A stretch of 64,000 nucleotides of DNA from an uncultured Lysobacter sp. GTDB lineage: Bacteria > Pseudomonadota > Gammaproteobacteria > Xanthomonadales > Xanthomonadaceae. A program made the position numbers and the translations under genes. Positions 1 through 64,000 of this stretch are shown one piece after another; within the stretch, counting starts at the first letter, position 1; each line of letters starts with the position of its first letter. Location: contig CAMLID010000001.1 in the NCBI GenBank assembly GCA_946480055.1, positions 124,001 to 188,000 on the forward strand. Direction: 5' to 3'. Below the pieces are notes generated by a model. The model ran no database searches. It saw only the letters and a program-made list of their open reading frames with translations, and was not told the DNA's origin.

Positions 1-714
1 CTCGAGCAGATCGGCCAAGTAGGTGTAGGCGGTGAACATGCCGGTGAACAGCAACGTCGACAGCAGCACGTGGCCGACCAGCAGCGGATCGCGCAGTACC
101 CGGAACTGCTCGGCCAGCGGCAGGTGCGGACGGTCCAGGCGGCTGGACGGCAGGAACAGCATCAGCAATGCAGCCTTGCCAAATGCGACCGCGGCCAGCG
201 CGCCGAACGCGACCCGCCAACCGAACGCGTCCGAGACCAAGGTACCGATCGGCACGCCGAGCACGGTAGCGCAGATCACACCGAAGGAAATGATCGAGAT
301 CGCACGGCCGGCACGCTCCTGTCCGACAAGATCGACCGCGGTCTCGCTGGCCAGCGACCAGAACACCGGTACCCCCAGCGCCGGGATCAGACGCGCGAAC
401 GCCATCACGCCGATGTTGGGCGCCAGCGCCGCCGCCACGTTGGACAGGCCGAACAGCAGCAGCACGATCACGAACAAGCGTTTACGTTCGAAGCGCGAGA
501 AGTAGGCGGTCAGGAACGGACCGCTGGCGGCGACCGCGAACGCGAACAAGGTCACCAGCAGACCGGCCTGCGGAATGCTCACTCCCAGGTCGCGGGCGAG
601 CGGCGGCAACAGGCCGACCAGGATGAATTCGGTGGTCAGCACAGTGAAGCCGGCGGCCGACAACAGGAAGATGGGCAACAGCACGGGGAGCTCCGGAAAG
701 TGGGCGACGCGCAT
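1..714 (-). CDS. MFS efflux transporter (3' end outside window)
   Basis: An inner-membrane, proton-driven drug or metabolite exporter of the DHA1-like major facilitator superfamily is the best reading. The minus-strand frame from the ATG at 714 stays open to base 1, giving 238 codons without a stop, so the C-terminal part lies outside the window. The N-terminus begins MRVAHFPELPVLLPIF and runs into hydrophobic helices; FILVGLLPPLARDLGVS is typical of the end of TM1 and the start of the first periplasmic loop in arabinose-efflux-like permeases, and PLAEQFRVLRDPLL resembles the central cytoplasmic loop. The substrate cannot be told from sequence. Confidence 0.8.
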   Translation of the reverse strand, partial: MRVAHFPELPVLLPIFLLSAAGFTVLTTEFILVGLLPPLARDLGVSIPQAGLLVTLFAFAVAASGPFLTAYFSRFERKRLFVIVLLLFGLSNVAAALAPNIGVMAFARLIPALGVPVFWSLASETAVDLVGQERAGRAISIISFGVICATVLGVPIGTLVSDAFGWRVAFGALAAVAFGKAALLMLFLPSSRLDRPHLPLAEQFRVLRDPLLVGHVLLSTLLFTGMFTAYTYLADLLE

Positions 715-1013
715 GCCACCGCGACTGCAAGCGGTTGGCGCGGCGGGGATGGGAGAGGTGTGGCCGATCGCTGTGCGATCGGTGAGCCGGACGACAGGCT
801 AATCGGCGCTTCGGCCTCGATAAACGCGAAGCAAGCGCGCTCAGCGTTCCGAAAACGGATCAATCGCCGCCAGGCCGCGCCGGCATTGGGTTTCGCGCCT
901 ACGCGGCGTTCTGGGAATCACTATCCCAAACCGACTTCAGGTCGCGAGGCGGCCTTGCGATGTCGCGAACGGTTCGGTGGGTACTGGGACGCGCGACGGC
1001 GCGCGCAGCGCGC
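715..1013. other. Intergenic stretch upstream of MFS gene
   Basis: About 300 bases lie between the MFS start and the amidase stop, both on the minus strand. No convincing gene or clear hairpin is seen; the long plus-strand frames crossing it are continuations of antisense frames over the MFS gene. It presumably holds the MFS promoter, which I could not pinpoint. Confidence 0.4.
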
Positions 1014-1781
1014 TCATTGCGGAACGGACTGCGGCAAGGCCATCAGCTGAAGCTGCAGGTCGTAGAGAATCTCGTCGTCGTCGGGCAGCCAGGCGTCGCT
1101 CTCCTGACCGCGGTAGTGACGATGGAAGGCGCGGCGCGCGGCGGCGGGATCGCGCAGGTCGTAGCCGATCGTGCGCAGGGCGGCCCAGCAGTCGAAGCCC
1201 GGTGGCGCGGCGACGCGTTGCGCGCGCGGCCACAGGCCGTAGCCGGCCTCGGCCAGACGCTGCCAGGGAAACAGCGCGCTCGGGTCGTGCTTGCGCGTGG
1301 GCGCGATGTCGCCGTGGCCGATCACCAACTGCGGCGGAATCGACAGCCGTCGGGTAATGTCCTGTAGCAGTTGCAGCAGGGTCTGGATCTGCGCTTCGGC
1401 GAACGGCGCCGCACCGTCGTTGTCGAGCTCGATACCGATCGAGGCCGAGTTGAGGTCCTCGATACCGGCCCAGGTCGCGGTGCCGGCATGCCAGGCGCGG
1501 TCCTGTTCCGACACCAGTTGGTACAGGTGGCCGTCGGTGCCGATCAGGTAGTGCGCGCTGACCCGACGCTCGGGATCGCGCGCGCTGAGCACGCGCAAGG
1601 CGCCCTCGGCGCTGTCCATCTCGGTGTGGTGCAGCACGATCAGCTGCGCCCGGCGCGGGCCGTAATTGGGCGAACCGCGCCATTCGGCGAGCGGGTTGCG
1701 CGCGGGTGCGCTCGCGCAGGCGCACAGGCTGGCGAGCAGCAGGCCCGCAAACACCAAGCGCAGCCAGCGCGTCGCATTCAC
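1014..1781 (-). CDS. N-acetylmuramoyl-L-alanine amidase lipoprotein (AmiD/AmpD type)
   Basis: A zinc amidase of the Amidase_2 family that cleaves the lactyl-amide bond between MurNAc and the stem peptide. I start at the GTG at 1781 because it is followed at once by a lipoprotein signal (VNATRWLRLVFAGLLL, then LCAC with the lipid Cys near residue 22); the frame is open further upstream but reads as non-coding composition. Visible catalytic set: His51 in VLHHTEMD, Glu118 in IGIELD, His156 in GHGDIAP, Lys164 and Asp166 in RKHDP, which match AmpD ligands and catalytic residues in order and spacing. The lipoprotein signal favours an outer-membrane, periplasm-facing AmiD-like role over cytosolic AmpD. 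The shine-dalgarno before the GTG is weak. Confidence 0.88.
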   Translation of the reverse strand: MNATRWLRLVFAGLLLASLCACASAPARNPLAEWRGSPNYGPRRAQLIVLHHTEMDSAEGALRVLSARDPERRVSAHYLIGTDGHLYQLVSEQDRAWHAGTATWAGIEDLNSASIGIELDNDGAAPFAEAQIQTLLQLLQDITRRLSIPPQLVIGHGDIAPTRKHDPSALFPWQRLAEAGYGLWPRAQRVAAPPGFDCWAALRTIGYDLRDPAAARRAFHRHYRGQESDAWLPDDDEILYDLQLQLMALPQSVPQ

Positions 1782-2038
1782 AGCACCTGCGCCGCCGGCG
1801 TTTTCACAGACGACCTTTCCAAGATCGGATAACGACTGCACTGTCGCGCCTCTGATTGCATCGCCGGCGGATCGTCGCACGATAGCCGCATGCAGGCGAG
1901 CCGGGACCTGCGAATCCACGACCACGGCGGCCTCCGGCGCCCACCTGTCGCGGCCTTCGGCCAGGACGCGCACAGGCCACGGTTCCGGAGGCCGCCACCT
2001 CGATGGCGGCGGCGCGTTAGCGGGTCGGGGCGACGCGC

Positions 2039-2563
2039 TTATTCGGCGGACGCGTTCGGCTCCGGCTGCGACATGGGCGCCGGCCGGCGGATCTGCCGGC
2101 GCAGGCCGATGCCGTAGACCAGGTAATAGCCGACCAGGGTCGCGGCGATCGCCATCGTCAGCGGGCTGCTCTGCGTCATCGGCATACCGCCGGAGAACGC
2201 GCCGCCGGCCCAGCGCCAGGCCAGACGCCCGATCAGCAGCAGCGACAGCGCGCCGCCGATCCAGGGATTGGGTGTGTAGTACGCCGCCTTCAGGCAGGGC
2301 TCGACATGAGTATGGCGCAGCGCGAACACACCGATGGCGGCGCCGATCAGGCTGCCCGCGAGGACGCCCGGCCACACATGCGGCAGCATGACCGCGCCGA
2401 AGATCAGCGCCAGCATCGCCACGCTCAGGATCGCCAGGCGCACCAGCGCGCGCGTCGGCCGATAGGCCTGGCGGCCGAATTGGCTGCGGATGCGGCGGTA
2501 GTAGAACCAGCCGATGCCCGCGGTGGCGAGGATCGGAGTCATGGCAGGCAGGGTCATTTGCAT
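2039..2563 (-). CDS. CcdC-like (DUF1453) integral membrane protein
   Basis: A 174-residue protein with about four to five hydrophobic segments (residues near 8-20, 42-62, 66-82, 104-118 and 136-152) and a basic YYRRIRSQFGRQ stretch after the first one, which resembles the CcdC/DUF1453 family. The start is supported by an AGGAGCG ribosome site 7-8 bases before the ATG. The function of the family is not established; it sits upstream of the amidase on the same strand with a 257-base gap, so co-transcription is uncertain. Confidence 0.65.
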   Translation of the reverse strand: MQMTLPAMTPILATAGIGWFYYRRIRSQFGRQAYRPTRALVRLAILSVAMLALIFGAVMLPHVWPGVLAGSLIGAAIGVFALRHTHVEPCLKAAYYTPNPWIGGALSLLLIGRLAWRWAGGAFSGGMPMTQSSPLTMAIAATLVGYYLVYGIGLRRQIRRPAPMSQPEPNASAE

Positions 2564-2645
2564 GGCGGCGCTCCTGAATTCAGGCGCACTTTGCGCCGGC
2601 GCCGTCGCCGCGGATAGGTGCCGGAGGTAACTTTCTGCGTATCCG

Positions 2646-3551
2646 CTAGCCGGCCTTGATCTTGTGGCCGCCGAACTCGTTGCGCATCGCAGCCAGCAGC
2701 TTGTCGGCGAAGGAATCGCTCTCGCGCGAGCGCAGCCGCTCCAGCAGCGAGGCGGTGATCACCGGCGCGGCCACGTCCAGGTCGATGGCCTCGGCCACGG
2801 TCCAGCGGCCCTCGCCGGAGTCCTCGACATAGGGCGCGATCCCGTCCAGGGCCGGGTTCTTGCCCAGCGCGTCGGCGCCCAGGTCCAGCAGCCAGGACCG
2901 CACCACGCTGCCGTGACGCCATATCTGCGCGACCTGGTGCAGGTCCAGGTCGAACCCGGGTTTGCGCTGCATGATCGCGAAGCCCTCGGCATAGGCCTGC
3001 ATCAGGCCGTACTCGATGCCGTTGTGGACCATCTTGGTGAAATGCCCGGCGCCGCTGGGCCCGACCCGGCCCCAGCCGCGGTCCGCCGCCGGGGCCAGGG
3101 TTTCGAAGATCGGCCGCAACCGCTCCACCGCGGCCTCGTCGCCGCCGATCATCAGGCTGTAGCCCTCGGCCAGACCCCAGATGCCGCCGCTGGTGCCGGA
3201 ATCGACGTAGTGCAGGCCATGCTCGGCCAGCATGGTCGCGCGCCGCATCGTGTCCTTGTAATTCGAGTTGCCGCCGTCGATCACGCTGTCGCCCGGCGCC
3301 AGCAAGGGCAACAACTGGGCAAGGGTGTCGTCGACGATCTGTCCGGCCGGCACCATCAGCCACACCGCGCGCGGCGCCGGCAGCGCCGCGACCAGCTCCG
3401 CCAACGACGTCGCCGCCACGATGCCGCGCGCCGCTGCCTGCTCGCGCACCGCGGCCCCGGGGTCGTAGCCTGTCACACGATGCCCGCCGCGCACCAGGCG
3501 CTCGGCCATGTTCGCGCCCATCCGGCCCAGCCCGACCATACCCAGTTCCAT
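2646..3551 (-). CDS. gnd: 6-phosphogluconate dehydrogenase, decarboxylating, short form
   Basis: Oxidises 6-phosphogluconate to ribulose 5-phosphate plus CO2 in the cytosolic pentose phosphate pathway. The 301-residue length fits the short, usually NAD-linked form (YqeC/GntZ-like) rather than the 470-residue NADP enzyme. N-terminal Rossmann motif GLGRMGANMAERLVRGG (residues 7-23), substrate-binding IDGGNSNYKDT (91-101), SGTSGG (118-123) and catalytic HFTKMVHNGIEYG with Lys173 and Asn177 are all present. The ATG at 3551 follows AGGAGCG; the frame extends upstream but without another good start. No zwf or edd gene is adjacent, so pathway context is not given by neighbours. Confidence 0.92.
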   Translation of the reverse strand: MELGMVGLGRMGANMAERLVRGGHRVTGYDPGAAVREQAAARGIVAATSLAELVAALPAPRAVWLMVPAGQIVDDTLAQLLPLLAPGDSVIDGGNSNYKDTMRRATMLAEHGLHYVDSGTSGGIWGLAEGYSLMIGGDEAAVERLRPIFETLAPAADRGWGRVGPSGAGHFTKMVHNGIEYGLMQAYAEGFAIMQRKPGFDLDLHQVAQIWRHGSVVRSWLLDLGADALGKNPALDGIAPYVEDSGEGRWTVAEAIDLDVAAPVITASLLERLRSRESDSFADKLLAAMRNEFGGHKIKAG

Positions 3552-3703
3552 CGCTCGCTCCTGTTGGCGTGTACCCGCAGTGTTGGCGCCCAAGCTCGCG
3601 CTTGCAACGCCGGATCGCGCAACGCTGCGGTGCGCGGCCGCTGCTGACAGGAATTGACGCCGCCCTGGGCGATCATGCCCCCAGGCCCACCGAGGACGTC
3701 CCG

Positions 3704-4072
3704 ATGACCCTGCAAGGCAGCTGCCACTGCGGCAAGACCCGCTTCGAATTGAGCTTCGCTCCCACCGAACTGACCCGCTGCACCTGCTCGCTGTGCAGCA
3801 AGCGCGGCGCGCTGTGGGCCTACTACACGCCCGACCAGTTCCGCCTGTTGACGCCGCTGGACGACGTGGCGACCTATCGCTGGAACAGCCGCATGATCGC
3901 CAACCACTACTGCGACCAATGCGGCTGCAGCACCTACACCGAAAGCCCGAGCTGGGTCGACTTCAAGCCCGACTTCGATCACCCGAAGATCGGCGTCAAT
4001 GCGCGCCTGCTCGACGGCTTCGACCTGGATGCGGTGCCGGTGACGGTGCTCGACGGCAAGAACCTGTGGTGA
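3704..4072 (+). CDS. GFA family zinc protein (CENP-V/GFA fold)
   Basis: A 122-residue member of the glutathione-dependent formaldehyde-activating enzyme fold. The zinc-binding cysteines are visible: Cys7 and Cys9 in SCHCGKTRF, Cys26/Cys28/Cys31 in RCTCSLCSKRG, and the later YCDQCGCS cluster. Most members with this short length are of unknown substrate; true formaldehyde activation by glutathione is not implied. I chose the ATG at 3704 because the GFA fold begins immediately after it; the upstream extension of the frame has no homology-like features. It stands alone, divergent from gnd. Confidence 0.82.
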   Translation: MTLQGSCHCGKTRFELSFAPTELTRCTCSLCSKRGALWAYYTPDQFRLLTPLDDVATYRWNSRMIANHYCDQCGCSTYTESPSWVDFKPDFDHPKIGVNARLLDGFDLDAVPVTVLDGKNLW

Positions 4073-4087
4073 GCGCGGCGGCGCGGC

Positions 4088-4477
4088 CTAGAGACCGTGC
4101 CCACCCACCGGCACCGTCGTGGTCCCGTCGCTGAAACCCGCGATTAACGGCCGTGCGCGTGCGATCGCCTCGCGCACGGCCGGAAGCTTGAGCGAGGCGG
4201 CGTGGCTGGCCTGGTTGTCCCAGACCTCGGTGATCCAGATCGCGTCGGCGTCGCCGCTGTCGTGGGCGACGATGTAGCTCAGGCAGCCGGGCATTTCGTG
4301 CACGCCCTCGAGCAGGATCGCGACCAGTTCGTCGCGCTTGCCCGCGGTGGCGGTCATCTTTCCGATCAATCCGTACATCGTCTGCGCTCCTGCGGGGCTC
4401 GCGCGCACGGGCGCGACGGTGACGACGGCGACCACGGCGCCGGCCATGAGCACGAACTCGCGTCGGTTGCGGTCCAT
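4088..4477 (-). CDS. Exported antibiotic-biosynthesis-monooxygenase (ABM) domain protein
   Basis: The C-terminal ~95 residues form a ferredoxin-like ABM domain (YGLIGKMTATAGKRDEL start, then EMPGCLSYIV, WITEVWDN), the family of putative quinol or heme-degrading monooxygenases such as YgiN. Preceding it is MDRNRREFVLMAGAVVAVV, whose NRREF plus hydrophobic run looks like a twin-arginine signal, so export to the periplasm is likely, which is less common for ABM proteins. An in-frame ATG also exists at 4486. It is convergent with the GFA gene, leaving only 15 bases between the stops. Confidence 0.72.
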   Translation of the reverse strand: MDRNRREFVLMAGAVVAVVTVAPVRASPAGAQTMYGLIGKMTATAGKRDELVAILLEGVHEMPGCLSYIVAHDSGDADAIWITEVWDNQASHAASLKLPAVREAIARARPLIAGFSDGTTTVPVGGHGL

Positions 4478-4618
4478 GGCGCGCATCTTAGCGCCGGTTT
4501 CGACAGCCAGGGCGGCCGCGAATCGCCCCGCAGCTCCGAGATGACGTCTCCTACACGCCCCGCCACTATGATGAATGCGCGCGAGCCGCCACGGGCTCGG
4601 CGCCACACTCCCGGCGAG

Positions 4619-4855
4619 ATGCACATGCCCTGGACCCGCGCACAACTCGACGCCGAACTCGCCGCGCTGGAGGCGCGCCTGTCCGAGATCGAACGCGAGG
4701 CCGACCGCCACGACGTGCTGTCGCGGTTCGCCCTGTCGGCCAATCCCATCCTCGAAGCGGCTGCCGCCGACGACTATGCGCACGCGCTGGACCGTGTCCA
4801 GGCGATGCTGGCCGCGCGCGGGCTGGTGCTGGAGGACGACGGGGTCGCCGGCTAG
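4619..4855 (+). CDS. Small hypothetical protein, coiled-coil-like
   Basis: A 78-residue acidic, highly helical protein; residues 8-30 (QLDAELAALEARLSEIEREA) show a heptad-like pattern, then a region rich in Ala/Asp. I do not recognise a family. ATG at 4619 is followed by another at 4625; either could serve. It is divergent from the ABM gene and convergent with the hydrolase-TIR-like gene: the two stop codons overlap within CTAG at 4852-4855. Coding potential is supported by codon use but not by a known family. Confidence 0.55.
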   Translation: MHMPWTRAQLDAELAALEARLSEIEREADRHDVLSRFALSANPILEAAAADDYAHALDRVQAMLAARGLVLEDDGVAG

Positions 4856-6120
4856 GCGGCGCTGGCGTCGAACAACTCGGTGCCGTAGGCGGTCAGGCGC
4901 TCCAGCAGGCTGGCCTGGCTAGCGCATTCGAAAATGCGCACTCGCCGCTCGACGAAGGCCTGCGAGGCTTCCTGCATCAGGAACGGAAGATCCTGGTCGT
5001 CGCCGACGATGTAGATCGACGGCTTGCCCAGGATCAGCGCCCAGCCGGCTTCGTAGATCACGCTGGACACGATCTTCTTCGGATAGAACAGGATGAAGTA
5101 GCGGCTTTCGCGCAAGGCGGCCATATCCTTGCGCAGCGCCAACTCCTCGGGATCGAACTCCTCCTTCGTCGCCATCTTCATACCGGCGTAAAACACCGAG
5201 CCGAATCCGCAGCGTTGCTTCAAGACCTCGATCATCGCCAGCACGGTGTTGCGATTATCGGCGTATTCGGCATCGCCGCTGTGGCCCGCCATCGCCGCAG
5301 CCACGAACACGTCGTATTTGTAGCGGTTGAGCGCGATCTCGATGCGTTCCTTGACCCACGGGTAGACGTCGCTGTCGCGGTCGGCCGGCTTGACGATGGA
5401 CGTGTGCGAACCGCGCACCACCTTGATCCGCGACGAGGTCAGGCCGATGCCCGCGCTCAGCGAATCCACCCAGCGATCGTAGACGGCCTCCACCGCCCAG
5501 GTCGGAATCGTGGTCCTGCGCAAGGTGCTGACGCGCTCGTCCAGGGCGATGTGGTTCTCGAAGGTGTTGTTGATCTTGAGCACCAGACTGCCGTGCGACT
5601 GCAGTGCGCGCGCGTCGAAGGACAGGGCGCTCAGCAGCCGCGGCACCCGCAGCGAACCCAGTTGCGGCGTCGCCATCAGCACCAGGCCGGCGATGCGGTT
5701 GAGCGCATCGTGCTCTGCGGTCTCGACCAGACGATGGATCGTGGCCTTGCACAGCAGGCCGCCCATGCTGTGGCCGATCAGGACGACGCGCTTGTAGCCC
5801 TTGAGCTGGTCGCGGATCAGGTCGGCGAACACGCGCGCCTCGTCCTCCAGTTCTATCGACTTGCCCCAGCCCAAGCGCCCGGCCGCGGTGCGGTACTGGT
5901 ACATGCCGATGTCGACCTGGGGCAGGTCGTCGTACAGAAACGCCGGGAAGCGGCCCCAGGTCGCGCCCGGCCCGTAGCGGCTGCCGCCCAGTCCGTGCAC
6001 GAACACCAGCAGGCTGTCGTTGGTGCTGACCGGCGTGCGCTGGTGCACGACCAGCGCTTCGTCGAGCAAGCGCGGATAATCTGCCGGGTCGGCGTATGCC
6101 GGCTGCGCTTCGCGTTTCAT
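4852..6120 (-). CDS. Alpha/beta hydrolase fused to TIR/deoxyribosyltransferase-like domain
   Basis: Two domains in 422 residues. Residues 35-262 are a PGAP1/lipase-like alpha/beta hydrolase: oxyanion segment FVHGLGGSRYG (40-50), nucleophile elbow GHSMGG with Ser118, probable Asp215 or Asp219 (YDRWVD) and His239 (GSHTS). Residues 268-415 start YDVFVAAAMAG and contain LRKDMAALRESRYFILFYP then VIYEAGWALILGKPSIYIVG; the conserved Glu357 before a helix and the LGKP turn are as in nucleoside 2-deoxyribosyltransferase/TIR-like folds that cleave N-glycosidic bonds or bind nucleotides. No signal peptide, so cytosolic. The ATG at 6120 follows GGAGAGGA; a second ATG at 6135 is possible. RidA lies 105 bases upstream on the same strand. 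Substrate unknown; an immune-type effector role is only inference. Confidence 0.8.
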   Translation of the reverse strand: MKREAQPAYADPADYPRLLDEALVVHQRTPVSTNDSLLVFVHGLGGSRYGPGATWGRFPAFLYDDLPQVDIGMYQYRTAAGRLGWGKSIELEDEARVFADLIRDQLKGYKRVVLIGHSMGGLLCKATIHRLVETAEHDALNRIAGLVLMATPQLGSLRVPRLLSALSFDARALQSHGSLVLKINNTFENHIALDERVSTLRRTTIPTWAVEAVYDRWVDSLSAGIGLTSSRIKVVRGSHTSIVKPADRDSDVYPWVKERIEIALNRYKYDVFVAAAMAGHSGDAEYADNRNTVLAMIEVLKQRCGFGSVFYAGMKMATKEEFDPEELALRKDMAALRESRYFILFYPKKIVSSVIYEAGWALILGKPSIYIVGDDQDLPFLMQEASQAFVERRVRIFECASQASLLERLTAYGTELFDASAA

Positions 6121-6225
6121 CGTCGTCCTCTCCATGAACGGTGCGGCCCGGTCTTGGAGTCCAACGGCGCAGACGCCGGCGACGGGCCAGGCCACGGCAG
6201 GCCGCGCTCTGGCCCGTCGCGCGAA

Positions 6226-6651
6226 TTACGCGGCCAGGGCCGCGATCGCCTCGACCTCGAACAGCATCCCGTCCAGGGCCAGGCGCGGCACCGGGATCAG
6301 CGTGCATGCCGGCTTGGCGCCAGCACCGAACGCGGCCTCGAGCTCGGCACCGAACACATGCAGCCGCTCCTCGCTGTGGTCGACGATCAGCACGGTGAGC
6401 TTGGCGACATCGACGGTGCCCGCGCCGGCCGACGCCAGGGCGATCTTCAGATTCTCCAGCGCCTGCCGTACCTGATCGCGGAAGTCGGGCGACAGGCGGC
6501 CGTCCTGGGTTTCGCCGCCCTGCCCCGCGACCAGCAGCCAGCGTGCCGCGCCGCTGACGCTGGCCAGATGGGAATAGCCGTTGGGAGCGGGGTCGTACAA
6601 GCCGGCCGGATTGGAGAGGGTCAGTACCGGGGTCTGTCGGAAGGTGGTCAT
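6226..6651 (-). CDS. RidA/YjgF family protein
   Basis: A 141-residue member of the RidA (YjgF/YER057c/UK114) superfamily, trimeric cytosolic proteins that often hydrolyse reactive enamine/imine intermediates. Visible features are NGYSHLASVSGAARWLLVAGQGG, the helix DQVRQALENLKIALASAG and the C-terminal strand EVEAIAAL. The Arg that binds the carboxylate in canonical RidA (in the strand near residue 105) is not in the usual IPV.V context here: the sequence ACTLIPVPRLALDGMLFE keeps an Arg shortly after IPV but displaced, so it may belong to an Rid subfamily without imine deaminase activity. It is upstream of and co-directional with the hydrolase-TIR-like gene. Confidence 0.85.
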   Translation of the reverse strand: MTTFRQTPVLTLSNPAGLYDPAPNGYSHLASVSGAARWLLVAGQGGETQDGRLSPDFRDQVRQALENLKIALASAGAGTVDVAKLTVLIVDHSEERLHVFGAELEAAFGAGAKPACTLIPVPRLALDGMLFEVEAIAALAA

Positions 6652-6905
6652 GGTCGTCCTGATGCGGGGGGTGTGCCGTGCGACATGGAGACCGCGGCGG
6701 TGCGATCAAGCGCGCGCTGCGCGACCGCCCTGGTCGGCGGACACGGATACGACGATCCGACGTGCGCCGGCGTGACGTCGCCGGACCTCGCATTCGTCGC
6801 CGCGCCGCCCGCAAAGCTCACAGCCGTGGCCGCGCCGCGTTGGTAACGACAGGCGGACCCGTGCGCGCGTCCGCCGTCCCTACCACGTGCGCACGGAGAA
6901 GCGAC

Positions 6906-7604
6906 ATGAGCCTTGCAACACACAAGTTCGCCCATGCACTGCTGGGTGCGACGTTCTGGCTGGCCCTGCTGGGTTGGAGCGGCCAGGCCCTGGCGGCCTG
7001 TCCGGGCGCCAGCCCCTGCGAAACCATCCAGGTCTATCGGATCCAGTCGTGGCCGACGATCCAGTTCGACGCCGCCGGCCGCCCCCTGATCTCGATCCAG
7101 GAAGCCAACGGTGCCGACGAAAAGGCCTTCAAGGTCGCCGTCAGCGGGCAGACCGCCTCGACGGCGCTGGCGATCCGCTACAACGTCACCCGCATCGAGG
7201 ATCCGCCGAACGACTACTGCGAGTGCAACCTGGAGCACAACTCCAAGGGCTGTCCCTCCAACCTGCCGCCGCTGCAACTGCATCAGTGCTCGCGCGTCTG
7301 CCGTCGCGGCGATCTGGCCTGCACCGGCACCGGCTTCAACGTCAAACAGGACAGCGGCGGCAAGTGGTATTCCTTCCCCGCGGCGACCCAGTGCGGCGGC
7401 GTGCGTGTGAACTGGAAGAAGCACAGCTTCGGCGCGGTCAAGGCCACGTCCTGCGATTGGCTGGAGAACTCGCGCGTGATCAAGGTGGTCGGTTGCATCG
7501 CCACCGCGCTGGCCACCGCTCCGGCCCCGAGCCTGGACGATCTGTTCAACAGCAACGCGATCTGCCCCGCCGTCGCCGAAGCGACGCTGGTGTACATCCC
7601 CTGA
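6906..7604 (+). CDS. Secreted cysteine-rich hypothetical protein
   Basis: A 232-residue protein with a clear Sec signal (hydrophobic HALLGATFWLALLGWSG then GQALA before ACPG; cleavage near residue 35). The mature part has 12 cysteines, an even number that suggests disulfides, including DYCECNLEHNSKGC and HQCSRVCRRGDLAC. I do not recognise a family. A good GGAGAAGCG ribosome site precedes the ATG. The gene is monocistronic: it is flanked by a minus-strand gene start on the left and a strong terminator on the right, so it is probably expressed from its own promoter within 6652-6905. Confidence 0.75.
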   Translation: MSLATHKFAHALLGATFWLALLGWSGQALAACPGASPCETIQVYRIQSWPTIQFDAAGRPLISIQEANGADEKAFKVAVSGQTASTALAIRYNVTRIEDPPNDYCECNLEHNSKGCPSNLPPLQLHQCSRVCRRGDLACTGTGFNVKQDSGGKWYSFPAATQCGGVRVNWKKHSFGAVKATSCDWLENSRVIKVVGCIATALATAPAPSLDDLFNSNAICPAVAEATLVYIP

Positions 7605-7624
7605 CCTGGGCTGCGATCGGCCCT

Positions 7625-7660
7625 GCGCGCCCACCGGGTGTCCGGCGGGCGCGCTCTTTT
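7625..7660 (+). terminator. Intrinsic terminator after secreted Cys-rich gene
   Basis: GCGCGCCC (7625-7632) pairs with GGGCGCGC (7647-7654), with an inner CCGG/CCGG pairing, and TCTTTT follows directly at 7655-7660. It starts 21 bases after the stop codon at 7604. This is the cleanest rho-independent terminator in the window. Confidence 0.85.
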
Positions 7661-7686
7661 GGCCGATAGCGAAGACCGGCCGACGC

Positions 7687-8166
7687 CTACAGCCCCAGAT
7701 CGCTCAGGCCCGGATGATCGAGAGGGCGGCGGCCAGCGGAGTCCCAGAGGAACTTGCGCTCGCCGGCGTCGATCGCCAGGTCGTTGATCGACGCGTGGCG
7801 CTGGCGCATCAGGCCGCGCTCGTCGAATTCCCAATTCTCGTTGCCATAGGCGCGAAACCACCGGCCGGCGTGATCGCGCCATTCGTAGGCGAAGCGCACC
7901 GCAATGCGGTTGTCGCTGTAGGCCCAGAGTTCCTTGATGAGCCGATAGTCGAGTTCCTTCGCCCATTTCCGGGTCAGGAAATCGACGATCGCGTCGCGGC
8001 CGCGAAAGAACTCGGAGCGATTGCGCCATTGGCTGTCTTCGCTGTAAGCCAGAGCGATACGCTGCGGATCGCGACCGTTCCAGGCGTCTTCTGCGGCGCG
8101 CACCTTGGCGAGCGCGGTTTCCAGGGTGAAGGGCGGAAGCGGCGGGCGCGATTCAGTGGGGTTCAT
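7687..8166 (-). CDS. NTF2-like fold protein (DUF1348 type)
   Basis: A 159-residue SnoaL/NTF2-like protein; the N-terminal helix [23 protein letters not shown], then [20 protein letters not shown], and the strand pattern [30 protein letters not shown] are typical of DUF1348. No signal peptide. The activity of the family is not known. It lies downstream of the alpha/beta hydrolase (52 bases apart, same strand) and is likely in the same transcript, so its job may relate to the substrate of that hydrolase and the TetR regulator. Confidence 0.8.
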
Positions 8167-8218
8167 GGCTGTCTCCTGGATGGCGGCGCTCCGGAATTCC
8201 GAAGCGCTGCGGGGTGGT

Positions 8219-9220
8219 TCAGTGCTTGGCGAGGAAGTCGCGGATCAGCTTGGCGATCTGCGGGCCATGGGTTTCCAGGGCGAAGTGACCGGCATCGAGC
8301 AGATGCAGTTCGGTCTTGGGATTGTCGCGACGATAGGGCTCGGCGCCCGCGACCAGGAAAATCTGGTCGTTCTTGCCCCAGATCACCAGGGTCGGCGGCT
8401 GGTGCTTGCGGAAGTACGCCTGCCATTGCGGGTACTTGGGCAGGTTGTTGCGGTAGTCGTAGATCATCGCCAACTGGATGTCGGTGTTGCCGGGCCGGTC
8501 CAGGTAGGCCTGGTCGAGCGCGTAGGCATCCGGGCTGACCAGGGTCGGATCCGGCTCGCCGTGGAGGTATTGCCAGCGCGTGCCATCCAGGGTCAGCGCG
8601 GCCTGACGGATATGCTCGCGGTTCTCGGCGCTGTTGTCGTTCCAGTAGGCCTTGATCGGATCCCAGAACTTGCCGATGCCTTCGCTGTAGGCATTGCCGT
8701 TCTGCACGATCAGCGCACTGACGCGCTCGGGGTGCTGCGATGCCAGGCGGAAGCCCACGGGCGCGCCGTAGTCCATGACGTAGAGCGCGTAGCGCGGCAA
8801 CTCCAGCTGTTGGGTGAACTTGTCCATCAGCGCGGCGTAGTGGTCGAAGCTGTAGTCGAACTGCGCGGGTGCGGGCATGGCACTGCGGCCGAAACCCGGG
8901 TAGTCGGGGGCGATGACGCGGTAGCGGTCGGCCAGGCGCGGGATCAGATCGCGGTACATCTGGCTGGAAGTCGGGAAGCCGTGCAGCAACAGCAGTACCG
9001 GCGCATCGCGCGGGCCGGCTTCGCGATAGAAGATCTCCACGCCATCGACGGTCGTGGTGCGGTAGTGGATGGCAGCCGTGTCGTGGCGCAGCGTGCTGGC
9101 GGACGATGCCGGGTCGTTGGCCAGCGCCAGCGGAGCCGCGAAGGCGGTCGCCGCCGCCAGCAGCAGTGATGCGCTGGCGCGCAGGAGGCGCGAGGGAGGT
9201 CGTGCGGATAGGACGGACAT
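8219..9220 (-). CDS. Secreted haloalkane dehalogenase/epoxide hydrolase-like enzyme
   Basis: A 333-residue alpha/beta hydrolase with an N-terminal signal ([18 protein letters not shown], cleavage near LALA at 32-35). [14 protein letters not shown] (80-93) forms the oxyanion region, the nucleophile elbow is [14 protein letters not shown] with Asp150 in place of Ser, GKNDQIF carries the late acid and DAGHFALE the catalytic His. An Asp nucleophile is characteristic of haloalkane dehalogenases and epoxide hydrolases, so a covalent ester mechanism with hydrolysis of C-X or epoxide bonds is expected. The ATG at 9220 follows CGGAG. It is divergent from a TetR regulator gene; the palindrome at 9250-9271 lies 30 bases before its start, so repression by that regulator is likely. 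Confidence 0.85.
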
Positions 9221-9249
9221 GGGGTGGCTCCGGGTAGGATGGGGCGCTC

Positions 9250-9271
9250 TTGTACCGAACGATCGGTACAA
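9250..9271. promoter_or_regulatory. Probable TetR-family operator palindrome
   Basis: TTGTACCGA (9250-9258) is the exact reverse complement of TCGGTACAA (9263-9271), separated by ACGA: 9-bp arms with a 4-bp spacer. It sits in the divergent interval between the hydrolase (start 9220) and the TetR gene (start 9394). A second element sharing ACCGAACG with a GAACGTTC palindrome core lies at 9367-9377, 17 bases before the TetR start. The pair fits autoregulation plus repression of the hydrolase. Confidence 0.7.
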
Positions 9272-9393
9272 TAGATCTCATGCCTCGCGCCGTCAACGAC
9301 GCCGATGCGGACGCAGCGTTGCATCGATGGATGCGTTGACCGCGCCCCTGCCCCGAGCCATATTGGACCGAACGTTCCAGTCGACTTGCCGCC

Positions 9394-9954
9394 ATGCCCG
9401 CTCCCCTCCTGCCCCGTGACGCCGTGGTCGACCGCTTGTTGGGCGCGTTCCGCCGCTATGGCTACGACGCCGCGTCCTTGGGCCAGTTGTCCCAGGCCAC
9501 CGGCCTGGGGCGCTCCAGCCTGTATCACTACTTTCCCGGCGGTAAGGAGGACATGGCGCGCGCCGTATTCGATCGCGTGGACGCATGGGCGCACGACGAG
9601 ATCCTCGCGCCGATGCAGGCCGCCGGCACACCGGAGCGCAGGCTGGCCAAGGTGATCGCAGCCTTGGATAGCTTCTACGCCGGCGGCACCGAAGCCTGCC
9701 TGTTCGGCAACCTGGTCGTCGGCGATGCGCAGGCGCTGTTCCAGGATCGTCTCAGCGCTTCGCTGCGTGGCTTGATCGACGGATTCGCGCGACTCGCGCG
9801 CGAGAAGGACGGCGTATCCGCACGCGAAGCGCAGCGACGTGCCGAAGATGCGGTGGTGCGCATCCAGGGCGCACTGATCGTTTCGCGCGGCATCGACAAC
9901 CCCGATCCGTTCCGCCGCGTGCTCAACACCCTGCCGCAACAGCTGCTGGGCTGA
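9394..9954 (+). CDS. TetR family transcriptional regulator
   Basis: A 186-residue one-component repressor. Residues 8-54 form the HTH: RDAVVDRLLGAFRRYGYDA, then QLSQATGLGRSSLYHYFPGGKEDM, a near-perfect TetR recognition helix. The C-terminal helical domain starts near residue 80; EACLFGNLV and the region around Cys109 suggest the LmrA/YxaF_C type C-terminal ligand domain. Its ligand is unknown. It is divergent from the secreted hydrolase and has a related operator-like element directly upstream of its own start, so negative autoregulation is likely. Confidence 0.9.
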   Translation: MPAPLLPRDAVVDRLLGAFRRYGYDAASLGQLSQATGLGRSSLYHYFPGGKEDMARAVFDRVDAWAHDEILAPMQAAGTPERRLAKVIAALDSFYAGGTEACLFGNLVVGDAQALFQDRLSASLRGLIDGFARLAREKDGVSAREAQRRAEDAVVRIQGALIVSRGIDNPDPFRRVLNTLPQQLLG

Positions 9955-10154
9955 TCGCCCAGGCCGCATCGCTTCTGGCGAGCCAAGGGTGGCCCGCCCC
10001 GCGCGTCGCATCCGCGCAAGAGAATGAACGCGCAGCCGCCGACCGTTCGTCGCTCGCCTGGCCGATCCTCCGTCTCCGAATCGTTCGTCTCTTGGGAGTG
10101 GCGCCCGCCCCTGGCGACGCAGGACGGATTCATAAGACGACAAGGAGGTTGGCC

Positions 10155-11861
10155 ATGCCGAACACCGCGGACATGCTGTGGTTCAAGACCCGTTTCGCAG
10201 CGCGCGTCGTGCCTGCACTGGCCGGCACCCCGCTCACCCTGGACCTGATCACCGCGCTGGCCTGCCAGGAAACCGGCGAGGTTTGGCCGGTGCTGCGGCG
10301 CAAGTCGATGAGCGAGGAGCGCATCCTGGCCCTGTGCGTGGGCGACACGCTCGATTCCAACGCCGGCCGCAGCGCCTTCCCCAAGACCAAGACCGAACTG
10401 GTGGCCGCCTCGCGCGGCGACGAGATGTTCGCGATCGCGCGCAAGGCCCTGGTCGACATGGCGGTGCACATCGAGGCCTACCAGGGCGCGGCATCGCGGC
10501 CGAACAAGTTCTGCCACGGCTTCGGCATGTTCCAGCGCGACCTGCAGTTCTTCCTCGACGATCCCGACTACTTTCTCGAGCGCCGCTACGAGCGGTTCGA
10601 GCAGACCCTGGCGATGTGCGTGGCCGAACTCAAGCGCGGGCTGCGCAAGCTGCGGCTACAGGATCGCGCATCGCTGACGACGATGGAGCTGGCCTCGGTC
10701 GCGATCGTCTACAACACCGGCGGCTTCCGCCCCGAGCGCGGCCTGCGTCAGGGCCATTTCGACGGCACCCGCTTCTACGGCCAGGCGATCTTCGATTTCA
10801 TCCGCCAGGCCCAGACCGTGCCGACGCCCGACGCGCCGGCGCCACTGCCCACGCCGCTGCCCGGCGAAGCGCCGGTGCCGCCGCCCAGGCCGATCGCCGC
10901 GACCGGCCCGTTCTTCCGCGTCGACACCCGCGTTTCGACCCTGCGCCTACGCCGCGAGCCGCGCATCAGCCGCCCACCCACCGCCAATGTTCAGGCCGAA
11001 CTGCCCGACGGGCATCCGGTGCGCGCGGTGACCGGGCGCGCCGTCAACGGTTTCATGGAAGTCGAGACCAGCCTGTTCGGCGCGTTGCTGCGCGGGTTCT
11101 GCTCGACCGATTTCCTGGTCCGCGACAACGGCATCGTCGACATCCCTATCGTCGAACCCGCGCGCGATCCGCCGCGTACCGGCGTGGTCGCGGTGTTCAT
11201 GCCGCGCCGGCCGGGCCGGGTGACCCGGCGCCGTGACGCGGCCGGCGCGCATTCGCTCAACGAAGACGGCCAGCCCGAACGCTCCGGTTCCACCGCGCCG
11301 GATCTGCGCGACGACCTGGGCGCCATCATCGACTGGCTCGCGGTCGACAAGGCCTCGCACAAACGCTACCAGCCGCACTCGGGCCTGACTTTCTGCAATA
11401 TCTACGCCCACGATTACTGCCATCTGGCCGGCGTCTACCTGCCGCGGGTTTGGTGGAGCTCGCCGGCGATCGAAAAGCTGCGCCGCGGCCAGACGGTCGA
11501 GCCGTTGATCGCCGACACCATCTTCGAGATGCGCGCTAACGACCTGTTCCGCTGGCTGCGCGACTTCGGCCCCGAGTTCGGCTGGCGCCAGGTGAGTACG
11601 CCCACGCGCCTGCAGGAAGAAGCCAACCAGGGCGCGGTCGCGTTGATCGTGGCGCGGCGCAAGATCGAGGGAAAATCCGGCCACATCCTGCCGGTGGTGC
11701 CCGAGACCGAAACCGAGCATGCGCACCGCACCGCCTCCGGCGAGGTCGACAGGCCGCTGCAGAGCCAGGCCGGCGTCAGCAACTTCCGTTACGGCACCAG
11801 CACCGCCAACTGGTGGAAGGACGAGCGCTTCGCCGAAAGCGCGTTCTGGGTCCACGCCTGA
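10155..11861 (+). CDS. Putative multidomain cell-wall hydrolase (lysozyme-like, SH3-like, papain-like)
   Basis: A 568-residue protein with a strong AAGGAGG ribosome site. Residues 1-215 look lysozyme/transglycosylase-like: TALACQETGEVW provides a candidate catalytic Glu, HGFGMFQRD and IVYNTGGF resemble substrate-cleft motifs. A Pro-rich linker (about 220-250) leads to an SH3-like part (about 255-335; FFRVDTRVSTLRLR, ELPDGHPVRAVTGR). Residues 380-568 carry TFCNIYAHDYCHLAGVYLP and NQGAVALIV then SGHILPVVPE, i.e. a Cys and a His spaced as in papain-like NlpC/CHAP amidases. No signal peptide is visible, so release would need a dedicated secretion route or lysis. Peptidoglycan is the inferred substrate. 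Family assignments are by eye. Confidence 0.62.
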   Translation: MPNTADMLWFKTRFAARVVPALAGTPLTLDLITALACQETGEVWPVLRRKSMSEERILALCVGDTLDSNAGRSAFPKTKTELVAASRGDEMFAIARKALVDMAVHIEAYQGAASRPNKFCHGFGMFQRDLQFFLDDPDYFLERRYERFEQTLAMCVAELKRGLRKLRLQDRASLTTMELASVAIVYNTGGFRPERGLRQGHFDGTRFYGQAIFDFIRQAQTVPTPDAPAPLPTPLPGEAPVPPPRPIAATGPFFRVDTRVSTLRLRREPRISRPPTANVQAELPDGHPVRAVTGRAVNGFMEVETSLFGALLRGFCSTDFLVRDNGIVDIPIVEPARDPPRTGVVAVFMPRRPGRVTRRRDAAGAHSLNEDGQPERSGSTAPDLRDDLGAIIDWLAVDKASHKRYQPHSGLTFCNIYAHDYCHLAGVYLPRVWWSSPAIEKLRRGQTVEPLIADTIFEMRANDLFRWLRDFGPEFGWRQVSTPTRLQEEANQGAVALIVARRKIEGKSGHILPVVPETETEHAHRTASGEVDRPLQSQAGVSNFRYGTSTANWWKDERFAESAFWVHA

Positions 11862-11876
11862 TCCTCTCCTCAGGCG

Positions 11877-11906
11877 ACGCAGCGCGGTCGGGGGGCCGCG
11901 CTGCGT
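11877..11906 (+). terminator. Hairpin after cell-wall hydrolase gene
   Basis: ACGCAGCGCGG (11877-11887) pairs with CCGCGCTGCGT (11896-11906) around an 8-base G-rich loop, 16 bases after the stop. There is no T tract, so it may be an RNA-stabilising hairpin or a weak terminator. Confidence 0.5.
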
Positions 11907-12045
11907 AACGGGGCGCATCGCACCCCTCGCCCGTTCGGAGACGGCCGCCGCCCTGTAAACCCCGCAGCGCAACCACGCATCGCATCCAGGGGCGCCGGCA
12001 TCGGCTGCGCCCGTATCATGGCCCCGGCAATGCGTGGAGTATCGA

Positions 12046-13578
12046 ATGAAGGTTTGGATAGTGGCGGCGGCGCTCGTCCTCGCAAGCATCGCCCCGGCAT
12101 TCGCGGTCGAACCGGCCTCGCCGCGGCCCGAACACGGCGTCTGGGTGATCCGCGACGTGACAGTGATCCCCGCCGATAGCGACGAAGTGCTCACCCATCG
12201 CGACGTGCTGATACGCGAGGGGCGGATCGCGGACATCCGCGTGCCGGAAGACGCAAGCCACCCCAGGAACACGCGCTACATCGACGGCCGCGGCAAGTTC
12301 CTGATCCCAGGTCTGGTCGACGCCCACGTCCACATCGCCACCGAAGGCGCGCTGCGCGACAGCAAGAGCCCGTTGCTGTCCGGGCTCGATGCCGGTCCCG
12401 ATCACGTCTACGATCGCCGCGTTCTGCTGAGCTTCCTCAAGGCCGGCGTGACCGGCGCGGCCAACCTCGGCGGCGGCGCAAGCAGCGACCAAGACCTGCT
12501 GTGGCTGCGCGACGAGATCGCCGCCGGCCGCATCGTCGGACCGCGCCTGTACGTAGCCAAGCGCATCAACGGACCGCGTGCGGAAGTCGCCTCGCCGCGC
12601 CCGGTCGAGGTGCCGGCGTCGAAGCCCACGGCCCCGACCACCGCCGCCGACGGCATCGCCGCCGTGCGCGCCGCGCACGAACGCGGCTACGACTTCATCA
12701 AGCCCTACCAGTTCCTCAACCGCGAGACCTATCAGGCCGTCGTCGACGAGGCCAGGCGCCTGGGCATGGTCACTTCCGGCCATCTTCCGGAACTGGGTTG
12801 CGGCGTCTGCGCCGACCGCACCTTCGCATTCGACCATCCGCTGGACAACATCGCCCACAGCGAGGAACTCGGACGCTACGGCCGCGAATCCAATCTGGCC
12901 CCGCGCGATATCGATGCGCTCGCCGATCTGGTCGCGCGCAACAAGGTCGGCGTCACCCCGACCCTGATCACGCTCAAGCAGATCGTCCACATGTACGTGA
13001 ATCGCGAAGTGCCCGCGACGCCCGGCGACTGGGGCGCGCTGGTCGACCCGGTCACCCGCCTGGACTGGGCGCCTGCGGGCAACAACTACTTGAGCCAGAA
13101 ATTCCGCAGCCAGGACGGCGCCGACACCTTCTCGGCCGGCTACGACTTCTCGCGCCTGCTCACCCGCGAACTGTGGAAACGCGGCGTGCCGCTGACCGTG
13201 GGCACCGATGCGCCGATGCCCGGCCTGGCGTTCGGCGTGTCGGTGCATCAGGAAATGATCGAACTGCGCGAGGTCGGTCTGTCGCCGCTGGAAGTGCTGC
13301 GCGCGGCGACGATCAATGCGCATCGTTTGTTCGACCGCGAGGGCGGCAGCGGCGCGATACGCGTGGGCGAACGCGCCGACCTGGTGCTGCTGGACGCCGA
13401 CCCGCTGGCCGATATCGGCAACGTCGCACGCATCAACGGCGTGTTCGCGCAAGGGCGCTGGCTGCCGGCGGCCAGGATCGACGCGATGCTGGCGGAGTCG
13501 GACGGCGCGATGCGCGAACTTTCGCAGCGCATCCAGGCGCGTCAGGCCGAAGCGGGCCGGGCCAAACCGGCGCCGTGA
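12046..13578 (+). CDS. Exported amidohydrolase family metalloenzyme
   Basis: A 510-residue periplasmic or secreted member of the metal-dependent amidohydrolase superfamily (imidazolonepropionase/prolidase-like branch). A Sec signal (VWIVAAALVLASIAPAFA) ends near residue 20. The small beta-sandwich (WVIRDVTVIPADSDEV, DVLIREGRIADI) is followed by metal ligands DAHVHI (Asp92, His94, His96), the SGHLPE histidine and TDAPMPG aspartate; the C-terminal ADLVLLDADPLADIGN strand closes the sandwich. It could hydrolyse cyclic amides or Xaa-Pro dipeptides; the substrate is not determined. ATG at 12046 is preceded by GGAG at a 6-base distance; a GTG at 12034 is an alternative. Confidence 0.85.
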   Translation: MKVWIVAAALVLASIAPAFAVEPASPRPEHGVWVIRDVTVIPADSDEVLTHRDVLIREGRIADIRVPEDASHPRNTRYIDGRGKFLIPGLVDAHVHIATEGALRDSKSPLLSGLDAGPDHVYDRRVLLSFLKAGVTGAANLGGGASSDQDLLWLRDEIAAGRIVGPRLYVAKRINGPRAEVASPRPVEVPASKPTAPTTAADGIAAVRAAHERGYDFIKPYQFLNRETYQAVVDEARRLGMVTSGHLPELGCGVCADRTFAFDHPLDNIAHSEELGRYGRESNLAPRDIDALADLVARNKVGVTPTLITLKQIVHMYVNREVPATPGDWGALVDPVTRLDWAPAGNNYLSQKFRSQDGADTFSAGYDFSRLLTRELWKRGVPLTVGTDAPMPGLAFGVSVHQEMIELREVGLSPLEVLRAATINAHRLFDREGGSGAIRVGERADLVLLDADPLADIGNVARINGVFAQGRWLPAARIDAMLAESDGAMRELSQRIQARQAEAGRAKPAP

Positions 13579-13579
13579 C

Positions 13580-14956
13580 TCAGGCGCGTGTGCGCATCCG
13601 CCGCGCGATCTCGCTGATCGCGGCGATGACCAGGGTCAGCGCGATCGTCGACAGCAGCTGCATGCGCGGCCCCTCGGTGAGCAGGGCCAGCGCGATCACG
13701 CTGCCCAGCATCGCCAGGCCCAGCCAAGTCAGATAAGGGAAGGCGTTCATCCGGAACGGCAGCGGCGTGCCCTCGCGGTCGGCGCGACGGCGCAGGATCA
13801 ACTGCGACAGCAGCGACATGCCCCACACCAGCAGGCAGGTCGAACCGACCACGTTCAGCAGCGCCGGCAGCACGCGCTCCGGATACCACAGCTCCAGCAG
13901 CGCGGCGAAGAAGCCGAACGCGACGCTGGCCAGCACCGCGGCCACCGGCACCTGGCGGCGGTCGACGCCGGCCAGGAAGCGCGGCGCCTCGCGGCGTTCG
14001 GCCAGCGAATAGATCATGCGCGAAGCGCCGTAAAGGTTGGCGTTGAGCGCAGACAGCAGCGCGATCACCGCGACCAGGGTGATCGCAGCGGCCGCGCCCG
14101 GGATATTGGCGACCTGCAGCACCGCGGCGAACGGCGACTTCAGCGACTCGCTCGTCCACGGCACCACCGCGATGATGACGCTGACCGAGCCGATGTAGAA
14201 CACCAGGATGCGCCAGGCCACGGTGCGGATCGCGCGGGTAATGCTGCGCGCCGGGTCCTGGGTCTCGGCCGCCGCGACCGCGACGATCTCAGTGCCGCCG
14301 AAGGCGAAGATCACCACCAGCAGCGCCGCGCCCACGCCGGCCCAGCCCTTGGGCGCGAAGCCGCCGTGATCGACGAAGTTGGACAGGCCCGGCGAGGTCA
14401 CGTTCGGCAACCAGCCCAGCAACAGAGCCGCACCGATCGCGATGAAGGCGAGGATCGCGACGACCTTGAGGATCGCGAACCAGAATTCGAAGGCGCCGAA
14501 ATTCTTGACGCCCAGCAGGTTGATCGCGGTGAACACGGCCATGAACAGCAGCGACATCATCGCCACCGGCAAGCCCGGCCAGACCGTCGCCAGCAGACCG
14601 GCCGCGCCCACCGACTCGGCCGCGATCACGATCACCAGCTGCGCCCACCACAACCAGCCCAGGGTCGCGCCGGCGGTGGCGCCCATGGCGTCGGCGGCGT
14701 AGACCGAGAACGCGCCGCTGGCCGGCTTGGCCGCAGCCATCTCGCCCAGCGCGCGCATCACGATGATCACCAGCACGCCGGCGATCAGGTAGGACAGCAG
14801 CACCGCCGGTCCCGCCGCCTGCACGCCCACGCCCGAGCCCAGGAACAGCCCGGCGCCGATCGCGCTGCCCAAGCCCATCATCACCAACTGACGCGGTTTC
14901 ATCGCGTAGCCGAGCTGGGTTTCGTCGGGGCGGGCGGTCTCGGTCTGGGAGTTCAT
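13580..14956 (-). CDS. Amino acid permease (APC superfamily)
   Basis: A 458-residue inner-membrane amino acid:proton symporter of the AAT family (AroP/ProY/GabP-like). Signature near the N-terminus: LVMMGLGSAIGAGLFLGSG, the unwound TM1 that binds the substrate carboxylate, followed by LIAGVLVIIVMRALGEMAA. About 12 hydrophobic segments are present, and FAFGGTEIVAVAAAE is the TM6 motif. N-terminal residues before KPRQL are cytosolic. Convergent with the amidohydrolase gene with one base between the two stops. The amino acid specificity is not evident. Confidence 0.9.
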   Translation of the reverse strand: MNSQTETARPDETQLGYAMKPRQLVMMGLGSAIGAGLFLGSGVGVQAAGPAVLLSYLIAGVLVIIVMRALGEMAAAKPASGAFSVYAADAMGATAGATLGWLWWAQLVIVIAAESVGAAGLLATVWPGLPVAMMSLLFMAVFTAINLLGVKNFGAFEFWFAILKVVAILAFIAIGAALLLGWLPNVTSPGLSNFVDHGGFAPKGWAGVGAALLVVIFAFGGTEIVAVAAAETQDPARSITRAIRTVAWRILVFYIGSVSVIIAVVPWTSESLKSPFAAVLQVANIPGAAAAITLVAVIALLSALNANLYGASRMIYSLAERREAPRFLAGVDRRQVPVAAVLASVAFGFFAALLELWYPERVLPALLNVVGSTCLLVWGMSLLSQLILRRRADREGTPLPFRMNAFPYLTWLGLAMLGSVIALALLTEGPRMQLLSTIALTLVIAAISEIARRMRTRA

Positions 14957-15102
14957 TCGGCCATCGGGAAGAGTGCGGCGGAGGCCGAACGATACAGCAG
15001 CCGGGGCCGGGGCGCGGGTGCCGGCCAGCGCCCCGGGGCAGGCTGGGAGCGCTCGGGCTCCCGGCTCCTGAACACGACATCGTCGGGAGCGCGAGGCACG
15101 AC

Positions 15103-16041
15103 TTACTTCGCAGCCGGCACCTGCTCCGCCCAGCTCTTCAAGTCGCTGGTACCGTCCAGGAACGGCAGCGCCGTCGTGGCCAGGCGCGGCGCGGCGAAGA
15201 TCTCGTAGTGGGTCAGGTCGGGCAGGATCGCCAGACGGTTCTTGGACAGGGTCTCGCGGCCCCAGCCGGCGTCCTGCTGGCCGCCGCCGAGCAGCTGGTA
15301 GAACTTGATCACGTGCTCGGGGCGGTACATGTCGCCGTCACCGTAGACCAGCATCACCGGCATCTGCAGCTGCTTGACCTCGGCCGACCAGTCGTAGTGA
15401 CCGCGCATGAAATCGCCGAGGGTGTCGAGCAGACGCGGGAACTCGCCGATGTTCGGCGCTACCGCCGCGTAGTTCAGGTACATCGGCGTGTCCTTCATCA
15501 TCGGCGCGGCGGCGCCGGTCAGGCCTTTCTGCTGGGCGCGGATGCCGGGGTAGTAGCCGTCGTCGGAATAGGCGCCCGACACCAGCACCAGCCGGCGCAC
15601 GCTCGCCGGCCGCTGGATCGCCATGCGCAGCGCCACGCAGCTGCCCAGCGAGTAACCCAGCACGTCGACCTGCTGGTGGCCGAGCTTGGCGACCAGCGCG
15701 GCCATGTCGTCGCCGCCGGACTGGCAGCTGAAAGGGCGCTGCCCCAGCGGGGTGCGGCCATGACCGTGCAGATCAACCGCGATCACCTGTCGGTGCTCGC
15801 TCAGTTTCGGCATCAGCGGGGCGAACATTTCGATCGAGCCCAGGCCGCCGTGCAGCAACAGCAGGGGTTCGCCTTTGCCGCGGATCTCGTAGTAGTAGTC
15901 GACGCCATCGATGATCTGGCGGCCCTTGATGACCTCCGCGCTGATGTTGACGATGGGCTGCGCTTCGGCCGCCGGCGCGGCGATGGGCAGCAGGACGGCG
16001 ACAGCGGTATAGGCCCACAGGGCAAGCGTTGCGAACTTCAT
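15103..16041 (-). CDS. Exported alpha/beta hydrolase (serine nucleophile)
   Basis: A 312-residue hydrolase with a signal peptide (FATLALWAYTAVAVLLPIAAPAAEA) and a canonical fold: LLLHGGLGSIEMFAPL oxyanion loop, VDLHGHGRTPL, nucleophile elbow LGYSLGSCVALRMA with Ser, YGDGDMYRP acid and DLTHYEIF His. It therefore differs from the Asp-type enzymes elsewhere in the window. Esterase, lipase or lactonase activity in the periplasm is plausible. The ATG at 16041 is preceded by CGGAGACC. Located 146 bases from the permease start on the same strand. Confidence 0.82.
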   Translation of the reverse strand: MKFATLALWAYTAVAVLLPIAAPAAEAQPIVNISAEVIKGRQIIDGVDYYYEIRGKGEPLLLLHGGLGSIEMFAPLMPKLSEHRQVIAVDLHGHGRTPLGQRPFSCQSGGDDMAALVAKLGHQQVDVLGYSLGSCVALRMAIQRPASVRRLVLVSGAYSDDGYYPGIRAQQKGLTGAAAPMMKDTPMYLNYAAVAPNIGEFPRLLDTLGDFMRGHYDWSAEVKQLQMPVMLVYGDGDMYRPEHVIKFYQLLGGGQQDAGWGRETLSKNRLAILPDLTHYEIFAAPRLATTALPFLDGTSDLKSWAEQVPAAK

Positions 16042-16164
16042 GATCGGTCTCCGATGAGGTCCAGCGTCGGATTGACGCCGGAATCCAGGTCTCACTGGAG
16101 CGACGAACCAAGCAGGCACGAATCGACATGCGGCCGGCGATTTTTTTGCCCCGCGCCGGCGCGC

Positions 16165-16590
16165 TCAGTCTTCCTCGACCAGTCCCGTCGCCAGCGCCCG
16201 CTCGCGGTTCTGGAAGATCGCCATGGCGGTGCGCATGCGCAGGAAGCCGAGCTTGCGATAGAAGCCCTCCTTGCCCGGGTTGGCGTAGAGGATGATCTTG
16301 CGATGGCCGGCCGAGAGCGTCGTCAGGCGCTCGATGATCGCCTTGCCCAGCCCGCTGCCCTGGTACTGCGGGTGCACCGCGATATCGCACAGATAGGAGC
16401 AATCCAAGCCATCGGCCAGGGCGCGGCCGGCGCCGACCAGTCGGTCGCCGTCGTAGGCGAAGCACACATAACGGCTGTTGCCGAACACCACTTCCAGGTC
16501 GCGCGCGGGTTTCTCGCCCAGCGGCGCGATCCGGTACAGCTCGGACAGTTCGTCCCAGTCGATCCGGTCGCGGTCCAACCGCCATTCCAT
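16165..16590 (-). CDS. GNAT family N-acetyltransferase
   Basis: A 141-residue acetyl-CoA-dependent N-acetyltransferase. The acetyl-CoA loop QYQGSGLGKAIIERL follows strand CDIAVHP, and ILYANPGKEGFYRKLGFLRMRTAM is the C-terminal motif B. Substrate unknown. The ATG at 16590 is one candidate start; a GTG at 16602 in frame overlaps the stop of the upstream 124-codon frame as GTGA, the usual form of translational coupling, and would add VTTT. Single-domain cytosolic protein. Confidence 0.82.
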   Translation of the reverse strand: MEWRLDRDRIDWDELSELYRIAPLGEKPARDLEVVFGNSRYVCFAYDGDRLVGAGRALADGLDCSYLCDIAVHPQYQGSGLGKAIIERLTTLSAGHRKIILYANPGKEGFYRKLGFLRMRTAMAIFQNRERALATGLVEED

Positions 16591-16598
16591 CGTCGTCG

Positions 16599-16973
16599 TC
16601 ACGTGGGTAATCCGTTGTTCTTCAAGTTCGGGCCCAACGCTCGGGCGGCGGCGGGATCGGCGATATCGTACTTCGCGGTTCGGCTGGGGCGCATGCCGCA
16701 CAGGTACCGACCAAGATATGCCGGCATCGACCAGTTGACCGGGAAGCCCGATCCGTCACTGGCGTGGCGCTCGGCATCGGCGATTTCGAAGCGCCGGAAA
16801 TTCGTGCTGCGCTGGCCTTGTCTTAGCGACGCTGAGACGGCCGTGCGCGAACGAGCGCATCGGTCGATTTCGGCTTCGTTGAAACCTTGTTCCAACGCAG
16901 CGACGATGCACGAAACGCGCGCACGGCCGCATCTGCCGACCGCAACACGATGCGGATCGCTAGTGGTTTTCAC
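16599..16973 (-). CDS. Possible small hypothetical protein
   Basis: An open frame of 124 codons whose C-terminal half (DGSGFPVNWSMPAYLGRY, RTAKYDIADPAAARAL) looks protein-like, while the N-terminal third is Cys/Arg-rich and unremarkable. Its TGA overlaps a GTG start of the GNAT frame (GTGA at 16599-16602), which supports an operon. Codon bias is weaker than in neighbouring genes, so it may be a decaying gene or spurious. The true start could be internal (for example the Met near residue 83). Confidence 0.33.
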   Translation of the reverse strand: MKTTSDPHRVAVGRCGRARVSCIVAALEQGFNEAEIDRCARSRTAVSASLRQGQRSTNFRRFEIADAERHASDGSGFPVNWSMPAYLGRYLCGMRPSRTAKYDIADPAAARALGPNLKNNGLPT

Positions 16974-17196
16974 TCAGGACGCGACCGATTTCGCAAGCCT
17001 CGCGTGACGCCGGCGTGACGTACTGCAGATGCACAACGAATCCACAATCGGCTTCACAGTTCTGCTTGCGCAGTAATGGCAACCTGTAAACGAGTCCGGC
17101 ACTGGACTCCTCTCGAACACGTCAGGACGACGACATCGCAACGGGCGCGGCAGACAAGCCGCAGCCGTTTCGTCGATGCGCACAAGGAGCGGTGCG
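16974..17196. promoter_or_regulatory. Leader region of the NRPS operon
   Basis: This interval, lower in GC than the surrounding genes, separates the minus-strand GNAT block from the NRPS start and must hold the promoter for the five-gene operon. I see no convincing palindrome or sigma-70 boxes; a clear AAGGAGCGG ribosome site lies at its end. Confidence 0.4.
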
Positions 17197-20100
17197 ATGA
17201 ACGATGCGCGTACAGTTTCGTTGCCCCTGTCCGTGGCCCAGCTCGGTCTCTGGTTCAGCCAGAAGCTCGCCGGGCCGGGCGCCAACTTCAATCTCGCCGA
17301 AGCCATCGAGATCCGCGGCTGGATCGACCCGGGACTGTTCCTGCGCGCCTTGCGCCAGGTGTCGTCGGAAGCCGAGGCCGTGCGCCTGCGCCTGATCGAT
17401 GTCGACGGCGTTCCGCGTCAACGCATCGTCGGCACCCGCATCGACGACTTCCCCTACTTCGACTTCAGCGACGACAGCGATCCGGCCGCCGTGGCCGAAC
17501 GCTGGATGGCCGCCGAACTGTCGGCCCAGGTCGAGCTGGACGACAGCCCGATGTGGGCCTGCGCCTTGCTCAAGCTCGGCCACGAACACCACGTCTGGTA
17601 CCACCGCGCCCATCACATCGTCATCGACGGCTACGCCGGCGGCCTGATCGCGCGACGCGTGGCCGAGATCTACTCGGCCTACGCGCTCAACCGCCAGCCC
17701 GGGGCCAGCGGCTTCCATTCGCTGGCCTCGCTGCTCGAAGCCGAAGACGCCTACCGCGCCTCGGACCGCTGCCGCCGCGATCGCGAGTACTGGCATGAGC
17801 AACTCGCCGAACTGCCCGAGCCGGTGACGCTGTCGCGCCGCCGCTCGCGCGGCGACGGCGGGCTCCGGCGCAGCAGCGGCTTTCTGTCCGGCGACAGCAC
17901 GCGCCGGCTGCGCGCATTGGGCAAGGAGCGCTCGGCGAGCCTGCCGCAGGTGCTGATCGCGCTGGTCGCCGCCTACTACTTCCGCGCCACCGGCGCTGCG
18001 GACCTGGTCCTGGGCATGCCGGTCAGCGGCCGGGTCAACCATCAATTGCGGCATACGCCGGGCATGCTCGCCAACGCGGTGCTGCTGCGCCTGCGGATGA
18101 CACCGACCCAGACCATGAGCGAGCTGATCGCCCAGGTCGCACGTGTGGTCGCCCAGGCGCTGCGCCATCAGCGTTACCGCTACGAAGACCTGCGGCGCGA
18201 ACTCGGCCTGGTCGGCCAGGGCCAGCGCGTGGCCTGGCTTGGGGTGAACATCGAGCCCTTCGACTACGCGCTCGACTTCGGCGGCGCAACCGGTGTGCCG
18301 CGCAATCTGTCCAACGGCTCGGCCGAAGACCTGACCGTGTTCGTCTACGACCGCGGCGACGACGGCGGCCTGCGTTTCGACTTCGACGCCAACCCGGCGC
18401 TGTACGACGCGGCCGAACTGGACGAGCACCGCCGGCGCATGCAGCGCCTGATCGATGCCGCGCTCGCCGATCCCGACGCGACGCTGTGTGGCATCGACGT
18501 GCTCGGCGAAGAAGAACGCGAACGCCTGCTGCGGCGCTGGAACGACACCGCCGCGCCGGTGCCCGCGGCGACGCTGCCGGCGCTGTTCGCCGAACAGGCC
18601 TGGCGCAGTCCCGAGGCCACCGCGGTGCGCTACGGCGAGCGTCGCCTGAGTTATCGCGACCTGCATGTGCGCTGCCTGCACGAAGCCAACCGGCTGATCG
18701 AACGCGGGGTCGCCCCGGGCCAGATTGTGGCGATGGCGCTGCCGCGCGACGAGAACCTGCTGGTGGCGATGCTGGCGATCGGCTTCGCCGGTGCGGCTTA
18801 TCTGCCGCTCGATCCCGACACGCCCGACGAACGTCTGGCGAGCATGCTGGCCGACGCCAAGCCGGCACTGTTGCTGACCTCGCAGGTACTCACGCCACGG
18901 CTCGCGCGCCTGGGCACGCCGCTGGCGACACTGGCGCCGGCCGATGTCGTCGCCGCGCTGGCGACGCCACGCGCGTTCGACCTGTCCACGCCCGAGGCCA
19001 CCGCGTACATCCTCTACACCTCCGGCTCCACCGGCCGGCCCAAGGGCGTCGAGGTCAGCCATCGCAACCTGGGCAACCTGCTCGAAGCGATGCGCCGCCA
19101 GCTTGCGCCGATCGCCAGCGACCGCTTCCTCGCTGTCACCACGGTGGTCTTCGACGTTGCCGCTCTGGAACTGTTCCTACCTCTGATAGTCGGCGCGCAG
19201 ACCGTAATCGCCGGCGGCGACATCGTACGCGACCCGCCGCGCTTGGCGGCCTTGATCCGCGAGCACGGCATCGGCTACATGCAAGCGACGCCGTCGCTAT
19301 GGCGCATGCTGCTGTCCAGCGGCGAGACCGACCTGTCCGGCGTGCACGCGCTGGCCGCCGGCGAGGCCCTGTCCGGCGAACTGGCGCAGCGGCTGGCGCG
19401 GCTGGCGGACAAGGTCAGCAATCTCTACGGCCCGACCGAAACCACCGTCTACTCCACCGCGATCGAGTTGTCGGACGCGGACCTGGCCGCGCCGCCGATC
19501 GGGCGCCCGATTCTCAACACCCGCCTCTACGTGCTCGATGCCAGCGGCAGTTCGGTTCCGACCGGCTGCCCGGGCGAGCTGTACATCGCCGGCGCCGGCG
19601 TCGCCAAGGGCTATCTGCATCGGCCGGAGTTGACCGCGGAACGCTTCCTGCTCGACCCCTTCGATCGCGACGGCGGCCGCATGTACCGCACCGGCGACGT
19701 GGTGCGTTGGCGCGAGGACGGCGTGCTCGAGTACCTGGGCCGCAGCGATCAGCAGATCAAGATCCGCGGCATCCGGGTCGAACCGGGCGAAATCGAGAGC
19801 CGGCTGCTGGAACACGCCGATATCGCGGACGCGGCGGTGATCGCCGATGCCGCCGGCGGCGAAGGCGGCGTACGTCTGAACGCCTATCTGGTGCCCGTCG
19901 CCGGCACCGCGCTGCAGGTCGATGCGGTGCGCCGCCATCTCGCCGAGCGCCTGCCCGACTACATGATTCCCAGCGCCCTGGTGCCGGTGCCCGCGCTCCC
20001 GCTGACGCCCACGGGCAAGCTCGACCGCAAGGCCCTGCCCGCGCCCGAACGCGGCGAGCGCAGCGGCTTCGTCGCACCGCGCACTCCGGTGGAGCGCAAG

Positions 20101-21201
20101 CTCGCGGCGATCTGGGCGGAACTGCTGGGCCTGCCGCGCATCGGCGTCCACGACAATTTCTTCGAGCTCGGCGGCGATTCGCTGATCGCCGCGCAGCTGA
20201 TCGCGCGCCTGCCCGATCGCTTCGGCAAGCGCCTGCCGGTGGCCAGCCTGTTCGAAGCCTCGACCGTCGCCGGCTTGGCCGCACTGCTGGAGCGCACCGA
20301 CCACGAGCACGGCGATCCGCTGGGCGCGGTGCTGTCCTTGCGCAAGCCGACGTCCTCCGCCGCGGCGTCGCCGCGTCCGTTGTTCTGCATCCATCCGATC
20401 GCCGGGCTCAGCCTCGGGTATTCCAGCCTGCTCCGCCACCTCGACCCTGCGATACCGGTGTACGGCCTGCAGTCGCGTGGGCTGCGCGGCATGGAGCCGC
20501 TGCCGGCCAGCATCGACGAAATCGCCGCCGACTATCTCGCCCAGATCCGCCGCATCCAGCCCGAGGGGCCGTATCGCCTGCTCGGACGTTCGCTGGGCGG
20601 ACTGATCGGCCACGCCATCGCCGCGCAGTTGAACGAGCAGGGCGAGCAGGTGGAGCTGCTGGCGATGATCGACAGCTATCTGTTCTCGACGCCGACGCAG
20701 ACGCACGACCCGGCCGACGAAGTGCGCGCGGCGCTGGGGTTCCTCGGTATCGCCGCCGATCGCGGCCCGACGCCACGCAGCCTGGACGAACTAGCCCCAG
20801 CCCTGCTCGCCCACAACGCGCGTTCGATGCCGCTGCTGCGCGAAATCGCGCGCGACCACCCACGCTTCGTCGAACATGCGTTCGCGGTGATGCGCAACAA
20901 CCTGACGCTCGCGCGCCGGCATGCGCCGCGCAAGCTCGACCTGGACCTGGTGTATTTCCACGCTACCCAACGCCTGGGCGACCCGTCGGGGCTGATCGAG
21001 CACGACCCGGAGACCTGGCGGTCCTACGTCGGCGGCCGCTTCGAACTGCATGCGCTGGACTGCCATCACGAGAGCGTGCTCGACAACGCGCCCGCCGCGC
21101 GCATCGGCCAGGTGCTGCGCCAACGCCTGGACCTGTTGCAACGACCGACCGTGGACACGCTCGACGACGACAGGCAGGCGTGGTCGGTGATCCATGCCTG
21201 A
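17197..21201 (+). CDS. Single-module nonribosomal peptide synthetase, C-A-PCP-TE
   Basis: A 1334-residue EntF-like NRPS. Condensation domain (residues 8-440) with intact HHIVIDG (His139, His140, Asp144, Gly145); adenylation domain (about 455-945) with YTSGSTGRPKG near 606, NLYGPTETT near 741, YRTGD near 830 and PTGKLDRKAL near 936; carrier protein with GGDSL, phosphopantetheine Ser995; thioesterase (about 1040-1334) with GRSLGG (Ser1132) and a final His in DCHHES (1289-1293). By-eye GrsA alignment gives the specificity residues D-V-L-Q-L-A-L-V-Y-K, closest to the known glycine code DILQLGLIWK. A condensation domain at the N-terminus with no upstream module fits acylation of one amino acid by a free acyl donor. 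The stop overlaps the next gene by 8 bases. No MbtH, PPTase or transporter gene is adjacent. Confidence 0.93.
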   Translation: MNDARTVSLPLSVAQLGLWFSQKLAGPGANFNLAEAIEIRGWIDPGLFLRALRQVSSEAEAVRLRLIDVDGVPRQRIVGTRIDDFPYFDFSDDSDPAAVAERWMAAELSAQVELDDSPMWACALLKLGHEHHVWYHRAHHIVIDGYAGGLIARRVAEIYSAYALNRQPGASGFHSLASLLEAEDAYRASDRCRRDREYWHEQLAELPEPVTLSRRRSRGDGGLRRSSGFLSGDSTRRLRALGKERSASLPQVLIALVAAYYFRATGAADLVLGMPVSGRVNHQLRHTPGMLANAVLLRLRMTPTQTMSELIAQVARVVAQALRHQRYRYEDLRRELGLVGQGQRVAWLGVNIEPFDYALDFGGATGVPRNLSNGSAEDLTVFVYDRGDDGGLRFDFDANPALYDAAELDEHRRRMQRLIDAALADPDATLCGIDVLGEEERERLLRRWNDTAAPVPAATLPALFAEQAWRSPEATAVRYGERRLSYRDLHVRCLHEANRLIERGVAPGQIVAMALPRDENLLVAMLAIGFAGAAYLPLDPDTPDERLASMLADAKPALLLTSQVLTPRLARLGTPLATLAPADVVAALATPRAFDLSTPEATAYILYTSGSTGRPKGVEVSHRNLGNLLEAMRRQLAPIASDRFLAVTTVVFDVAALELFLPLIVGAQTVIAGGDIVRDPPRLAALIREHGIGYMQATPSLWRMLLSSGETDLSGVHALAAGEALSGELAQRLARLADKVSNLYGPTETTVYSTAIELSDADLAAPPIGRPILNTRLYVLDASGSSVPTGCPGELYIAGAGVAKGYLHRPELTAERFLLDPFDRDGGRMYRTGDVVRWREDGVLEYLGRSDQQIKIRGIRVEPGEIESRLLEHADIADAAVIADAAGGEGGVRLNAYLVPVAGTALQVDAVRRHLAERLPDYMIPSALVPVPALPLTPTGKLDRKALPAPERGERSGFVAPRTPVERKLAAIWAELLGLPRIGVHDNFFELGGDSLIAAQLIARLPDRFGKRLPVASLFEASTVAGLAALLERTDHEHGDPLGAVLSLRKPTSSAAASPRPLFCIHPIAGLSLGYSSLLRHLDPAIPVYGLQSRGLRGMEPLPASIDEIAADYLAQIRRIQPEGPYRLLGRSLGGLIGHAIAAQLNEQGEQVELLAMIDSYLFSTPTQTHDPADEVRAALGFLGIAADRGPTPRSLDELAPALLAHNARSMPLLREIARDHPRFVEHAFAVMRNNLTLARRHAPRKLDLDLVYFHATQRLGDPSGLIEHDPETWRSYVGGRFELHALDCHHESVLDNAPAARIGQVLRQRLDLLQRPTVDTLDDDRQAWSVIHA

Positions 21202-22525
21202 GCCGACCATGCCCACCGCCCGGCCCATCGTCATCTTCACCATCGGCACGCTCGGCGACGTGCTGCCCTGCGTCGCGCTGGGTCAGGGCCTGCAGCGCGC
21301 GGGCTATCCCGTGCGTATCGCCACCAGCGCCAACTTCGCCACGCTGGTGCGCGACGCCGGCCTCGAGCACTACCCGCTGAGCGCGGATTTCCAGGCCATG
21401 CTCGACGCCGACCGCAGCATCGCCGACCGCGGCCTCAATCTGTACGCGATGGCGCGCACCTTCCGTGAGCGCTACGCGCACTGGGCCCAGGACTGGGCTG
21501 CGGAAGGCCTGGCCGCCAGCGACGGCGCGGGCCTGCTGATCGGCGTCAGCAACGCCATTCAGCTGGCCAAGGCTCTGTCCGAAGCACGCGGTCTGCCGTT
21601 CGCGATCGCGCGGCTGCAGCCGCTGACGCCGTCGCGGATCCTGCCGCCGATGGTGATGGCCGGAACCCGCGAGCGTCTGCCGGGCGCGCTCAGCCTGGGC
21701 TTGTACAAGCTGATCCATCTGCTGGTGTGGTACGTGATGAAGCCGGCGATCAACGACCTGGTGCGGCCGCAACTGGGTCTGCCGCGCTATCCCTGGCACG
21801 GCCCCCATCTGGGCCGCAATGCCCAGCAGGAAAAGACCCTCAACGGCTACAGCGCAGCCCTGCTGCCGCGGCCCGCGGACTGGCCGGAGAGTTCGCAGAT
21901 CACCGGTTACTGGTTCGCCGAACAGAGCTCGTGGCAGCCCAGCGAGGACCTGCGCCGCTTCCTCACCGGCGGCGACAAGCCGGTCTATGTCGGCTTCGGC
22001 AGCATGGTCAACGCCGACGCGGTCGCTTTCACCCGCACCGTGCTCGACGCGGTCGAACGCAGCAGCCTGCGTGCCGTACTCGCCACCGGTTGGGGCGGCC
22101 TGGACGGCGCCGACGGCGCGCGCGACGCACGCACTTACTTCCTGCGCCACGCGCCGCACGACGCCCTGTTCCCGCACATGTGCGCGGCCGTGCACCACGG
22201 CGGCGCCGGTACCACCGCGGCCGCGGTGCGCGCCGGCATCCCCTCGGTGGTGGTGCCGTTCTATGGCGATCAGCCGTTCTGGGCGCGTTGCCTGCAACGC
22301 CGCGGCGTCGCGCCGCCGGCGCTGCAACGCAAGACCCTGGACGCCGCGCAATTGGCCGAGGCGATCCTCGCCACCCAGCAGCCGCCGATGCTGCAGGCGG
22401 CCGCACAACTGGGCCGCACAGTGCGCGCCGAAGACGGCATCGGCACGGCGTTGGCGCAGTTGCGCGCCTGGGGCCTGCTCGATCCGATCGCACCCGAAGC
22501 GCGGCGGCTGCGGAGCGTCGCATGA
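21194..22525 (+). CDS. GT1-family glycosyltransferase (sterol-glucosyltransferase/RhlB-like)
   Basis: A 443-residue GT-B fold UDP/TDP-sugar-dependent glycosyltransferase. The N-terminal acceptor domain starts IFTIGTLGDVLPCVALGQGL; the C-terminal donor domain has VYVGFGSM and VHHGGAGTTAAAVRAG (from residue 334) then VPFYGDQPFWA, matching Atg26/UGT80-like and macrolide glycosyltransferases, with RhlB as a more distant relative. No signal peptide; likely peripheral at the inner membrane because LGLYKLIHLLVWYVM is hydrophobic. Its ATG lies inside the NRPS stop region and its own stop overlaps the next ATG (ATGA), so it is translationally coupled. In context it should attach a sugar to the NRPS product. 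Confidence 0.9.
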   Translation: MPEPTMPTARPIVIFTIGTLGDVLPCVALGQGLQRAGYPVRIATSANFATLVRDAGLEHYPLSADFQAMLDADRSIADRGLNLYAMARTFRERYAHWAQDWAAEGLAASDGAGLLIGVSNAIQLAKALSEARGLPFAIARLQPLTPSRILPPMVMAGTRERLPGALSLGLYKLIHLLVWYVMKPAINDLVRPQLGLPRYPWHGPHLGRNAQQEKTLNGYSAALLPRPADWPESSQITGYWFAEQSSWQPSEDLRRFLTGGDKPVYVGFGSMVNADAVAFTRTVLDAVERSSLRAVLATGWGGLDGADGARDARTYFLRHAPHDALFPHMCAAVHHGGAGTTAAAVRAGIPSVVVPFYGDQPFWARCLQRRGVAPPALQRKTLDAAQLAEAILATQQPPMLQAAAQLGRTVRAEDGIGTALAQLRAWGLLDPIAPEARRLRSVA

Positions 22526-23868
22526 GAACCGCCTCCGCACGTCCGCTGACCCTGTTCGAACGCGCCCTGTACGGCGACGGCAGCCTGCCGGGCAACGTCA
22601 TCGCCACCGCTTGCGTCGAAGGCCGCATCGATCAGACCGCGCTGCAGCGAGCACTGACCCAGATGCAGGCGCGTCACCCGCTGCTGCGCTGCCTGATCGT
22701 CGAACGCGACGGTAGGCCGTGGTTCGAAATGCAGCAGCATCCCCCGCCGATCGCCCTACGCATCCTCGGCCGAAACGGCGACGACGGCTGGATGACGACC
22801 TCGGCGCGCGAGCTGCAACGGCGCTTCGACGGCCGCAGCGAACCGCTGGCGCGGCTGACCTGGCTGCGCGGCGAGGACCATAGCGAGCTGGTCCTGGTCT
22901 GCCATCACGCGATCTGCGACGGGCGCTCGCTGATGACCTTGCTCGGCGAGCTGCTGCGCTGGTCCGACGGCTCCGAACACGCGATCGAACCCCGCTATCT
23001 GCTGGCGAGCTTCATCGATCTGCTGCCCGACTCGGTGCGCAGCGACCGCGGCTTGCAACGCAGCATCCGCTGGCGCGCGGCTGCGTTGGCCCTGGCGCTC
23101 CGGCTCCTGGTCAGATCCAAGCCGGCGCAGCGCTACGGCGAGGTCTATCGCGAACTGTGGACCCTGGACGAGGCCGCGAGCCGACGCTTGTCCGAGCACT
23201 GCCGCCACGAGCGCGTCAGCGCCTACGTCGCCGTCAGCCTGGCCTTCATCGCTGCGTTCCGCGCGGTCTGCGGCCCGCGCTGGATTCAGCGCTACACCGC
23301 GCCGGTGGACATGCGCAGCCTGCTGCCCGCACTCGCCGACGACGACTTGTTCGGGATCGCGCCGACGATCGCGCTGCAGCCGGGCAAGGCGCGTTCGGGC
23401 GAATTCTCGCCGACCGAGTTCTGGGAGCAGGCGCGATCGCTGCAGGCCGACCTGCAAGCCAAAGTCGAAGTCCTGGCGCCCAAGGTCTACCGCAACTTCC
23501 TCGGCCTGGAACGCCTGCATGGCGTGTTCGAACGCATGGCCTCCTACGGCCGTTCGCGGCGCGCCGGGCGCGAGCTGACGCTCAGCAATCTGGGCCGCCT
23601 GTCCCTGGCGCAGGACTATCACGGCTACCGCCTGCGCGCGGTGCGCGGCGTCTCCGGCCTGGTCGGCGCGACGCCGGCGCATCTGGTGGTGATGTCGCGC
23701 TACGCCGGCCGCTACGACTTCGTACTCGCCTCCGACGAAGACTCGTTGCCGCGCGCGCAAGCGCAGCGGATCCGCGAACACGCGATGGCGCTGCTGGAGG
23801 CGATGACCGCGTCGCAGACGCAGGCCGCCCAGCACGCGCCCTCGGCCGCATCGGTACGCGCCTTATGA
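22522..23868 (+). CDS. Stand-alone condensation-type acyltransferase 1 (PapA-like)
   Basis: A 448-residue member of the CoA-dependent acyltransferase/condensation superfamily with no A or carrier domain. The catalytic motif VCHHAICDG (His128, His129, Asp133, Gly134) is intact; LTLFERALYGDG at the N-terminus and the NLGRL-type strand RELTLSNLGRLSL (solvent-channel region) are typical of PapA5-like acyltransferases. It should transfer an acyl group from CoA or a carrier protein to a hydroxyl or amine, perhaps a sugar hydroxyl of the glycosylated product. The start overlaps the GT1 stop as ATGA and the stop overlaps the GT2 start as ATGA. The alternative is the true lipid-initiating condensation enzyme. 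Confidence 0.86.
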   Translation: MRTASARPLTLFERALYGDGSLPGNVIATACVEGRIDQTALQRALTQMQARHPLLRCLIVERDGRPWFEMQQHPPPIALRILGRNGDDGWMTTSARELQRRFDGRSEPLARLTWLRGEDHSELVLVCHHAICDGRSLMTLLGELLRWSDGSEHAIEPRYLLASFIDLLPDSVRSDRGLQRSIRWRAAALALALRLLVRSKPAQRYGEVYRELWTLDEAASRRLSEHCRHERVSAYVAVSLAFIAAFRAVCGPRWIQRYTAPVDMRSLLPALADDDLFGIAPTIALQPGKARSGEFSPTEFWEQARSLQADLQAKVEVLAPKVYRNFLGLERLHGVFERMASYGRSRRAGRELTLSNLGRLSLAQDYHGYRLRAVRGVSGLVGATPAHLVVMSRYAGRYDFVLASDEDSLPRAQAQRIREHAMALLEAMTASQTQAAQHAPSAASVRAL

Positions 23869-24845
23869 CTCGCTACGGCCTGATCTTCGTCCTGTACCAG
23901 CCGGACCCGGAGTTCGTCGACAACTTGCGCCGTGCGCGCGCGATCTGCGCCGACCTTGTCGCGATCGACAACTCGCCCGAACCGGATGCGCCTCTGCACC
24001 GGGCCCTGCACGACGAACACATCGACGTGCTGGTCAACCGCAACCGTGGCGGCCTGGCCGGCGCCTACAACCGCGGCGCCGAAGTGCTGCTGGCGCGCGG
24101 CTGCGAGGTGATCTTCCTGCTCGACCAGGACTCCAAGATCGAGGCCTCGTTCTTCGAACAGATGATGCAGGCCTGCGCCACGCTGGGTACCGACAGCTTC
24201 GTGCTCGGGCCGCGCGTGTACGAGATCAACCTGCGCAAATGCATGCCGACCTTCCCGCCGGGCCGGCGCTTCCCGCGGCCGGTGCGCATGACCGAGCGCA
24301 GTCAAGGTCTGTTCCCGACCCTATTCGTGATTTCCTCCGGTTCGGCGATCTCGGCCTCCGCCTATCGCAAGCTCGGCGCATTCCGTGAGGACTACTTCAT
24401 CGAGTACATCGATATCGAGTACGGCCTGCGCGCCTCCAGCCAGGGCGTGCCGGTACTGATGAACGCAGACGTGGTGATGAACCAGACCACCGGCCAGATC
24501 CGCCGCCACGGCAAGCTCTACACCACCCATCACGTCGCCTGGCGACGCTACTACGGCGCGCGCAACGCGGTGCATTGTCTGCGCCTGTACAAGGCCCACT
24601 GGGGCCTGCACTGGCTCAGCGGCGCGCTGGCCCTGCACCAGGGCCTGTGCGTGGCGCTGTTCGAGCCGGACAAGTTACGCAAGCTGACCGCCATCGCCTG
24701 CGGCTACTTCGACGGCCGGCGCGGCAGGCTGGGCACTTTCGAACGCTTGCATCCGCGTATCCACGCTTATTGCTCCGGCGCCGCACGCGGCGCGGCAGCA
24801 GCCGCACCCGCGAGCTCAAGATCGGCGCCGGGAGACGCCTCGTGA
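23865..24845 (+). CDS. GT2-family glycosyltransferase (RhlC/rhamnosyltransferase-like)
   Basis: A 326-residue GT-A fold enzyme. Residues 1-60 give YGLIFVLYQPD and LVAIDNSPEPD; NRNRGGLAGAYNRG (58-71) and FLLDQDSK with the DxD-like Asp87/Asp89 bind nucleotide sugar and metal; FVISSGSAISASAYRKLGAFREDYFIEYIDIEYGLR holds the acceptor and catalytic-base region. This is the RhlC/dTDP-rhamnosyltransferase branch, so a second sugar, possibly rhamnose, is a reasonable guess. C-terminal hydrophobic patches suggest membrane association. Starts inside the preceding stop (ATGA) and ends inside the next start (GTGA). Confidence 0.9.
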   Translation: MTRYGLIFVLYQPDPEFVDNLRRARAICADLVAIDNSPEPDAPLHRALHDEHIDVLVNRNRGGLAGAYNRGAEVLLARGCEVIFLLDQDSKIEASFFEQMMQACATLGTDSFVLGPRVYEINLRKCMPTFPPGRRFPRPVRMTERSQGLFPTLFVISSGSAISASAYRKLGAFREDYFIEYIDIEYGLRASSQGVPVLMNADVVMNQTTGQIRRHGKLYTTHHVAWRRYYGARNAVHCLRLYKAHWGLHWLSGALALHQGLCVALFEPDKLRKLTAIACGYFDGRRGRLGTFERLHPRIHAYCSGAARGAAAAAPASSRSAPGDAS

Positions 24846-26143
24846 GCCGCAAGCTGTCCACGATCGAACACCTGATCGACGGCAGCCTCGCCTATGCGGT
24901 CCGGCTCGAAGGCGAGATCGATGAGACGCGCCTGCGCGAGGCGCTGGCGCGCGTGCAGCGCAAGCATCCGGCCTTGCGCGCCACCCTGCAGGCGCAACGT
25001 GGCGGCCTGCACTACGTGGAAGACAGCGCCGGGCCCATCCCGCTGCGCGTGCTCGATCGGCATGGCGACGACGATTGCCGACGTGAATCCGTGAACGAAG
25101 CGGAGACCCCGTTCGCGCACGGCCAGCCGCAGCTGCGTCTGGTCTGGCTACGCGGCGCGGGCGCCAGCGATCTGCTGTTCGTCGCCTCGCACCGCATCTG
25201 CGACGGTATGAGCCTGCTGATTCTGGTGCGGGAAACGCTGCTGGCTCTGTACGACGACGAACCGCTACGCCCCTACGCGGCGCTCAGCGCCACCGACATC
25301 GTCGGCGACTACTGCCCCGAACATCCGCGGCGCCGGCGCTGGACCGCGCACCTGATCGGGCTGCTGCTGCGGGTGCTGCCGCCGCTGCCGGCCCCGCGCA
25401 ACCGCGAACATCACCTGGAATGGAGTGCCGGCCTGGCTCTGTCGACCGCGTTGCGGCAGCGTTGCAAGCGTGAGGGTGTGTCGGTGCATGCGGCATTGGT
25501 GGTAGCGCTGGACAGCGCCCTGCTGAGCGCGCTGGGCCGCGAGCGGCTGCCGGCCTGGATCGAAAGTCCGATGGACGGCCGCCGCGGCCGTCTGCCGGCG
25601 TTGGCCGACGACATGCTGTTCTACGGTGGCGGCGGCCTCAAGTTCCGCACCGGCGAAGCCGCCGCTGCCGATTTCTGGGAACGCGCCCGCACAGTTCATC
25701 GCTCGATGCAGGGCCAGATCGAACGCGAGACCCGCGACATCCCAGGCCGCTACCACTTCTGCGAACTGATCCGCCCCCCTGCGCCGGCGCAGCTGCACGC
25801 GCTGATCCGATTCGGCAATGCGCTCGGGCTCAACGGCAGTTGGAACCGTTTCACCCTGTCCAACCTGGGCAATCTCGACCTGCTCGGCGACGACGCTCCG
25901 TTCCGCCTGCGCGATCTGCGCGTCTATGTGCACTCGCGTTCGGTCCGTGCCCTGGGCTTGATCGTCTATGCCCTGCATGGCCAGATCCGCTTCTACTGCA
26001 TGGGCGACGAGCGCTGTATCACTCAGGACCGCGCCCAGGCCCTGCGCGACGCGCTGACGGCGATGCTGGACGCTCAGGTCGGCCGGTCCCAACCCGTACC
26101 GTCGGCCGAAGTCGGCGCGGCCGGCGCGGCGCTGGCCGGCTAG
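24842..26143 (+). CDS. Stand-alone condensation-type acyltransferase 2 (PapA-like)
   Basis: A 433-residue relative of the acyltransferase three genes upstream, read from a GTG at 24842 that overlaps the GT2 stop as GTGA. VSRKLSTIEHLIDG is a PapA-like N-terminus. The active-site motif reads ASHRICDG: the first His of HHxxxDG is replaced by Ser116, but the catalytic second His117, Asp121 and Gly122 remain, so activity is possible. NRFTLSNLGNLDLL is the late structural motif. Two such enzymes plus the NRPS condensation domain suggest three acyl or amide transfers on one product. It is the last gene of the operon; a GST gene begins 89 bases later. Confidence 0.85.
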   Translation: MSRKLSTIEHLIDGSLAYAVRLEGEIDETRLREALARVQRKHPALRATLQAQRGGLHYVEDSAGPIPLRVLDRHGDDDCRRESVNEAETPFAHGQPQLRLVWLRGAGASDLLFVASHRICDGMSLLILVRETLLALYDDEPLRPYAALSATDIVGDYCPEHPRRRRWTAHLIGLLLRVLPPLPAPRNREHHLEWSAGLALSTALRQRCKREGVSVHAALVVALDSALLSALGRERLPAWIESPMDGRRGRLPALADDMLFYGGGGLKFRTGEAAAADFWERARTVHRSMQGQIERETRDIPGRYHFCELIRPPAPAQLHALIRFGNALGLNGSWNRFTLSNLGNLDLLGDDAPFRLRDLRVYVHSRSVRALGLIVYALHGQIRFYCMGDERCITQDRAQALRDALTAMLDAQVGRSQPVPSAEVGAAGAALAG

Positions 26144-26232
26144 ACGCGCCGATCGACGTCGGATCGACGCAACCACGCGATACAGCCCGTATCGGGCTAA
26201 CCTGTCGTTCCGACCGGTTCGAGGAATCCGCG

Positions 26233-26916
26233 ATGGCGCTCGTTCTGTACCAGCATCCCCTGGCTTCGTTCTGCCACAAGGTGTTGATCGCCCTGTACGA
26301 GAACCGCACCGCCTTCGAGCCGCGCTTGATCGAACGCGCCGCCGCCGACGAGCACGCGCGTTTCCTCGACCTGTGGCCGGTCGGCAAGATGCCGGTGCTG
26401 CGCGACGAAGCGCGCGATATGACCGTGCCGGAAACCAGCATCATCATCGAGTACCTGGACCGCCATTACCCGGGCCCCGAACCGCTGCTGCCGGCCGACC
26501 CGGCCGCCAACCTCGACGCGCGCCTGTGGGACCGCTTCTTCGATCTCTACGTCAGCGTGCCGATGCAGAAGATCGTGCTGGACCGCCTGCGCGGCGAAGG
26601 CGAACACGACCCGCGTGGCGTAGCCGACGCCCATGCCAGCCTGGGCATCGCCTACGGCATGATCGAGCGCCGCATGACCGGCCGCCTCTGGGCCGCCGGC
26701 GACAGCTTCGGCCTGGCCGATTGCTCGGCCGCACCGGCCTTGTTCTACGCCGGCATCGTGACTCCGTTCGGCGAGGGCCTCCCGAACCTGTCGGCTTATT
26801 TCGAACGGCTGTTGCAACGCCCCTCGTACGCGCGCGTGCTGGCCGAGGCCCGGCCCTACTTCAAACTGTTCCCCTACTACGAGCGCATGCCGGCGCGCTT
26901 TTCGGCCGAGAACTGA
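26233..26916 (+). CDS. Glutathione S-transferase family protein
   Basis: A 227-residue cytosolic GST. The thioredoxin-like N-terminal domain starts LVLYQHPLASFCHKVLIALYEN (candidate catalytic Ser/Cys near residues 11-13), has VGKMPVLRDE with the cis-Pro, and VPETSIIIEYLDRHYPG that binds glutathione; the C-terminal helical domain follows from about residue 88, with FGLADCSAAPALFYAG as the N-capping/hydrophobic staple motif. GAGGA precedes the ATG at 26233. Role (detoxification or stress protection) is not specified. It lies downstream of the NRPS operon but with 89 bases between, so membership of that transcript is open. Confidence 0.88.
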   Translation: MALVLYQHPLASFCHKVLIALYENRTAFEPRLIERAAADEHARFLDLWPVGKMPVLRDEARDMTVPETSIIIEYLDRHYPGPEPLLPADPAANLDARLWDRFFDLYVSVPMQKIVLDRLRGEGEHDPRGVADAHASLGIAYGMIERRMTGRLWAAGDSFGLADCSAAPALFYAGIVTPFGEGLPNLSAYFERLLQRPSYARVLAEARPYFKLFPYYERMPARFSAEN

Positions 26917-26942
26917 CGTGCTTGCGGCCGGCGCGTGGCTGC

Positions 26943-26965
26943 GCCATGACCTGCGAGGTCATGGC
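26943..26965. promoter_or_regulatory. Perfect inverted repeat before AraC gene
   Basis: GCCATGACCT (26943-26952) and AGGTCATGGC (26956-26965) are exact reverse complements separated by GCG. It lies 27 bases after the GST stop and 75 bases before the AraC start. With no T tract it may be a regulator site or a terminator-like hairpin. Confidence 0.5.
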
Positions 26966-27039
26966 CGGCATGCCCGCCCCTGCCTATCATCGGCAGCGAA
27001 CGCCTAGCCCATGAGGCCGTACGAGGCCGCACGAGCACG

Positions 27040-27876
27040 ATGACGGATTTCGCAGTCTCCCGTTTGTTCGACAGCGGCACCGTCGCAGTGCGCAACGTGC
27101 TGTGCGCCGGCCATTGCCGTCACCGCAGCGCCGAGGAATGCGCGTCCTCGACCCATCTGGTGTTTCCCTACCGCGGCCTCTATCTGCGCCACGTCGGCCA
27201 GGACCAATCGGTCGCCGACGCCAACCATGCCCTGCTGTTCAACGCAGGCGAGGCCTATCAGGTCAGCCACCCTGTGCTCGGCGGCGACTCCAGCCTGGTG
27301 CTGGCGATATCGGCGCCGCTGCTGCGCGAACTGGCTCCGGCTGAGCTGCTGCACAAGCGCGACGAGCTCGGCTTCAACCGCCAGTCGCTGCGCATCGACG
27401 CGCGCGCACAAGCCTTGGTCGCGTTGCTGCGGCATAGCCTGCAGATCGGCCATATCGAAGCGCTGGAAGCCGAGAGCCTGGCCCTGACCTTGGTCTGCCG
27501 CAGCCTGGGACCGCGCACTGCGCACGCCACCGCCGCGACTCATTCACGCCGGCGCCTGGTGGACCGGGTCAAAGTGCTGCTGGCCGAGAACCTGACCCGG
27601 CGCTGGAGCCTGGAGGAGATCGCGGCCGACATCGGCGGTTCGGCGGTCTACCTGACCCAGGCCTTCCAGCAGGTCGAGGGCCTGCCGCTCTATCGCTATC
27701 ATCTGCAACTGCGCCTGGCGCGCGCCCTGGACCTGATTCCGCACAGCCAGGACATGTCGGCGCTGGCCCTGGACCTGGGTTTCTCCAGCCACAGCCACTT
27801 CAGCGCCGCGTTCAAGCAGGCCTACGGCCGTACGCCCACGGCGTTCCGGCGCTCGGCCTACGCCAAGAGCGCCTGA
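27040..27876 (+). CDS. AraC family transcriptional regulator
   Basis: A 278-residue regulator. The N-terminal cupin-like ligand domain (residues 1-150; HLVFPYRGLYLRHVG, NAGEAYQVSHP) is of the type seen in AraC proteins that sense small effectors, and the C-terminal double HTH (about 172-275) has RRWSLEEIAADIGGSAVYLTQAF and the family signature DMSALALDLGFSSHSHFSAAFKQAYG. It probably activates the three-gene operon starting 109 bases downstream on the same strand (metal-binding-like peptide, hydrolase, reductase). Candidate operator: the inverted repeat at 26943-26965 upstream of its own gene. Confidence 0.9.
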   Translation: MTDFAVSRLFDSGTVAVRNVLCAGHCRHRSAEECASSTHLVFPYRGLYLRHVGQDQSVADANHALLFNAGEAYQVSHPVLGGDSSLVLAISAPLLRELAPAELLHKRDELGFNRQSLRIDARAQALVALLRHSLQIGHIEALEAESLALTLVCRSLGPRTAHATAATHSRRRLVDRVKVLLAENLTRRWSLEEIAADIGGSAVYLTQAFQQVEGLPLYRYHLQLRLARALDLIPHSQDMSALALDLGFSSHSHFSAAFKQAYGRTPTAFRRSAYAKSA

Positions 27877-27984
27877 TTCCGGTGCGCGGGCGGATCGCCG
27901 AACGCTAAAGATTCCGACAGCGGCCGCACCGCCCCGATGGTCTCCTGATGACGCCCGGACGACGGGTCAGAATCGGAGAACCTC

Positions 27985-28122
27985 ATGAACGAAAACACCT
28001 GCGCCGCTTGCGACTGCGAGCTGGACGACCAGGCCATCGCGGTCAGCGTCGGCGGCCATACCGTCGAAGTCTGCTGCGAAGAATGCGCGCAGAAGCTGCG
28101 CGAAGCGGACGTGCGGCTATGA
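27985..28122 (+). CDS. Tiny Cys-rich (TRASH-like) putative metal-binding protein
   Basis: A 45-codon gene with a GGAGAAC ribosome site before the ATG. The product MNENTCAACDCELDDQAI continues to VEVCCEECAQKLRE: CxxC plus C and CC..C clusters on two sides of a GGHTV turn, the arrangement of TRASH/YHS-like or zinc-ribbon metal-binding peptides. Its stop overlaps the following hydrolase ATG (ATGA at 28119-28122), a strong sign that it is translated. It may deliver or sense a metal for the coupled enzymes; this is inference. It was probably missed by length cutoffs. Confidence 0.72.
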   Translation: MNENTCAACDCELDDQAIAVSVGGHTVEVCCEECAQKLREADVRL

Positions 28123-29012
28123 ACGGCGAGACCTACTTCGCCGCGCGCCGCTCGGTCGCCACACCCTCGGGCCGGATCAGCTACGTCGAACAGGGCCAGG
28201 GCCCGGTCGCGCTGTTCGTTCACGGCGTGTTGCTCAACGGCTATCTGTGGCGCCATCAGCTCGCGGAACTGGGCGACAGCCGACATTGCATCGCGGTCGA
28301 CCTGCTCGCGCACGGCTACACCGAGGCCGGCGACGGCCAGGACGTGTCGGTCACCGCCAACGCGCACATGCTGGCGCAGTTCCTCGATGCGCTGGGCATC
28401 GACCGCGTCGACCTGGTCGGCAACGACAGCGGCGGCGGCGTTTGCCAGATCTTCGCCGCGCTTTACCCGCAGCGCATCCGCAGCCTGGCGCTGAGCAATT
28501 GCGACGCCCACGACAACTGGCCGCCGGAGGCTTTCAAGCCCTTCGTCGCAATGGTCGCGGCGGGCGGACTGGGCGATACGCTGCGGGCCATGCTGGCCGA
28601 CAAGGCGGTGTTCCGCACCGCGTTGGCACCGGCCTACGAGCGACCCGAACAAATCGCGGACGCGACCATCGACACCTACCTGCGACCGCTGTTGGATCCG
28701 GCCCGACGTCTGGGCGAACTGGAACGCTTCGTCAATGCCTTCGATTGCCGCCACACCCTGGCGATCGAGGACGGACTGCGCCGCCTGCAGGCACCGACCC
28801 TGATCGCCTGGGGCACCGACGATATCTACTTCCCGCTGGCCTGGTCGGTCTGGCTGCAGCAGACCATCCCCGGCACCGTGCGACGGGTCGAGTTCGATGG
28901 CGCGCGCATCTTCTTCCCCGAAGAGCGCTGGCAGGACTTCAATCGCGAACTGCGCGCGCATTGGCAGACGCACTCCGTCGAAACCGCGGACGCGCAGGCG
29001 GCCACCGCATGA
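28119..29012 (+). CDS. Alpha/beta hydrolase with Asp nucleophile and no visible catalytic His
   Basis: A 297-residue cytosolic hydrolase-fold protein of the haloalkane dehalogenase-like branch. HGVLLNGYLWRHQL (oxyanion), DLLAHGYTEAG, elbow VGNDSGGGVCQIF with Asp as likely nucleophile and WGTDDIYFPL acid are all visible. At the place of the catalytic His the sequence is FDGARIFFPEERW, where active relatives usually have a His before FFPEE or HFPHEE, so the last triad member seems missing. It may be non-hydrolytic, use a different residue, or bind a ligand. ATGA overlaps join it to genes on both sides. Confidence 0.8.
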   Translation: MNGETYFAARRSVATPSGRISYVEQGQGPVALFVHGVLLNGYLWRHQLAELGDSRHCIAVDLLAHGYTEAGDGQDVSVTANAHMLAQFLDALGIDRVDLVGNDSGGGVCQIFAALYPQRIRSLALSNCDAHDNWPPEAFKPFVAMVAAGGLGDTLRAMLADKAVFRTALAPAYERPEQIADATIDTYLRPLLDPARRLGELERFVNAFDCRHTLAIEDGLRRLQAPTLIAWGTDDIYFPLAWSVWLQQTIPGTVRRVEFDGARIFFPEERWQDFNRELRAHWQTHSVETADAQAATA

Positions 29013-30055
29013 GCCGCACTCAGATCCGTGCCGCGGCATCGGCAGGCAAGGCCGTCGCTGTCTACGGCGCCTACGGTCATACCGCACGCTTCGTGATTGA
29101 CGAACTGCTCCGGCGCGGCCTGGTGCCGCGCCTGTGCGGGCGCGATGCCGCCAAGCTGGCGGAGCTAGCCGACGCCTATCCGCATTTGCAGCGATGCCAG
29201 GCCTCGATCGAAGACCCGCGATCGCTGGATCGGATGCTGCAAGGCGCCTTCGCGGTGCTCAACTGCGCCGGCCCGTTCCTCGACACCGCCGCACCAGTGC
29301 TGGAAGCGGCGTTGCGCGCGGGGCTGCCCTATCTCGACCTGTGCGCCGAGCAAGGCGCGGTACTCGATCTGGTGACGGACTACGACGAGCAGGCGCGCGC
29401 CGCCAGCGTCGTCGCGATTCCGGCCATGGCCTTCTTCGGCGGCCTGGCCGATCTGCTGACCACCGCCGCGCTGGGCGGTGCGCCGGATGCGGACGCGGTC
29501 GAGATCGCGGTCGCATTGGACAGCTGGCATCCGACCCTGGGCACGCGCGTGACCGGTCAGCGCAACCAGCGTCCGCGATTAGTGATCGCCGATGGCCGGC
29601 TCGCTCCGCTGGCGCAACCGCCGGCGACCCGCGAATGGACGTTTCCGCCCCCGTTCGGCGTGCAAGCGACCCTGGCCCTGCCGTTCTCGGAAATCGCCAT
29701 CTTGTCGCGGCATCTGCGCTGCGCTCAAGTCGACTCGTACATGAACCTGACCGCCGTGCAGGACGTGCGCGATCCCGGCACACCGACGCCGACCGCAGTC
29801 GATGAAAGCGGGCGATCGGCGCAACGCTACGTCGTCGACGTGCAGGTACGCCGGCATGGCCGCTCGCAGCGGGCGACCGCGCAGGGCCAGGACATCTACG
29901 CGGTCAGCGCGCCGCTGATCGTGGAGGCGCTGGTGCGCATACTCGACGGTCGTGCGAAAGCCGTGGGCGTGGTCGCCCCCGGCCAGGCCTTCGACGCCGC
30001 GGACTTCCTGACGTCGTTGACTACTCTGGAATGGACGCTGGATCAGAACCCGTGA
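29009..30055 (+). CDS. Saccharopine dehydrogenase-like NAD(P)-binding protein
   Basis: A 348-residue Rossmann-fold oxidoreductase. The nucleotide site is KAVAVYGAYGHTARFVIDELLRRG (14-37), with LCGRDAAKLAELA providing the second-strand Arg expected for NADP, then VLNCAGPFLDTAAPVLEAALRAGLPYLDLCAEQ, the standard saccharopine_dh/trans-enoyl-reductase-like signature. Substrate is unknown; such proteins reduce or isomerise lipids, amino acids or ketones. Starts within the stop of the hydrolase (ATGA) and closes the operon, followed by a 12-bp stem terminator-like hairpin. Confidence 0.85.
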   Translation: MSRTQIRAAASAGKAVAVYGAYGHTARFVIDELLRRGLVPRLCGRDAAKLAELADAYPHLQRCQASIEDPRSLDRMLQGAFAVLNCAGPFLDTAAPVLEAALRAGLPYLDLCAEQGAVLDLVTDYDEQARAASVVAIPAMAFFGGLADLLTTAALGGAPDADAVEIAVALDSWHPTLGTRVTGQRNQRPRLVIADGRLAPLAQPPATREWTFPPPFGVQATLALPFSEIAILSRHLRCAQVDSYMNLTAVQDVRDPGTPTPTAVDESGRSAQRYVVDVQVRRHGRSQRATAQGQDIYAVSAPLIVEALVRILDGRAKAVGVVAPGQAFDAADFLTSLTTLEWTLDQNP

Positions 30056-30062
30056 TTCGGAT

Positions 30063-30095
30063 CGACCGGCGGGCCGCGCGACTGCCCGCCGGTCG
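30063..30095. terminator. Hairpin between convergent genes
   Basis: CGACCGGCGGGC (30063-30074) pairs perfectly with GCCCGCCGGTCG (30084-30095), with a 9-base loop, in the 44-base gap between the reductase stop and the membrane-protein stop. A bidirectional terminator is likely, although no run of T follows on either strand. Confidence 0.6.
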
Positions 30096-30099
30096 CGAT

Positions 30100-31014
30100 T
30101 CAATAGAATGCGATGCCCGGACGCAGCACCAGATGGAACACCAGAGTCAGCGCGATCAGCGCCAGCAGCGGAACCGTGATCGAGCGCACCGGTGCGGCCT
30201 CGCCTGCACGCGAGGGGATCGCGAACCAGGCCGCGGCCTGCATCCACGCCACGCCGATCACGTATTCGGCCACAGGCACGATCGCGACCTGATCCAGGCT
30301 GCCCGGCACCCGCATCGCCAGGATCAGCGGCAGCGCCAACAATCCCGGCAGGGTCGCGACGCGGAACACGAAACCGTTGCGCCGGCCCGGCGTGGCGATT
30401 TGCTCCGCGTGTGTGGCCAAGGCCAGCAGCGGGCGCAGCAAGCGGACCGCGATCCACACGATCAAGGCCATCACCAGCAAGGCCGTGGCAGTCTTGGTCG
30501 CGGCGCTCCACTGCAGGTACTCCATCGCCATGCCCACGTCGTTGCCGGGGAAGATCGCACCGACCACGAACTGCGGCAGCGCCTGGAAGCAGCCGTGGAA
30601 GACCATCCACAGGGCGAACAAGCGCCACAGCGCCGAGCGCGGTGGGCAGCGTCGCAGCCAGTACGCGCAGATCGCGGCGACGATCAGCGTCGCCACTGCG
30701 CCGGTGCCCTGGAACAGTTTGGCCAGAGGGTCGTCGCCGTCCCAATGGTGGTTGTTGTGGAACAGCGTCGTGCGCAGCCCGGGCGTGAACGCCTTGGGCA
30801 GCACCAGGAACAGTTCCTGGATGAAGAAGATCAGGCTGAAGCACAGCGCGTAGAGCAGCATCGAGGCCAGGATCAGCTTCCAGTCCCAGATCGGATGCTC
30901 CGCCGGTGTGGCCGCGCGGTCGCGACGGCGCAGCAGCCCGGCCAGGCCCAGCAGCGAGGGGCCGCCCAGCGCGAACGAAGGAGCGAAGACGGAGAGAAAA
31001 CCGGTGGCGGTCAT
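30100..31014 (-). CDS. Multi-pass membrane protein of unknown function
   Basis: A 304-residue inner-membrane protein with about eight hydrophobic segments (for example residues 10-27, 46-70, 102-120, 129-152, 170-192, 216-233, 240-260 and 278-300). The conserved-looking loop RTTLFHNNHHWDGDD and PQFVVGAIFPGNDVGMAMEYLQ carry His and Asp residues that could bind metal. I do not recognise a family with certainty. Same strand as the two following hypothetical genes, so an operon with a shared promoter is possible but the 72-base and longer gaps leave it uncertain. Confidence 0.65.
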   Translation of the reverse strand: MTATGFLSVFAPSFALGGPSLLGLAGLLRRRDRAATPAEHPIWDWKLILASMLLYALCFSLIFFIQELFLVLPKAFTPGLRTTLFHNNHHWDGDDPLAKLFQGTGAVATLIVAAICAYWLRRCPPRSALWRLFALWMVFHGCFQALPQFVVGAIFPGNDVGMAMEYLQWSAATKTATALLVMALIVWIAVRLLRPLLALATHAEQIATPGRRNGFVFRVATLPGLLALPLILAMRVPGSLDQVAIVPVAEYVIGVAWMQAAAWFAIPSRAGEAAPVRSITVPLLALIALTLVFHLVLRPGIAFY

Positions 31015-31086
31015 GCTGTCGCGCGCTAGCTGGTCCAGGCGCGAGTGTAGGGCCAGTCGCGCCCGCGCCGCGATCTCGCGGACGGA

Positions 31087-31623
31087 CTAATGGCGGAATT
31101 CGTAGAGCACGTCTTCGCGCATGCGCTCGAGCCAGTCGCCGGTCAAGGCCTGCACCGACACGGTCTGGCGGCCCTGCAGCGCGATGTCGGCGTACAGGGC
31201 GCCGTGGTAGTCGTGCAGCAGCAAGCCGATCCGGGCGCGGCTGTCGTAGGCCAGCGCCTCGCCGATAAAGGCGATCCACGATGCCAGGGCCCCACGCACC
31301 GTGCCGTCGGCTTCGCGCTTGGCCTGCTGTTGGGCCTGGGCACGCGCGATCTTGGCCTCGCTCCAGCCTTTGCGGCGCATCCGCTGTGCGGCTTCGGCCG
31401 GGTCGGCTTGATGTCGCAAACGCTCCGGCGCCAGCCTGCCCAAGGGCGTATCGCAATCACAATGGCCCAGGGTGGTCAGGAAGTAGCGCAAATCGGGACC
31501 GATCTGGCGCTCGATGCTCTCGTTCGACATCGGCTGCAACTGCCGGCCATGGCGACGCGCGATGGCGTCCAGGGCGGCGGCATCGGCGGTGACCGGGAGG
31601 GTGGCGGTGATGAAGCGGCACAT
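31087..31623 (-). CDS. Hypothetical protein
   Basis: A 178-residue cytosolic protein without a recognised family. The N-terminus MCRFITATLPVTADAAAL resembles small conserved proteins of xanthomonads; LGHCDCDTPLG has a Cys pair and Asp that could bind metal; the middle is a charged helix (KGWSEAKIARAQAQQQAKRE), and LLHDYHGALYADI precedes the C-terminus. No signal peptide. Between the membrane protein and the zinc-ribbon-like protein, all on the minus strand. Confidence 0.62.
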   Translation of the reverse strand: MCRFITATLPVTADAAALDAIARRHGRQLQPMSNESIERQIGPDLRYFLTTLGHCDCDTPLGRLAPERLRHQADPAEAAQRMRRKGWSEAKIARAQAQQQAKREADGTVRGALASWIAFIGEALAYDSRARIGLLLHDYHGALYADIALQGRQTVSVQALTGDWLERMREDVLYEFRH

Positions 31624-31653
31624 GCGGCAAGTTTATGCGAAGCCAGGGCGAGA

Positions 31654-32013
31654 TCAGGATGCGTCCGGAACGTCGGTGGCCCGAACCTCGCCGCAAGCGG
31701 CGCAGAAGCTCGCATGCTGCGTGCGCAACGGCTTACTGCAGGCCGGGCACGGCGGGCCATACATGGCTATTCGGTGATGCCACAGCGCATTGACATTGGC
31801 CTCGCGGAGGCCGGTCAGGCTTTCGTAGACTTGCAGCGCTGACGCGTCAGGCGCGCGCTCCATCGCTTCCTTGAACGAGCAACCGTCTCGGACGCGGTAG
31901 TCCTGTATGTCCTGGATGCCTTTGAGCAACGCTGGCTCGAGCAGCGTCCACTCGCGCTCGTCGAGCATCGGCACGACGCTCTGGCAACGCCAGCAGTACA
32001 GATCATTGGCCAT
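31654..32013 (-). CDS. Small protein with two zinc-ribbon-like CxxC clusters
   Basis: A 119-residue protein with CWRC near the N-terminus (residues 7-10) and CPAC...CAAC near the C-terminus (around 89-107), a treble of knuckles suggesting one or two structural zinc sites. The centre (EWTLLEPALLKGIQDIQDYR) is helical. The family is not recognised. It lies 30 bases upstream of the preceding hypothetical gene on the same strand and is likely co-transcribed with it; 27 bases separate it from the next exported protein. Confidence 0.65.
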   Translation of the reverse strand: MANDLYCWRCQSVVPMLDEREWTLLEPALLKGIQDIQDYRVRDGCSFKEAMERAPDASALQVYESLTGLREANVNALWHHRIAMYGPPCPACSKPLRTQHASFCAACGEVRATDVPDAS

Positions 32014-32040
32014 GCTCGATCGCGCGCTCGGCCTGCGGCC

Positions 32041-32625
32041 TTACTTGCCGAAACTCAACAGCAACTGATCCTGTTCCGGGAACATCGCAGCGAACGACAG
32101 TGCCTTCACCGAAGCGTCCGGCACCGAGGCCATGCGCTTGCACGCATCCGCCGGTCCCACGCCCAACAGCTCGGCGGCCTGGCTGAGGTTGGTTTCCGCG
32201 GTCTGCGCCGCATTGGCCTTAATGCTCGCCCAGATCGGCTCATAGTCGATCCGCAGCCGCGCGTAGACGATGGCGGTGGCCTCCGCCTCGGAGGTATGCT
32301 GGGCGTTGAAACGTCGAGCGTACGGCGCGATGTCGACGCCCTGCTTGCGGCAATGGCCGACATAGGTGTCGGTGTTGACGCGTAGATAGAGCGAGTAGTT
32401 GTCGGCGACCGCGTTGGCGAGCTGGCCGATGTTCTTGAATACCGCGTCCTGCGCGCCTGCACGCTCCTGTGCGACCGTCTGCATTGCCTCGGCGATCGGC
32501 CGGTTTGGGTAGCGAGTTTTCGCCAAGCGCACTATCTCGACCAGTTCGCTGGACACATCCTTCGCCGACGCGGGGAGTGCCAGGCAGGCCAGGCAGACCG
32601 CGGCGAGTACTTCCAGGTGTTTCAT
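32041..32625 (-). CDS. Exported hypothetical protein
   Basis: A 194-residue secreted or periplasmic protein. The signal peptide MKHLEVLAAVCLACLALPASAKD (cleavage at ASA-KD near residue 21) fixes the ATG at 32625. The mature part is a soluble helical protein with NYSLYLRVNTDTYVGHC and YEPIWASIKANAAQT and two or three Cys (HCRKQ, ADACKRM), which may form a disulfide. No family recognised. It heads the minus-strand cluster of hypothetical genes 32625 to 30100. Confidence 0.68.
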   Translation of the reverse strand: MKHLEVLAAVCLACLALPASAKDVSSELVEIVRLAKTRYPNRPIAEAMQTVAQERAGAQDAVFKNIGQLANAVADNYSLYLRVNTDTYVGHCRKQGVDIAPYARRFNAQHTSEAEATAIVYARLRIDYEPIWASIKANAAQTAETNLSQAAELLGVGPADACKRMASVPDASVKALSFAAMFPEQDQLLLSFGK

Positions 32626-32775
32626 GCGATCTCCGAATGCGAACGGCGCCACCCGTCCCCACGGCGGCTGCCGCCAGCCTAGCAAGCCCGGCAGCCGGTC
32701 GGTGCTGAGACCAAGGCGTCCGGCATGCGCGCGATGCGCCTCGCCCATCCTACGATGCGACGAATAGCTCCGCGC

Positions 32776-34254
32776 TTACGGCTGCTGTCGCAGCTTGCGC
32801 AGATGCTCGACCGCATTGCCGTTGCTCGGCGACAAGTCCAGCGAGCGCTGGTAGTTGGCGATCGCGCGATCGCTGTCGCCCGCCAGTTCGTAGGCCTCGC
32901 CCAGGCTGTCGAAAGCGTTCCAGCTATCGGGCCACTGCTGCGCGGCGTAGCCGAACAGCGCCACTGCCTGGGCGATCTGCTTGTCCGCGAGCAGCCGGTA
33001 GCCCCACTGGTTGAGATATTCCTCGGTCAGGTGCAAGGCCTGGTGCTCGCGCTTGACCTGCGCCACCGTGCCGGCGACGTCCCGGTAGTCGCCGGCCTGC
33101 AGCGCCGTTTCCAGTGCACTCAGCACCGGCGGCTTGCCCCACATGGCTTCCGATGCGCGATTCGCCAGTTCCTGCAGTTGTCCCTGCGCCTCGCCCGGCC
33201 GGTTCGCCAGCAGGACGATGCCGTAGCCGCGCTGCGGATACATCTCGATATAGCTGGAGAAACCGAAGGTCCCGCCCGAGTGGCGCAGACGCAGCTGGTC
33301 GTCGACGGTCTTGCTGATGATCCAGTTGAAGCCGACCGCGATGTTGTCGGCATCGCCCCAGGCCGGGGTCTGGCTCAGACGGATCGCCGCATCCTTGGCG
33401 GCGAGCTGCGCGCTCAAGAATTTCGCCAGATCGGCCGCGCTGTAACGCAGGCCGCCGCCGGCCAGGACCGAGCGCGCATCCAGCGCCGGCATCACGGCGC
33501 GCTCCTTGTTGTAGCCGGTCGCCAGCAGCGCGGCGCGCGCATCGCCGGTGCCCGCGCTCATGCCCAGCGGCTGCTCGACGTAGCGCGCCAGCAGGATCTC
33601 GTAGGGCTGGCCGTAAACGCGTTCGAGGATGCCGCCCATCAGGTTGGCGGCCAGGTTCGAGTGACGCGGCTCGTGTCCGGGCCGATCGATCAGGCTGGCC
33701 GAGGCTAGCGCCGTGTACACGTCCTGATCGGTGATGCGTTTAAGCGTGGCGACGGCCTGGAACGGCGCCTGCTCGGCGTCGGCCGGCAGCGCCGGCAGGT
33801 TGTCCGGCAAGGCCGAACTGGTGTTGGCCAGGTGGATCAGGCGCACCGGCTCGCCCTCGAACGCGAGTTTGGGGTACTCGCCCGGCAGATAGCGGCGGAT
33901 GTCGTCCTGCAGTCCGGCCTTGCCTTCGCCGACCGCGTTGGCCAGGACCAGCGAGGTGAAGATCTTGGTGATCGAACCGATCTCGTAGAGCGTCTGCTCG
34001 GTCGGCACCTGCGGCTTCTGCCGCGACACCGTGCCGAAGTTGTAGAACCTCGTGTGGCCGTTCTCGACCACCGCGATCGACAGCCCGTCGGAACGGTCGG
34101 CCGCGACGAACTCCGCACCCAGGCGCCGGAACACGTCGTCCACCTCGTCCGCCTTGCTCGGCGCGGGCGCCGTGGCCTGCGGCTCCGCCGCCCCCACCGG
34201 GCCCACGACCGCACTCAATACCCAGGCAGCTGCGACTACGGCGAGACGGTTCAT
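32776..34254 (-). CDS. Periplasmic serine beta-lactamase-family hydrolase with TPR tail
   Basis: A 492-residue exported protein (signal MNRLAVVAAAWVLSAVVGPVGA). Residues 38-360 are a class C beta-lactamase/DD-peptidase-like domain: SITK with Ser94 and Lys97, RHSNLAANL in place of Tyr-x-Asn, and LRHSGGTFGF as the KTG-like third motif. Residues 385-492 are TPR repeats (EEYLNQWGYRLLADKQIAQ, WNAFDSLGEAYELAGDSDRA, LDLSPSNGNAVEHL). The fold could hydrolyse peptidoglycan-like or amide esters or act as an esterase. Divergent from a second serine hydrolase gene starting at 34469, with 214 bases between. Confidence 0.85.
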   Translation of the reverse strand: MNRLAVVAAAWVLSAVVGPVGAAEPQATAPAPSKADEVDDVFRRLGAEFVAADRSDGLSIAVVENGHTRFYNFGTVSRQKPQVPTEQTLYEIGSITKIFTSLVLANAVGEGKAGLQDDIRRYLPGEYPKLAFEGEPVRLIHLANTSSALPDNLPALPADAEQAPFQAVATLKRITDQDVYTALASASLIDRPGHEPRHSNLAANLMGGILERVYGQPYEILLARYVEQPLGMSAGTGDARAALLATGYNKERAVMPALDARSVLAGGGLRYSAADLAKFLSAQLAAKDAAIRLSQTPAWGDADNIAVGFNWIISKTVDDQLRLRHSGGTFGFSSYIEMYPQRGYGIVLLANRPGEAQGQLQELANRASEAMWGKPPVLSALETALQAGDYRDVAGTVAQVKREHQALHLTEEYLNQWGYRLLADKQIAQAVALFGYAAQQWPDSWNAFDSLGEAYELAGDSDRAIANYQRSLDLSPSNGNAVEHLRKLRQQP

Positions 34255-34468
34255 ACGAGCCCAGTGGGTTGGAGAACGGCGGAGCCTATAGATGCCCCAT
34301 CCGGGTGACAAGTGAGGTCGCCGACCGCGCGCATCGCGCCATGACAGGCGTCGGGCCGGCGGCAATAAGGCCTGCAGGCGCAACTTCAGAATTCTTCACT
34401 CGCCGATCAGGCACTTCATACGCAATGCGGCTGTGATCTCGGCTCCTTCCATCAACGAGAGCCGACCC

Positions 34469-35572
34469 ATGCCCCTAGCCCGCCTCCTGCTGTTGCTCGC
34501 CCTGGCCAGCCCGGCCGCGCTCGCCGCGCCCGACGACGGCGCACCCAGCGACGGCTGGCCCACGGCGCGCGCCGCCGACACCGTCTTCGAGCCGGCGCAG
34601 CTGAAGACGCTGGACGCCCGCCTCGGCGACGGCAGCCTCAAGCAGGTGACCAGCGTGATGGTGGTGCAGCGCGGTCAGCCGGTGTACGAGCGCTACTTCA
34701 ACGGCGCCGACGCCGGCACCCTGCACGACGTGCGCTCGGCGACCAAGAGCGTGACAGCGCTGCTGGTCGGGGCGGCCATCGACCGCGGTCTGCTGCCCGG
34801 CGTGCAGGACCGCGTCTACGACCGTTTCCCGGAGTTCACCGCCCGCCACGACCTCGACCCGCGCCTGCGCGCCACCACCCTGGCCGACCTGCTGACCATG
34901 AGCTCGCAATGGGAGTGCAACGACGAGAACCCGTTCTCCAGCGGCAACGAGGAACGCATGTACGTCACCGAACGCTGGCTCGACTTCGCCCTGGCGCTAC
35001 CGGTCAAGGGCTACGCGCCATGGATGCGCAAGCCCGCCGACAGCCCGCACGGGCGAGCGTTCGCGTATTGCACGGCCGGTTCCTTCGTCGCCGGTGCCGT
35101 GGTCGAACGCGCCGCCGGCAAACCGCTGGCGGAGTTCGCCGCGGAAACCTTGGAGCGGCCGCTGGGCATCGCCCGCAGCCAATGGAACCGCTCGCCCGAG
35201 GGTATCGGCATGGGCGGCGGCGGCACCCGCTACCGCACCCGTGATCTGGCCAAGTTCGGCCAGTTGGTGGTCGACCGCGGCCGCTGGCAGGGTCGTCAGG
35301 TGATTTCGGCCGACTACATCGCGGCGATGACCAGCGAGCAGGCGAAAGCCGACGACGACGCCGAGTACGGTTACCAGTGGTGGCGCATGCACTTCGACGT
35401 CGGCGGCCGCGACGTCGCGGCCTGGGCCATGTCCGGCAACGGCGGCAACTACGTGCTGGTGGTGCCGGAGCGGCAACTGGTGGCGGTGATCACCAGCACC
35501 GCCTACAACCAGCGCAACGGCCACACCCAGTCGCGCGAGATCTTCCGCGAGCTGCTGGCCGCACTGCGCTGA
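34469..35572 (+). CDS. Exported serine hydrolase (beta-lactamase-related)
   Basis: A 367-residue protein with a signal peptide (ARLLLLLALASPAALA). The nucleophile motif is RSATKSVTALLVG (Ser90, Lys93); AYCTAGSF occupies the Tyr-x-Asn position, and MSGNGGNYVLVVPE the KTG position. This set is nearer 6-aminohexanoate-dimer hydrolase and EstB-like esterases than true beta-lactamases. ATG at 34469 chosen for the signal; upstream Met codons are non-signal-like. Convergent with the TPR regulator: only 3 bases separate the stops. Confidence 0.85.
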   Translation: MPLARLLLLLALASPAALAAPDDGAPSDGWPTARAADTVFEPAQLKTLDARLGDGSLKQVTSVMVVQRGQPVYERYFNGADAGTLHDVRSATKSVTALLVGAAIDRGLLPGVQDRVYDRFPEFTARHDLDPRLRATTLADLLTMSSQWECNDENPFSSGNEERMYVTERWLDFALALPVKGYAPWMRKPADSPHGRAFAYCTAGSFVAGAVVERAAGKPLAEFAAETLERPLGIARSQWNRSPEGIGMGGGGTRYRTRDLAKFGQLVVDRGRWQGRQVISADYIAAMTSEQAKADDDAEYGYQWWRMHFDVGGRDVAAWAMSGNGGNYVLVVPERQLVAVITSTAYNQRNGHTQSREIFRELLAALR

Positions 35573-35575
35573 GGC

Positions 35576-37129
35576 TCAGGGCACGTCGGCCGGCTTCCAT
35601 GCGGCCGACGTCACCTGCGCGCGTTGCTTGGCGATGTCGGCGTCGATGCGTGCCAACACGTGGGCGTAGCCGGGGTCACCGCGCAGCGCCGCGAACAAGG
35701 GCGAGGCCTGCAGATAGGCGCGGTCGCGATAGCCGGCATCGATCGCCGCGCCCAGCGCGGCCACCGCAGCGGCCGGTTGCTGCCGCGCCAGTTCCAGCAT
35801 CGCCAGCTCCAGGTGCACGCCCGGCCACGGCGCGGGCTGCGTCGGCAACGGACGCAGCTCGGCGATGCGCCGGGCGATCCAGGCCGGCGTCGGTGCGGGT
35901 TCGGCGTAGAGCCCGTTGACGGTGAGTCCCAGCGAACTCTGCGGTCGCAGCCGCAGCGCTTGCGCGAACGCGGCCCGTGCCGTCGCGCGGTCGCCGCGCT
36001 GCAGGGCCAGTTCGCCTTGCAGCATGTACAGGTCCGGATGCGGCGTGCCGCGCGTCAGCGCCTCGGCCAGGGCAGCGGCGGCCTCGTCGTAGCGGCGCTC
36101 GCCGAACAGGCTTCGCGGCCAGGCGATGTTGGAGAACACGTTGTCGGGAAACAGACGGAAGTTGGTCTGATGGCGGCGGCGCGCGGCTTCGACGAAGCCG
36201 AGTAGTTCCAGTTCGCGCGCGACCTGCACATCGCGGAAACGTACCCGCGCCGGATCGCCGCGCAGCTGCATGTTGCCGCGCAAGGCGTCGGCGACCTTGC
36301 CCTGCTCCTGATACAGATACGCCAGCGAGGAGCGGGTGTTGTCGGCGTCCGGGTCCAGCTTCAGCGCGCGCTCGTAACCGGCCACGGCCGCACCGATGTC
36401 GCCCAGGCAGTCGTGCGCGTAGCCCAGCGCGGACCAGGCCTTGGCGCTGCCGCCGTCGCGGCGCAGCAACTGCCTGGCCAGGGCCAGGCCGCGCTCGGCG
36501 TCGTCGCGGCCGCCGTTGTACAGGCAGGTACGCGCACTGGACAGGCGGCTCAGGCCGAGCAGCGCCGAGGCGTCGTCAGGATCGGCGGCCAAGGCCTGCC
36601 GGTACAGCGCGATCGCGCGCTCGTTGTCGTCGGCTTGGCCGATGCCGGCGTAGTAGTCAGCGCGTGCTAGCAAGGGCGACTTCGGCGGCTGCGTCCCGTG
36701 CCGCCACCACAGTGCAGCGGCCGCAGCCATCGCGACCAGCACCGCAGCCCCCACCCATAGCCATCGCCTCCCGCTGGAGAGCGATGCTGCCTCGGCCGCC
36801 GCAGGCTCCGCGTCCGCCAACGCTTGCGGCACCGCACACAATTGATAGCCCTGCCCGCGCACCGAACGGATATAGCGCGGCGCGCGGCTGTCATCGCCCA
36901 GCGCCTGCCGCAGCAACTTGATGCGCTGGGTGATGGTCTCCTCGCTGACCACCGCCGGCGCCCACACTTCGCGCGCCAACTGATCGAAGCCCAGCACCCG
37001 GTCGCCGTGCGAGAGCAGGCAGGCGAACAGACGGAAGCTCAGCCCCGATACGTCCAGCGCCGCGCCCTCGCGTTCGACGCGTTGGCGCTGCAGGTCGACG
37101 GTGAGGTCCAGCAGTTGGAGTCGGGACAC
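35576..37129 (-). CDS. CadC/ToxR-like membrane regulator: wHTH, one TM, TPR
   Basis: A 517-residue transmembrane regulator. Residues 1-100 are an OmpR/PhoB-type winged helix (LSFRLFACLLSHGDRV, SEETITQRIKLLRQALGDD, RYIRSVRGQGYQL wing). A single membrane helix occurs at about residues 121-142 (WLWVGAAVLVAMAAAAALWW). The C-terminal ~370 residues are periplasmic TPR-like repeats (AIALYRQALAADPDDASALLGL, AAVAGYERALKLDPD). Such one-component regulators act directly from the membrane on DNA. No target is evident; the neighbouring serine hydrolases are candidates. Confidence 0.88.
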   Translation of the reverse strand: MSRLQLLDLTVDLQRQRVEREGAALDVSGLSFRLFACLLSHGDRVLGFDQLAREVWAPAVVSEETITQRIKLLRQALGDDSRAPRYIRSVRGQGYQLCAVPQALADAEPAAAEAASLSSGRRWLWVGAAVLVAMAAAAALWWRHGTQPPKSPLLARADYYAGIGQADDNERAIALYRQALAADPDDASALLGLSRLSSARTCLYNGGRDDAERGLALARQLLRRDGGSAKAWSALGYAHDCLGDIGAAVAGYERALKLDPDADNTRSSLAYLYQEQGKVADALRGNMQLRGDPARVRFRDVQVARELELLGFVEAARRRHQTNFRLFPDNVFSNIAWPRSLFGERRYDEAAAALAEALTRGTPHPDLYMLQGELALQRGDRATARAAFAQALRLRPQSSLGLTVNGLYAEPAPTPAWIARRIAELRPLPTQPAPWPGVHLELAMLELARQQPAAAVAALGAAIDAGYRDRAYLQASPLFAALRGDPGYAHVLARIDADIAKQRAQVTSAAWKPADVP

Positions 37130-37243
37130 GGGATGCGATGACGAAGCGGAGGGGCGCCGCAGGCGCGCGGCATCCGGCGATGCTACACGGCGCGCGCTGC
37201 CGTTGGCGCCGGCGCGGACGATCCCGGCCGCGATCGCGCAGCG

Positions 37244-37840
37244 CTAGCCTTCGCGACGCACGCGAAACACCACGCTGATGCGCGGCCCCTGAGCACGCCG
37301 AGTCTTGGGAATGCCGTGCTCGTGGCTGAGCTGGGACGCGTGGCTCATGCTCAGCAGGCTGCCCGGAGCCAGGTCCACGGCCAGGGTGTCGCGCGCGCCT
37401 CGCTGGGCCCGGATCAGCATGCGGCGCGGCGCGCCCAGCGAAACCAGCGTAATCGGGCGGCCGGGCAGCAGGGTAGGCAGCTTGTCGTGGTGCATGGCCA
37501 CACTGTCCCGGCCGTCGCGGTACAGGTTCATGCCGATGCGGTTGTACGGCGCCGGCACCTGGGCGCGCACCCGTTGCAGCATCTCCGCCAACGGCAGGGT
37601 ATCGGGCAGTTCCTGGGTGTCGTAGTGCGCCAGCAGGCGCGGCACGTCGACGATGCGTTCGTACATCGGCCGCTGCAGATGCGTCCAAGCGGCCCGCGCG
37701 TGCAGGATTTCGAACCACGCGTCCGCGGTGGCGGCGTCGACGAAGCCGGGCCAGTAGCGCACGCCGCCTTCGGCATCGTCCACCAGGGTCTGGCAGCCGG
37801 TCGCGAACAGGTCGTCGGCGTGGGCGCACAGCGCTTTCAT
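37244..37840 (-). CDS. AlkB-like 2-oxoglutarate/Fe(II) dioxygenase
   Basis: A 198-residue member of the AlkB/ALKBH2-3-like dioxygenases that oxidatively remove alkyl groups from DNA or RNA bases. N(104)LYRDGRDSVAMHHDK carries the first Fe ligands (His117 and Asp119), HEHGIPKT the third His (His175), and PRISVVFR the two Arg (187, 193) that bind 2-oxoglutarate. It starts 10 bases after the dnaE2 stop on the same strand, so it appears to be the last gene of the lexA-imuA-imuB-dnaE2 operon and would be SOS-induced with the mutagenesis genes. No signal peptide. Confidence 0.88.
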   Translation of the reverse strand: MKALCAHADDLFATGCQTLVDDAEGGVRYWPGFVDAATADAWFEILHARAAWTHLQRPMYERIVDVPRLLAHYDTQELPDTLPLAEMLQRVRAQVPAPYNRIGMNLYRDGRDSVAMHHDKLPTLLPGRPITLVSLGAPRRMLIRAQRGARDTLAVDLAPGSLLSMSHASQLSHEHGIPKTRRAQGPRISVVFRVRREG

Positions 37841-37850
37841 GTGGCGTCCT

Positions 37851-40800
37851 TCAATGGAAGTCGCGCGAGGACGTCTGCAGATCGCCCAGCAGATGGCTGA
37901 GGTCCTGCAGTTCGCGCGCGATCAGGTGCTGCACGCCGTCGACCTGCTCCCAGCGCCCGCGCACGGCGAGCAGGCGCGCCCCCAGCAGGGCCTTGCGCGA
38001 ACGCAGCGCCACGTCCTGCCACACCACCACGTTGACCATGCCGTGTTCGTCTTCGAGGGTGACGAAGATGGTGCCGCCGGCCGTGGCCGGACGTTGGCGT
38101 TGAGTGACGATGCCGGCCGCGTGCACACCACGCCCATGCCGCTGTTCGCGCAACTGGCGCGAGTCCATCACCCGGTGCTGTCGCAAACGTTTGCGCAGCA
38201 GCGCCATCGGATGCGTGCGCAGGGTCAGGCCGACGGCGCGGTAATCGGACAGCACATCCTCGCCCTGGGTCGGTGCAGGCAGCTCGATGACATCCTCGTC
38301 CGGACTGTCCGGCAGCAAGGGACGCTGGCGCTCGATACCGGCCACCGCCCAGCGCGCGGCATGGCGATGCCCGGCCAGACTCTGCAAGGCGCCGGCTTCG
38401 GCCAGTGCGTGACGCGCCTTCTCGTCCAGGCCGGCGCGCAGGCACAGGTCGCGCACGTCGGCGAACGGCGCTTGCGCGCGCGCGGCGACGAGCGCGCGCG
38501 CCATCGTTTCCGACAGACCGCTTACCTGGCGCAGCCCCAGACGCATCGCTGCCTGTCCGCGGTCGTCTAGGTCAACGCGATGCCCGCCGCCTTCCAAGGT
38601 GTTGTCCCAGTCGCTGCAGGTCGCATCCACCGGGCGCACTTCCACGCCGGCACGCTTGCCGCGGCCGCGTCGCGCGTCCTGCACGATCTCGCTGGGCGAA
38701 TAGAAGCCCATCGGCTGGGCGTTGAGCAGTGCGCAGGCGAAGGCCGCCGGTTCGTGGCGTTTCATCCAGCAGCTGATGTAGACCAGTTTGGCGAACGAGG
38801 CCGCGTGGCTCTGCGGAAAACCGTAGGAGCCGAAGCCCTTGATCTGTTCGAAGATCTGATCGATGAAAGCCGAGGAATACCCCTTCTCCTCCATCAGGGC
38901 GCGAATGCGCTCGCGATGCGGCTCCATGTCCCCGCCCCGGCCCCAGGCCGCCATCGAACGGCGCAGGTGGTCGGCCTGCTCCGGCGTGTAGCCGGCATGG
39001 ATCACCAGCTCCATCACCTGCTCCTGGAACAGCGGGATGCCCAGGGTCTTGCCGAGGATGTCCTCGATGCCTGCCGAGGGGTAGACCACCGGCTCCTTGC
39101 CCTGCCGGCGCCGCAGATAGGGATGCACCATCCCGCCCTGGATGGGACCGGGCCGGACGATGGCCACTTCCACCACCAGGTCGTAGAAGTTCTCCGGCTT
39201 CAGCCGCGGCAGCATGCTCATCTGCGCGCGCGATTCGATCTGGAACACGCCGATCGTGTCGGCGGCCTGGATCAGTTCGTAGGTCGGCCCGTCGCCCGGC
39301 GGCAGGCGCGCTATGTCCAGGCGATAGCCGCGGTGGCGTTCGATCAGGTCCACCGCCTTGCGGATGCAGGTCAGCATGCCCAGCGCCAGGCAGTCGACCT
39401 TCAGCAGCCTCATGGTTTCCAGATCGTCCTTGTCCCACTGGATGATGGTGCGATCGTCCATGGCCGCGTTCTCCACCGGCACCACCGTGCTCAGGGGCGC
39501 ATCGCTGATGACGAAGCCGCCGACGTGTTGCGAGAGGTGGCGCGGATGGCCGCGCAGCTGCGAGGTCACCGCCAGCACGCGCCGGATCAGCGGGTTGTCC
39601 GGGTCGAAACCGGCCTCGCGCAGACGTTGCTCCATCGGCGTCTCGCCGTTGCCCCAGCCGTAGCACTCGGCCAGCAGCGCGATCTGGTCCGGCGGCAGCC
39701 CGAAGGCCTTGGCCACGTCGCGCACCGCGCTCTTGCCGCGGTAGCGGATCACCGTGGCGGCCAGCGCGGCGCGCTCGCGACCGTACTTGGCGTACACGTA
39801 CTGCAGCACTTCCTCGCGCCGTTCGTGTTCGAAGTCGACGTCGATGTCGGGCGGCTCACCGCGTTCCCTGGACAGAAAGCGCGCCATCAGCAGCCGGCTC
39901 TCGGTCGGATTGACCGCGGTGATACCCAGCGCGTAGCACACCGCCGAGTTGGCCGACGAGCCGCGGCCCTGGCAGAGGATGTTGAGCGATCGGGCGTGGC
40001 GGACGATGTCCTCCACGGTCAGGAAGAAGGCCTCGTACTTGAGCTCGGCGATCAGCTCCAGCTCGCCGTCGATCTGCGCGACGACCGACGCCGGCGTGCC
40101 CTCCGGCCAGCGATCGCGCATGCCGGTCTCGGTCAAGGCGCGCAGCCAGGTACTGGGCGTATGCCCTTCCGGCACCAGTTCGGCCGGATAGGCGTAGCGC
40201 ACCTCATCCATGCGGAAACGGCAACGGCGCGCGAGCTGGACGGCGGCGGCCAGCAGCTCGGACGGATAGATGTTGCCCAGCGCGCGACGCGTGCGCAGAT
40301 GGCGTTCGCCGTTGCGGAACAGCTGCGCGCCGCAATCGGCCAGCGGTGTGTTGTGGCGGATCGCGGTCATGGTGTCCTGCAGTACGCGCTGGCGGCGCAG
40401 ATCCATATGCACGTCGCCGGCCGCCACCGGCGTCAGGTCCAAGTCCGCCGCCAGCTCCAGCAGCGATTGCAGACGCGCGGCATCGTCTTCTTCGCGGCGC
40501 AGTTCCACCTCCAGGAAAGCGCGATCGCCGAGCAACGTGCGCAGCCAGTGTCCCTGCGCGGCGTCCGGCACGCTGGCCGGCAGCCACAGCGCGAACACGC
40601 CCGCTTCGCCGTCGCCCAACACCTGTTCCAGATCCTGCCGGGTCAGGTGGTACGCGCCCTTCGGCGCCGCACGGCGCGCGAGGGTGATCAGCCGGCACAA
40701 CTGGGTGTAGCCCGCCTGGGTTTCCACCAGCAGCACCAGCTTCAGTCCGCAGTGCAGAGAAAACTCGCTGCCTACGATCAGATTCAATCCGGTCGCCCGC

Positions 40801-41093
40801 GAGGCCTCCAGCGCACGCACGATGCCGGCCAGCGAGCACTCGTCGGTGATCGCCAGCGCTTCGTAACCGCAGTCCGCGGCGCGTGCGAACAAGTCCTCGG
40901 CGCTGGACGCGCCGCGCAGGAAGGAGAAGTCCGACAGGCAGTGCAACTCGGCATAGGCGGGTAGATCGCCGTCACCGTCGGCATCGTCGTTGGCCGCATG
41001 CAGGCGCAACCGGTGTGCGACTTCCCAGGCGCGCGGCGGACGCCCGCCCGGCGTGTCGCGGTCGACGCCGTTCACGGCATTGTCCCAGCTCAT
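37851..41093 (-). CDS. dnaE2: Error-prone DNA polymerase III alpha-type subunit DnaE2
   Basis: A 1080-residue C-family translesion polymerase that works with ImuA and ImuB in damage-induced mutagenesis. The PHP domain begins [36 protein letters not shown] and [16 protein letters not shown] lie in the polymerase palm and fingers; [16 protein letters not shown] is near the end of the palm/thumb; the C-terminal OB-fold segment follows at about 980 onward. The ATG at 41093 overlaps the imuB stop as ATGA (41090-41093), and the frame continues upstream as antisense-like sequence only. Part of the LexA-controlled operon. Confidence 0.95.
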
Positions 41094-42508
41094 GCGAACC
41101 ACCCGTGCAGCATCCAGCCTTCGCGCTCGCCCGGCGGCGCGTACGCCCAGGCGCGCTGGCCGCGACCGGTCTCCAGCAGGTAGTAATCGCGGCGCGCGTC
41201 GGCGCCGTCCCACCAGCCGCTTTCCAGCCGCTCCGGGCCGGACACGATGCGCAGCTGCGGATCGCGCAGCGGGATCGGCTGCGGCAACAGCCACAGCGGT
41301 CGCGGCGGTCGCGCGGGCGCGCTGCCGATGCGGGTCTCGTCGCCGTCCACGCGTCGCCAGGCGCGTTCCGGGCGCGGGTCGCCGGAGGGCGTCACGCGGT
41401 ACACCGCCTCATCGCCCAGGCGCGCGCGCAAACGTTCGCGCAACTGCGGCCAAGGCTGGGTCTGCTGCGCGCGCAGGTCGAACAGATCGCGCGAAGCCGG
41501 CACGAACGGCGGCAGTTCGCGCGCCAGCAGGCGCAGCGCCACCACCGGCTGCGGAATCTGCACCCGCTCCAGACGATTGCGGGTGAGCTCGAACAGCATC
41601 GCCGGCTCGCGCTCGGAGGCCAGCAGGCCGACCTCGACATCGGTGTGCGCGCCCTCATGCTCCAGGCGCAGCACGAAGCGCTGCACGCCGCCGTCGCGGA
41701 TCGACAGATAGGTGCACAGGTCGCCGATCAGACGCCGCAGCGGGAACAGCAGCGCCATGTGGCTTTCCACTTCGTAGCCCAGCTCCACCCGCGCATCGAA
41801 GTGGTCCGGCGGAGCGTAGTAAGCCAGCGGATCGTCGGCCTGCCCGTACAAACGGTCCAGATGCTCCAGCAACGGCAGACCGAAACGGCGGCGCAGGCTG
41901 TCGCGCGGCAAATTGCGCAAGCTGCGCAGGTCGCGCACGCCCATGCGCTGCAGACGCTCGCCGTCGCCATCGGGCAGACGTGCGCGCCGCACCGGCACGC
42001 GATCCAGGTAATCGGCCATCGCACCCGGGTGCGGCAAGGCCAGGCCATCGCTGAGACCTGCCAGTACGTGCGCCGCCCGCGGCGTCGGGGCCAGCGCGAT
42101 GCGGTGGTTGAAGCCGAGCGCGGCGAGCTCTTCGCGCAGCCTCGCTTCGATGCGCGGCCACGGCCCCAGCAAGCGGAAGCTCGCGCGCACTTCCAGCACG
42201 ATGCAACCCGGCCATTGCGCGCTGACCAGGGAGCTGTGGCGGTAGGCCCATGCGGCCAGGAAACGTTGCCAGCGCGCCTCGGCCTGCGGCTCGTATTCCA
42301 CCATCGAGAATTCCGGCAGCAAGGCGTGAGCGGCGGTCAGGCGCATGCCCGGACGCAAGCCGGCCTCGGCGGCGCTGGCGTTCACTGCATGCAGGCTGCG
42401 CAACTGCGCCGGCCCGGCGACCAGGGCCAGCGGCGGGTCGGGATCAGGCAAACGCCGGAGGACGGCGTCCAGTGCCAGCTGCGGCAGCAGTATGCAGGCC
42501 CACAACAT
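41090..42508 (-). CDS. imuB: ImuB, Y-family polymerase-like subunit of the mutasome
   Basis: A 472-residue DinB-like protein. The N-terminus [19 protein letters not shown] replaces the catalytic DxD of true Y-family polymerases, as in other ImuB proteins, so it is a non-catalytic adapter. Helix-hairpin-helix-like [17 protein letters not shown] and the little-finger region are recognisable. [12 protein letters not shown] near residue 420 may be the beta-clamp-binding motif; clamp recruitment is the known role of ImuB. It starts 9 bases after the imuA stop and its stop overlaps dnaE2. Confidence 0.92.
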
Positions 42509-42517
42509 GCGCGCGCC

Positions 42518-43144
42518 TCACGCCGTGCCCGGTGCGTAGGTCTGCGCGGGCGCGGGACCGCCGCGGCATTTACGCACGTGCCAAGCGTCCCTGCCCTGCG
42601 CATCGCGCGCGTACTCCACCCGCAAGGCGGCAGGCGACGGGTTGGCCGCGTGCTTGCGATCGCGCAGGGCGAAGCCCAGGCAATCGCCGCTGTCGGCGGC
42701 TACCTGCAAGCGGCGCAAGGCGGGCGCATCGGCATGCAATGGCCAACCGATCACCGCCGCACAGGCGCCGCTGCGCAGGCATTGTTCGAACGCCCACAAG
42801 GCGTCTCGCGACGAGGCGTCGACGATCTGCAGCGCCGCCAGTTCCACACCGGCCGCCTGCCACGCCGGCGCATACGGCAGATAGGGCGGCGCGATCAGCG
42901 CCACCGTGCCGCCGGCCTGGGTCATGCGCACCAGGGTGGGCATCAGCAAGGACAACTCGCCCACGCCATCGGCCGGCAGCAGCAGTTCGGTCAGTGCGCG
43001 GCGCGGCCAGCCGCGTTGCGGCAACAGCGCGTCCAAGGCCGCATGGCCGGAGGGTTCGCCCTCGGCGGCGATGCTCGCGCTGCGCCCGGCGTGCCACAGT
43101 GTCTGCGCGGCCAGCAGGGTTTCGATGGCGACCACGGCGCCCAT
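42518..43144 (-). CDS. imuA: ImuA, RecA-like accessory subunit of the mutasome
   Basis: A 208-residue RecA-fold-like protein: GWPRRALTELLLPADGVGELSLLMPTL aligns with the position of the P-loop, but the canonical GxxGxGK(T/S) is missing, as in most ImuA proteins. LALRDRK and RVEYARD are seen later. It is required with ImuB for DnaE2 mutagenesis. The ATG at 43144 lies 1 base past the lexA stop; both are minus strand. Confidence 0.88.
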   Translation of the reverse strand: MGAVVAIETLLAAQTLWHAGRSASIAAEGEPSGHAALDALLPQRGWPRRALTELLLPADGVGELSLLMPTLVRMTQAGGTVALIAPPYLPYAPAWQAAGVELAALQIVDASSRDALWAFEQCLRSGACAAVIGWPLHADAPALRRLQVAADSGDCLGFALRDRKHAANPSPAALRVEYARDAQGRDAWHVRKCRGGPAPAQTYAPGTA

Positions 43145-43145
43145 C

Positions 43146-43754
43146 TCAGCCCAGCCGCACCAGGCCGCAGTAGACGCCTTCGATGGCGAAGTCCTGCCCC
43201 GCTTCCACCTCGATCGGCGCATGCGCGGGATTGCGCGGCAGCAGGCGGATCTGCCGGCGCGTACGCTGCAGGCGTTTGATGGTCAACTCGCCGTCGATGC
43301 GTGCGACCACCGTCTGTCCGTCGCGCGCGTCGTTGGTGCGATGCACGCCGACCAGGTCGCCGTCCAGGATGCCGTCGTCGATCATCGAATCGCCCTGCAC
43401 CTTCAGCAGGTAATCCGGCGCCGGCGAGAACAGGCGGCGGTCCAGCCACAGTTGCTGGTCCAGGCCGATGTCCGCACCGATCGGCGTACCCGCCGCGACC
43501 CGGCCCAGGACCGCCAGGGGCAGCACGTCGGCGCCGCCGCCGGGCAGGCGCAAACCGCGTTTCTGGCCCGGTGCCAGCGCCAGCCAGCCGTCGGCGACCA
43601 GCGCCTGCACGTGCTTCTGGGCGGCATTGCGCGAGGCGAAACCGAAGGCGGCGGCGATCTCGGCCAGGCTGGGCGCGCGCCCGGACGCCAGTTCCCGGCG
43701 CAAAAAGGCCAGCACGGCGGCGCGTTGCGGCGGCAGGGAGTCGATAGCATCCAT
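43146..43754 (-). CDS. lexA: LexA repressor (second, mutasome-linked LexA)
   Basis: A 202-residue SOS repressor. Winged HTH in residues 6-70 (AFLRRELASGRAPSLAEIAAAFGF, AQKHVQALVADGWL), Ala88-Gly89 cleavage site in RVAAGTPI, Ser123 in GDSM and Lys160 in ELTIKR form the self-cleavage dyad. It is coupled to imuA-imuB-dnaE2, which is the LexA2 arrangement known in xanthomonads and pseudomonads, where a separate housekeeping LexA exists. The perfect palindrome 2-19 bases before the start implies autorepression and control of the whole operon. Confidence 0.93.
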   Translation of the reverse strand: MDAIDSLPPQRAAVLAFLRRELASGRAPSLAEIAAAFGFASRNAAQKHVQALVADGWLALAPGQKRGLRLPGGGADVLPLAVLGRVAAGTPIGADIGLDQQLWLDRRLFSPAPDYLLKVQGDSMIDDGILDGDLVGVHRTNDARDGQTVVARIDGELTIKRLQRTRRQIRLLPRNPAHAPIEVEAGQDFAIEGVYCGLVRLG

Positions 43755-43755
43755 A

Positions 43756-43773
43756 GGTGTACATTTGTACACC
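43756..43773 (-). promoter_or_regulatory. LexA box, GTAC-N4-GTAC type
   Basis: GGTGTACATTTGTACACC is an 18-bp palindrome (8-bp arms, TT centre) ending one base before the lexA ATG on the minus strand. The core GTAC-N4-GTAC matches the LexA2 operator type described in Pseudomonas putida rather than the E. coli CTGT-N8-ACAG box. It overlaps the translation start region, so it would block elongation or initiation of lexA-imuA-imuB-dnaE2-alkB. Confidence 0.85.
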
Positions 43774-43995
43774 CATTGGTCGCAAGAGGCGAGACCCGCG
43801 CACGCCCGCCCGTCGGGCCGCAATCCGCCTGCGCATCCCCGTCCGGGCGGCCCCATCCCGCCTCGCCCTCGCCCTGTCGCAAGGGGCCCTAGGGGCGGTT
43901 TACGGCCGCCCTGACCCATGAAACACTCGCGCCGCCGCCCAGCGCGGCCGTCGCCGGGGAGGCGACGCAGGGGTGCAATCACACAGGGGAACCAT

Positions 43996-45015
43996 ATGCT
44001 CGTACGTCTCGTGGCGTCGCTCGCCGCGCTTTGCCTTTCGTTCAACGCTCTGGCCGCCAAGCCGGTGCCGCTGCCCATGCCGATCGCCCAGGACCTGCCG
44101 GTCGAACTGGTGCTGAGCCAGCAGGAAGTCGCCATCGACGTGCCCAACACCGCCTCGGCGATGGGCGCCCAGTTCGGTCTGATCGGTGCGCTGATCGGCA
44201 GCGCCGTGCAGAACTCGCAGACCAAGACCGCCGAAAAGCGCGTCGCCGACCTGCGCAACCTGCTGCTGGACTATCGCTTCAACGAGCGCATGGAACAGGC
44301 GCTGCGCGCCAAGCTGGCCGGCGAAGGCTTCTCGCCCAACCCGCAGGTGGCGGTGATGGCCACGCCGTGGGATGCCGCCAGCGCCAAGGACAGCGCCAAG
44401 CTGCCGCAGGACGTGCTGGTGCTGACCCCGCGCTACTCCTTCACCCACACCCTGGACGCCCTGACCGTGCGCGTGGACGTGCGCTACGTGCACCGCGAGC
44501 GCAAGAGCAACGGCAAGGTCAAGGAGACGCTGCGCTTCAGCCGCCCCTACGCCTACCAGTACGCCGTCACCGACTACCCCGGCGAAGAAGGCGCCATCGA
44601 CCGCCGCTGGCTGGGCATGGGCAAGGCCGGCGTGGAAGGCCTGGTCGACCAGGGCATCGCCGAAGTCGCCGACATGGTGGCCTACGACTTCAGCGCCGCC
44701 GGCCGCGCCGAAGCCGCGACCAAGGTCAAGAACGACAAGATCCCGTTCAACGGCCGCATCTACCGCGGCCGCAGCCTGCGCGCCACGCCCGATCATGTCT
44801 GGGTGCGCAGCGGCAACAGCTGGATGCAGAGCGTCAACGGCTACGCCACCCTCAACGCCGGCAAGATGACCGCCGTCGCCGCGCCGGCCCCGCAGCCCGT
44901 CGTCGAGACCGCACCGGCCGCCGCTCCCGTGGCCGCGCCCGCAGCACCGGCCGCCAACGACGCCGCACCCGCCCCGGCCGCAGCCGACGCAGGTGCAGGC
45001 GCAGGCGGCCGATGA
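43996..45015 (+). CDS. Exported protein with Ala/Pro-rich tail
   Basis: A 339-residue protein with a short signal (LVRLVASLAALCLSFNALAA) and a good AGGGGAAC ribosome site. The mature part is soluble, with SAMGAQFGLIGALIGSAVQNSQ near the start and LTPRYSFTHTLDALTVRVDVRY and RFSRPYAYQYAV later; the C-terminal 50 residues are a low-complexity Ala/Pro stretch. The function is unknown. The stop overlaps the following lipoprotein gene as ATGA, so the pair is translationally coupled, and a shared envelope role is likely. Confidence 0.75.
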   Translation: MLVRLVASLAALCLSFNALAAKPVPLPMPIAQDLPVELVLSQQEVAIDVPNTASAMGAQFGLIGALIGSAVQNSQTKTAEKRVADLRNLLLDYRFNERMEQALRAKLAGEGFSPNPQVAVMATPWDAASAKDSAKLPQDVLVLTPRYSFTHTLDALTVRVDVRYVHRERKSNGKVKETLRFSRPYAYQYAVTDYPGEEGAIDRRWLGMGKAGVEGLVDQGIAEVADMVAYDFSAAGRAEAATKVKNDKIPFNGRIYRGRSLRATPDHVWVRSGNSWMQSVNGYATLNAGKMTAVAAPAPQPVVETAPAAAPVAAPAAPAANDAAPAPAAADAGAGAGGR

Positions 45016-45569
45016 GCCGCGCGCTACTCGCGCTGGCAATGGCGGTTGCCGCCACGCTCGCCCTGAGCGCGTGCAGCCAGAAAGTGCATCAGGTCGTGGT
45101 GCGTTCGGACCGCCTGCCGGCCACCGCGCCGTCGAAGAAACTACCGCGCCTGAGCTGCGCCTACCAACTGGCGGACGTCGTCGACGCCCGCGCCGCCGGC
45201 AATCGCGCCGGCGGCCTGGGCAATCACCAGTTGCTGCTGGACGACGCCCCCGCCCTGGTCCGCAACCAGTTGCAGAAAGTCGGCATGACCACCGCGGACG
45301 CAGCATCCAACAGCGACGCCCGCCGCGTGGCCGTGCAGATCAAGCAGCTGTACCTGGCCCAGAACCAGATCACCAAGGTCCCGGTGGCCGTGTACAGCGT
45401 GCAGGTAGGCGACGCCGCCCCGTTCGTGATCCGCGCCCAGGCCGCGACCATGAACTGGAACGGCACGGAGAAAGAGGCCTACCAGGCCCTGGCCGACGTC
45501 CTGGGCGATGCCAGCGCCCAGTTGGTCGACACGCTCAACAAGGACTGCGGCGCCAACAAGGCGAGCTGA
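45012..45569 (+). CDS. Lipoprotein, partner of preceding gene
   Basis: A 185-residue lipoprotein: signal MSRALLALAMAVAATLALSAC with lipobox LSAC, Cys21 lipidated. The mature domain reads LSCAYQLADVVDARAAG...HQLLLDDAPALVRNQLQ and FVIRAQAATMNWNGTEKEAYQALADVLG, a pattern like proteins of the YajI/DUF-type outer-membrane lipoproteins but not assigned with confidence. The start overlaps the stop of the upstream gene. Probably anchored in the outer membrane next to its partner. Confidence 0.78.
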   Translation: MSRALLALAMAVAATLALSACSQKVHQVVVRSDRLPATAPSKKLPRLSCAYQLADVVDARAAGNRAGGLGNHQLLLDDAPALVRNQLQKVGMTTADAASNSDARRVAVQIKQLYLAQNQITKVPVAVYSVQVGDAAPFVIRAQAATMNWNGTEKEAYQALADVLGDASAQLVDTLNKDCGANKAS

Positions 45570-45656
45570 TCGCCGCACCATCGTTTACGGTAGCCAGGGT
45601 GGACATCTCCACCCTGGCGCACCGCCGTCAGATCGCACACACATGGAGCGATACCC

Positions 45657-45944
45657 GTGGCCCGAATGCTACTGCTGCTTGCGGTCTGCCTGTTGAGCGG
45701 CTGCTACCTGGGCGACGGCACCGTCGCCGCCGACGTCGTCAGGCTGTACCCCGGCTGCCAACTGGACAAGCTCAACGAAACGCGTCCGCTGGCCACCGAC
45801 AGCGAGCAAATCCTGGCCAAGTTCACCTACACCTGCAAAAACGAATCGCACCTGCGCTACGGCAACCTGGTCTACCGCAAGGGCATGGACACCGGCGTCA
45901 CCATCTATTGCTGCGCGCGCGAGGCCACGCCCGAGGAGATCTGA
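45657..45944 (+). CDS. Small lipoprotein, hypothetical
   Basis: A 95-residue protein from a GTG at 45657: VARMLLLLAVCLLSGC gives a lipobox LSGC, and GGAG stands 7 bases before the GTG, whereas the ATG at 45666 is too far from it. The mature chain has several Cys (YPGCQLDK, YTCKN, IYCCAREA) that may form disulfides. No family recognised. It lies 87 bases after the previous lipoprotein on the same strand. Confidence 0.7.
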   Translation: MARMLLLLAVCLLSGCYLGDGTVAADVVRLYPGCQLDKLNETRPLATDSEQILAKFTYTCKNESHLRYGNLVYRKGMDTGVTIYCCAREATPEEI

Positions 45945-46161
45945 GGGCCGTAGCCGATCGGGAAACACGGGAGTACGACCGGGTATCCACGGATCGTCTT
46001 GTACTGCCTACGACTTCGCACCCCCGGCATCGCACCGCACTACTTCATCCGAGGCGCATCGGTAGTGCTCTGACAACAGTTCGGACTCGCCTCGCAGGTC
46101 CATACACAATTCGTTGCCAACTTCGATGTTAGTTTCGGCGCTCCTCACTTCGGAGCGCAGC

Positions 46162-46596
46162 ATGGAAACCCAGCGCATTCACCGCGGTCGTCTGATCGAT
46201 CACATCCAACTGGTGGTGAAGGACCTCAAGGCCAGCCAGGGCTTTTACGAGGCCGTATTCAAGGTGCTCGACGTACCCATCGGCGGCACCGGCGACGATT
46301 TCTTCTGGGCCGATGAACTGTTCGTCTCCACCGCCGACAGCGAGGCGGCGCAGGGCAAGCTGACGGGACGCCACCATCTGGCCTTCCAGGCCAAGGACCG
46401 CGCGACCGTGGACGTCTTCCACAAGCAAGCACTCGCCAACGGCGGCCAGGACAACGGCGCGCCCGGCGAGCGCCCTTACCATCCGGGCTACTACGCCGCG
46501 TTCGTGCTCGATCCGGACGGCAACAATATCGAGGCGGTCTACCACGGCGAAGGCGATCGCAGCGCCGCTTCGGTGACGGTCGACTTCAAGGCCTAG
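46162..46596 (+). CDS. VOC (glyoxalase/bleomycin-resistance) family protein
   Basis: A 144-residue vicinal-oxygen-chelate fold protein. IDHIQLVVKDLKASQGFYEAVF starts the first betaalphabetabeta unit with the metal-binding His; TGRHHLAFQAKD carries the second His, and the terminal Glu lies in NIEAVYHGE. One or two His plus Glu are enough for divalent metal. Role could be a dioxygenase, epimerase or resistance protein. CGGAGCG precedes the ATG at 46162; upstream Met at 46114 has no ribosome site. Convergent with the MFS transporter. Confidence 0.85.
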   Translation: METQRIHRGRLIDHIQLVVKDLKASQGFYEAVFKVLDVPIGGTGDDFFWADELFVSTADSEAAQGKLTGRHHLAFQAKDRATVDVFHKQALANGGQDNGAPGERPYHPGYYAAFVLDPDGNNIEAVYHGEGDRSAASVTVDFKA

Positions 46597-46643
46597 GCGG
46601 AACGAGCCGTACCGCGTCGCGGCCGGCGGGGAGTCGGCCGCGC

Positions 46644-47957
46644 TCAGCTCTTGTAGTTCAGCGTCCGATTGATGCCCAGCGCGGCGAGCGTGCCGATCGC
46701 ACCCGACAGCAGATAGGCGCCCAGCCAGGCCAGGCCGAACTGCGAGCACAGGCCCAGGGCGACCAGCGGCGCGAACGCGGCGCCGATCAGCCAGGCCAGA
46801 TCGGAGGTCAGCGCGGCGCCGGTGTAGCGGTAGCGCCGGCCGAAGTTGGCCGTAACCGCGCCCGCCGCCTGGCCGTAGGACAGGCCGAGCAGGGCGAAGC
46901 CGATCAGGATGAAGGCGTCCTGGCCCATCGAACCCGCGCCCATCAAGGTGGGGGCGAAACCGCTGAACATCGCGATCACGATGGCCAGGCCGCCCAGGGT
47001 GCGGGCGCGACCGACGCGGTCGGCGATCAGGCCGGACACGATGATGCCGCCGGCGGCGATGAAACCGCCCAGGATCTGCACCATCAGAAAGCCGACGATG
47101 GACTGATCCGAATACAGCTTGATCCACGACAGCGGAAAGATCGTCACGATGTGGAACAAGGCATAGCTGGCGAGCGCGGCGAACGCGCCGACCACCACGT
47201 GCTGGCCCTTGGCGCTGAACAGCTCGCGGATCGGCGTGGGCTCCAGTTCGAGTTCGCCCATCTTGTCCTGGTATTCCTCGGCCACGACCAGACGCAGCCG
47301 CGCGAACAGCGCTACCACGTTGATCGCGAACGCGACGAAGAACGGGTAACGCCAGCCCCAGCTCAGCAGGTCCTGTTCGCCCAGGTTCGCGTACAGGAAC
47401 GCGAACACGCCCGACGCGACGATGAAACCGACCGGCGCGCCCAACTGTCCGAGCATCGCGTACCAGCCACGGCGCTCCTTCGGCGTGTTGAGCGCCAGCA
47501 GCGACGGCAGGCCGTCCCACGACCCGCCCAGCGCGATGCCTTGCAGCACGCGGAAGAACGCCAGCAACGCGATCGACAGCCCACCCAGCGTGCCGTAACC
47601 CGGCAGGAAGGCGATGCCCGCCGTGGCGGTGCCGAGCAGAAACAGAGCCACGGTCAATTTGACGCCACGGCTCCAGCGCGTCTGGATCGACATGAACAGC
47701 ACCGTGCCCAGCGGACGCGCCAGGAACGCCAGCGCGAAGATCGCGAAGGACCACAGCGTGCCCTGCAACCGATCCAGGAACGGGAAGAACACCGACGGGA
47801 ACACCAGCGCCGAGGCGATGCCGTAGACGAAGAAGTCGAAGTACTCGGATGCGCGCCCCACCACTACGCCGACGGCGATTTCGCCGGGAGCGACATCGGC
47901 ATGCGCCTTGGCGCCATGGTCGTGCGAGGAAGCGGTGGGGCCGGGAACGGTAGCCAT
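46644..47957 (-). CDS. MFS transporter, metabolite:H+ symporter (MHS) type
   Basis: A 437-residue inner-membrane symporter of the MHS branch (relatives transport alpha-ketoglutarate, proline/betaine, shikimate or citrate). The start MATVPGPTASSHDHG has a His-rich N-tail, then VVVGRASEYFDFFVYGIASALVF, the MHS TM1 signature with the conserved WxDFF/YFDFF element, and ADRVGRARTLGG in the central loop. ATG at 47957; upstream sequence in frame to 48239 crosses the divergent promoter and the cyoA 5' end and is rejected. Divergent from cyoA, so both use the same 154-base interval. Confidence 0.85.
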   Translation of the reverse strand: MATVPGPTASSHDHGAKAHADVAPGEIAVGVVVGRASEYFDFFVYGIASALVFPSVFFPFLDRLQGTLWSFAIFALAFLARPLGTVLFMSIQTRWSRGVKLTVALFLLGTATAGIAFLPGYGTLGGLSIALLAFFRVLQGIALGGSWDGLPSLLALNTPKERRGWYAMLGQLGAPVGFIVASGVFAFLYANLGEQDLLSWGWRYPFFVAFAINVVALFARLRLVVAEEYQDKMGELELEPTPIRELFSAKGQHVVVGAFAALASYALFHIVTIFPLSWIKLYSDQSIVGFLMVQILGGFIAAGGIIVSGLIADRVGRARTLGGLAIVIAMFSGFAPTLMGAGSMGQDAFILIGFALLGLSYGQAAGAVTANFGRRYRYTGAALTSDLAWLIGAAFAPLVALGLCSQFGLAWLGAYLLSGAIGTLAALGINRTLNYKS

Positions 47958-48072
47958 CTGGGGGTGCGCGTCGATTTCAGGCAGGGATTGTTCGAGCCTA
48001 GGCTGACAGAGGCGGAGGCCCGACGCGATAGGACAAAACGTCCAATACTCGCGAATGGACGTGCGGACTACA

Positions 48073-48086
48073 TTGATGAGCATCAA
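48073..48086 (+). promoter_or_regulatory. FNR/ANR/CRP-like box upstream of cyoA
   Basis: TTGATGAGCATCAA at 48073-48086 is a perfect TTGAT-N4-ATCAA dyad, the consensus FNR/ANR half-site pair. It lies 26 bases before the cyoA ATG, a typical position for repression by an oxygen-sensing FNR-type regulator at a low-oxygen-repressed oxidase promoter. The divergent MFS start is at 47957. Confidence 0.78.
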
Positions 48087-48111
48087 ATAAGACTCCGTCC
48101 CAGCCCCCCTC

Positions 48112-49164
48112 ATGCCCATCGCACGCAGACTCCTGCAAGCCGCAGCGCTGCTGGCCGCCGCCAGCCTGCTTTCCGGCTGCAACCTGGTGGTGTTCAACCC
48201 CGCCGGAGACATCGCGGCCCGCCAGGGCCAGCTGATCATCGCGGCAACGGTGCTGATGCTGATCGTGATCGTGCCGGTGATCGCGCTGACCTTCTGGTTT
48301 GCCTGGCGCTACCGCGCCTCCAACCGCAGCGCCACCTACACGCCGGACTGGGACCATTCCACCCAGCTGGAGCTGGTGATCTGGGGCGTACCCCTGTTGA
48401 TCATCATCGCGCTGGGCGCGATCACCTGGATCAGCACCCACCTGCTCGACCCCTACCGTCCGCTCGATCGCATTGCGGCCGGGCGCCCGGTCCCCGCGCA
48501 GCTCGAACCGCTGGATATCCAGGTGGTGGCGCTGGACTGGAAGTGGCTGTTCCTCTATCCGAAGGAAGGCGTGGCCTCGGTCAACGAAGTCGCGGTGCCG
48601 GTCGACCGGCCGGTCCGCTTCCACATCACCGCGTCCTCGGTGATGAACACCTTCTATGTGCCGCACCTGGCCGGAATGATCTACGGCATGCCCGGCATGG
48701 AAACCCAGCTCAACGCCGTGATCAACGCACCGGGCGAGTACGAAGGCTTCTCCGCCAACTACAGCGGCGCGGGCTTCTCGCACATGCGCTTCAAGTTCCA
48801 CGGCATGTCCAACGCCGACTACGACACCTGGATCGCCGGGCTGCGCGGCAGCAAGCAGTCGCTGACGCGTTCGGCCTACCTCGAACTGGAGAAGCCGAGC
48901 GAACGCGAACCGGTGCGCCACTACGCCAACGTCGACAGCACTCTGTACGGTGCCATCCTCAACCGCTGCGTCGATGCCGAGCGCCTGTGCATGGACCAGA
49001 TGATGGCGCTGGACGCCGGCGGCGGCCTCGGTCTCGAAGGCCTGAATTCGCTGGCGATGCCGCGCCGCGGCGACCCGCGCCTGGGCGCCTATGTCTCCGC
49101 GAAGGTCTGCACCGTCGACCAGCCGTCGCCGTCGCCCCTGTCGGCCGGCATGAAGGCGCCCTGA
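48112..49164 (+). CDS. cyoA: Cytochrome bo3 ubiquinol oxidase subunit II
   Basis: A 350-residue lipoprotein subunit of the quinol oxidase. Signal peptide and lipobox (LLSGC, Cys24) are followed by two TM helices (about 38-62 and 88-110). The periplasmic cupredoxin fold (VVALDWKWLFLYP, HITASSVMNTFYVPHLAGMIYGMPGM, FSANYSGAGFSHM) lacks the CuA Cys/Met/His set: SSVMNTFYVP replaces the copper site, as in quinol oxidases. First gene of cyoABCD; 69 bases separate it from cyoB. Confidence 0.95.
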   Translation: MPIARRLLQAAALLAAASLLSGCNLVVFNPAGDIAARQGQLIIAATVLMLIVIVPVIALTFWFAWRYRASNRSATYTPDWDHSTQLELVIWGVPLLIIIALGAITWISTHLLDPYRPLDRIAAGRPVPAQLEPLDIQVVALDWKWLFLYPKEGVASVNEVAVPVDRPVRFHITASSVMNTFYVPHLAGMIYGMPGMETQLNAVINAPGEYEGFSANYSGAGFSHMRFKFHGMSNADYDTWIAGLRGSKQSLTRSAYLELEKPSEREPVRHYANVDSTLYGAILNRCVDAERLCMDQMMALDAGGGLGLEGLNSLAMPRRGDPRLGAYVSAKVCTVDQPSPSPLSAGMKAP

Positions 49165-49233
49165 GGCGCCTGCTACGACGAGCCCGCTCCTACGAGCTGC
49201 ACGACGCCCCGTATCGTTTCTGGAAGTTTTCCG

Positions 49234-51249
49234 ATGTCCCTCGAAAGCGGCACCATACCGACCTCTCCGATCTTCGGACGCATGACCTGGGACGCCGTGC
49301 CCATGCTGCACGAGCCCATCGTCGCCGCCACCTTCGTCGGTACGGTCCTGATCGGCCTCGCCCTGTTCGCGGCGATCACCAAGTACCGGCTATGGGGCTA
49401 CCTGTGGAAGGAGTGGTTCACCAGCATCGATCACAAGAAGATCGGCATCATGTACATGGTGCTGGGCCTGGTGATGCTGCTGCGCGGCTTCGCCGACGCA
49501 CTGATGATGCGCCTGCAGCAGGCGATGGCCTTCGGCGACAACCTCGGCTACCTGCCCCCTCACCACTACGACCAGATCTTCACCGCCCACGGCGTGATCA
49601 TGATCTTCTTCGTGGCCATGCCCCTGGTCACGGGCCTGATGAACTACCTGGTGCCGTTGCAGATCGGCGCGCGCGACGTCGCCTTCCCGTTCCTGAATAA
49701 CTTCAGCTTCTGGATGACCGTCAGCGGCGCCGTGCTGGTGATGATGTCGCTGTTCTTCGGCGAGTTCGCCGCCACCGGCTGGCTGGCCTACCCGCCTCTG
49801 TCCGGGGTCGCCTTCAGTCCAGGGGTGGGCGTCGACTACTACATATGGGCGCTGCAGATAGCCGGTGTCGGCACCCTGCTGTCGGGCGTGAACCTGCTGG
49901 TGACCATCATCAAGATGCGCGCGCCCGGCATGGGCCTGATGAAGATGCCGGTGTTCACCTGGACCTCGCTGTGCACCAACGTGCTGATCGTGGTGTCTTT
50001 CCCGGTGCTGACCGCCGTGCTCGCGCTGCTCGGCCTGGACCGCTACGCCGGCACCAACTTCTTCACCAGCGACCTCGGCGGCAACGCCATGATGTTCGTG
50101 AACCTGATCTGGATCTGGGGCCACCCGGAGGTCTACATCCTGATCCTGCCGCTGTTCGGCGTGTTCTCCGAGATCGTGTCCACCTATTCCGGCAAACGCC
50201 TGTTCGGCTACTCGTCGATGGTCTACGCGACCGTCTGCATCACCGTGCTCTCGTACCTGGTGTGGCTGCACCACTTCTTCACCATGGGCTCCGGCGCCAG
50301 CGTCAACTCGTTCTTCGGCATCACCACGATGATCATCTCGATCCCGACGGGCGCGAAGATCTTCAACTGGCTGTTCACCATGTACCGCGGCCGCATCCGC
50401 TTCGAAGTTCCGATGCTGTGGACCATGGGCTTCATGGTGACCTTCGTGGTCGGCGGCATGACCGGAGTGCTGCTCGCGGTGCCGCCGGCGGATTTCGTGC
50501 TGCACAACAGCCTGTTCCTGGTCGCGCACTTCCACAACGTGATCATCGGCGGCGTGGTGTTCGGCCTGTTCGCGGCGATGACCCACTGGTTCCCGAAGGC
50601 CTTCGGTTTCAAGCTCGACGACTTCTGGGGCAAGGTCTCGTTCTGGTTCTGGCTGGCCGGCTACTGGTTCGCGTTCACCCCGCTGTACGTGCTCGGCCTG
50701 ATGGGCGTGACCCGCCGCATGAGCCACTTCGACGATCCCTCGCTGCAGATCTGGTTCCAGATCGCCGCGTTCGGCGCGGTCCTGGTCGCCATCGGCATCG
50801 CCGCGTTCCTGATCTGCATCTACGTCAGCTTCCGCAAGCGCGAGCAGCTGCGCGACCTTACCGGCGATCCCTGGAACGCCCGCACCCTGGAGTGGTCGAC
50901 CTCCTCGCCGCCGCCGGAGTACAACTTCGCGTTCACCCCGGTGGTGCACGACAACGACGCCTGGTGGGACATGAAGCAGCGCGGCTTCCAGCGCCCGACC
51001 TCCGGCTTCCTGGCCGTGCACATGCCCAGGAACACGCCCGCCGGCGTGGTGCTGGCGGCGCTGAGCACCGCCTGCGGTTTCGCCCTGATCTGGCACGTGT
51101 GGTGGCTGGCCGCCGCATCGCTGCTGGGGATCGTGGCTTACGCGATCTACAACAGCTTCGACTACGACCGCGACTACCACATCCCCGCCGAAACGGTCGC
51201 CGCGACCGAACAGGCGCGCAGCGCCCAGCTGAAGGCTTCCCATGTCTGA
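49234..51249 (+). CDS. cyoB: Cytochrome bo3 ubiquinol oxidase subunit I
   Basis: A 671-residue heme-copper oxidase catalytic subunit, inner membrane, proton pumping. Heme b and heme o3/CuB ligands are visible: [11 protein letters not shown] (heme b His), [12 protein letters not shown] with the CuB His and cross-linked Tyr region, LHHFFTMG (CuB His pair), [11 protein letters not shown] (heme ligands His). The length fits CyoB (E. coli about 663). The N-terminal TM ([19 protein letters not shown]) and the extra helices are present. Stop overlaps cyoC by 8 bases. Confidence 0.97.
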
Positions 51250-51871
51250 GTCCATCGCCCTGACCCGCGAGGATGGTTCGCCCGTGTTCATCGATACGGC
51301 CGGGCACCACCATCCTCAGAACGGAACGCTGTTCGGCTTCTGGCTGTACCTGCTCAGCGACCTGATGATCTTCGCCTGCCTGTTCGCCACCTACGGCGTA
51401 CTGGGACGCAGCTACGCCGCCGGCCCTTCCGGCGCCGATCTGTTCGAGCTGCCGCTGGTCGCGCTCAACACCGCGATCCTGCTGCTGTCGTCGATCACCT
51501 ACGGCTTCGCGATGATCGCGATGCAGAAGCGCAACAAGACCGGCATGATCCGCTGGCTGCTGCTGACCGGCCTGCTCGGCCTGGCCTTCCTGTCCGTCGA
51601 GATCTACGAGTTCGCCCATCTGATCCATCTGGGCGCCGGCCCGCAGCGCAGCGCCTTCCTGTCGTCGTTCTTCGCCCTGGTCGGCACCCACGGCCTGCAC
51701 GTGCTGTTCGGCGTGGTCTGGCTGGCGGTGCTGTGCGTGCAGGTGCAACGCCACGGCCTGACCCGCGCCAACAGCCGCCGCATTGCCTGCCTGTCGATGT
51801 TCTGGCATTTCCTCGACGTCGTCTGGATCGGCGTCTTCACCTTCGTTTACCTGATGGGAGTGCTGCCATGA
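51242..51871 (+). CDS. cyoC: Cytochrome bo3 ubiquinol oxidase subunit III
   Basis: A 209-residue five-TM subunit: [22 protein letters not shown] opens TM1, [15 protein letters not shown] and [20 protein letters not shown] close it, with the conserved Glu in the SVEIYEF helix. Start overlaps cyoB and stop overlaps cyoD (ATGA at 51868-51871). Structural subunit that stabilises the proton-pumping core. Confidence 0.95.
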
Positions 51872-52260
51872 GCCAGCACGAGACGCACGATCACCACGAC
51901 GACCAGCTCGAAGACGGCATCCCGCACGTTTCGGCACGCGACTATCTCACCGGCTTCGTACTGTCGGTGGTGCTGACCGCGATCCCGTTCGGCCTGATGA
52001 TGGGCAAGGCGATCCCAAGCCCCGGCCTGGTCGCCGTCGTGCTGCTGGCGTTCGCAGCCGTGCAGGTGGTGGTGCACATGGTCTACTTCCTGCACATGAA
52101 CACCCGCTCGGAAGGCGGCTGGAACGTACTGGCGCTGATCTTCACCGTGGTGCTGGTGGTGATCGTGCTATCCGGTTCGCTATGGGTGATGCACCACATG
52201 AACTCGAACATGATGCCGGGCCTGCACGACATGCAAGAAATGATCAAGAACGCGCCGTGA
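51868..52260 (+). CDS. cyoD: Cytochrome bo3 ubiquinol oxidase subunit IV
   Basis: A 130-residue subunit with a His/Asp-rich cytosolic N-tail and three TM helices (about 29-45, 54-75 and 88-108; [53 protein letters not shown]). Sits inside the cyoC stop and its own stop overlaps the GTG of SURF1. Confidence 0.93.
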
Positions 52261-53060
52261 GCGATCGGCGGCACGCAGCGGTCGAGCGGGCACGCGGTCG
52301 GCGGCCGATGCGGCTGTCCGCGTTCGCCGCCGCGCTGGCCGTGGCGTTCGCGGGCTTCCTGGCGCTGGGCGTGTGGCAGGTCCAACGCATGGCCTGGAAG
52401 CACGATCTGATAGCGCGTGTCGAAGCGCGCCTCACTGCCCCGCCCGCCGCTCCGCCCGAGCGCGCACAGTGGGCCGCGGTCACCGAGGAACGCGACGGCT
52501 ATCGCCGCGTGCATCTGTCCGGGCGCTTCCTGCCCACGTTGGAAGCACGCACTCAGGCGGTGACGGAGCTGGGCGCGGGCGCCTGGGTGCTGGTCCCTCT
52601 GCGCACCGACGGCGGCGACTATGTGCTGGTGAACCGCGGCTTCGTGCCTGCGCAACAGGACGTCTCCGCGCCGCCCGCCGGGCACGTGCAGGTCGAAGGC
52701 CTGCTGCGCATGAGCGAACCCAAGGGCGGCTTCCTGCGCGGCAACGATCCGGCCCACGAGCGCTGGTACTCGCGCGACGTCGCCGCGATCGCGCATGCGC
52801 GCAAGCTGCCCGGCGATGCGGTCGCGCCCTACTTCGTCGATGCCGTGCGCGCCCCGGCCGACCCCACTTGGCCGCGCGGCGGCCTGACCGTGGTGAAGTT
52901 CCGCGACCACCACCTGTCCTATGCGCTGACCTGGTTCGGGCTGGCCGCCCTGACCCTGGTCGCGGGCTACCTTCTGTTCGCTTCGGAGCGTTGTTTGCGG
53001 CAAGATCGTGCGCAGCGAGGAGGCTCCCCCGGTCATGCAAGCCCGATCCAGAGTCCTTGA
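52257..53060 (+). CDS. SURF1 family assembly protein
   Basis: A 267-residue protein with two TM helices (FAAALAVAFAGFLALGVWQV near the N-terminus, LTWFGLAALTLVAGYLL near the C-terminus) flanking a soluble domain; LGVWQVQRMAWKHDLI, FVLVNRGFVPA-like YVLVNRGFVPAQ and YALTWFGLAAL are SURF1 hallmarks. SURF1 supports heme a/o insertion into subunit I. GTG at 52257 overlaps the cyoD stop (GTGA), so it is read as part of the cyo operon; an ATG at 52308 is an alternative. No cyoE (heme O synthase) follows. Confidence 0.88.
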   Translation: MSDRRHAAVERARGRRPMRLSAFAAALAVAFAGFLALGVWQVQRMAWKHDLIARVEARLTAPPAAPPERAQWAAVTEERDGYRRVHLSGRFLPTLEARTQAVTELGAGAWVLVPLRTDGGDYVLVNRGFVPAQQDVSAPPAGHVQVEGLLRMSEPKGGFLRGNDPAHERWYSRDVAAIAHARKLPGDAVAPYFVDAVRAPADPTWPRGGLTVVKFRDHHLSYALTWFGLAALTLVAGYLLFASERCLRQDRAQRGGSPGHASPIQSP

Positions 53061-54381
53061 GGCCGCCGCGGACGCCACGCCCCGAAGCCTCGGCGTGAAC
53101 GGCTCGCAGGACCGCACCGGCCTGCGCAACATGCAGCAGCTGATCCAGCTGCGCTGGATCGCGGTGGTCGGCCAGGTCGTCACCATTTTCGTCGTCCACT
53201 ACGGCATCGGCATCGCCCTGCCGCTGGGCCCGATGTGCGCGGTGCTGGCGGCGCTGGTCGCGTTCAATCTCGGCAGCCAGCAGTGGTGGAAGCGGCGTGC
53301 ACACGTCTCCAACCTCGCCCTGCTGGTCGGGCTGTTGGTCGACGTGATCTCGCTGAGTATCCAGCTCTACCTCAGCGGCGGCATCACCAACCCCTTCGTC
53401 TTCCTCTATCTGCTGCAGGTCGCGCTGGGCACCGTCCTGCTGCGCTCCCCGGCCAACTGGATCCTCGCCGCCGCGGCCGGGGTGTGCTTCACCGCCCTGG
53501 CGGTGCTGCCGACGCCGCTGCACATCGCGGCCGATCCCGGCAATGGCCTGGCCGACCACTACGTGCAGGGCCTGCTGATCTGCTTCCTGCTGGTGGCGGC
53601 GCTGCTGGTGGTGTTCATCACCCGCATCGGCCGCATCCTGCGCGAGCGCGACGCCCGCCTCGCCGAGCTGCGCCAGCGCGCCGCCGAGGAAGAGCACATC
53701 GTGCGCATGGGCCTGCTCGCATCCGGCGCCGCGCACGAACTGGGCACCCCGCTGTCGACGCTCTCGGTGATCCTCGGCGACTGGCAGCACCTGCCCAGCA
53801 TCGCCTCGGAAACCGAACTGCACCACGACGTGGCCGAAATGCTGGCGCAGGTCGCGCGCTGCAAGTCCATCGTCACCAACATCCTGCTGTCCGCCGGCGA
53901 AACCCGCGGCGAATCGCCGGTCGAAACCACCCTGCACGAACTGCTCGACGACCTCGCCGACGAATGGCGCGCGGCGCGCACGCCGGCCGCGTTCGAATAC
54001 CAGCGGCGCTGCGAGGACGACCCCAGCATCGTCTCCGACGAGGGCCTGCGGCAGATGGTGTTCAACGTGCTCGACAACGCGCTGGAGGCCTCGCCCGCCT
54101 GGGTGGCGCTGGACGCGGATTGCCGCGACGGCGAACTCGTCATCCAGGTCAGCGACGCGGGCCCGGGCTTCTCGGCCGACATCCTCGAACGCCTGGGCAC
54201 GCCCTACAACAGCAGCAAGGGCCGTCCCGGCGGCGGCCTGGGCCTGTTCCTTTCGGTCAACGTCGCCCGTACCCTGGGCGGCAGGCTCACGGCACGCAAC
54301 CGGCCGCAGGGCGGCGCGGTGGTCACCGTGACGCTCCCGCTGTCGGCCATTGCCCTCGAGGAGCACGGCGATGACGAATGA
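53035..54381 (+). CDS. regB: Redox sensor histidine kinase RegB/PrrB-type
   Basis: A 448-residue inner-membrane kinase with about six TM helices in residues 40-198. The quinone-binding signature GGITNPF (115-121) lies in the TM region, the phospho-acceptor is His234 in HELGTPL, and Cys276 in VARCKSIVTNIL matches the redox-active Cys of RegB; the ATPase part has NVLDNALEA, DAGPGF and GRPGGGLGLFLS. It would phosphorylate RegA according to respiratory redox state. ATG at 53035, 26 bases inside SURF1, follows GAGGAGG; GTG at 53008 is an alternative. Operon with cyo implies feedback on the oxidase. Confidence 0.93.
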   Translation: MQARSRVLEAAADATPRSLGVNGSQDRTGLRNMQQLIQLRWIAVVGQVVTIFVVHYGIGIALPLGPMCAVLAALVAFNLGSQQWWKRRAHVSNLALLVGLLVDVISLSIQLYLSGGITNPFVFLYLLQVALGTVLLRSPANWILAAAAGVCFTALAVLPTPLHIAADPGNGLADHYVQGLLICFLLVAALLVVFITRIGRILRERDARLAELRQRAAEEEHIVRMGLLASGAAHELGTPLSTLSVILGDWQHLPSIASETELHHDVAEMLAQVARCKSIVTNILLSAGETRGESPVETTLHELLDDLADEWRAARTPAAFEYQRRCEDDPSIVSDEGLRQMVFNVLDNALEASPAWVALDADCRDGELVIQVSDAGPGFSADILERLGTPYNSSKGRPGGGLGLFLSVNVARTLGGRLTARNRPQGGAVVTVTLPLSAIALEEHGDDE

Positions 54382-54907
54382 ACGCAGGCTGCTGATCGTC
54401 GAAGACGACACCACCTTCGCCCGCACCCTGGTGCGCTCGTTCGAACGGCGCGGCTATCTGGTGCGCCACCTGCCCGGCGAAGCGGGCCTGCCGACTCTGC
54501 TGGAGGAGTTCCCGCCCACCCACGCCGTGGTCGATCTCAAACTGGCTGCCAACGCTTCCGGCCTGTCCTGCGTCAAGCACCTGCACGCGTTCGATCCCGA
54601 CATGCTGATCGTGGTGCTGACCGGCTACGCCAGCATCGCCACCGCGGTCGAGGCGATCAAGCTGGGCGCGCGCCACTACCTCGCCAAGCCTTCCAACACC
54701 GACGACATCGAGGCCGCGTTCCAGCGCGCCACCGGCGATGCCGAGGTCGAGCTCACCGGCCGCACGACCTCGATCAAGACCCTGGAGTGGGAACACATCC
54801 ACGAGGTCCTCGCCGAAAGCGACTTCAACATCTCTGAAGCCGCGCGCCGGCTCGGACTGCATCGGCGCACCCTGGCGCGCAAGCTGGAGAAGCGACGCAT
54901 CAAGTGA
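54371..54907 (+). CDS. regA: Response regulator RegA/PrrA-type
   Basis: A 178-residue regulator: receiver domain with RRLLIVEDDTTF, phospho-acceptor Asp55 in VVDLKL, switch residue region LTGYASIATAVEAIKLGA and LAKPSN; C-terminal Fis-type helix-turn-helix FNISEAARRLGLHRRTLARKL. This short form with no AAA domain is the ActR/RegA/PrrA type. Start overlaps regB by 11 bases. Likely controls respiratory and redox genes including cyo. Confidence 0.93.
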   Translation: MTNERRLLIVEDDTTFARTLVRSFERRGYLVRHLPGEAGLPTLLEEFPPTHAVVDLKLAANASGLSCVKHLHAFDPDMLIVVLTGYASIATAVEAIKLGARHYLAKPSNTDDIEAAFQRATGDAEVELTGRTTSIKTLEWEHIHEVLAESDFNISEAARRLGLHRRTLARKLEKRRIK

Positions 54908-54937
54908 GCGCGTCGTAGCGCGACGGCAGCCTAATCG

Positions 54938-54961
54938 ATCGATTCCTGGGATGGAATCGAT
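54938..54961 (+). terminator. Hairpin after regA
   Basis: ATCGATTCC (54938-54946) pairs with GGAATCGAT (54953-54961) around TGGGAT. A 9-bp stem 30 bases after the regA stop, no T tract. Weak terminator or a repeat remnant; the sequence continues TTCGGGGTCAG. Confidence 0.4.
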
Positions 54962-55119
54962 TCGGGGTCAGGCCAGCTGGGAACCGCGGACGCTCTCGCT
55001 TCCATCGTCCTGCCGTGCTCCTACGCCTGGCCAGACCATGGACGGCGGGATCCACTGGGCCGCCCCTTGACTGCCATGGACCGCAGCCACAACGATGACG
55101 GGCTCAAGGAGAGAGCGCT

Positions 55120-55683
55120 ATGTCAGATATTGCCCCGGACTCGCACACCCTGATCCAGCGCTGGCGACACGGCGATCCGGCCGCACTGGAATTGCTCTTG
55201 CCCTTGATCTACACGGACCTTCGGGCCATCGCCGCCCGCGAGTTACGGGGGCACCGCGGGCACGACACACTGCAAGCCACCGCGCTGGTCAACGACGTGT
55301 TCGTACGGTTGTTGGGTCAGGAGAGCGTCGCTTTCGAGAACGCGGCTCACCTGTTCAATGCGGCGGCCCGGATCATGCGCCAGATTCTCGTCGATCGCGC
55401 CCGCAAAGCGGCGAGCGAAAAACATGGGGGCGCTTGGCGGCGCGACGATTTCACCGAAGCGCTGCAGTTGCCTATCCCCCAAGAAACGTATCTGCCCGAC
55501 CTCGACGCCGCGCTCGCGGACCTCGAACAGCTCGATGCACGCATGTCCAAAGTCGTGGAACTGCGTTACTTCGTCGGTTTGAGCGTGCCTGAGGTGGCTC
55601 GAGTCCTTGAGCTGGACGAGCGAACGGTGTATCGCGACTGGGCCGCGGCCCGAGCGTGGCTGCGCGATCGCTTGGAGGCTTAG
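55120..55683 (+). CDS. ECF-type RNA polymerase sigma factor
   Basis: A 187-residue sigma factor with region 2 (ATALVNDVFVRLLGQESV, RIMRQILVDRARKAASEKHG) and region 4 (VVELRYFVGLSVPEVARVLELDERTVYRDWAAARAWL). The layout fits the ECF subgroup paired with a Ser/Thr kinase gene (TIGR02999-like). AAGGAGAGAG precedes the ATG. The adjacent kinase starts 75 bases downstream on the same strand. A phosphorylation-controlled sigma factor without anti-sigma factor gene is expected for this group. Confidence 0.9.
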   Translation: MSDIAPDSHTLIQRWRHGDPAALELLLPLIYTDLRAIAARELRGHRGHDTLQATALVNDVFVRLLGQESVAFENAAHLFNAAARIMRQILVDRARKAASEKHGGAWRRDDFTEALQLPIPQETYLPDLDAALADLEQLDARMSKVVELRYFVGLSVPEVARVLELDERTVYRDWAAARAWLRDRLEA

Positions 55684-55733
55684 TGTCAGGATGCGGGGCT
55701 GGATCTCGTACCCCGCCTGCGTGCTCTGTTATT

Positions 55734-55747
55734 TCTGTTCGAACAGA
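55734..55747 (+). promoter_or_regulatory. 14-bp perfect palindrome before kinase gene
   Basis: TCTGTTCGAACAGA at 55734-55747 is fully self-complementary. It lies 51 bases after the sigma stop and 11 bases before the kinase ATG, taking the place of a ribosome site, which is otherwise weak here. It could bind a dimeric regulator or fold in RNA to limit kinase translation. Confidence 0.45.
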
Positions 55748-55758
55748 TCCCCATCCCT

Positions 55759-58158
55759 ATGAACACTCTCGATCACGCGGCGCTGCCCTTGCTGCGCCAG
55801 CTCTTGGATGCATCTCCGGACCAACGCGATGCACTTTTGGAGGAAGCGTGTGCGACGCAAGCCGATCTCGCCAAGCGCGTGCGCGCACTGCTGTTGCATC
55901 TCAACGAACGTGATACCGACGCGGAGCCCGACGTCGAGGACACTAGCGGAACGGTGATCGGTCCCTATCGCCTGTTGCGACGCATCGGCCAAGGCGGGAT
56001 GGGCGAGGTATTCCTTGCCGAGCGCGCCGACGGCGCTTGGCAGCGCCAAGTGGCGCTGAAGCGAATCTGGGGTGGGTTCTCGCCACTGACCGAACGCTTC
56101 CTGCGCGAGCGCAAAGTTCTGGCACGTCTGCAGCATCCGCACATCGCCCAACTCCTGGACGGAGGCCTGACGGCAGACGGCCACCCATGGTTCGCGATGG
56201 AATATGTCCCCGGCGAAACCATCACCCAGTGGTGCGATGGCCGCAAGGCCACGCTCGAGCAGCGCATCGCCCTGTTCCGCCAGGTCTGCGACGCAGTGCA
56301 GTTCGCCCACAGCAACCTAGTGGTGCATCGCGACATCAAGCCTGCCAATGTCCTGGTCGACCCGACCGGCCAGGTCAAGTTGCTGGATTTCGGTATCGCC
56401 AAACTGCTGGACGAAGCCGATCCGAGCCAGACCCAAACTCATTCGATGACTCCAGCCTGGGCGGCGCCGGAACAGCGCCGCGGCGAGCCGGTAACCACCG
56501 CCACGGACGTCTATCAACTGGGCCTATTGTTGCAAGCCTTATTGCTCGGTTCGCAGGCGCGGAGCGGGGAAGCACCGCTGCGGCTGGGCATCCGCTGGAC
56601 CGCCCTGCTGCGCGACTATCCAGCCACGGCAGCAGACATTGCCGCCACGCGAGCTCTGAAGCCGTCACGCCTGACGGCGCGCCTGCATGGCGACCTGGAA
56701 TGCATAGTCGCCCATGCCACCGCCGCGGAACCTCGCGAACGCTACCCGAGTGCCGAGGCTTTGGCCGACGACCTGCTGCGCTGGACCCAGCACCTTCCGA
56801 TCCGCGCTCGTCGCCACGAGCGCGGTTACCGTCTGCGCAGAATGCTGCGCCGCCGCTGGCCCGTCTTCGCCGCCGTTGCCGCAGGCGTCGTGTTTTCCAT
56901 GTTTCACATCTACAGTCTGGATCGTCAGCTCGAACGCACGGAACGTGAGCGTGAGAAAGCCCGTGCCGTGGCCGACTACTTCGTCAGCCTGTTCCGCAGC
57001 ACCACTCCGAAGGCGACCACCGGCGGCGAAGTCACTGCCCGCGAACTGCTCGACCATGGAATGAAACAACTGCAGGACCAGCAAGGCCGGGATCACTCCC
57101 CGCAGGCTTTGGCCGCATTGCTGCACGCCTCGGGCCAGGTCTACACCGACCTGGGCATGCCCGCGCAAGCGCGCGACGCGTACGCGCGCGCGGTCGCGGC
57201 GCTGAGCGACCAGGACGATCCGCTCGCCTTGGCCGATGCGCTGCGCGGCTTGGCGACCGCGCACTACGGGCTGGGTCAGCCGCAGCAGTTTCTCCGGTAC
57301 ACCTTGCAAGCCGCCCGGGGACTGGAACGCGCCGGCGCAACGCAAGACCCGCTATACCCGCGCCTGCTCGGCAATATCGGCCTCGGCCACTTCGCTCTCG
57401 GCGACAAAGCCCGCGGTTGGACCTACCTGGATCGCAGCCTTGCGCTGCTTAAAGCCGGTGGCCCCACGACGCGCAGCGACTACGTCCGCGCGCTGGTGAA
57501 TAGCGGCGGGATCGCACTGACGGACGGCGATGCGGCCAAAGCCTATCCTCTACTCCGCGAGGCGGATGCGTTGGCACGCCAACTGACACCACGTGATCCA
57601 GACGAAGAGCTGCTGATTGGCCGCAACCTGGCGTTCGCGGCACTGCAAACTCAGCGCCTCGACGAAGCCCTGCGGCTTTACGACCATATGGTGGAGCGTT
57701 CCCTGGAATTTCATGGCGAAGAGCATCCAGCGACCGTCTCGGCCTTGCTGGGTCGCGGCGAAACGCGGTTGGCGCGTGGCGAATGGGCGTTGGCCGAACA
57801 AGACCTGGACCAGGCGCGGCGCCTGTCGGCGCGGCGTAACGCGGAAGGCCATGGCCAGCTGCTGGACATCGACGGTCTACGCGCCGTGGCGTGGCTGCTT
57901 CGCGGAAACATCGCAGAGGCCGTCGCGACACTGGAGGCCAATGCCGCCCAGCGCGCCGACGAAGTCATCGTCGAATCCCAACCGCGCTTCGAACTGGTCG
58001 CGCTCGAACGTGCCCGCTGCAATGGTGCCGACCGTCGTCGTGAGCTCGCCGCGGCGGTGCGGCAACTGGAAGCGATGCCCAACGAGTCCTCATGGCACCG
58101 CCAGCTCAGCCGACGTTGGATGGCCGAATGCCAGGCGCGCGGGCAGCCCCCTGGCTGA
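55759..58158 (+). CDS. Membrane Ser/Thr protein kinase with TPR sensor
   Basis: A 799-residue PknB-like kinase. Residues 69-350: glycine loop IGQGGMGEVF, Lys101 in VALKRI, HRDIKPANVL (Asp192, Lys194), DFG 210-212, activation loop to WAAPEQR. A single TM at about 366-386 (VFAAVAAGVVFSMFHIYSL) leads to a C-terminal TPR domain (QALAALLHASGQVYTDLGMPAQARDAY, NIGLGHFALGDKARG). The N-terminal 60 residues form a helical lead. Paired with the ECF sigma upstream; by analogy with ECF43-like systems the kinase would phosphorylate the sigma factor. Confidence 0.9.
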   Translation: MNTLDHAALPLLRQLLDASPDQRDALLEEACATQADLAKRVRALLLHLNERDTDAEPDVEDTSGTVIGPYRLLRRIGQGGMGEVFLAERADGAWQRQVALKRIWGGFSPLTERFLRERKVLARLQHPHIAQLLDGGLTADGHPWFAMEYVPGETITQWCDGRKATLEQRIALFRQVCDAVQFAHSNLVVHRDIKPANVLVDPTGQVKLLDFGIAKLLDEADPSQTQTHSMTPAWAAPEQRRGEPVTTATDVYQLGLLLQALLLGSQARSGEAPLRLGIRWTALLRDYPATAADIAATRALKPSRLTARLHGDLECIVAHATAAEPRERYPSAEALADDLLRWTQHLPIRARRHERGYRLRRMLRRRWPVFAAVAAGVVFSMFHIYSLDRQLERTEREREKARAVADYFVSLFRSTTPKATTGGEVTARELLDHGMKQLQDQQGRDHSPQALAALLHASGQVYTDLGMPAQARDAYARAVAALSDQDDPLALADALRGLATAHYGLGQPQQFLRYTLQAARGLERAGATQDPLYPRLLGNIGLGHFALGDKARGWTYLDRSLALLKAGGPTTRSDYVRALVNSGGIALTDGDAAKAYPLLREADALARQLTPRDPDEELLIGRNLAFAALQTQRLDEALRLYDHMVERSLEFHGEEHPATVSALLGRGETRLARGEWALAEQDLDQARRLSARRNAEGHGQLLDIDGLRAVAWLLRGNIAEAVATLEANAAQRADEVIVESQPRFELVALERARCNGADRRRELAAAVRQLEAMPNESSWHRQLSRRWMAECQARGQPPG

Positions 58159-58350
58159 TGTCAGGGATTGCCCCAAGACCGCGTACCACCCCCTGTCCCG
58201 CCGAGCGGTCCCGAGATCCGGGCACGCGGCAACAGTGCAGATTCTTCCGAGGTCGATGTCAGGGTTCAGCGCCCCCGCTCGTACAGGGATAGGCACGGGC
58301 GCTTTAGGACGTGCGTGCGTCCCACTCAACTAAGGAAGGATGGAGAACCC

Positions 58351-59895
58351 ATGAATGCTACTCATACTGGCCCGGCGCTAGTCGTATCGCTGTGCGCGAT
58401 GCTCGTACCCGTCGTCGGCGGCGCTGCCGAAATCCAGACGAACCAAGTATCGGCCGCCATGCGCCAGGCATTGCAGCGAGACCTCGACCTGAAGCCATCG
58501 CAACTTCAGGCGTACCTGGCTACCGAACGCCGCGCGATGAGCTTGCAGGCCGAAGCGCGGGCCGCCCTCGGCGAGCATTTTGCCGGAACCTGGCTGGAAC
58601 GCGACGCGGCCGGCGACTATCGATTGGTCGTGGGAGTGACGGATCGCAAATCGATCAGTCGGATGCGCCAGGCCGGCGACGAGGTGCGTGTCCTGAGTCA
58701 CTCCGTGGCCGATCTGGACACGGCGCAATCTCAGTTGAATCAGGCGTATCGCAAACTGACTGCAAGCGGCATGCGCAATGAAGGTCCCCGCGTGCAGTCC
58801 TGGAACGTCGACCTGCCCAGCAACCGCATCGCCGTGACGATCGACCCCGGCGCGCAGGAGGCGGCGATCGATCTCATCGCGCGCAGCGGCGTCGATGCCA
58901 AGATGGTGCGTATCGTGACTTCCGCGCGGCGGCCAAAGCCTCAGCACGACCTGCGCGGCGGCGATCGTTACCTGACGCCCAACAGCTGGTGCTCGATGGG
59001 GCTCTCGGCATTCCAGGGCAACACGCCGGGCTTCGTTACGGCAGGCCACTGCGGAACGGTCAATACCGCGGTCCGCGGCACCAACCAATCCCACATCGGG
59101 CATTTCGCGTATTCCACCTTCCCCGTTGCCGACCATGCCTGGGTGCAGAACACGCAACCCAACCTCTGGCACATCCTGCCGTGGGTGTACAACTACGCCG
59201 GCGTCGACATCGACGTGCGCGGCGGGCTGGAAGCGCCGGTCGGCGCGGTGGTGTGCCGGTCGGGGAACAAGACGGGCTACCACTGCGGCACGGTGAAGGA
59301 CAAGAACGTGACGGTCGATTACGGCCCGCAATACGGCGTCATCTACGGTATGACCCGATCCAGCGCCTGCTCCGGCAGCGGCGATTCAGGCGGTGCGGTG
59401 ATCACGCCGAGCGCCGAGGCCCAGGGTGTGCATTCCGGCGCCCACTTCTTCGAAGGCAGGGACGATAACTGTGGCGACCCGGACCCGCTGGGATACTTCC
59501 AGCCGCTGCAGCCCATCCTCAATGCCTATGACCTCGTGCTGCGCACGGTACCGAGCTGCGGCCGCCTGAACCCGCGCGACTGGCGCGAAACCAACGGCAC
59601 GGTCACCTCCTGCGACCAGCGATTCACGCTTGCGATCCAGGGCGACGGCAATCTGGTGCTGTACAAGAAGAACGTCGGCGCGATCTGGGCCAACCACGTG
59701 TACGGCAGCGGCCACACGCTGCACATGCAGACCGACGGCAATCTGACCGTTCGCGATGGTGCGGGTCAGATACGATGGGCGAGCAACACGGGCGGCAAGC
59801 GCGGCGCGATGCTGTTCGTGCAGAACGACGGCAACGTGGTCGTGTACGACCATCTGCGCCGGCGGCTCTGGCACACCAACACCGCAGGCCGCTGA
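58351..59895 (+). CDS. Secreted S1-type serine protease with C-terminal B-lectin domain
   Basis: A 514-residue pre-pro-enzyme. Signal peptide to about residue 25, pro-region about 26-200 of alpha-lytic/streptogrisin type (AMRQALQRDLDLKPSQLQAYL), then the mature protease: TAGHCG (His233), VADHAWV (Asp261), GSGDSGGAV (Ser346) in the triad order His-Asp-Ser. After residue 400 a bulb-type lectin domain with three QxDxNxVxY-like repeats (IQGDGNLVLYK, MQTDGNLTVRD, VQNDGNVVVYD). Expected to be secreted and to bind mannose-rich surfaces of prey or hyphae while degrading protein. Start at 58351 is preceded by GGATGGAGAA. Confidence 0.9.
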   Translation: MNATHTGPALVVSLCAMLVPVVGGAAEIQTNQVSAAMRQALQRDLDLKPSQLQAYLATERRAMSLQAEARAALGEHFAGTWLERDAAGDYRLVVGVTDRKSISRMRQAGDEVRVLSHSVADLDTAQSQLNQAYRKLTASGMRNEGPRVQSWNVDLPSNRIAVTIDPGAQEAAIDLIARSGVDAKMVRIVTSARRPKPQHDLRGGDRYLTPNSWCSMGLSAFQGNTPGFVTAGHCGTVNTAVRGTNQSHIGHFAYSTFPVADHAWVQNTQPNLWHILPWVYNYAGVDIDVRGGLEAPVGAVVCRSGNKTGYHCGTVKDKNVTVDYGPQYGVIYGMTRSSACSGSGDSGGAVITPSAEAQGVHSGAHFFEGRDDNCGDPDPLGYFQPLQPILNAYDLVLRTVPSCGRLNPRDWRETNGTVTSCDQRFTLAIQGDGNLVLYKKNVGAIWANHVYGSGHTLHMQTDGNLTVRDGAGQIRWASNTGGKRGAMLFVQNDGNVVVYDHLRRRLWHTNTAGR

Positions 59896-60021
59896 ACGCG
59901 ACGCGGGCGGCGCCGGGAAGGCGCTGCCCGCGCCGAGCGATAGCGCGTGCCGGAGCTGGGCGAACCAAGGCGGGGCCATGCCCTCGTCCGCATAGCGATA
60001 TAGCCGCGTTGGGTCGCTGAG

Positions 60022-60044
60022 GCCGCTCCGTCCGACGGAGCGGC
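60022..60044. terminator. Hairpin between protease and GH16 genes
   Basis: GCCGCTCCGT (60022-60031) pairs with ACGGAGCGGC (60035-60044) across CCG. It lies between convergent stops at 59895 and 60052, so it may serve both directions, though no T tract is present. Confidence 0.55.
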
Positions 60045-60051
60045 ACCAAGC

Positions 60052-60981
60052 TCAAGGCGACGTCGTCTTCCTGTACACACGCACCCAGTCGACATCCAGC
60101 GCCTGCGGGAATGCGCTGTCGTCGATGCCGTGACGGCCGGCCCAATCGCCTCCGATGGCCAGATTCAATAGGACGTGCGCCGGTCCGGCCGGCTGCCCGT
60201 CGTTGTCGTAGATCCAGCGGTAGCTGCGCGCATGGGTCCGCACACCATCGACATAGAACGAAATGTCGGTCTCGGTCCACAACAGTCCGTAGGTGTGGAA
60301 GTCCGCGGTCAGGTCGGACGGGGCCCAGAACAGATTCCATTGCCGCTGGTAGTTCGGGTGTTGGTAGGTGATCTTGCTCGGGATCCGCCCCGCGTGTGTG
60401 ACCGCACCGCTGTGCACCATGTTCTTGCGCCGCGACTCCGGATTCTCTTCGATGCCATCCACGACGAACTCGAAGATGTCGATCTCGGGGCCCCAGTACA
60501 GCTTGCCCGTGGGCGAGTAACCCGAATTCAGCCAGAACGCCGGAAACACCCCCTTCCCGGCCGGCATGCGCGCCCGCGTTTCCACGTAGTAGCTGACTCC
60601 CTGGGAAGGCTTGAACTCCCAGCGCGAACGGATCATGCCCGATTCGTAGCCCTGCCCGACGCGGCGCGCGGTGAGGCTCAGCATGCCGTCGTAGATCAGA
60701 TGATTGGCGTTGTCCCGATAGACCTGGGCTTCGCTTTGGAGCCGATCGAGCGTGCCGTTGGCATAGATGTAGCGCGTCGCCCATTTCTGCCGATTCAGCT
60801 GCGCGTCGTTGAACTCATCGTTGAACACCACCGAGTAACCCGGTGGGACGTAGCTGTCCGCGGCGCTCTGAGCCGATCCGCTCAGCTCGGCCGCGTGCGC
60901 GCCGGCGCCAAGGGCCGGTAACGCCAGGATCGCCGTCGCGGCGACCATTCGCAAACATTCCGGATGCTTCCAGGATTCCAT
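60052..60981 (-). CDS. Secreted glycoside hydrolase family 16 (laminarinase/licheninase-like)
   Basis: A 309-residue beta-glucanase-like enzyme. Signal peptide MVAATAILALPALGAGAHA ends near residue 30. The GH16 jelly-roll has VVFNDEFNDAQLNRQKWATRY, the catalytic loop GPEIDIFEFV (Glu nucleophile and Glu acid in ExDxxE) and HTYGLLWTETDISFYVDG. Expected to cleave beta-1,3(4)-glucan such as fungal wall or laminarin outside the cell. ATG at 60981 follows GAGGAG. Its first 14 codons are the source of the decayed repeat at 62957-62999. Confidence 0.9.
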   Translation of the reverse strand: MESWKHPECLRMVAATAILALPALGAGAHAAELSGSAQSAADSYVPPGYSVVFNDEFNDAQLNRQKWATRYIYANGTLDRLQSEAQVYRDNANHLIYDGMLSLTARRVGQGYESGMIRSRWEFKPSQGVSYYVETRARMPAGKGVFPAFWLNSGYSPTGKLYWGPEIDIFEFVVDGIEENPESRRKNMVHSGAVTHAGRIPSKITYQHPNYQRQWNLFWAPSDLTADFHTYGLLWTETDISFYVDGVRTHARSYRWIYDNDGQPAGPAHVLLNLAIGGDWAGRHGIDDSAFPQALDVDWVRVYRKTTSP

Positions 60982-61064
60982 ACTTCACTCCTCATCGATG
61001 GATGGGGCGACCTTCGCGCGTCGCGCATCGCGCCCCGTCACGAAGAAAGCCGCAAGGATCGGAT

Positions 61065-61096
61065 CGAAGGACCCCCGTCAGGACAGGGGTCCTTCG
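61065..61096 (-). terminator. Terminator-like hairpin, copy 1
   Basis: CGAAGGACCCC (61065-61075) pairs with GGGGTCCTTCG (61086-61096), 11 bp with a 10-base loop, about 150 bases downstream of the propeller stop on the minus strand. The copy at 63082-63113 keeps the pairing through a compensatory change. Confidence 0.6.
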
Positions 61097-61245
61097 GCCG
61101 AATGGGACTCAGCCTGCTGCGATCTCGGCGAACGCCCGGTTACGGACGCGAGTCCCATCGCACGGCGCTTAGATGTCTGCTTCGGCCAAGACCCGCCTCC
61201 GCGTATCGCCGGCCACGGCGACGACATCCGTTGCGCCGCACCCCA

Positions 61246-62907
61246 CTAGCGCAGCGCGTCGGCGGGAATCTCGATGGTGTAGGTATCCACGTCGGTGGCG
61301 CTGCCGCTGCCCCAGTTCGAATTGAACAAGACCTTGGTGAAGTCGCGATTAACCGTCGCGACAGGTGCCGTCCAGTATTCGTTGTAGATGGTGCGAGTGA
61401 AGGCGAGGTTGTAGATCTTCGGCGAGGCCGACAATTGGACGGCAAAGACCTTGCGGTGCAGCCACTGCCGGCTGCCGTTGTCGGCGTAGGTCGACACCAG
61501 CACCCAGCCGGGCTTGTTGTAACCCTTGCCGGACACGTGCAGCGCCGTCGTCGATCCGGATACGTAGGTGGAGAACAGCGCGGTGCGCACGCCGGTACGC
61601 AGGTTCAGCATGAACACGTCGCCGGCGTTGGAGGAGTAGTCGACCGAGACGTAAACATCGTCGCCGTTGGCGTCGATCGCGATATCCGAATGCTCCGACT
61701 TGTGCAGCAGCTTGCGGCTGGTCGCGAAATCGCGCGAGTAGGCGACCGTGCCTCGCGGTCCGTCGCCGGACACGACGCAGTAATTGCCGCTGGGGCTCAT
61801 GCTGACGTGGTCGGGGCGGTCGCCGTTCGTGTTCATCGCGCCGAGGATGGTGTCCGTATCGCGGTCCCAGGTGACCACGCCCAGGGTCTTCCAGTTGGCG
61901 TCTTCCACCGTCAGGCACCAGTAGCGGCCGTCTCTCGACGACGAACCTTCCGACTTCGTCGACGCCGAGTTCGCGCTAGGCCACTTGGTCTTAAGGCGCG
62001 CGGCCAGATCGCCGATCACCCGGGTGGTGTTGGTCGAAACGGTCAGCTCGTTGACTTTCATCCCAATGCCTTTGGTCGGCAGGTAGTACAGCTTGTCCGG
62101 ATTCGAATCAAACCACTGCGGTTCGGCATCGCCGGCCAGTCCGGTCAATTGCTTGACGCGACTGCGGGTGTTCACGTCGTAAAGGTGCCAAGCGCCGTCC
62201 AAAGCGTTCGCGAGGTATTTCGTGTTGTCCGAATTGAACGCCTGACGTCGCGAGTAGTCGTTGCGGGCGAAGCCCGATACACCGTCGGCCACATGGTCGG
62301 TCGCGCGCACCAGGCAGGTGCCGTAGTTGGGCTCTGCGACCGCAACGCCCTTGCGCAACGCCCCCAGCGGCAGGACCGGATCCACGGACGAACTGCTGTT
62401 CAATGCGAACGATGGCAAATAGAAGCCTTGGCAAGCCGTACTCAGCCCGGAGGCGGACGGAGGCGTGACAGTGGTCTTGACCGTGGTCTCGATACGGGTC
62501 TTGTTTCCGGCCGCGTCGAATACCGCCACGTAGATCAGGTTGTCGCCGGCGACGACCGGAATCTTGCCGATCGTCCATGACGCGACCGTGCCGTTCCCGC
62601 TCAACGTGGCTTGGCCGATCTGCGCAGTACGGGTGTTGTGCCACACCACCCGCGAGACCCCGACGTTGTCGCTGGCCCAGCCCGTCAGCGAATAGCTCTT
62701 GCCCGCGACCAGCCAAGCGCCACCGCTGATGCGGATCTTGGGGGCGACCGTGTCGGCGGCTACCGCCGCCACGGTCGAACTTGCAACAGCGATGCGGCTG
62801 GCTTGAGCGTTGGCGGAAGGGACTTCGGCGTCACCGGAGACCGTCCATGCCAGGGCCGAAGCGCTACCTAAAACCGCCATCGCTGCGAATAACGAATTCA
62901 ATTTCAT
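61246..62907 (-). CDS. Secreted Ig-like plus beta-propeller protein, copy 1
   Basis: A 553-residue exported protein: signal MKLNSLFAAMAVLGSASALA, an Ig-like module at about 52-150 (KIRISGGAWLVAGKSYSLTGWASDN, AGDNLIYVAVFDAAGNKTRIE), a linker, then a beta-propeller-like region with repeated strand motifs (QAFNSDNTKYLANALDGAWHLYD, HVSMSPSGNYCVVSGDG, SEHSDIAIDANGDDVYVSVDY, LNLRTGVRTALFSTY). The fold suggests carbohydrate or ligand binding or a lyase-like activity, but no catalytic signature is clear. AAGGAACGG precedes the ATG at 62907. Tandem paralogue of the next gene, upstream of GH16. Confidence 0.82.
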   Translation of the reverse strand: MKLNSLFAAMAVLGSASALAWTVSGDAEVPSANAQASRIAVASSTVAAVAADTVAPKIRISGGAWLVAGKSYSLTGWASDNVGVSRVVWHNTRTAQIGQATLSGNGTVASWTIGKIPVVAGDNLIYVAVFDAAGNKTRIETTVKTTVTPPSASGLSTACQGFYLPSFALNSSSSVDPVLPLGALRKGVAVAEPNYGTCLVRATDHVADGVSGFARNDYSRRQAFNSDNTKYLANALDGAWHLYDVNTRSRVKQLTGLAGDAEPQWFDSNPDKLYYLPTKGIGMKVNELTVSTNTTRVIGDLAARLKTKWPSANSASTKSEGSSSRDGRYWCLTVEDANWKTLGVVTWDRDTDTILGAMNTNGDRPDHVSMSPSGNYCVVSGDGPRGTVAYSRDFATSRKLLHKSEHSDIAIDANGDDVYVSVDYSSNAGDVFMLNLRTGVRTALFSTYVSGSTTALHVSGKGYNKPGWVLVSTYADNGSRQWLHRKVFAVQLSASPKIYNLAFTRTIYNEYWTAPVATVNRDFTKVLFNSNWGSGSATDVDTYTIEIPADALR

Positions 62908-62956
62908 CTGCCGTTCCTTGTGCTTGAGGTTTGGGGATGTAAACCAATTACATGTG

Positions 62957-62999
62957 CGGCGACCACTCGCAGACATTCCGGATGCTTCCAGTATTCATC
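62957..62999 (-). pseudogene. Decayed fragment of the GH16 start
   Basis: The DNA at 62957-62999 matches 60938-60981, the first 14 codons of GH16 (GATGCTTCCAG and ACATTCCGG shared). The reverse frame from the ATG at 62999 reads NTGSIRNVCEWS, out of phase with GH16, and stops soon after, so nothing functional is encoded. It marks the breakpoint of the tandem duplication. Confidence 0.75.
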
Positions 63000-63081
63000 C
63001 TTCACTGCTCATCGACGGATGAGGCGCATTTCGCACGTGGCGCATCGCGCCCCGTCGCGAAGAAATCCGCGAGGATCGAAT

Positions 63082-63113
63082 TGAAGGGCCCCCGTCAGTG
63101 CAGGGGCCCTTCG
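63082..63113 (-). terminator. Terminator-like hairpin, copy 2
   Basis: AAGGGCCCC (63084-63092) pairs with GGGGCCCTT (63103-63111). Compared with copy 1, A is G on the left arm and T is C on the right arm, so an A-T pair has become G-C with pairing kept. It follows the stop of propeller copy 2 in the minus direction. Confidence 0.6.
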
Positions 63114-63262
63114 GCCGGATGGGACTCAGCCTGGTGCGATCTCGGCGAACGCCCGTTTACGGACGCGAGTCCCATCGCACGGCGCCTCGGTGTCTGCCTC
63201 GGCTGCGAACCGCCTCCGCGTGTCGCCGGCTACGGCGACGCCATCCGTTGCGCCGCAACCGA

Positions 63263-64000
63263 CTAGCGCAGCGCGCCGGCGGGGATCTCGATGGTGTAGG
63301 CATCCACGTCGGTGGCGCTGCCGCTACCCCAGTTCGAATTGAACAGGACCTTGGTGAAATCGCGATTGACCGTCGCATGGGGCTCCGTCCAGTACTCGTT
63401 ATAGATGCCACGAGTGAAGCCGAGGTTGTAGATCTTCGGCGAGGCGGCCAACTGGACGGCAAAGATCTTCCGGTGCAGCCACTGCCGGCTGCCGTTGTCG
63501 GCGTAGGTCGACAGCAGCACCCAGCCCGGCTTGTTGTAGCCCTTGCCGGACACGTGCAGCGCCGTGATCGAACCGGACACGTAAGTCGAGAACAGCTTGG
63601 TGCGCACGCCGGTACGCAGGTTCAGCATGAAGACGTCGCCGGCGTTGGACTGATAGTCGACCGAGACGTAGACATCGTCGCCGTTGGTGTCGATCGCGAT
63701 ATCCGAATGCTCCGACTTGTGGTGCAGCTTGCGGCTGGTGGCGAAGTCACGCGAGTAGGCGACCGTGCCGCGCGGGCCGTCGCCGGACACGACGCAGTAA
63801 TTGCCGCTGGGGCTCATGCTGACGTGGTCGGGGCGGTCGCCGTTCGTGTTCATCGCGCCGAGGATGGTGTCCGTATCGCGGTCCCAGGTGACCACGCCCA
63901 GGGTCTTCCAGTTGGCGTCTTCCACCGTCAGGCACCAGTAGCGGCCGTCTCTCGACGACGAACCTTCCGACTTCGTCGACGCCGAGTTCGCGCTAGGCCA
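63263..64000 (-). CDS. Secreted beta-propeller protein, copy 2 (5' part outside window)
   Basis: Minus-strand frame open from the window end to the TAG at 63263-63265, 246 codons. It matches the C-terminal part of copy 1 almost residue for residue (HVSMSPSGNYCVVSGDG, LNLRTGVRTKLFSTY, TEPHATVNRDFTKVLFNSNW), with about 15-20 substitutions. Signal, Ig-like part and start codon must lie past 64000. Same role as copy 1 is expected. Confidence 0.85.
   Translation of the reverse strand, partial: WPSANSASTKSEGSSSRDGRYWCLTVEDANWKTLGVVTWDRDTDTILGAMNTNGDRPDHVSMSPSGNYCVVSGDGPRGTVAYSRDFATSRKLHHKSEHSDIAIDTNGDDVYVSVDYQSNAGDVFMLNLRTGVRTKLFSTYVSGSITALHVSGKGYNKPGWVLLSTYADNGSRQWLHRKIFAVQLAASPKIYNLGFTRGIYNEYWTEPHATVNRDFTKVLFNSNWGSGSATDVDAYTIEIPAGALR

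Follow-up and report, generated by a model that had tools for sequence, protein, structure and literature searches.

A five-gene operon of Lysobacter encoding a one-module NRPS, two glycosyltransferases and two condensation-fold enzymes: a candidate pathway to glycosylated lipo-amino acids

The window, i.e., the whole 64,000-nt stretch of DNA that was analyzed, carries five overlapping genes that encode a nonribosomal peptide synthetase (NRPS), two glycosyltransferases (GT1 and GT2) and two free condensation-fold enzymes (C1 and C2). From the gene content, domains, motifs and predicted folds, and from the nested co-occurrence of these genes among genomes, we infer substrates, an order of steps and a product. 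The operon probably makes an elaborated glycosylated lipo-amino acid, the sugars of which would be acylated by C1 and C2. The original prediction, a lipo-amino acid that bears one or two sugars as well as additional acyl groups, is still the best reading of a starter-type condensation (C) domain, a glycine-like adenylation (A) domain, a UGT-type enzyme, a rhamnosyltransferase-family GT2 and two PapA/C-fold enzymes. The most likely product is a diglycosylated N-(3-hydroxyacyl) amino acid to which C1 and C2 would have added acyl groups and whose second sugar is perhaps rhamnose; it is probably an envelope lipid or a biosurfactant.

In the proposed pathway, the starter C domain would accept an acyl donor of medium or long chain length, which by analogy would be a 3-hydroxyacyl-CoA or -ACP. 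The acyl group would be joined to glycine or a similarly small amino acid on the carrier (PCP) domain. More 3-hydroxyacyl units may be ester-linked, as in Alcanivorax borkumensis. The thioesterase (TE) domain would release the free acid, GT1 would glycosylate the terminal hydroxyl, probably with glucose, GT2 would add a second sugar, perhaps L-rhamnose, and C1 and C2 would transfer acyl groups to the sugars.

Organization and domains of the operon

All five genes are intact open reading frames (ORFs) with Pfam matches on the + strand. The gene of the one-module C-A-PCP-TE NRPS (P0001; 17197..21201; 1334 aa) is followed by those of GT1 (P0002; 21194..22525; UGT type, Glyco_transf_28/UDPGT), C1 (P0003; 22522..23868; PF00668, HHAICDG), GT2 (P0004; 23865..24845; rhamnosyltransferase family, PF00535) and C2 (P0005; 24842..26143; PF00668, SHRICDGM, GTG start). 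An AAGGAG just 5' of the ATG at 17197 favors this NRPS start over an alternative ATG at 17176. NRPS and GT1 overlap by 8 bases, and GT1/C1, C1/GT2 and GT2/C2 overlap by 4 bases each (ATGA, ATGA, and GTGA, respectively). By ORF and Pfam analyses, the genes, order, domain types and overlaps given in the original prediction were exact to the base. The identical set of four overlaps was found at loci L001, L002 and L032, where exact junctions were taken from the sequence (one L011 junction was not read). Given that these overlaps recur, that third-position GC is uniform across all five genes (0.84–0.89) and that dN/dS against L001 is low (0.09–0.20), the five-gene arrangement is not a product of chance.

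The C, A, PCP and TE domains of the NRPS were placed by Pfam at residues 9–445, 464–807, 968–1031, and 1060–1297, respectively. The C domain (17221..18531) possesses an HHIVIDG motif and, by comparison with solved C domains, Gly148 at the chain-length gate. The A domain core (18586..19617), from which the code DVLQLALVYK was read, is followed by its C-terminal subdomain (19789–20019), the PCP domain (20098..20289; GGDSL) and the TE domain (20374..21087; GRSLGG). The isolated C domain scored 292 bits to RzmA, 220 to CDA C1, 197 to ObiF1, 156 to EntF, 116 to VibH and at most 110 to others. Because its best scores were to the starter C domains of RzmA and CDA, it is by sequence of the lipid-starter type. 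Gly148 aligns with the gate residue Arg148 of RzmA, whose shortening to Gly is reported to lengthen the acyl chains, from C2 in the case of Arg to C8 or C10 (PMC7804268). The gate residue across 61 core NRPS rows was G in 42, A in 15, T in 2, S in 1 and V in 1.

A plain EntF-like siderophore module with accidental neighbors was rejected as a candidate. The NRPS does score 737.5 bits to EntF and 777.7 bits to MxcG, but these scores are far under the cut-offs of 2400 and 2300, respectively, its C domain prefers acyl-starter types, and its neighbors are nested with it across genomes, which makes such a module exceedingly improbable.

The pattern DILQxGxxWK, which we take to be a glycine code, was found in 49 of the 61 core NRPS rows, several of which came from the same or near-identical genomes and which did not include the L106 NRPS. 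Compared with DILQLGLIWK, presumably the glycine code, four positions differ in the clade of the window, whose own code is DVLQLALVYK. Thus, the A domain appears glycine-like but altered, and the amino acid may be other than glycine. The C-A-PCP-TE layout is the same in NRPSs for self-esterified or cyclic lipo-amino acids, of which serrawettin W1 is an example, and the TE domain could then cyclize or oligomerize a product that is merely glycosylated afterwards. This is very unlikely, however, given that a glycine-like code probably leaves no side-chain hydroxyl for a lactone and that the product of a relative is a linear tetra-acyl glycine (PMC10684412). Gly was also assigned to one Xanthomonas albilineans homolog in an earlier study (PMC3849588).

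The closest solved relative of GT1 was sterol 3-beta-glucosyltransferase (E 2.7e-44). GT2 scored 155.7 bits to the rhamnosyltransferase family TIGR01556, under the cut-off of 200.55, so that L-rhamnose as its sugar is only a guess; rmlD, found in 23 of 23 genomes tested with or without GT2, gave no discrimination.

Relation to described systems

The original prediction also took the cluster to be undescribed, which stands for the extension and not for the core. A short NRPS with an overlapping glycosyltransferase was described in silico in 2013 for X. albilineans (XALc_0364/0365 and XALc_1145/1144) and A. borkumensis (ABO_1784/1783/1782; PMC3849588), whereas no report on the C1-GT2-C2 extension or the five-gene form was found in the open-licence PMC literature. 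Similar to the window, the published cores have a single module (C-A-PCP-TE, about 1330 aa) with a starter-type C domain, an A code for glycine or unknown, and a glycosyltransferase gene that shares 4 or 8 bases with the 3' end of the NRPS gene (PMC3849588); the overlap in the window is 8. Different from them, the window also has C1, GT2, and C2, has no adjacent phosphopantetheinyl transferase (PPTase) gene and has a shifted code. At the X. albilineans locus (L030), the NRPS and GT1 were 47 and 53% identical to those of the window, respectively, with an 8-base overlap. Alcanivorax was compared by published gene order (PMC3849588); no Alcanivorax name was among the best 120 of 3599 matches to a Pseudomonadales GT1 query.

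A. borkumensis produces a glycine-glucolipid, a linear tetra-acyl glycine with four ester-linked 3-hydroxy acids, of which a trimeric aglycone was also detected (PMC10684412). Its biosynthesis was stated to be unsolved in reports from 2019 (PMC6669457) and 2023 (PMC10710537, PMC10684412). Judging from gene content and product, ABO_1784-1783 would make this lipid. The predicted product of the window would be a more elaborate relative of this surfactant from a marine bacterium. One report on A. borkumensis gave a form of the lipid that lacks glycine (PMC6669457), and a penicillin-amidase family gene lies 3' of GT1 at loci L103, L111, and L042 (the L111 protein was scanned), which would fit an amino acid that serves as a removable handle, cleaved by an amidase to free an amino-acid-free glycolipid. 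Such a role is highly improbable, as the penicillin-amidase family was absent from the 40 window ORFs scanned, and later work found no congener without glycine in A. borkumensis (PMC10684412).

The rhamnolipid operon RhlA-RhlB-RhlC shares the logic of a lipid maker, a UGT-type first transferase and a TIGR01556-type second transferase. In the window, however, the NRPS replaces RhlA, an amide-linked amino acid is predicted, and GT1 and GT2 fall in clades apart from the rhl-operon transferases.

Candidate roles of C1 and C2

The PF00668 matches of C1 and C2 cover their N-terminal parts. In the tree, each formed a clade of its own, with identities of about 24% or less to the superfamily of PapA5, AzeD, WS/DGAT and condensation domains. 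The catalytic second His and the Asp were kept in both clades, while C2 (SHRICDGM) is without the first His of HHxxxDG. The predicted models show the two lobes of a C-domain fold and retain the second His and the DG of this motif, and their fold matches include the sugar or alcohol acyltransferases PapA5, WS/DGAT and a mannosylerythritol-lipid acyltransferase. The top solved match of both by sequence and by fold was 8s6l, whose entry title is 'AzeD dehydratase' but whose chain name is dimycocerosyl transferase. Given this title and that their scores to the NCBIfam PapA5 model (47.5 for C1 and 30.9 for C2) are far below the cut-off of 396, acyl transfer by C1 and C2 is uncertain. Protein searches, with about 8000 candidates scored in each, gave no characterized function name in any of 26 rows for C1 or among the best 120 of 350 rows for C2.

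Another condensation-fold reaction of C1 and C2 on the lipid or the acyl-PCP, such as dehydration, would agree with 8s6l as the top match and with the dehydrating condensation domain 7r9x among the matches. It is nevertheless quite unlikely, as the second His and Asp are retained, PapA5 and other acyltransferases are also near in predicted fold, and the company of GT2 and the OafA-type replacements point to sugars. The latter are OafA-type acyltransferase genes (PF01757; L114 protein scanned) that lie 3' of GT1 in Xanthomonas loci.

Condensation-fold enzymes are capable of ester formation, and C1, C2 or both could thus lengthen the lipid before glycosylation by esterifying further 3-hydroxyacyl units on the free hydroxyl, which is the work of RhlA. 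The four ester-linked 3-hydroxy acids and the trimeric aglycone described for the A. borkumensis lipid (PMC10684412) also agree with this. Such lengthening is, however, rather unlikely: 12 of 23 Xanthomonadales core genomes had no C-type match, 15 mapped Pseudomonadales rows with the Alcanivorax-like layout had no C-type gene, and C-type genes in the Xanthomonadales sample occurred only alongside GT2, which is not needed for a step before glycosylation. Moreover, C1-type genes adjoin RhlA-containing rhl-like operons in Acidobacteria (L136 and L138), where the lipid is already supplied by RhlA. Acylation of the sugars by C1 and C2 is favored by these operons, by the 15 Pseudomonadales rows, by the OafA-type genes and by the acyltransferases among the predicted-fold matches.

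Distribution, phylogeny and genomic surroundings

Among 299 Xanthomonadales genomes, the NRPS+GT1 core was found in 23, GT2 in 13, all of which carry the core, and C-type matches in 11, all of which carry GT2. Up to 5 candidates per genome were scored with P0003 in this sample, and up to 7 with P0004; the co-occurrence counts do not correct for relatedness among genomes. In the Lysobacter sample, the core and a C1-like match were each found in 20 of 20 genomes (the latter typed in 12). The NRPS and C1-like genes were contiguous in only 5 of them; in the other 15, the C1-like gene was separated from the NRPS gene by at least 130 kb of the same contig (9 genomes) or lay on another contig (6 genomes). 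The expectation that the five genes are conserved together thus held in part: some genomes of Lysobacter, Dyella and Acidobacteria retain their order, whereas split genomes retain only the co-occurrence of the parts. Both the nesting and the co-occurrence despite split loci favor the proposed pathway. The genome-contig scan found at least 79 loci. The class-wide search with C1 matched only the Root76 genome among 369, a sampling too thin to map distribution. Mapped intergenic gaps are approximate, as many high-GC gene starts were mis-called.

In the NRPS and GT1 trees, the Acidobacteria paired with the five-gene Dyella clade, but their sisters were different in the GT2, C1, and C2 trees. Acidobacteria also have the operon, probably as a result of horizontal transfer; given the discordant sisters, its transfer as a whole is only a possibility. 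The NRPS tree was built without eleven rows, mostly near-duplicates, except L116 and L128; the L106 NRPS was also missing, its other genes being included in the GT and C1/C2 trees, and L130–L135 were outside maps and trees. It is possible, but doubtful as a whole, that this pathway extends through the whole genus Lysobacter, has come to be shared with Dyella and soil Acidobacteria by horizontal transfer, and leads to a new class of diglycosyl lipo-amino acids in which the amino acid is not glycine and two dedicated subfamilies of condensation-fold enzymes (C1, [HS]HxxCDG; C2, xHRxCDGM) acylate the sugars, C1 being common to NRPS-lipid and rhamnolipid-type pathways. The locus points to an undescribed lipid, with Lysobacter and soil Acidobacteria as producers, and natural variants (core; core+GT2; core+GT2+C2; all five; split loci) make the role of each enzyme testable by product comparison.

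The absence of an adjacent transporter, MbtH or PPTase gene was borne out as far as the scans reached: no PPTase was found by Pfam among the 40 window ORFs, 15 of which had no family match, and no MbtH in a six-frame motif scan of the window. Pfam also found no RhlA-type gene among the five operon genes. RNA families gave no match, the promoter scan found 0 (0.6 expected) and the terminator scan 1 (3.7 expected). ACPS-family genes, assigned at the family level and not split into Sfp and AcpS, were found in 10 of 10 related genomes with 2–4 matches each, one of them under the cut-off. Abhydrolase genes, assigned at the family level, flank the operon at 8219–9271, 15103–16119, and 27948–29012. 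Finally, an amino-acid permease gene lies at 13580–14956 on the strand opposite to the operon, and an MFS protein is encoded 20 kb downstream.

Organization of the operon and its described part

The original prediction of five overlapping genes on the forward strand of the window, i.e., NRPS (17197-21201), GT1 (21194-22525), C1 (22522-23868), GT2 (23865-24845) and C2 (24842-26143), was borne out by the reading frames, with overlaps of 8, 4, 4 and 4 bases. By Pfam/NCBIfam, they encode C-A-PCP-TE, UGT/GT28, PF00668, PF00535 + TIGR01556 and PF00668 proteins, respectively. The junctions of three Lysobacter loci (L001, L002 and L032) were identical to those of the window (-8, -4, -4, -4), and the NRPS/GT1 overlap of 8 bases was found in 6 of 8 loci inspected. 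Among the matches listed in the scan of genome contigs, the nearest locus was that of Lysobacter sp. Root76, whose NRPS was 96% identical. The dN/dS of the five window genes ranged from 0.09 to 0.20 against L001 and from 0.18 to 0.37 against L002, values that point to purifying selection on each of them.

For X. albilineans, PMC3849588 describes short NRPS genes of one module, each with a 3' end that runs 4 or 8 bases into a glycosyltransferase gene. These NRPSs possess starter-type C domains; the signature is that of glycine in one NRPS and unknown in the other. In A. borkumensis, the same paper reports this NRPS and glycosyltransferase pair together with a PPTase gene (ABO_1784-1783-1782), and it predicts a product in which an amino acid, a beta-hydroxy acid and a sugar are joined. 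Thus, NRPS and GT1 (the core) are of a described kind, and the proposal that the cluster is undescribed fails for them. It stands for C1, GT2 and C2, on which no paper was found in the literature search. Different from A. borkumensis, where a PPTase gene accompanies the pair, C1, GT2 and C2 follow the core in the window. The A. borkumensis product is Glc-(3-hydroxyacyl)4-Gly, with minor congeners containing alanine or Gly-Gly and a trimeric aglycone, according to PMC10684412; two further papers term its pathway not elucidated (PMC10710537) and its enzymes unknown (PMC6669457).

Co-occurrence and history of the five genes

Core NRPS matches (>1100 bits) were found in 23 of 299 Xanthomonadales genomes, a count without the other 11 of the 34 listed genomes, whose matches were weaker (~670-735 bits). 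GT2 matches (E up to 1e-50) occurred in 13 of the 299, all core-bearing, including the 11 with matches to the C1 protein of the window (E up to 1e-15), every one of which also bears the core. The hypergeometric chance of this nesting was 6e-17 and 4e-14, and 6e-5 inside the core set, related genomes not being independent. The C-type gene adjoins the NRPS gene in 10 of the 11 genomes, the exception being G010. Nine of the 11 had a C1 match of >250 bits; G549 and G362 possess only a C2-type gene, typed by tree (L108, L109). Separately, the core NRPS match at G521:C24:500-4027 was interrupted by two in-frame stops.

Within Lysobacter, the core was present in 20/20 genomes, comprising 16/16 in the genus search (one match, in G1111, partial) and G001, G003, G572 and G010 from the Xanthomonadales sample. 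A C1-like match to the C2 protein (107-148 bits) was also found in all 20, with C1 typing covering the 12 whose locus was read. C2 (400 bits or more) was identified in 8/20 and not in the other 12. The five genes were contiguous in 5/20 (G001, G002, G003, G572 and G1116), and a GT1-C1-GT2-C2 quartet lay away from the NRPS gene in 3/20 (G1113, G1114 and G1119); no GT1 adjoined the NRPS gene in the NRPS loci read from G1113 and G1119. Among the 12 genomes without C2, the C1 loci read contained MFS, Amidase_2 family, C1 and GT2 genes (L105, L147, L148 and L149), and the NRPS loci read contained NRPS-GT1 (L004, L152, L153 and L157). Given that the genes are retained together in genomes yet separated on the chromosome, one pathway is argued for, although co-retention could instead reflect a genus-wide gene present for unrelated reasons.

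In the NRPS tree, Acidobacteria were sister to the five-gene Dyella clade within Xanthomonadales (support 1.00), and placement of the window clade versus other Lysobacter had a support of 0.58. The same sisters were recovered for GT1. In the GT2, C1 and C2 trees (supports not printed), Acidobacteria again fell among Xanthomonadales sequences, with sisters different from those in the NRPS and GT1 trees. Transfer between the two groups, and hence between phyla, is likely from these sequences; because the sisters differ between gene trees, the trees do not establish one transfer of the entire operon.

Related loci and neighboring genes

At least 79 related loci were identified in the scan of genome contigs. 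GT1 followed NRPS in the closest relatives among them, from Lysobacter, Dyella, Xanthomonas, Acidobacteria, Alphaproteobacteria and Pseudomonadales, and the genes flanking the core varied with taxonomic group, neighbor families being assigned from one scanned protein each. Of 15 mapped Pseudomonadales rows, 13 had a sulfotransferase-family gene upstream of the core (L119-L127 and relatives; L126 protein scanned) and 10 the order sulfotransferase-NRPS-GT1-PPTase; their product may be a sulfated glycolipid. Xanthomonas loci had the order NRPS-GT1-OafA-type acyltransferase (e.g., L114:10245-11510 and relatives). In L103, L111 and L042, NRPS-GT1 was followed by a penicillin-amidase family gene (L111 protein scanned, the others by shared protein cluster), whose product could cut the N-acyl amide. 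In L042 of Dyella silvatica, GT1 was matched as two overlapping pieces (9744-10845), reflecting decay or sequencing error. Large genes for 1040-1060 residues in L012, L026 and L031 encode putative RND pumps, so assigned from their length and location.

Acidobacterial loci L003, L010, L139, L141 and L142 had the order NRPS-GT1-C1-C1'-GT2-C2, and in L009 and L140 three C2-type genes accompanied NRPS-GT1-C1'-GT2. The operon was followed by genes for an ABC ATPase and an ABC-2 permease in L009, L010, L139 and L142; of this pair, only the permease family followed it in L003 and L141. In the Granulicella order, the core (>1400 bits) was found in 5 of 150 genomes, two more matching more weakly, and all 5 possessed C-type genes. 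Three genomes (G649, G688 and G666) had a C-type match without the core. In L136 of G649 (7480-13233) and L138, a second locus of G704 (3380-9226), locus maps and protein scans revealed operons resembling RhlA-RhlB-RhlC-MFS, in which RhlA, GT1-like, GT2-like and MFS genes adjoin a C1-type gene. RhlA of L136 matched 8ik2 (E 6.7e-66), and that of L138 was assigned via the same protein family. L137 of G688 had the same gene set, but no RhlA among its called genes. L143 (G666) and L144 (second locus of G681) were without RhlA, GT1-like, GT2-like or MFS neighbors, and their C-type proteins branched outside both C1 and C2.

Enzyme features and proposed pathway

The C domain of the window NRPS ranked among lipid-starter domains and has Gly at the chain-length gate position of RzmA, a lipid-starter reference. 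The A-domain code was DVLQLALVYK in the window clade (window, L001, L002, L032, L100 and L150), DIFQLTLVWK in Lysobacter rows L004, L152, L153, L154 and L155, DILQLGLVWK in L157 and DILQLGFVWK in L011. Thus, the amino-acid pocket has drifted inside the genus.

C1 and C2 formed two separate clades. C1 rows retained HH or SH with CDG, and C2 rows had xHRICDGM, except for L009_17853 (SHSICDGM), L009_19204 and L140_13710 (HRICDAM) and L106_8729 (HRVCDGM). Given that the catalytic His and Asp are retained, both enzymes are probably active. The predicted model was good for C1 (pLDDT 86.4) and fair for C2 (77.2). The top match of both was 8s6l, titled AzeD dehydratase, followed by PapA5 and C domains, and the reaction that they catalyze is inferred.

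In the proposed pathway, the NRPS would form an acyl-amino acid, GT1 and GT2 would attach sugars, and C1 and C2 would carry out acylation. In the Xanthomonadales sample, every genome with C-type genes also has GT2, which fits acylation following the second sugar. Judged from gene context, sugar acylation would be favored over chain growth, because Xanthomonas loci carry OafA-type enzymes at the corresponding position and RhlA operons have C1-type genes next to them.

Elsewhere in the window, a gene of DNA polymerase III alpha type adjoins an impB/mucB/samB-family gene (37851-42508), a pair arranged like imuB-dnaE2 mutagenesis cassettes, and an alpha-lytic-protease prodomain protein with a weak trypsin match is encoded at 58168-59895.
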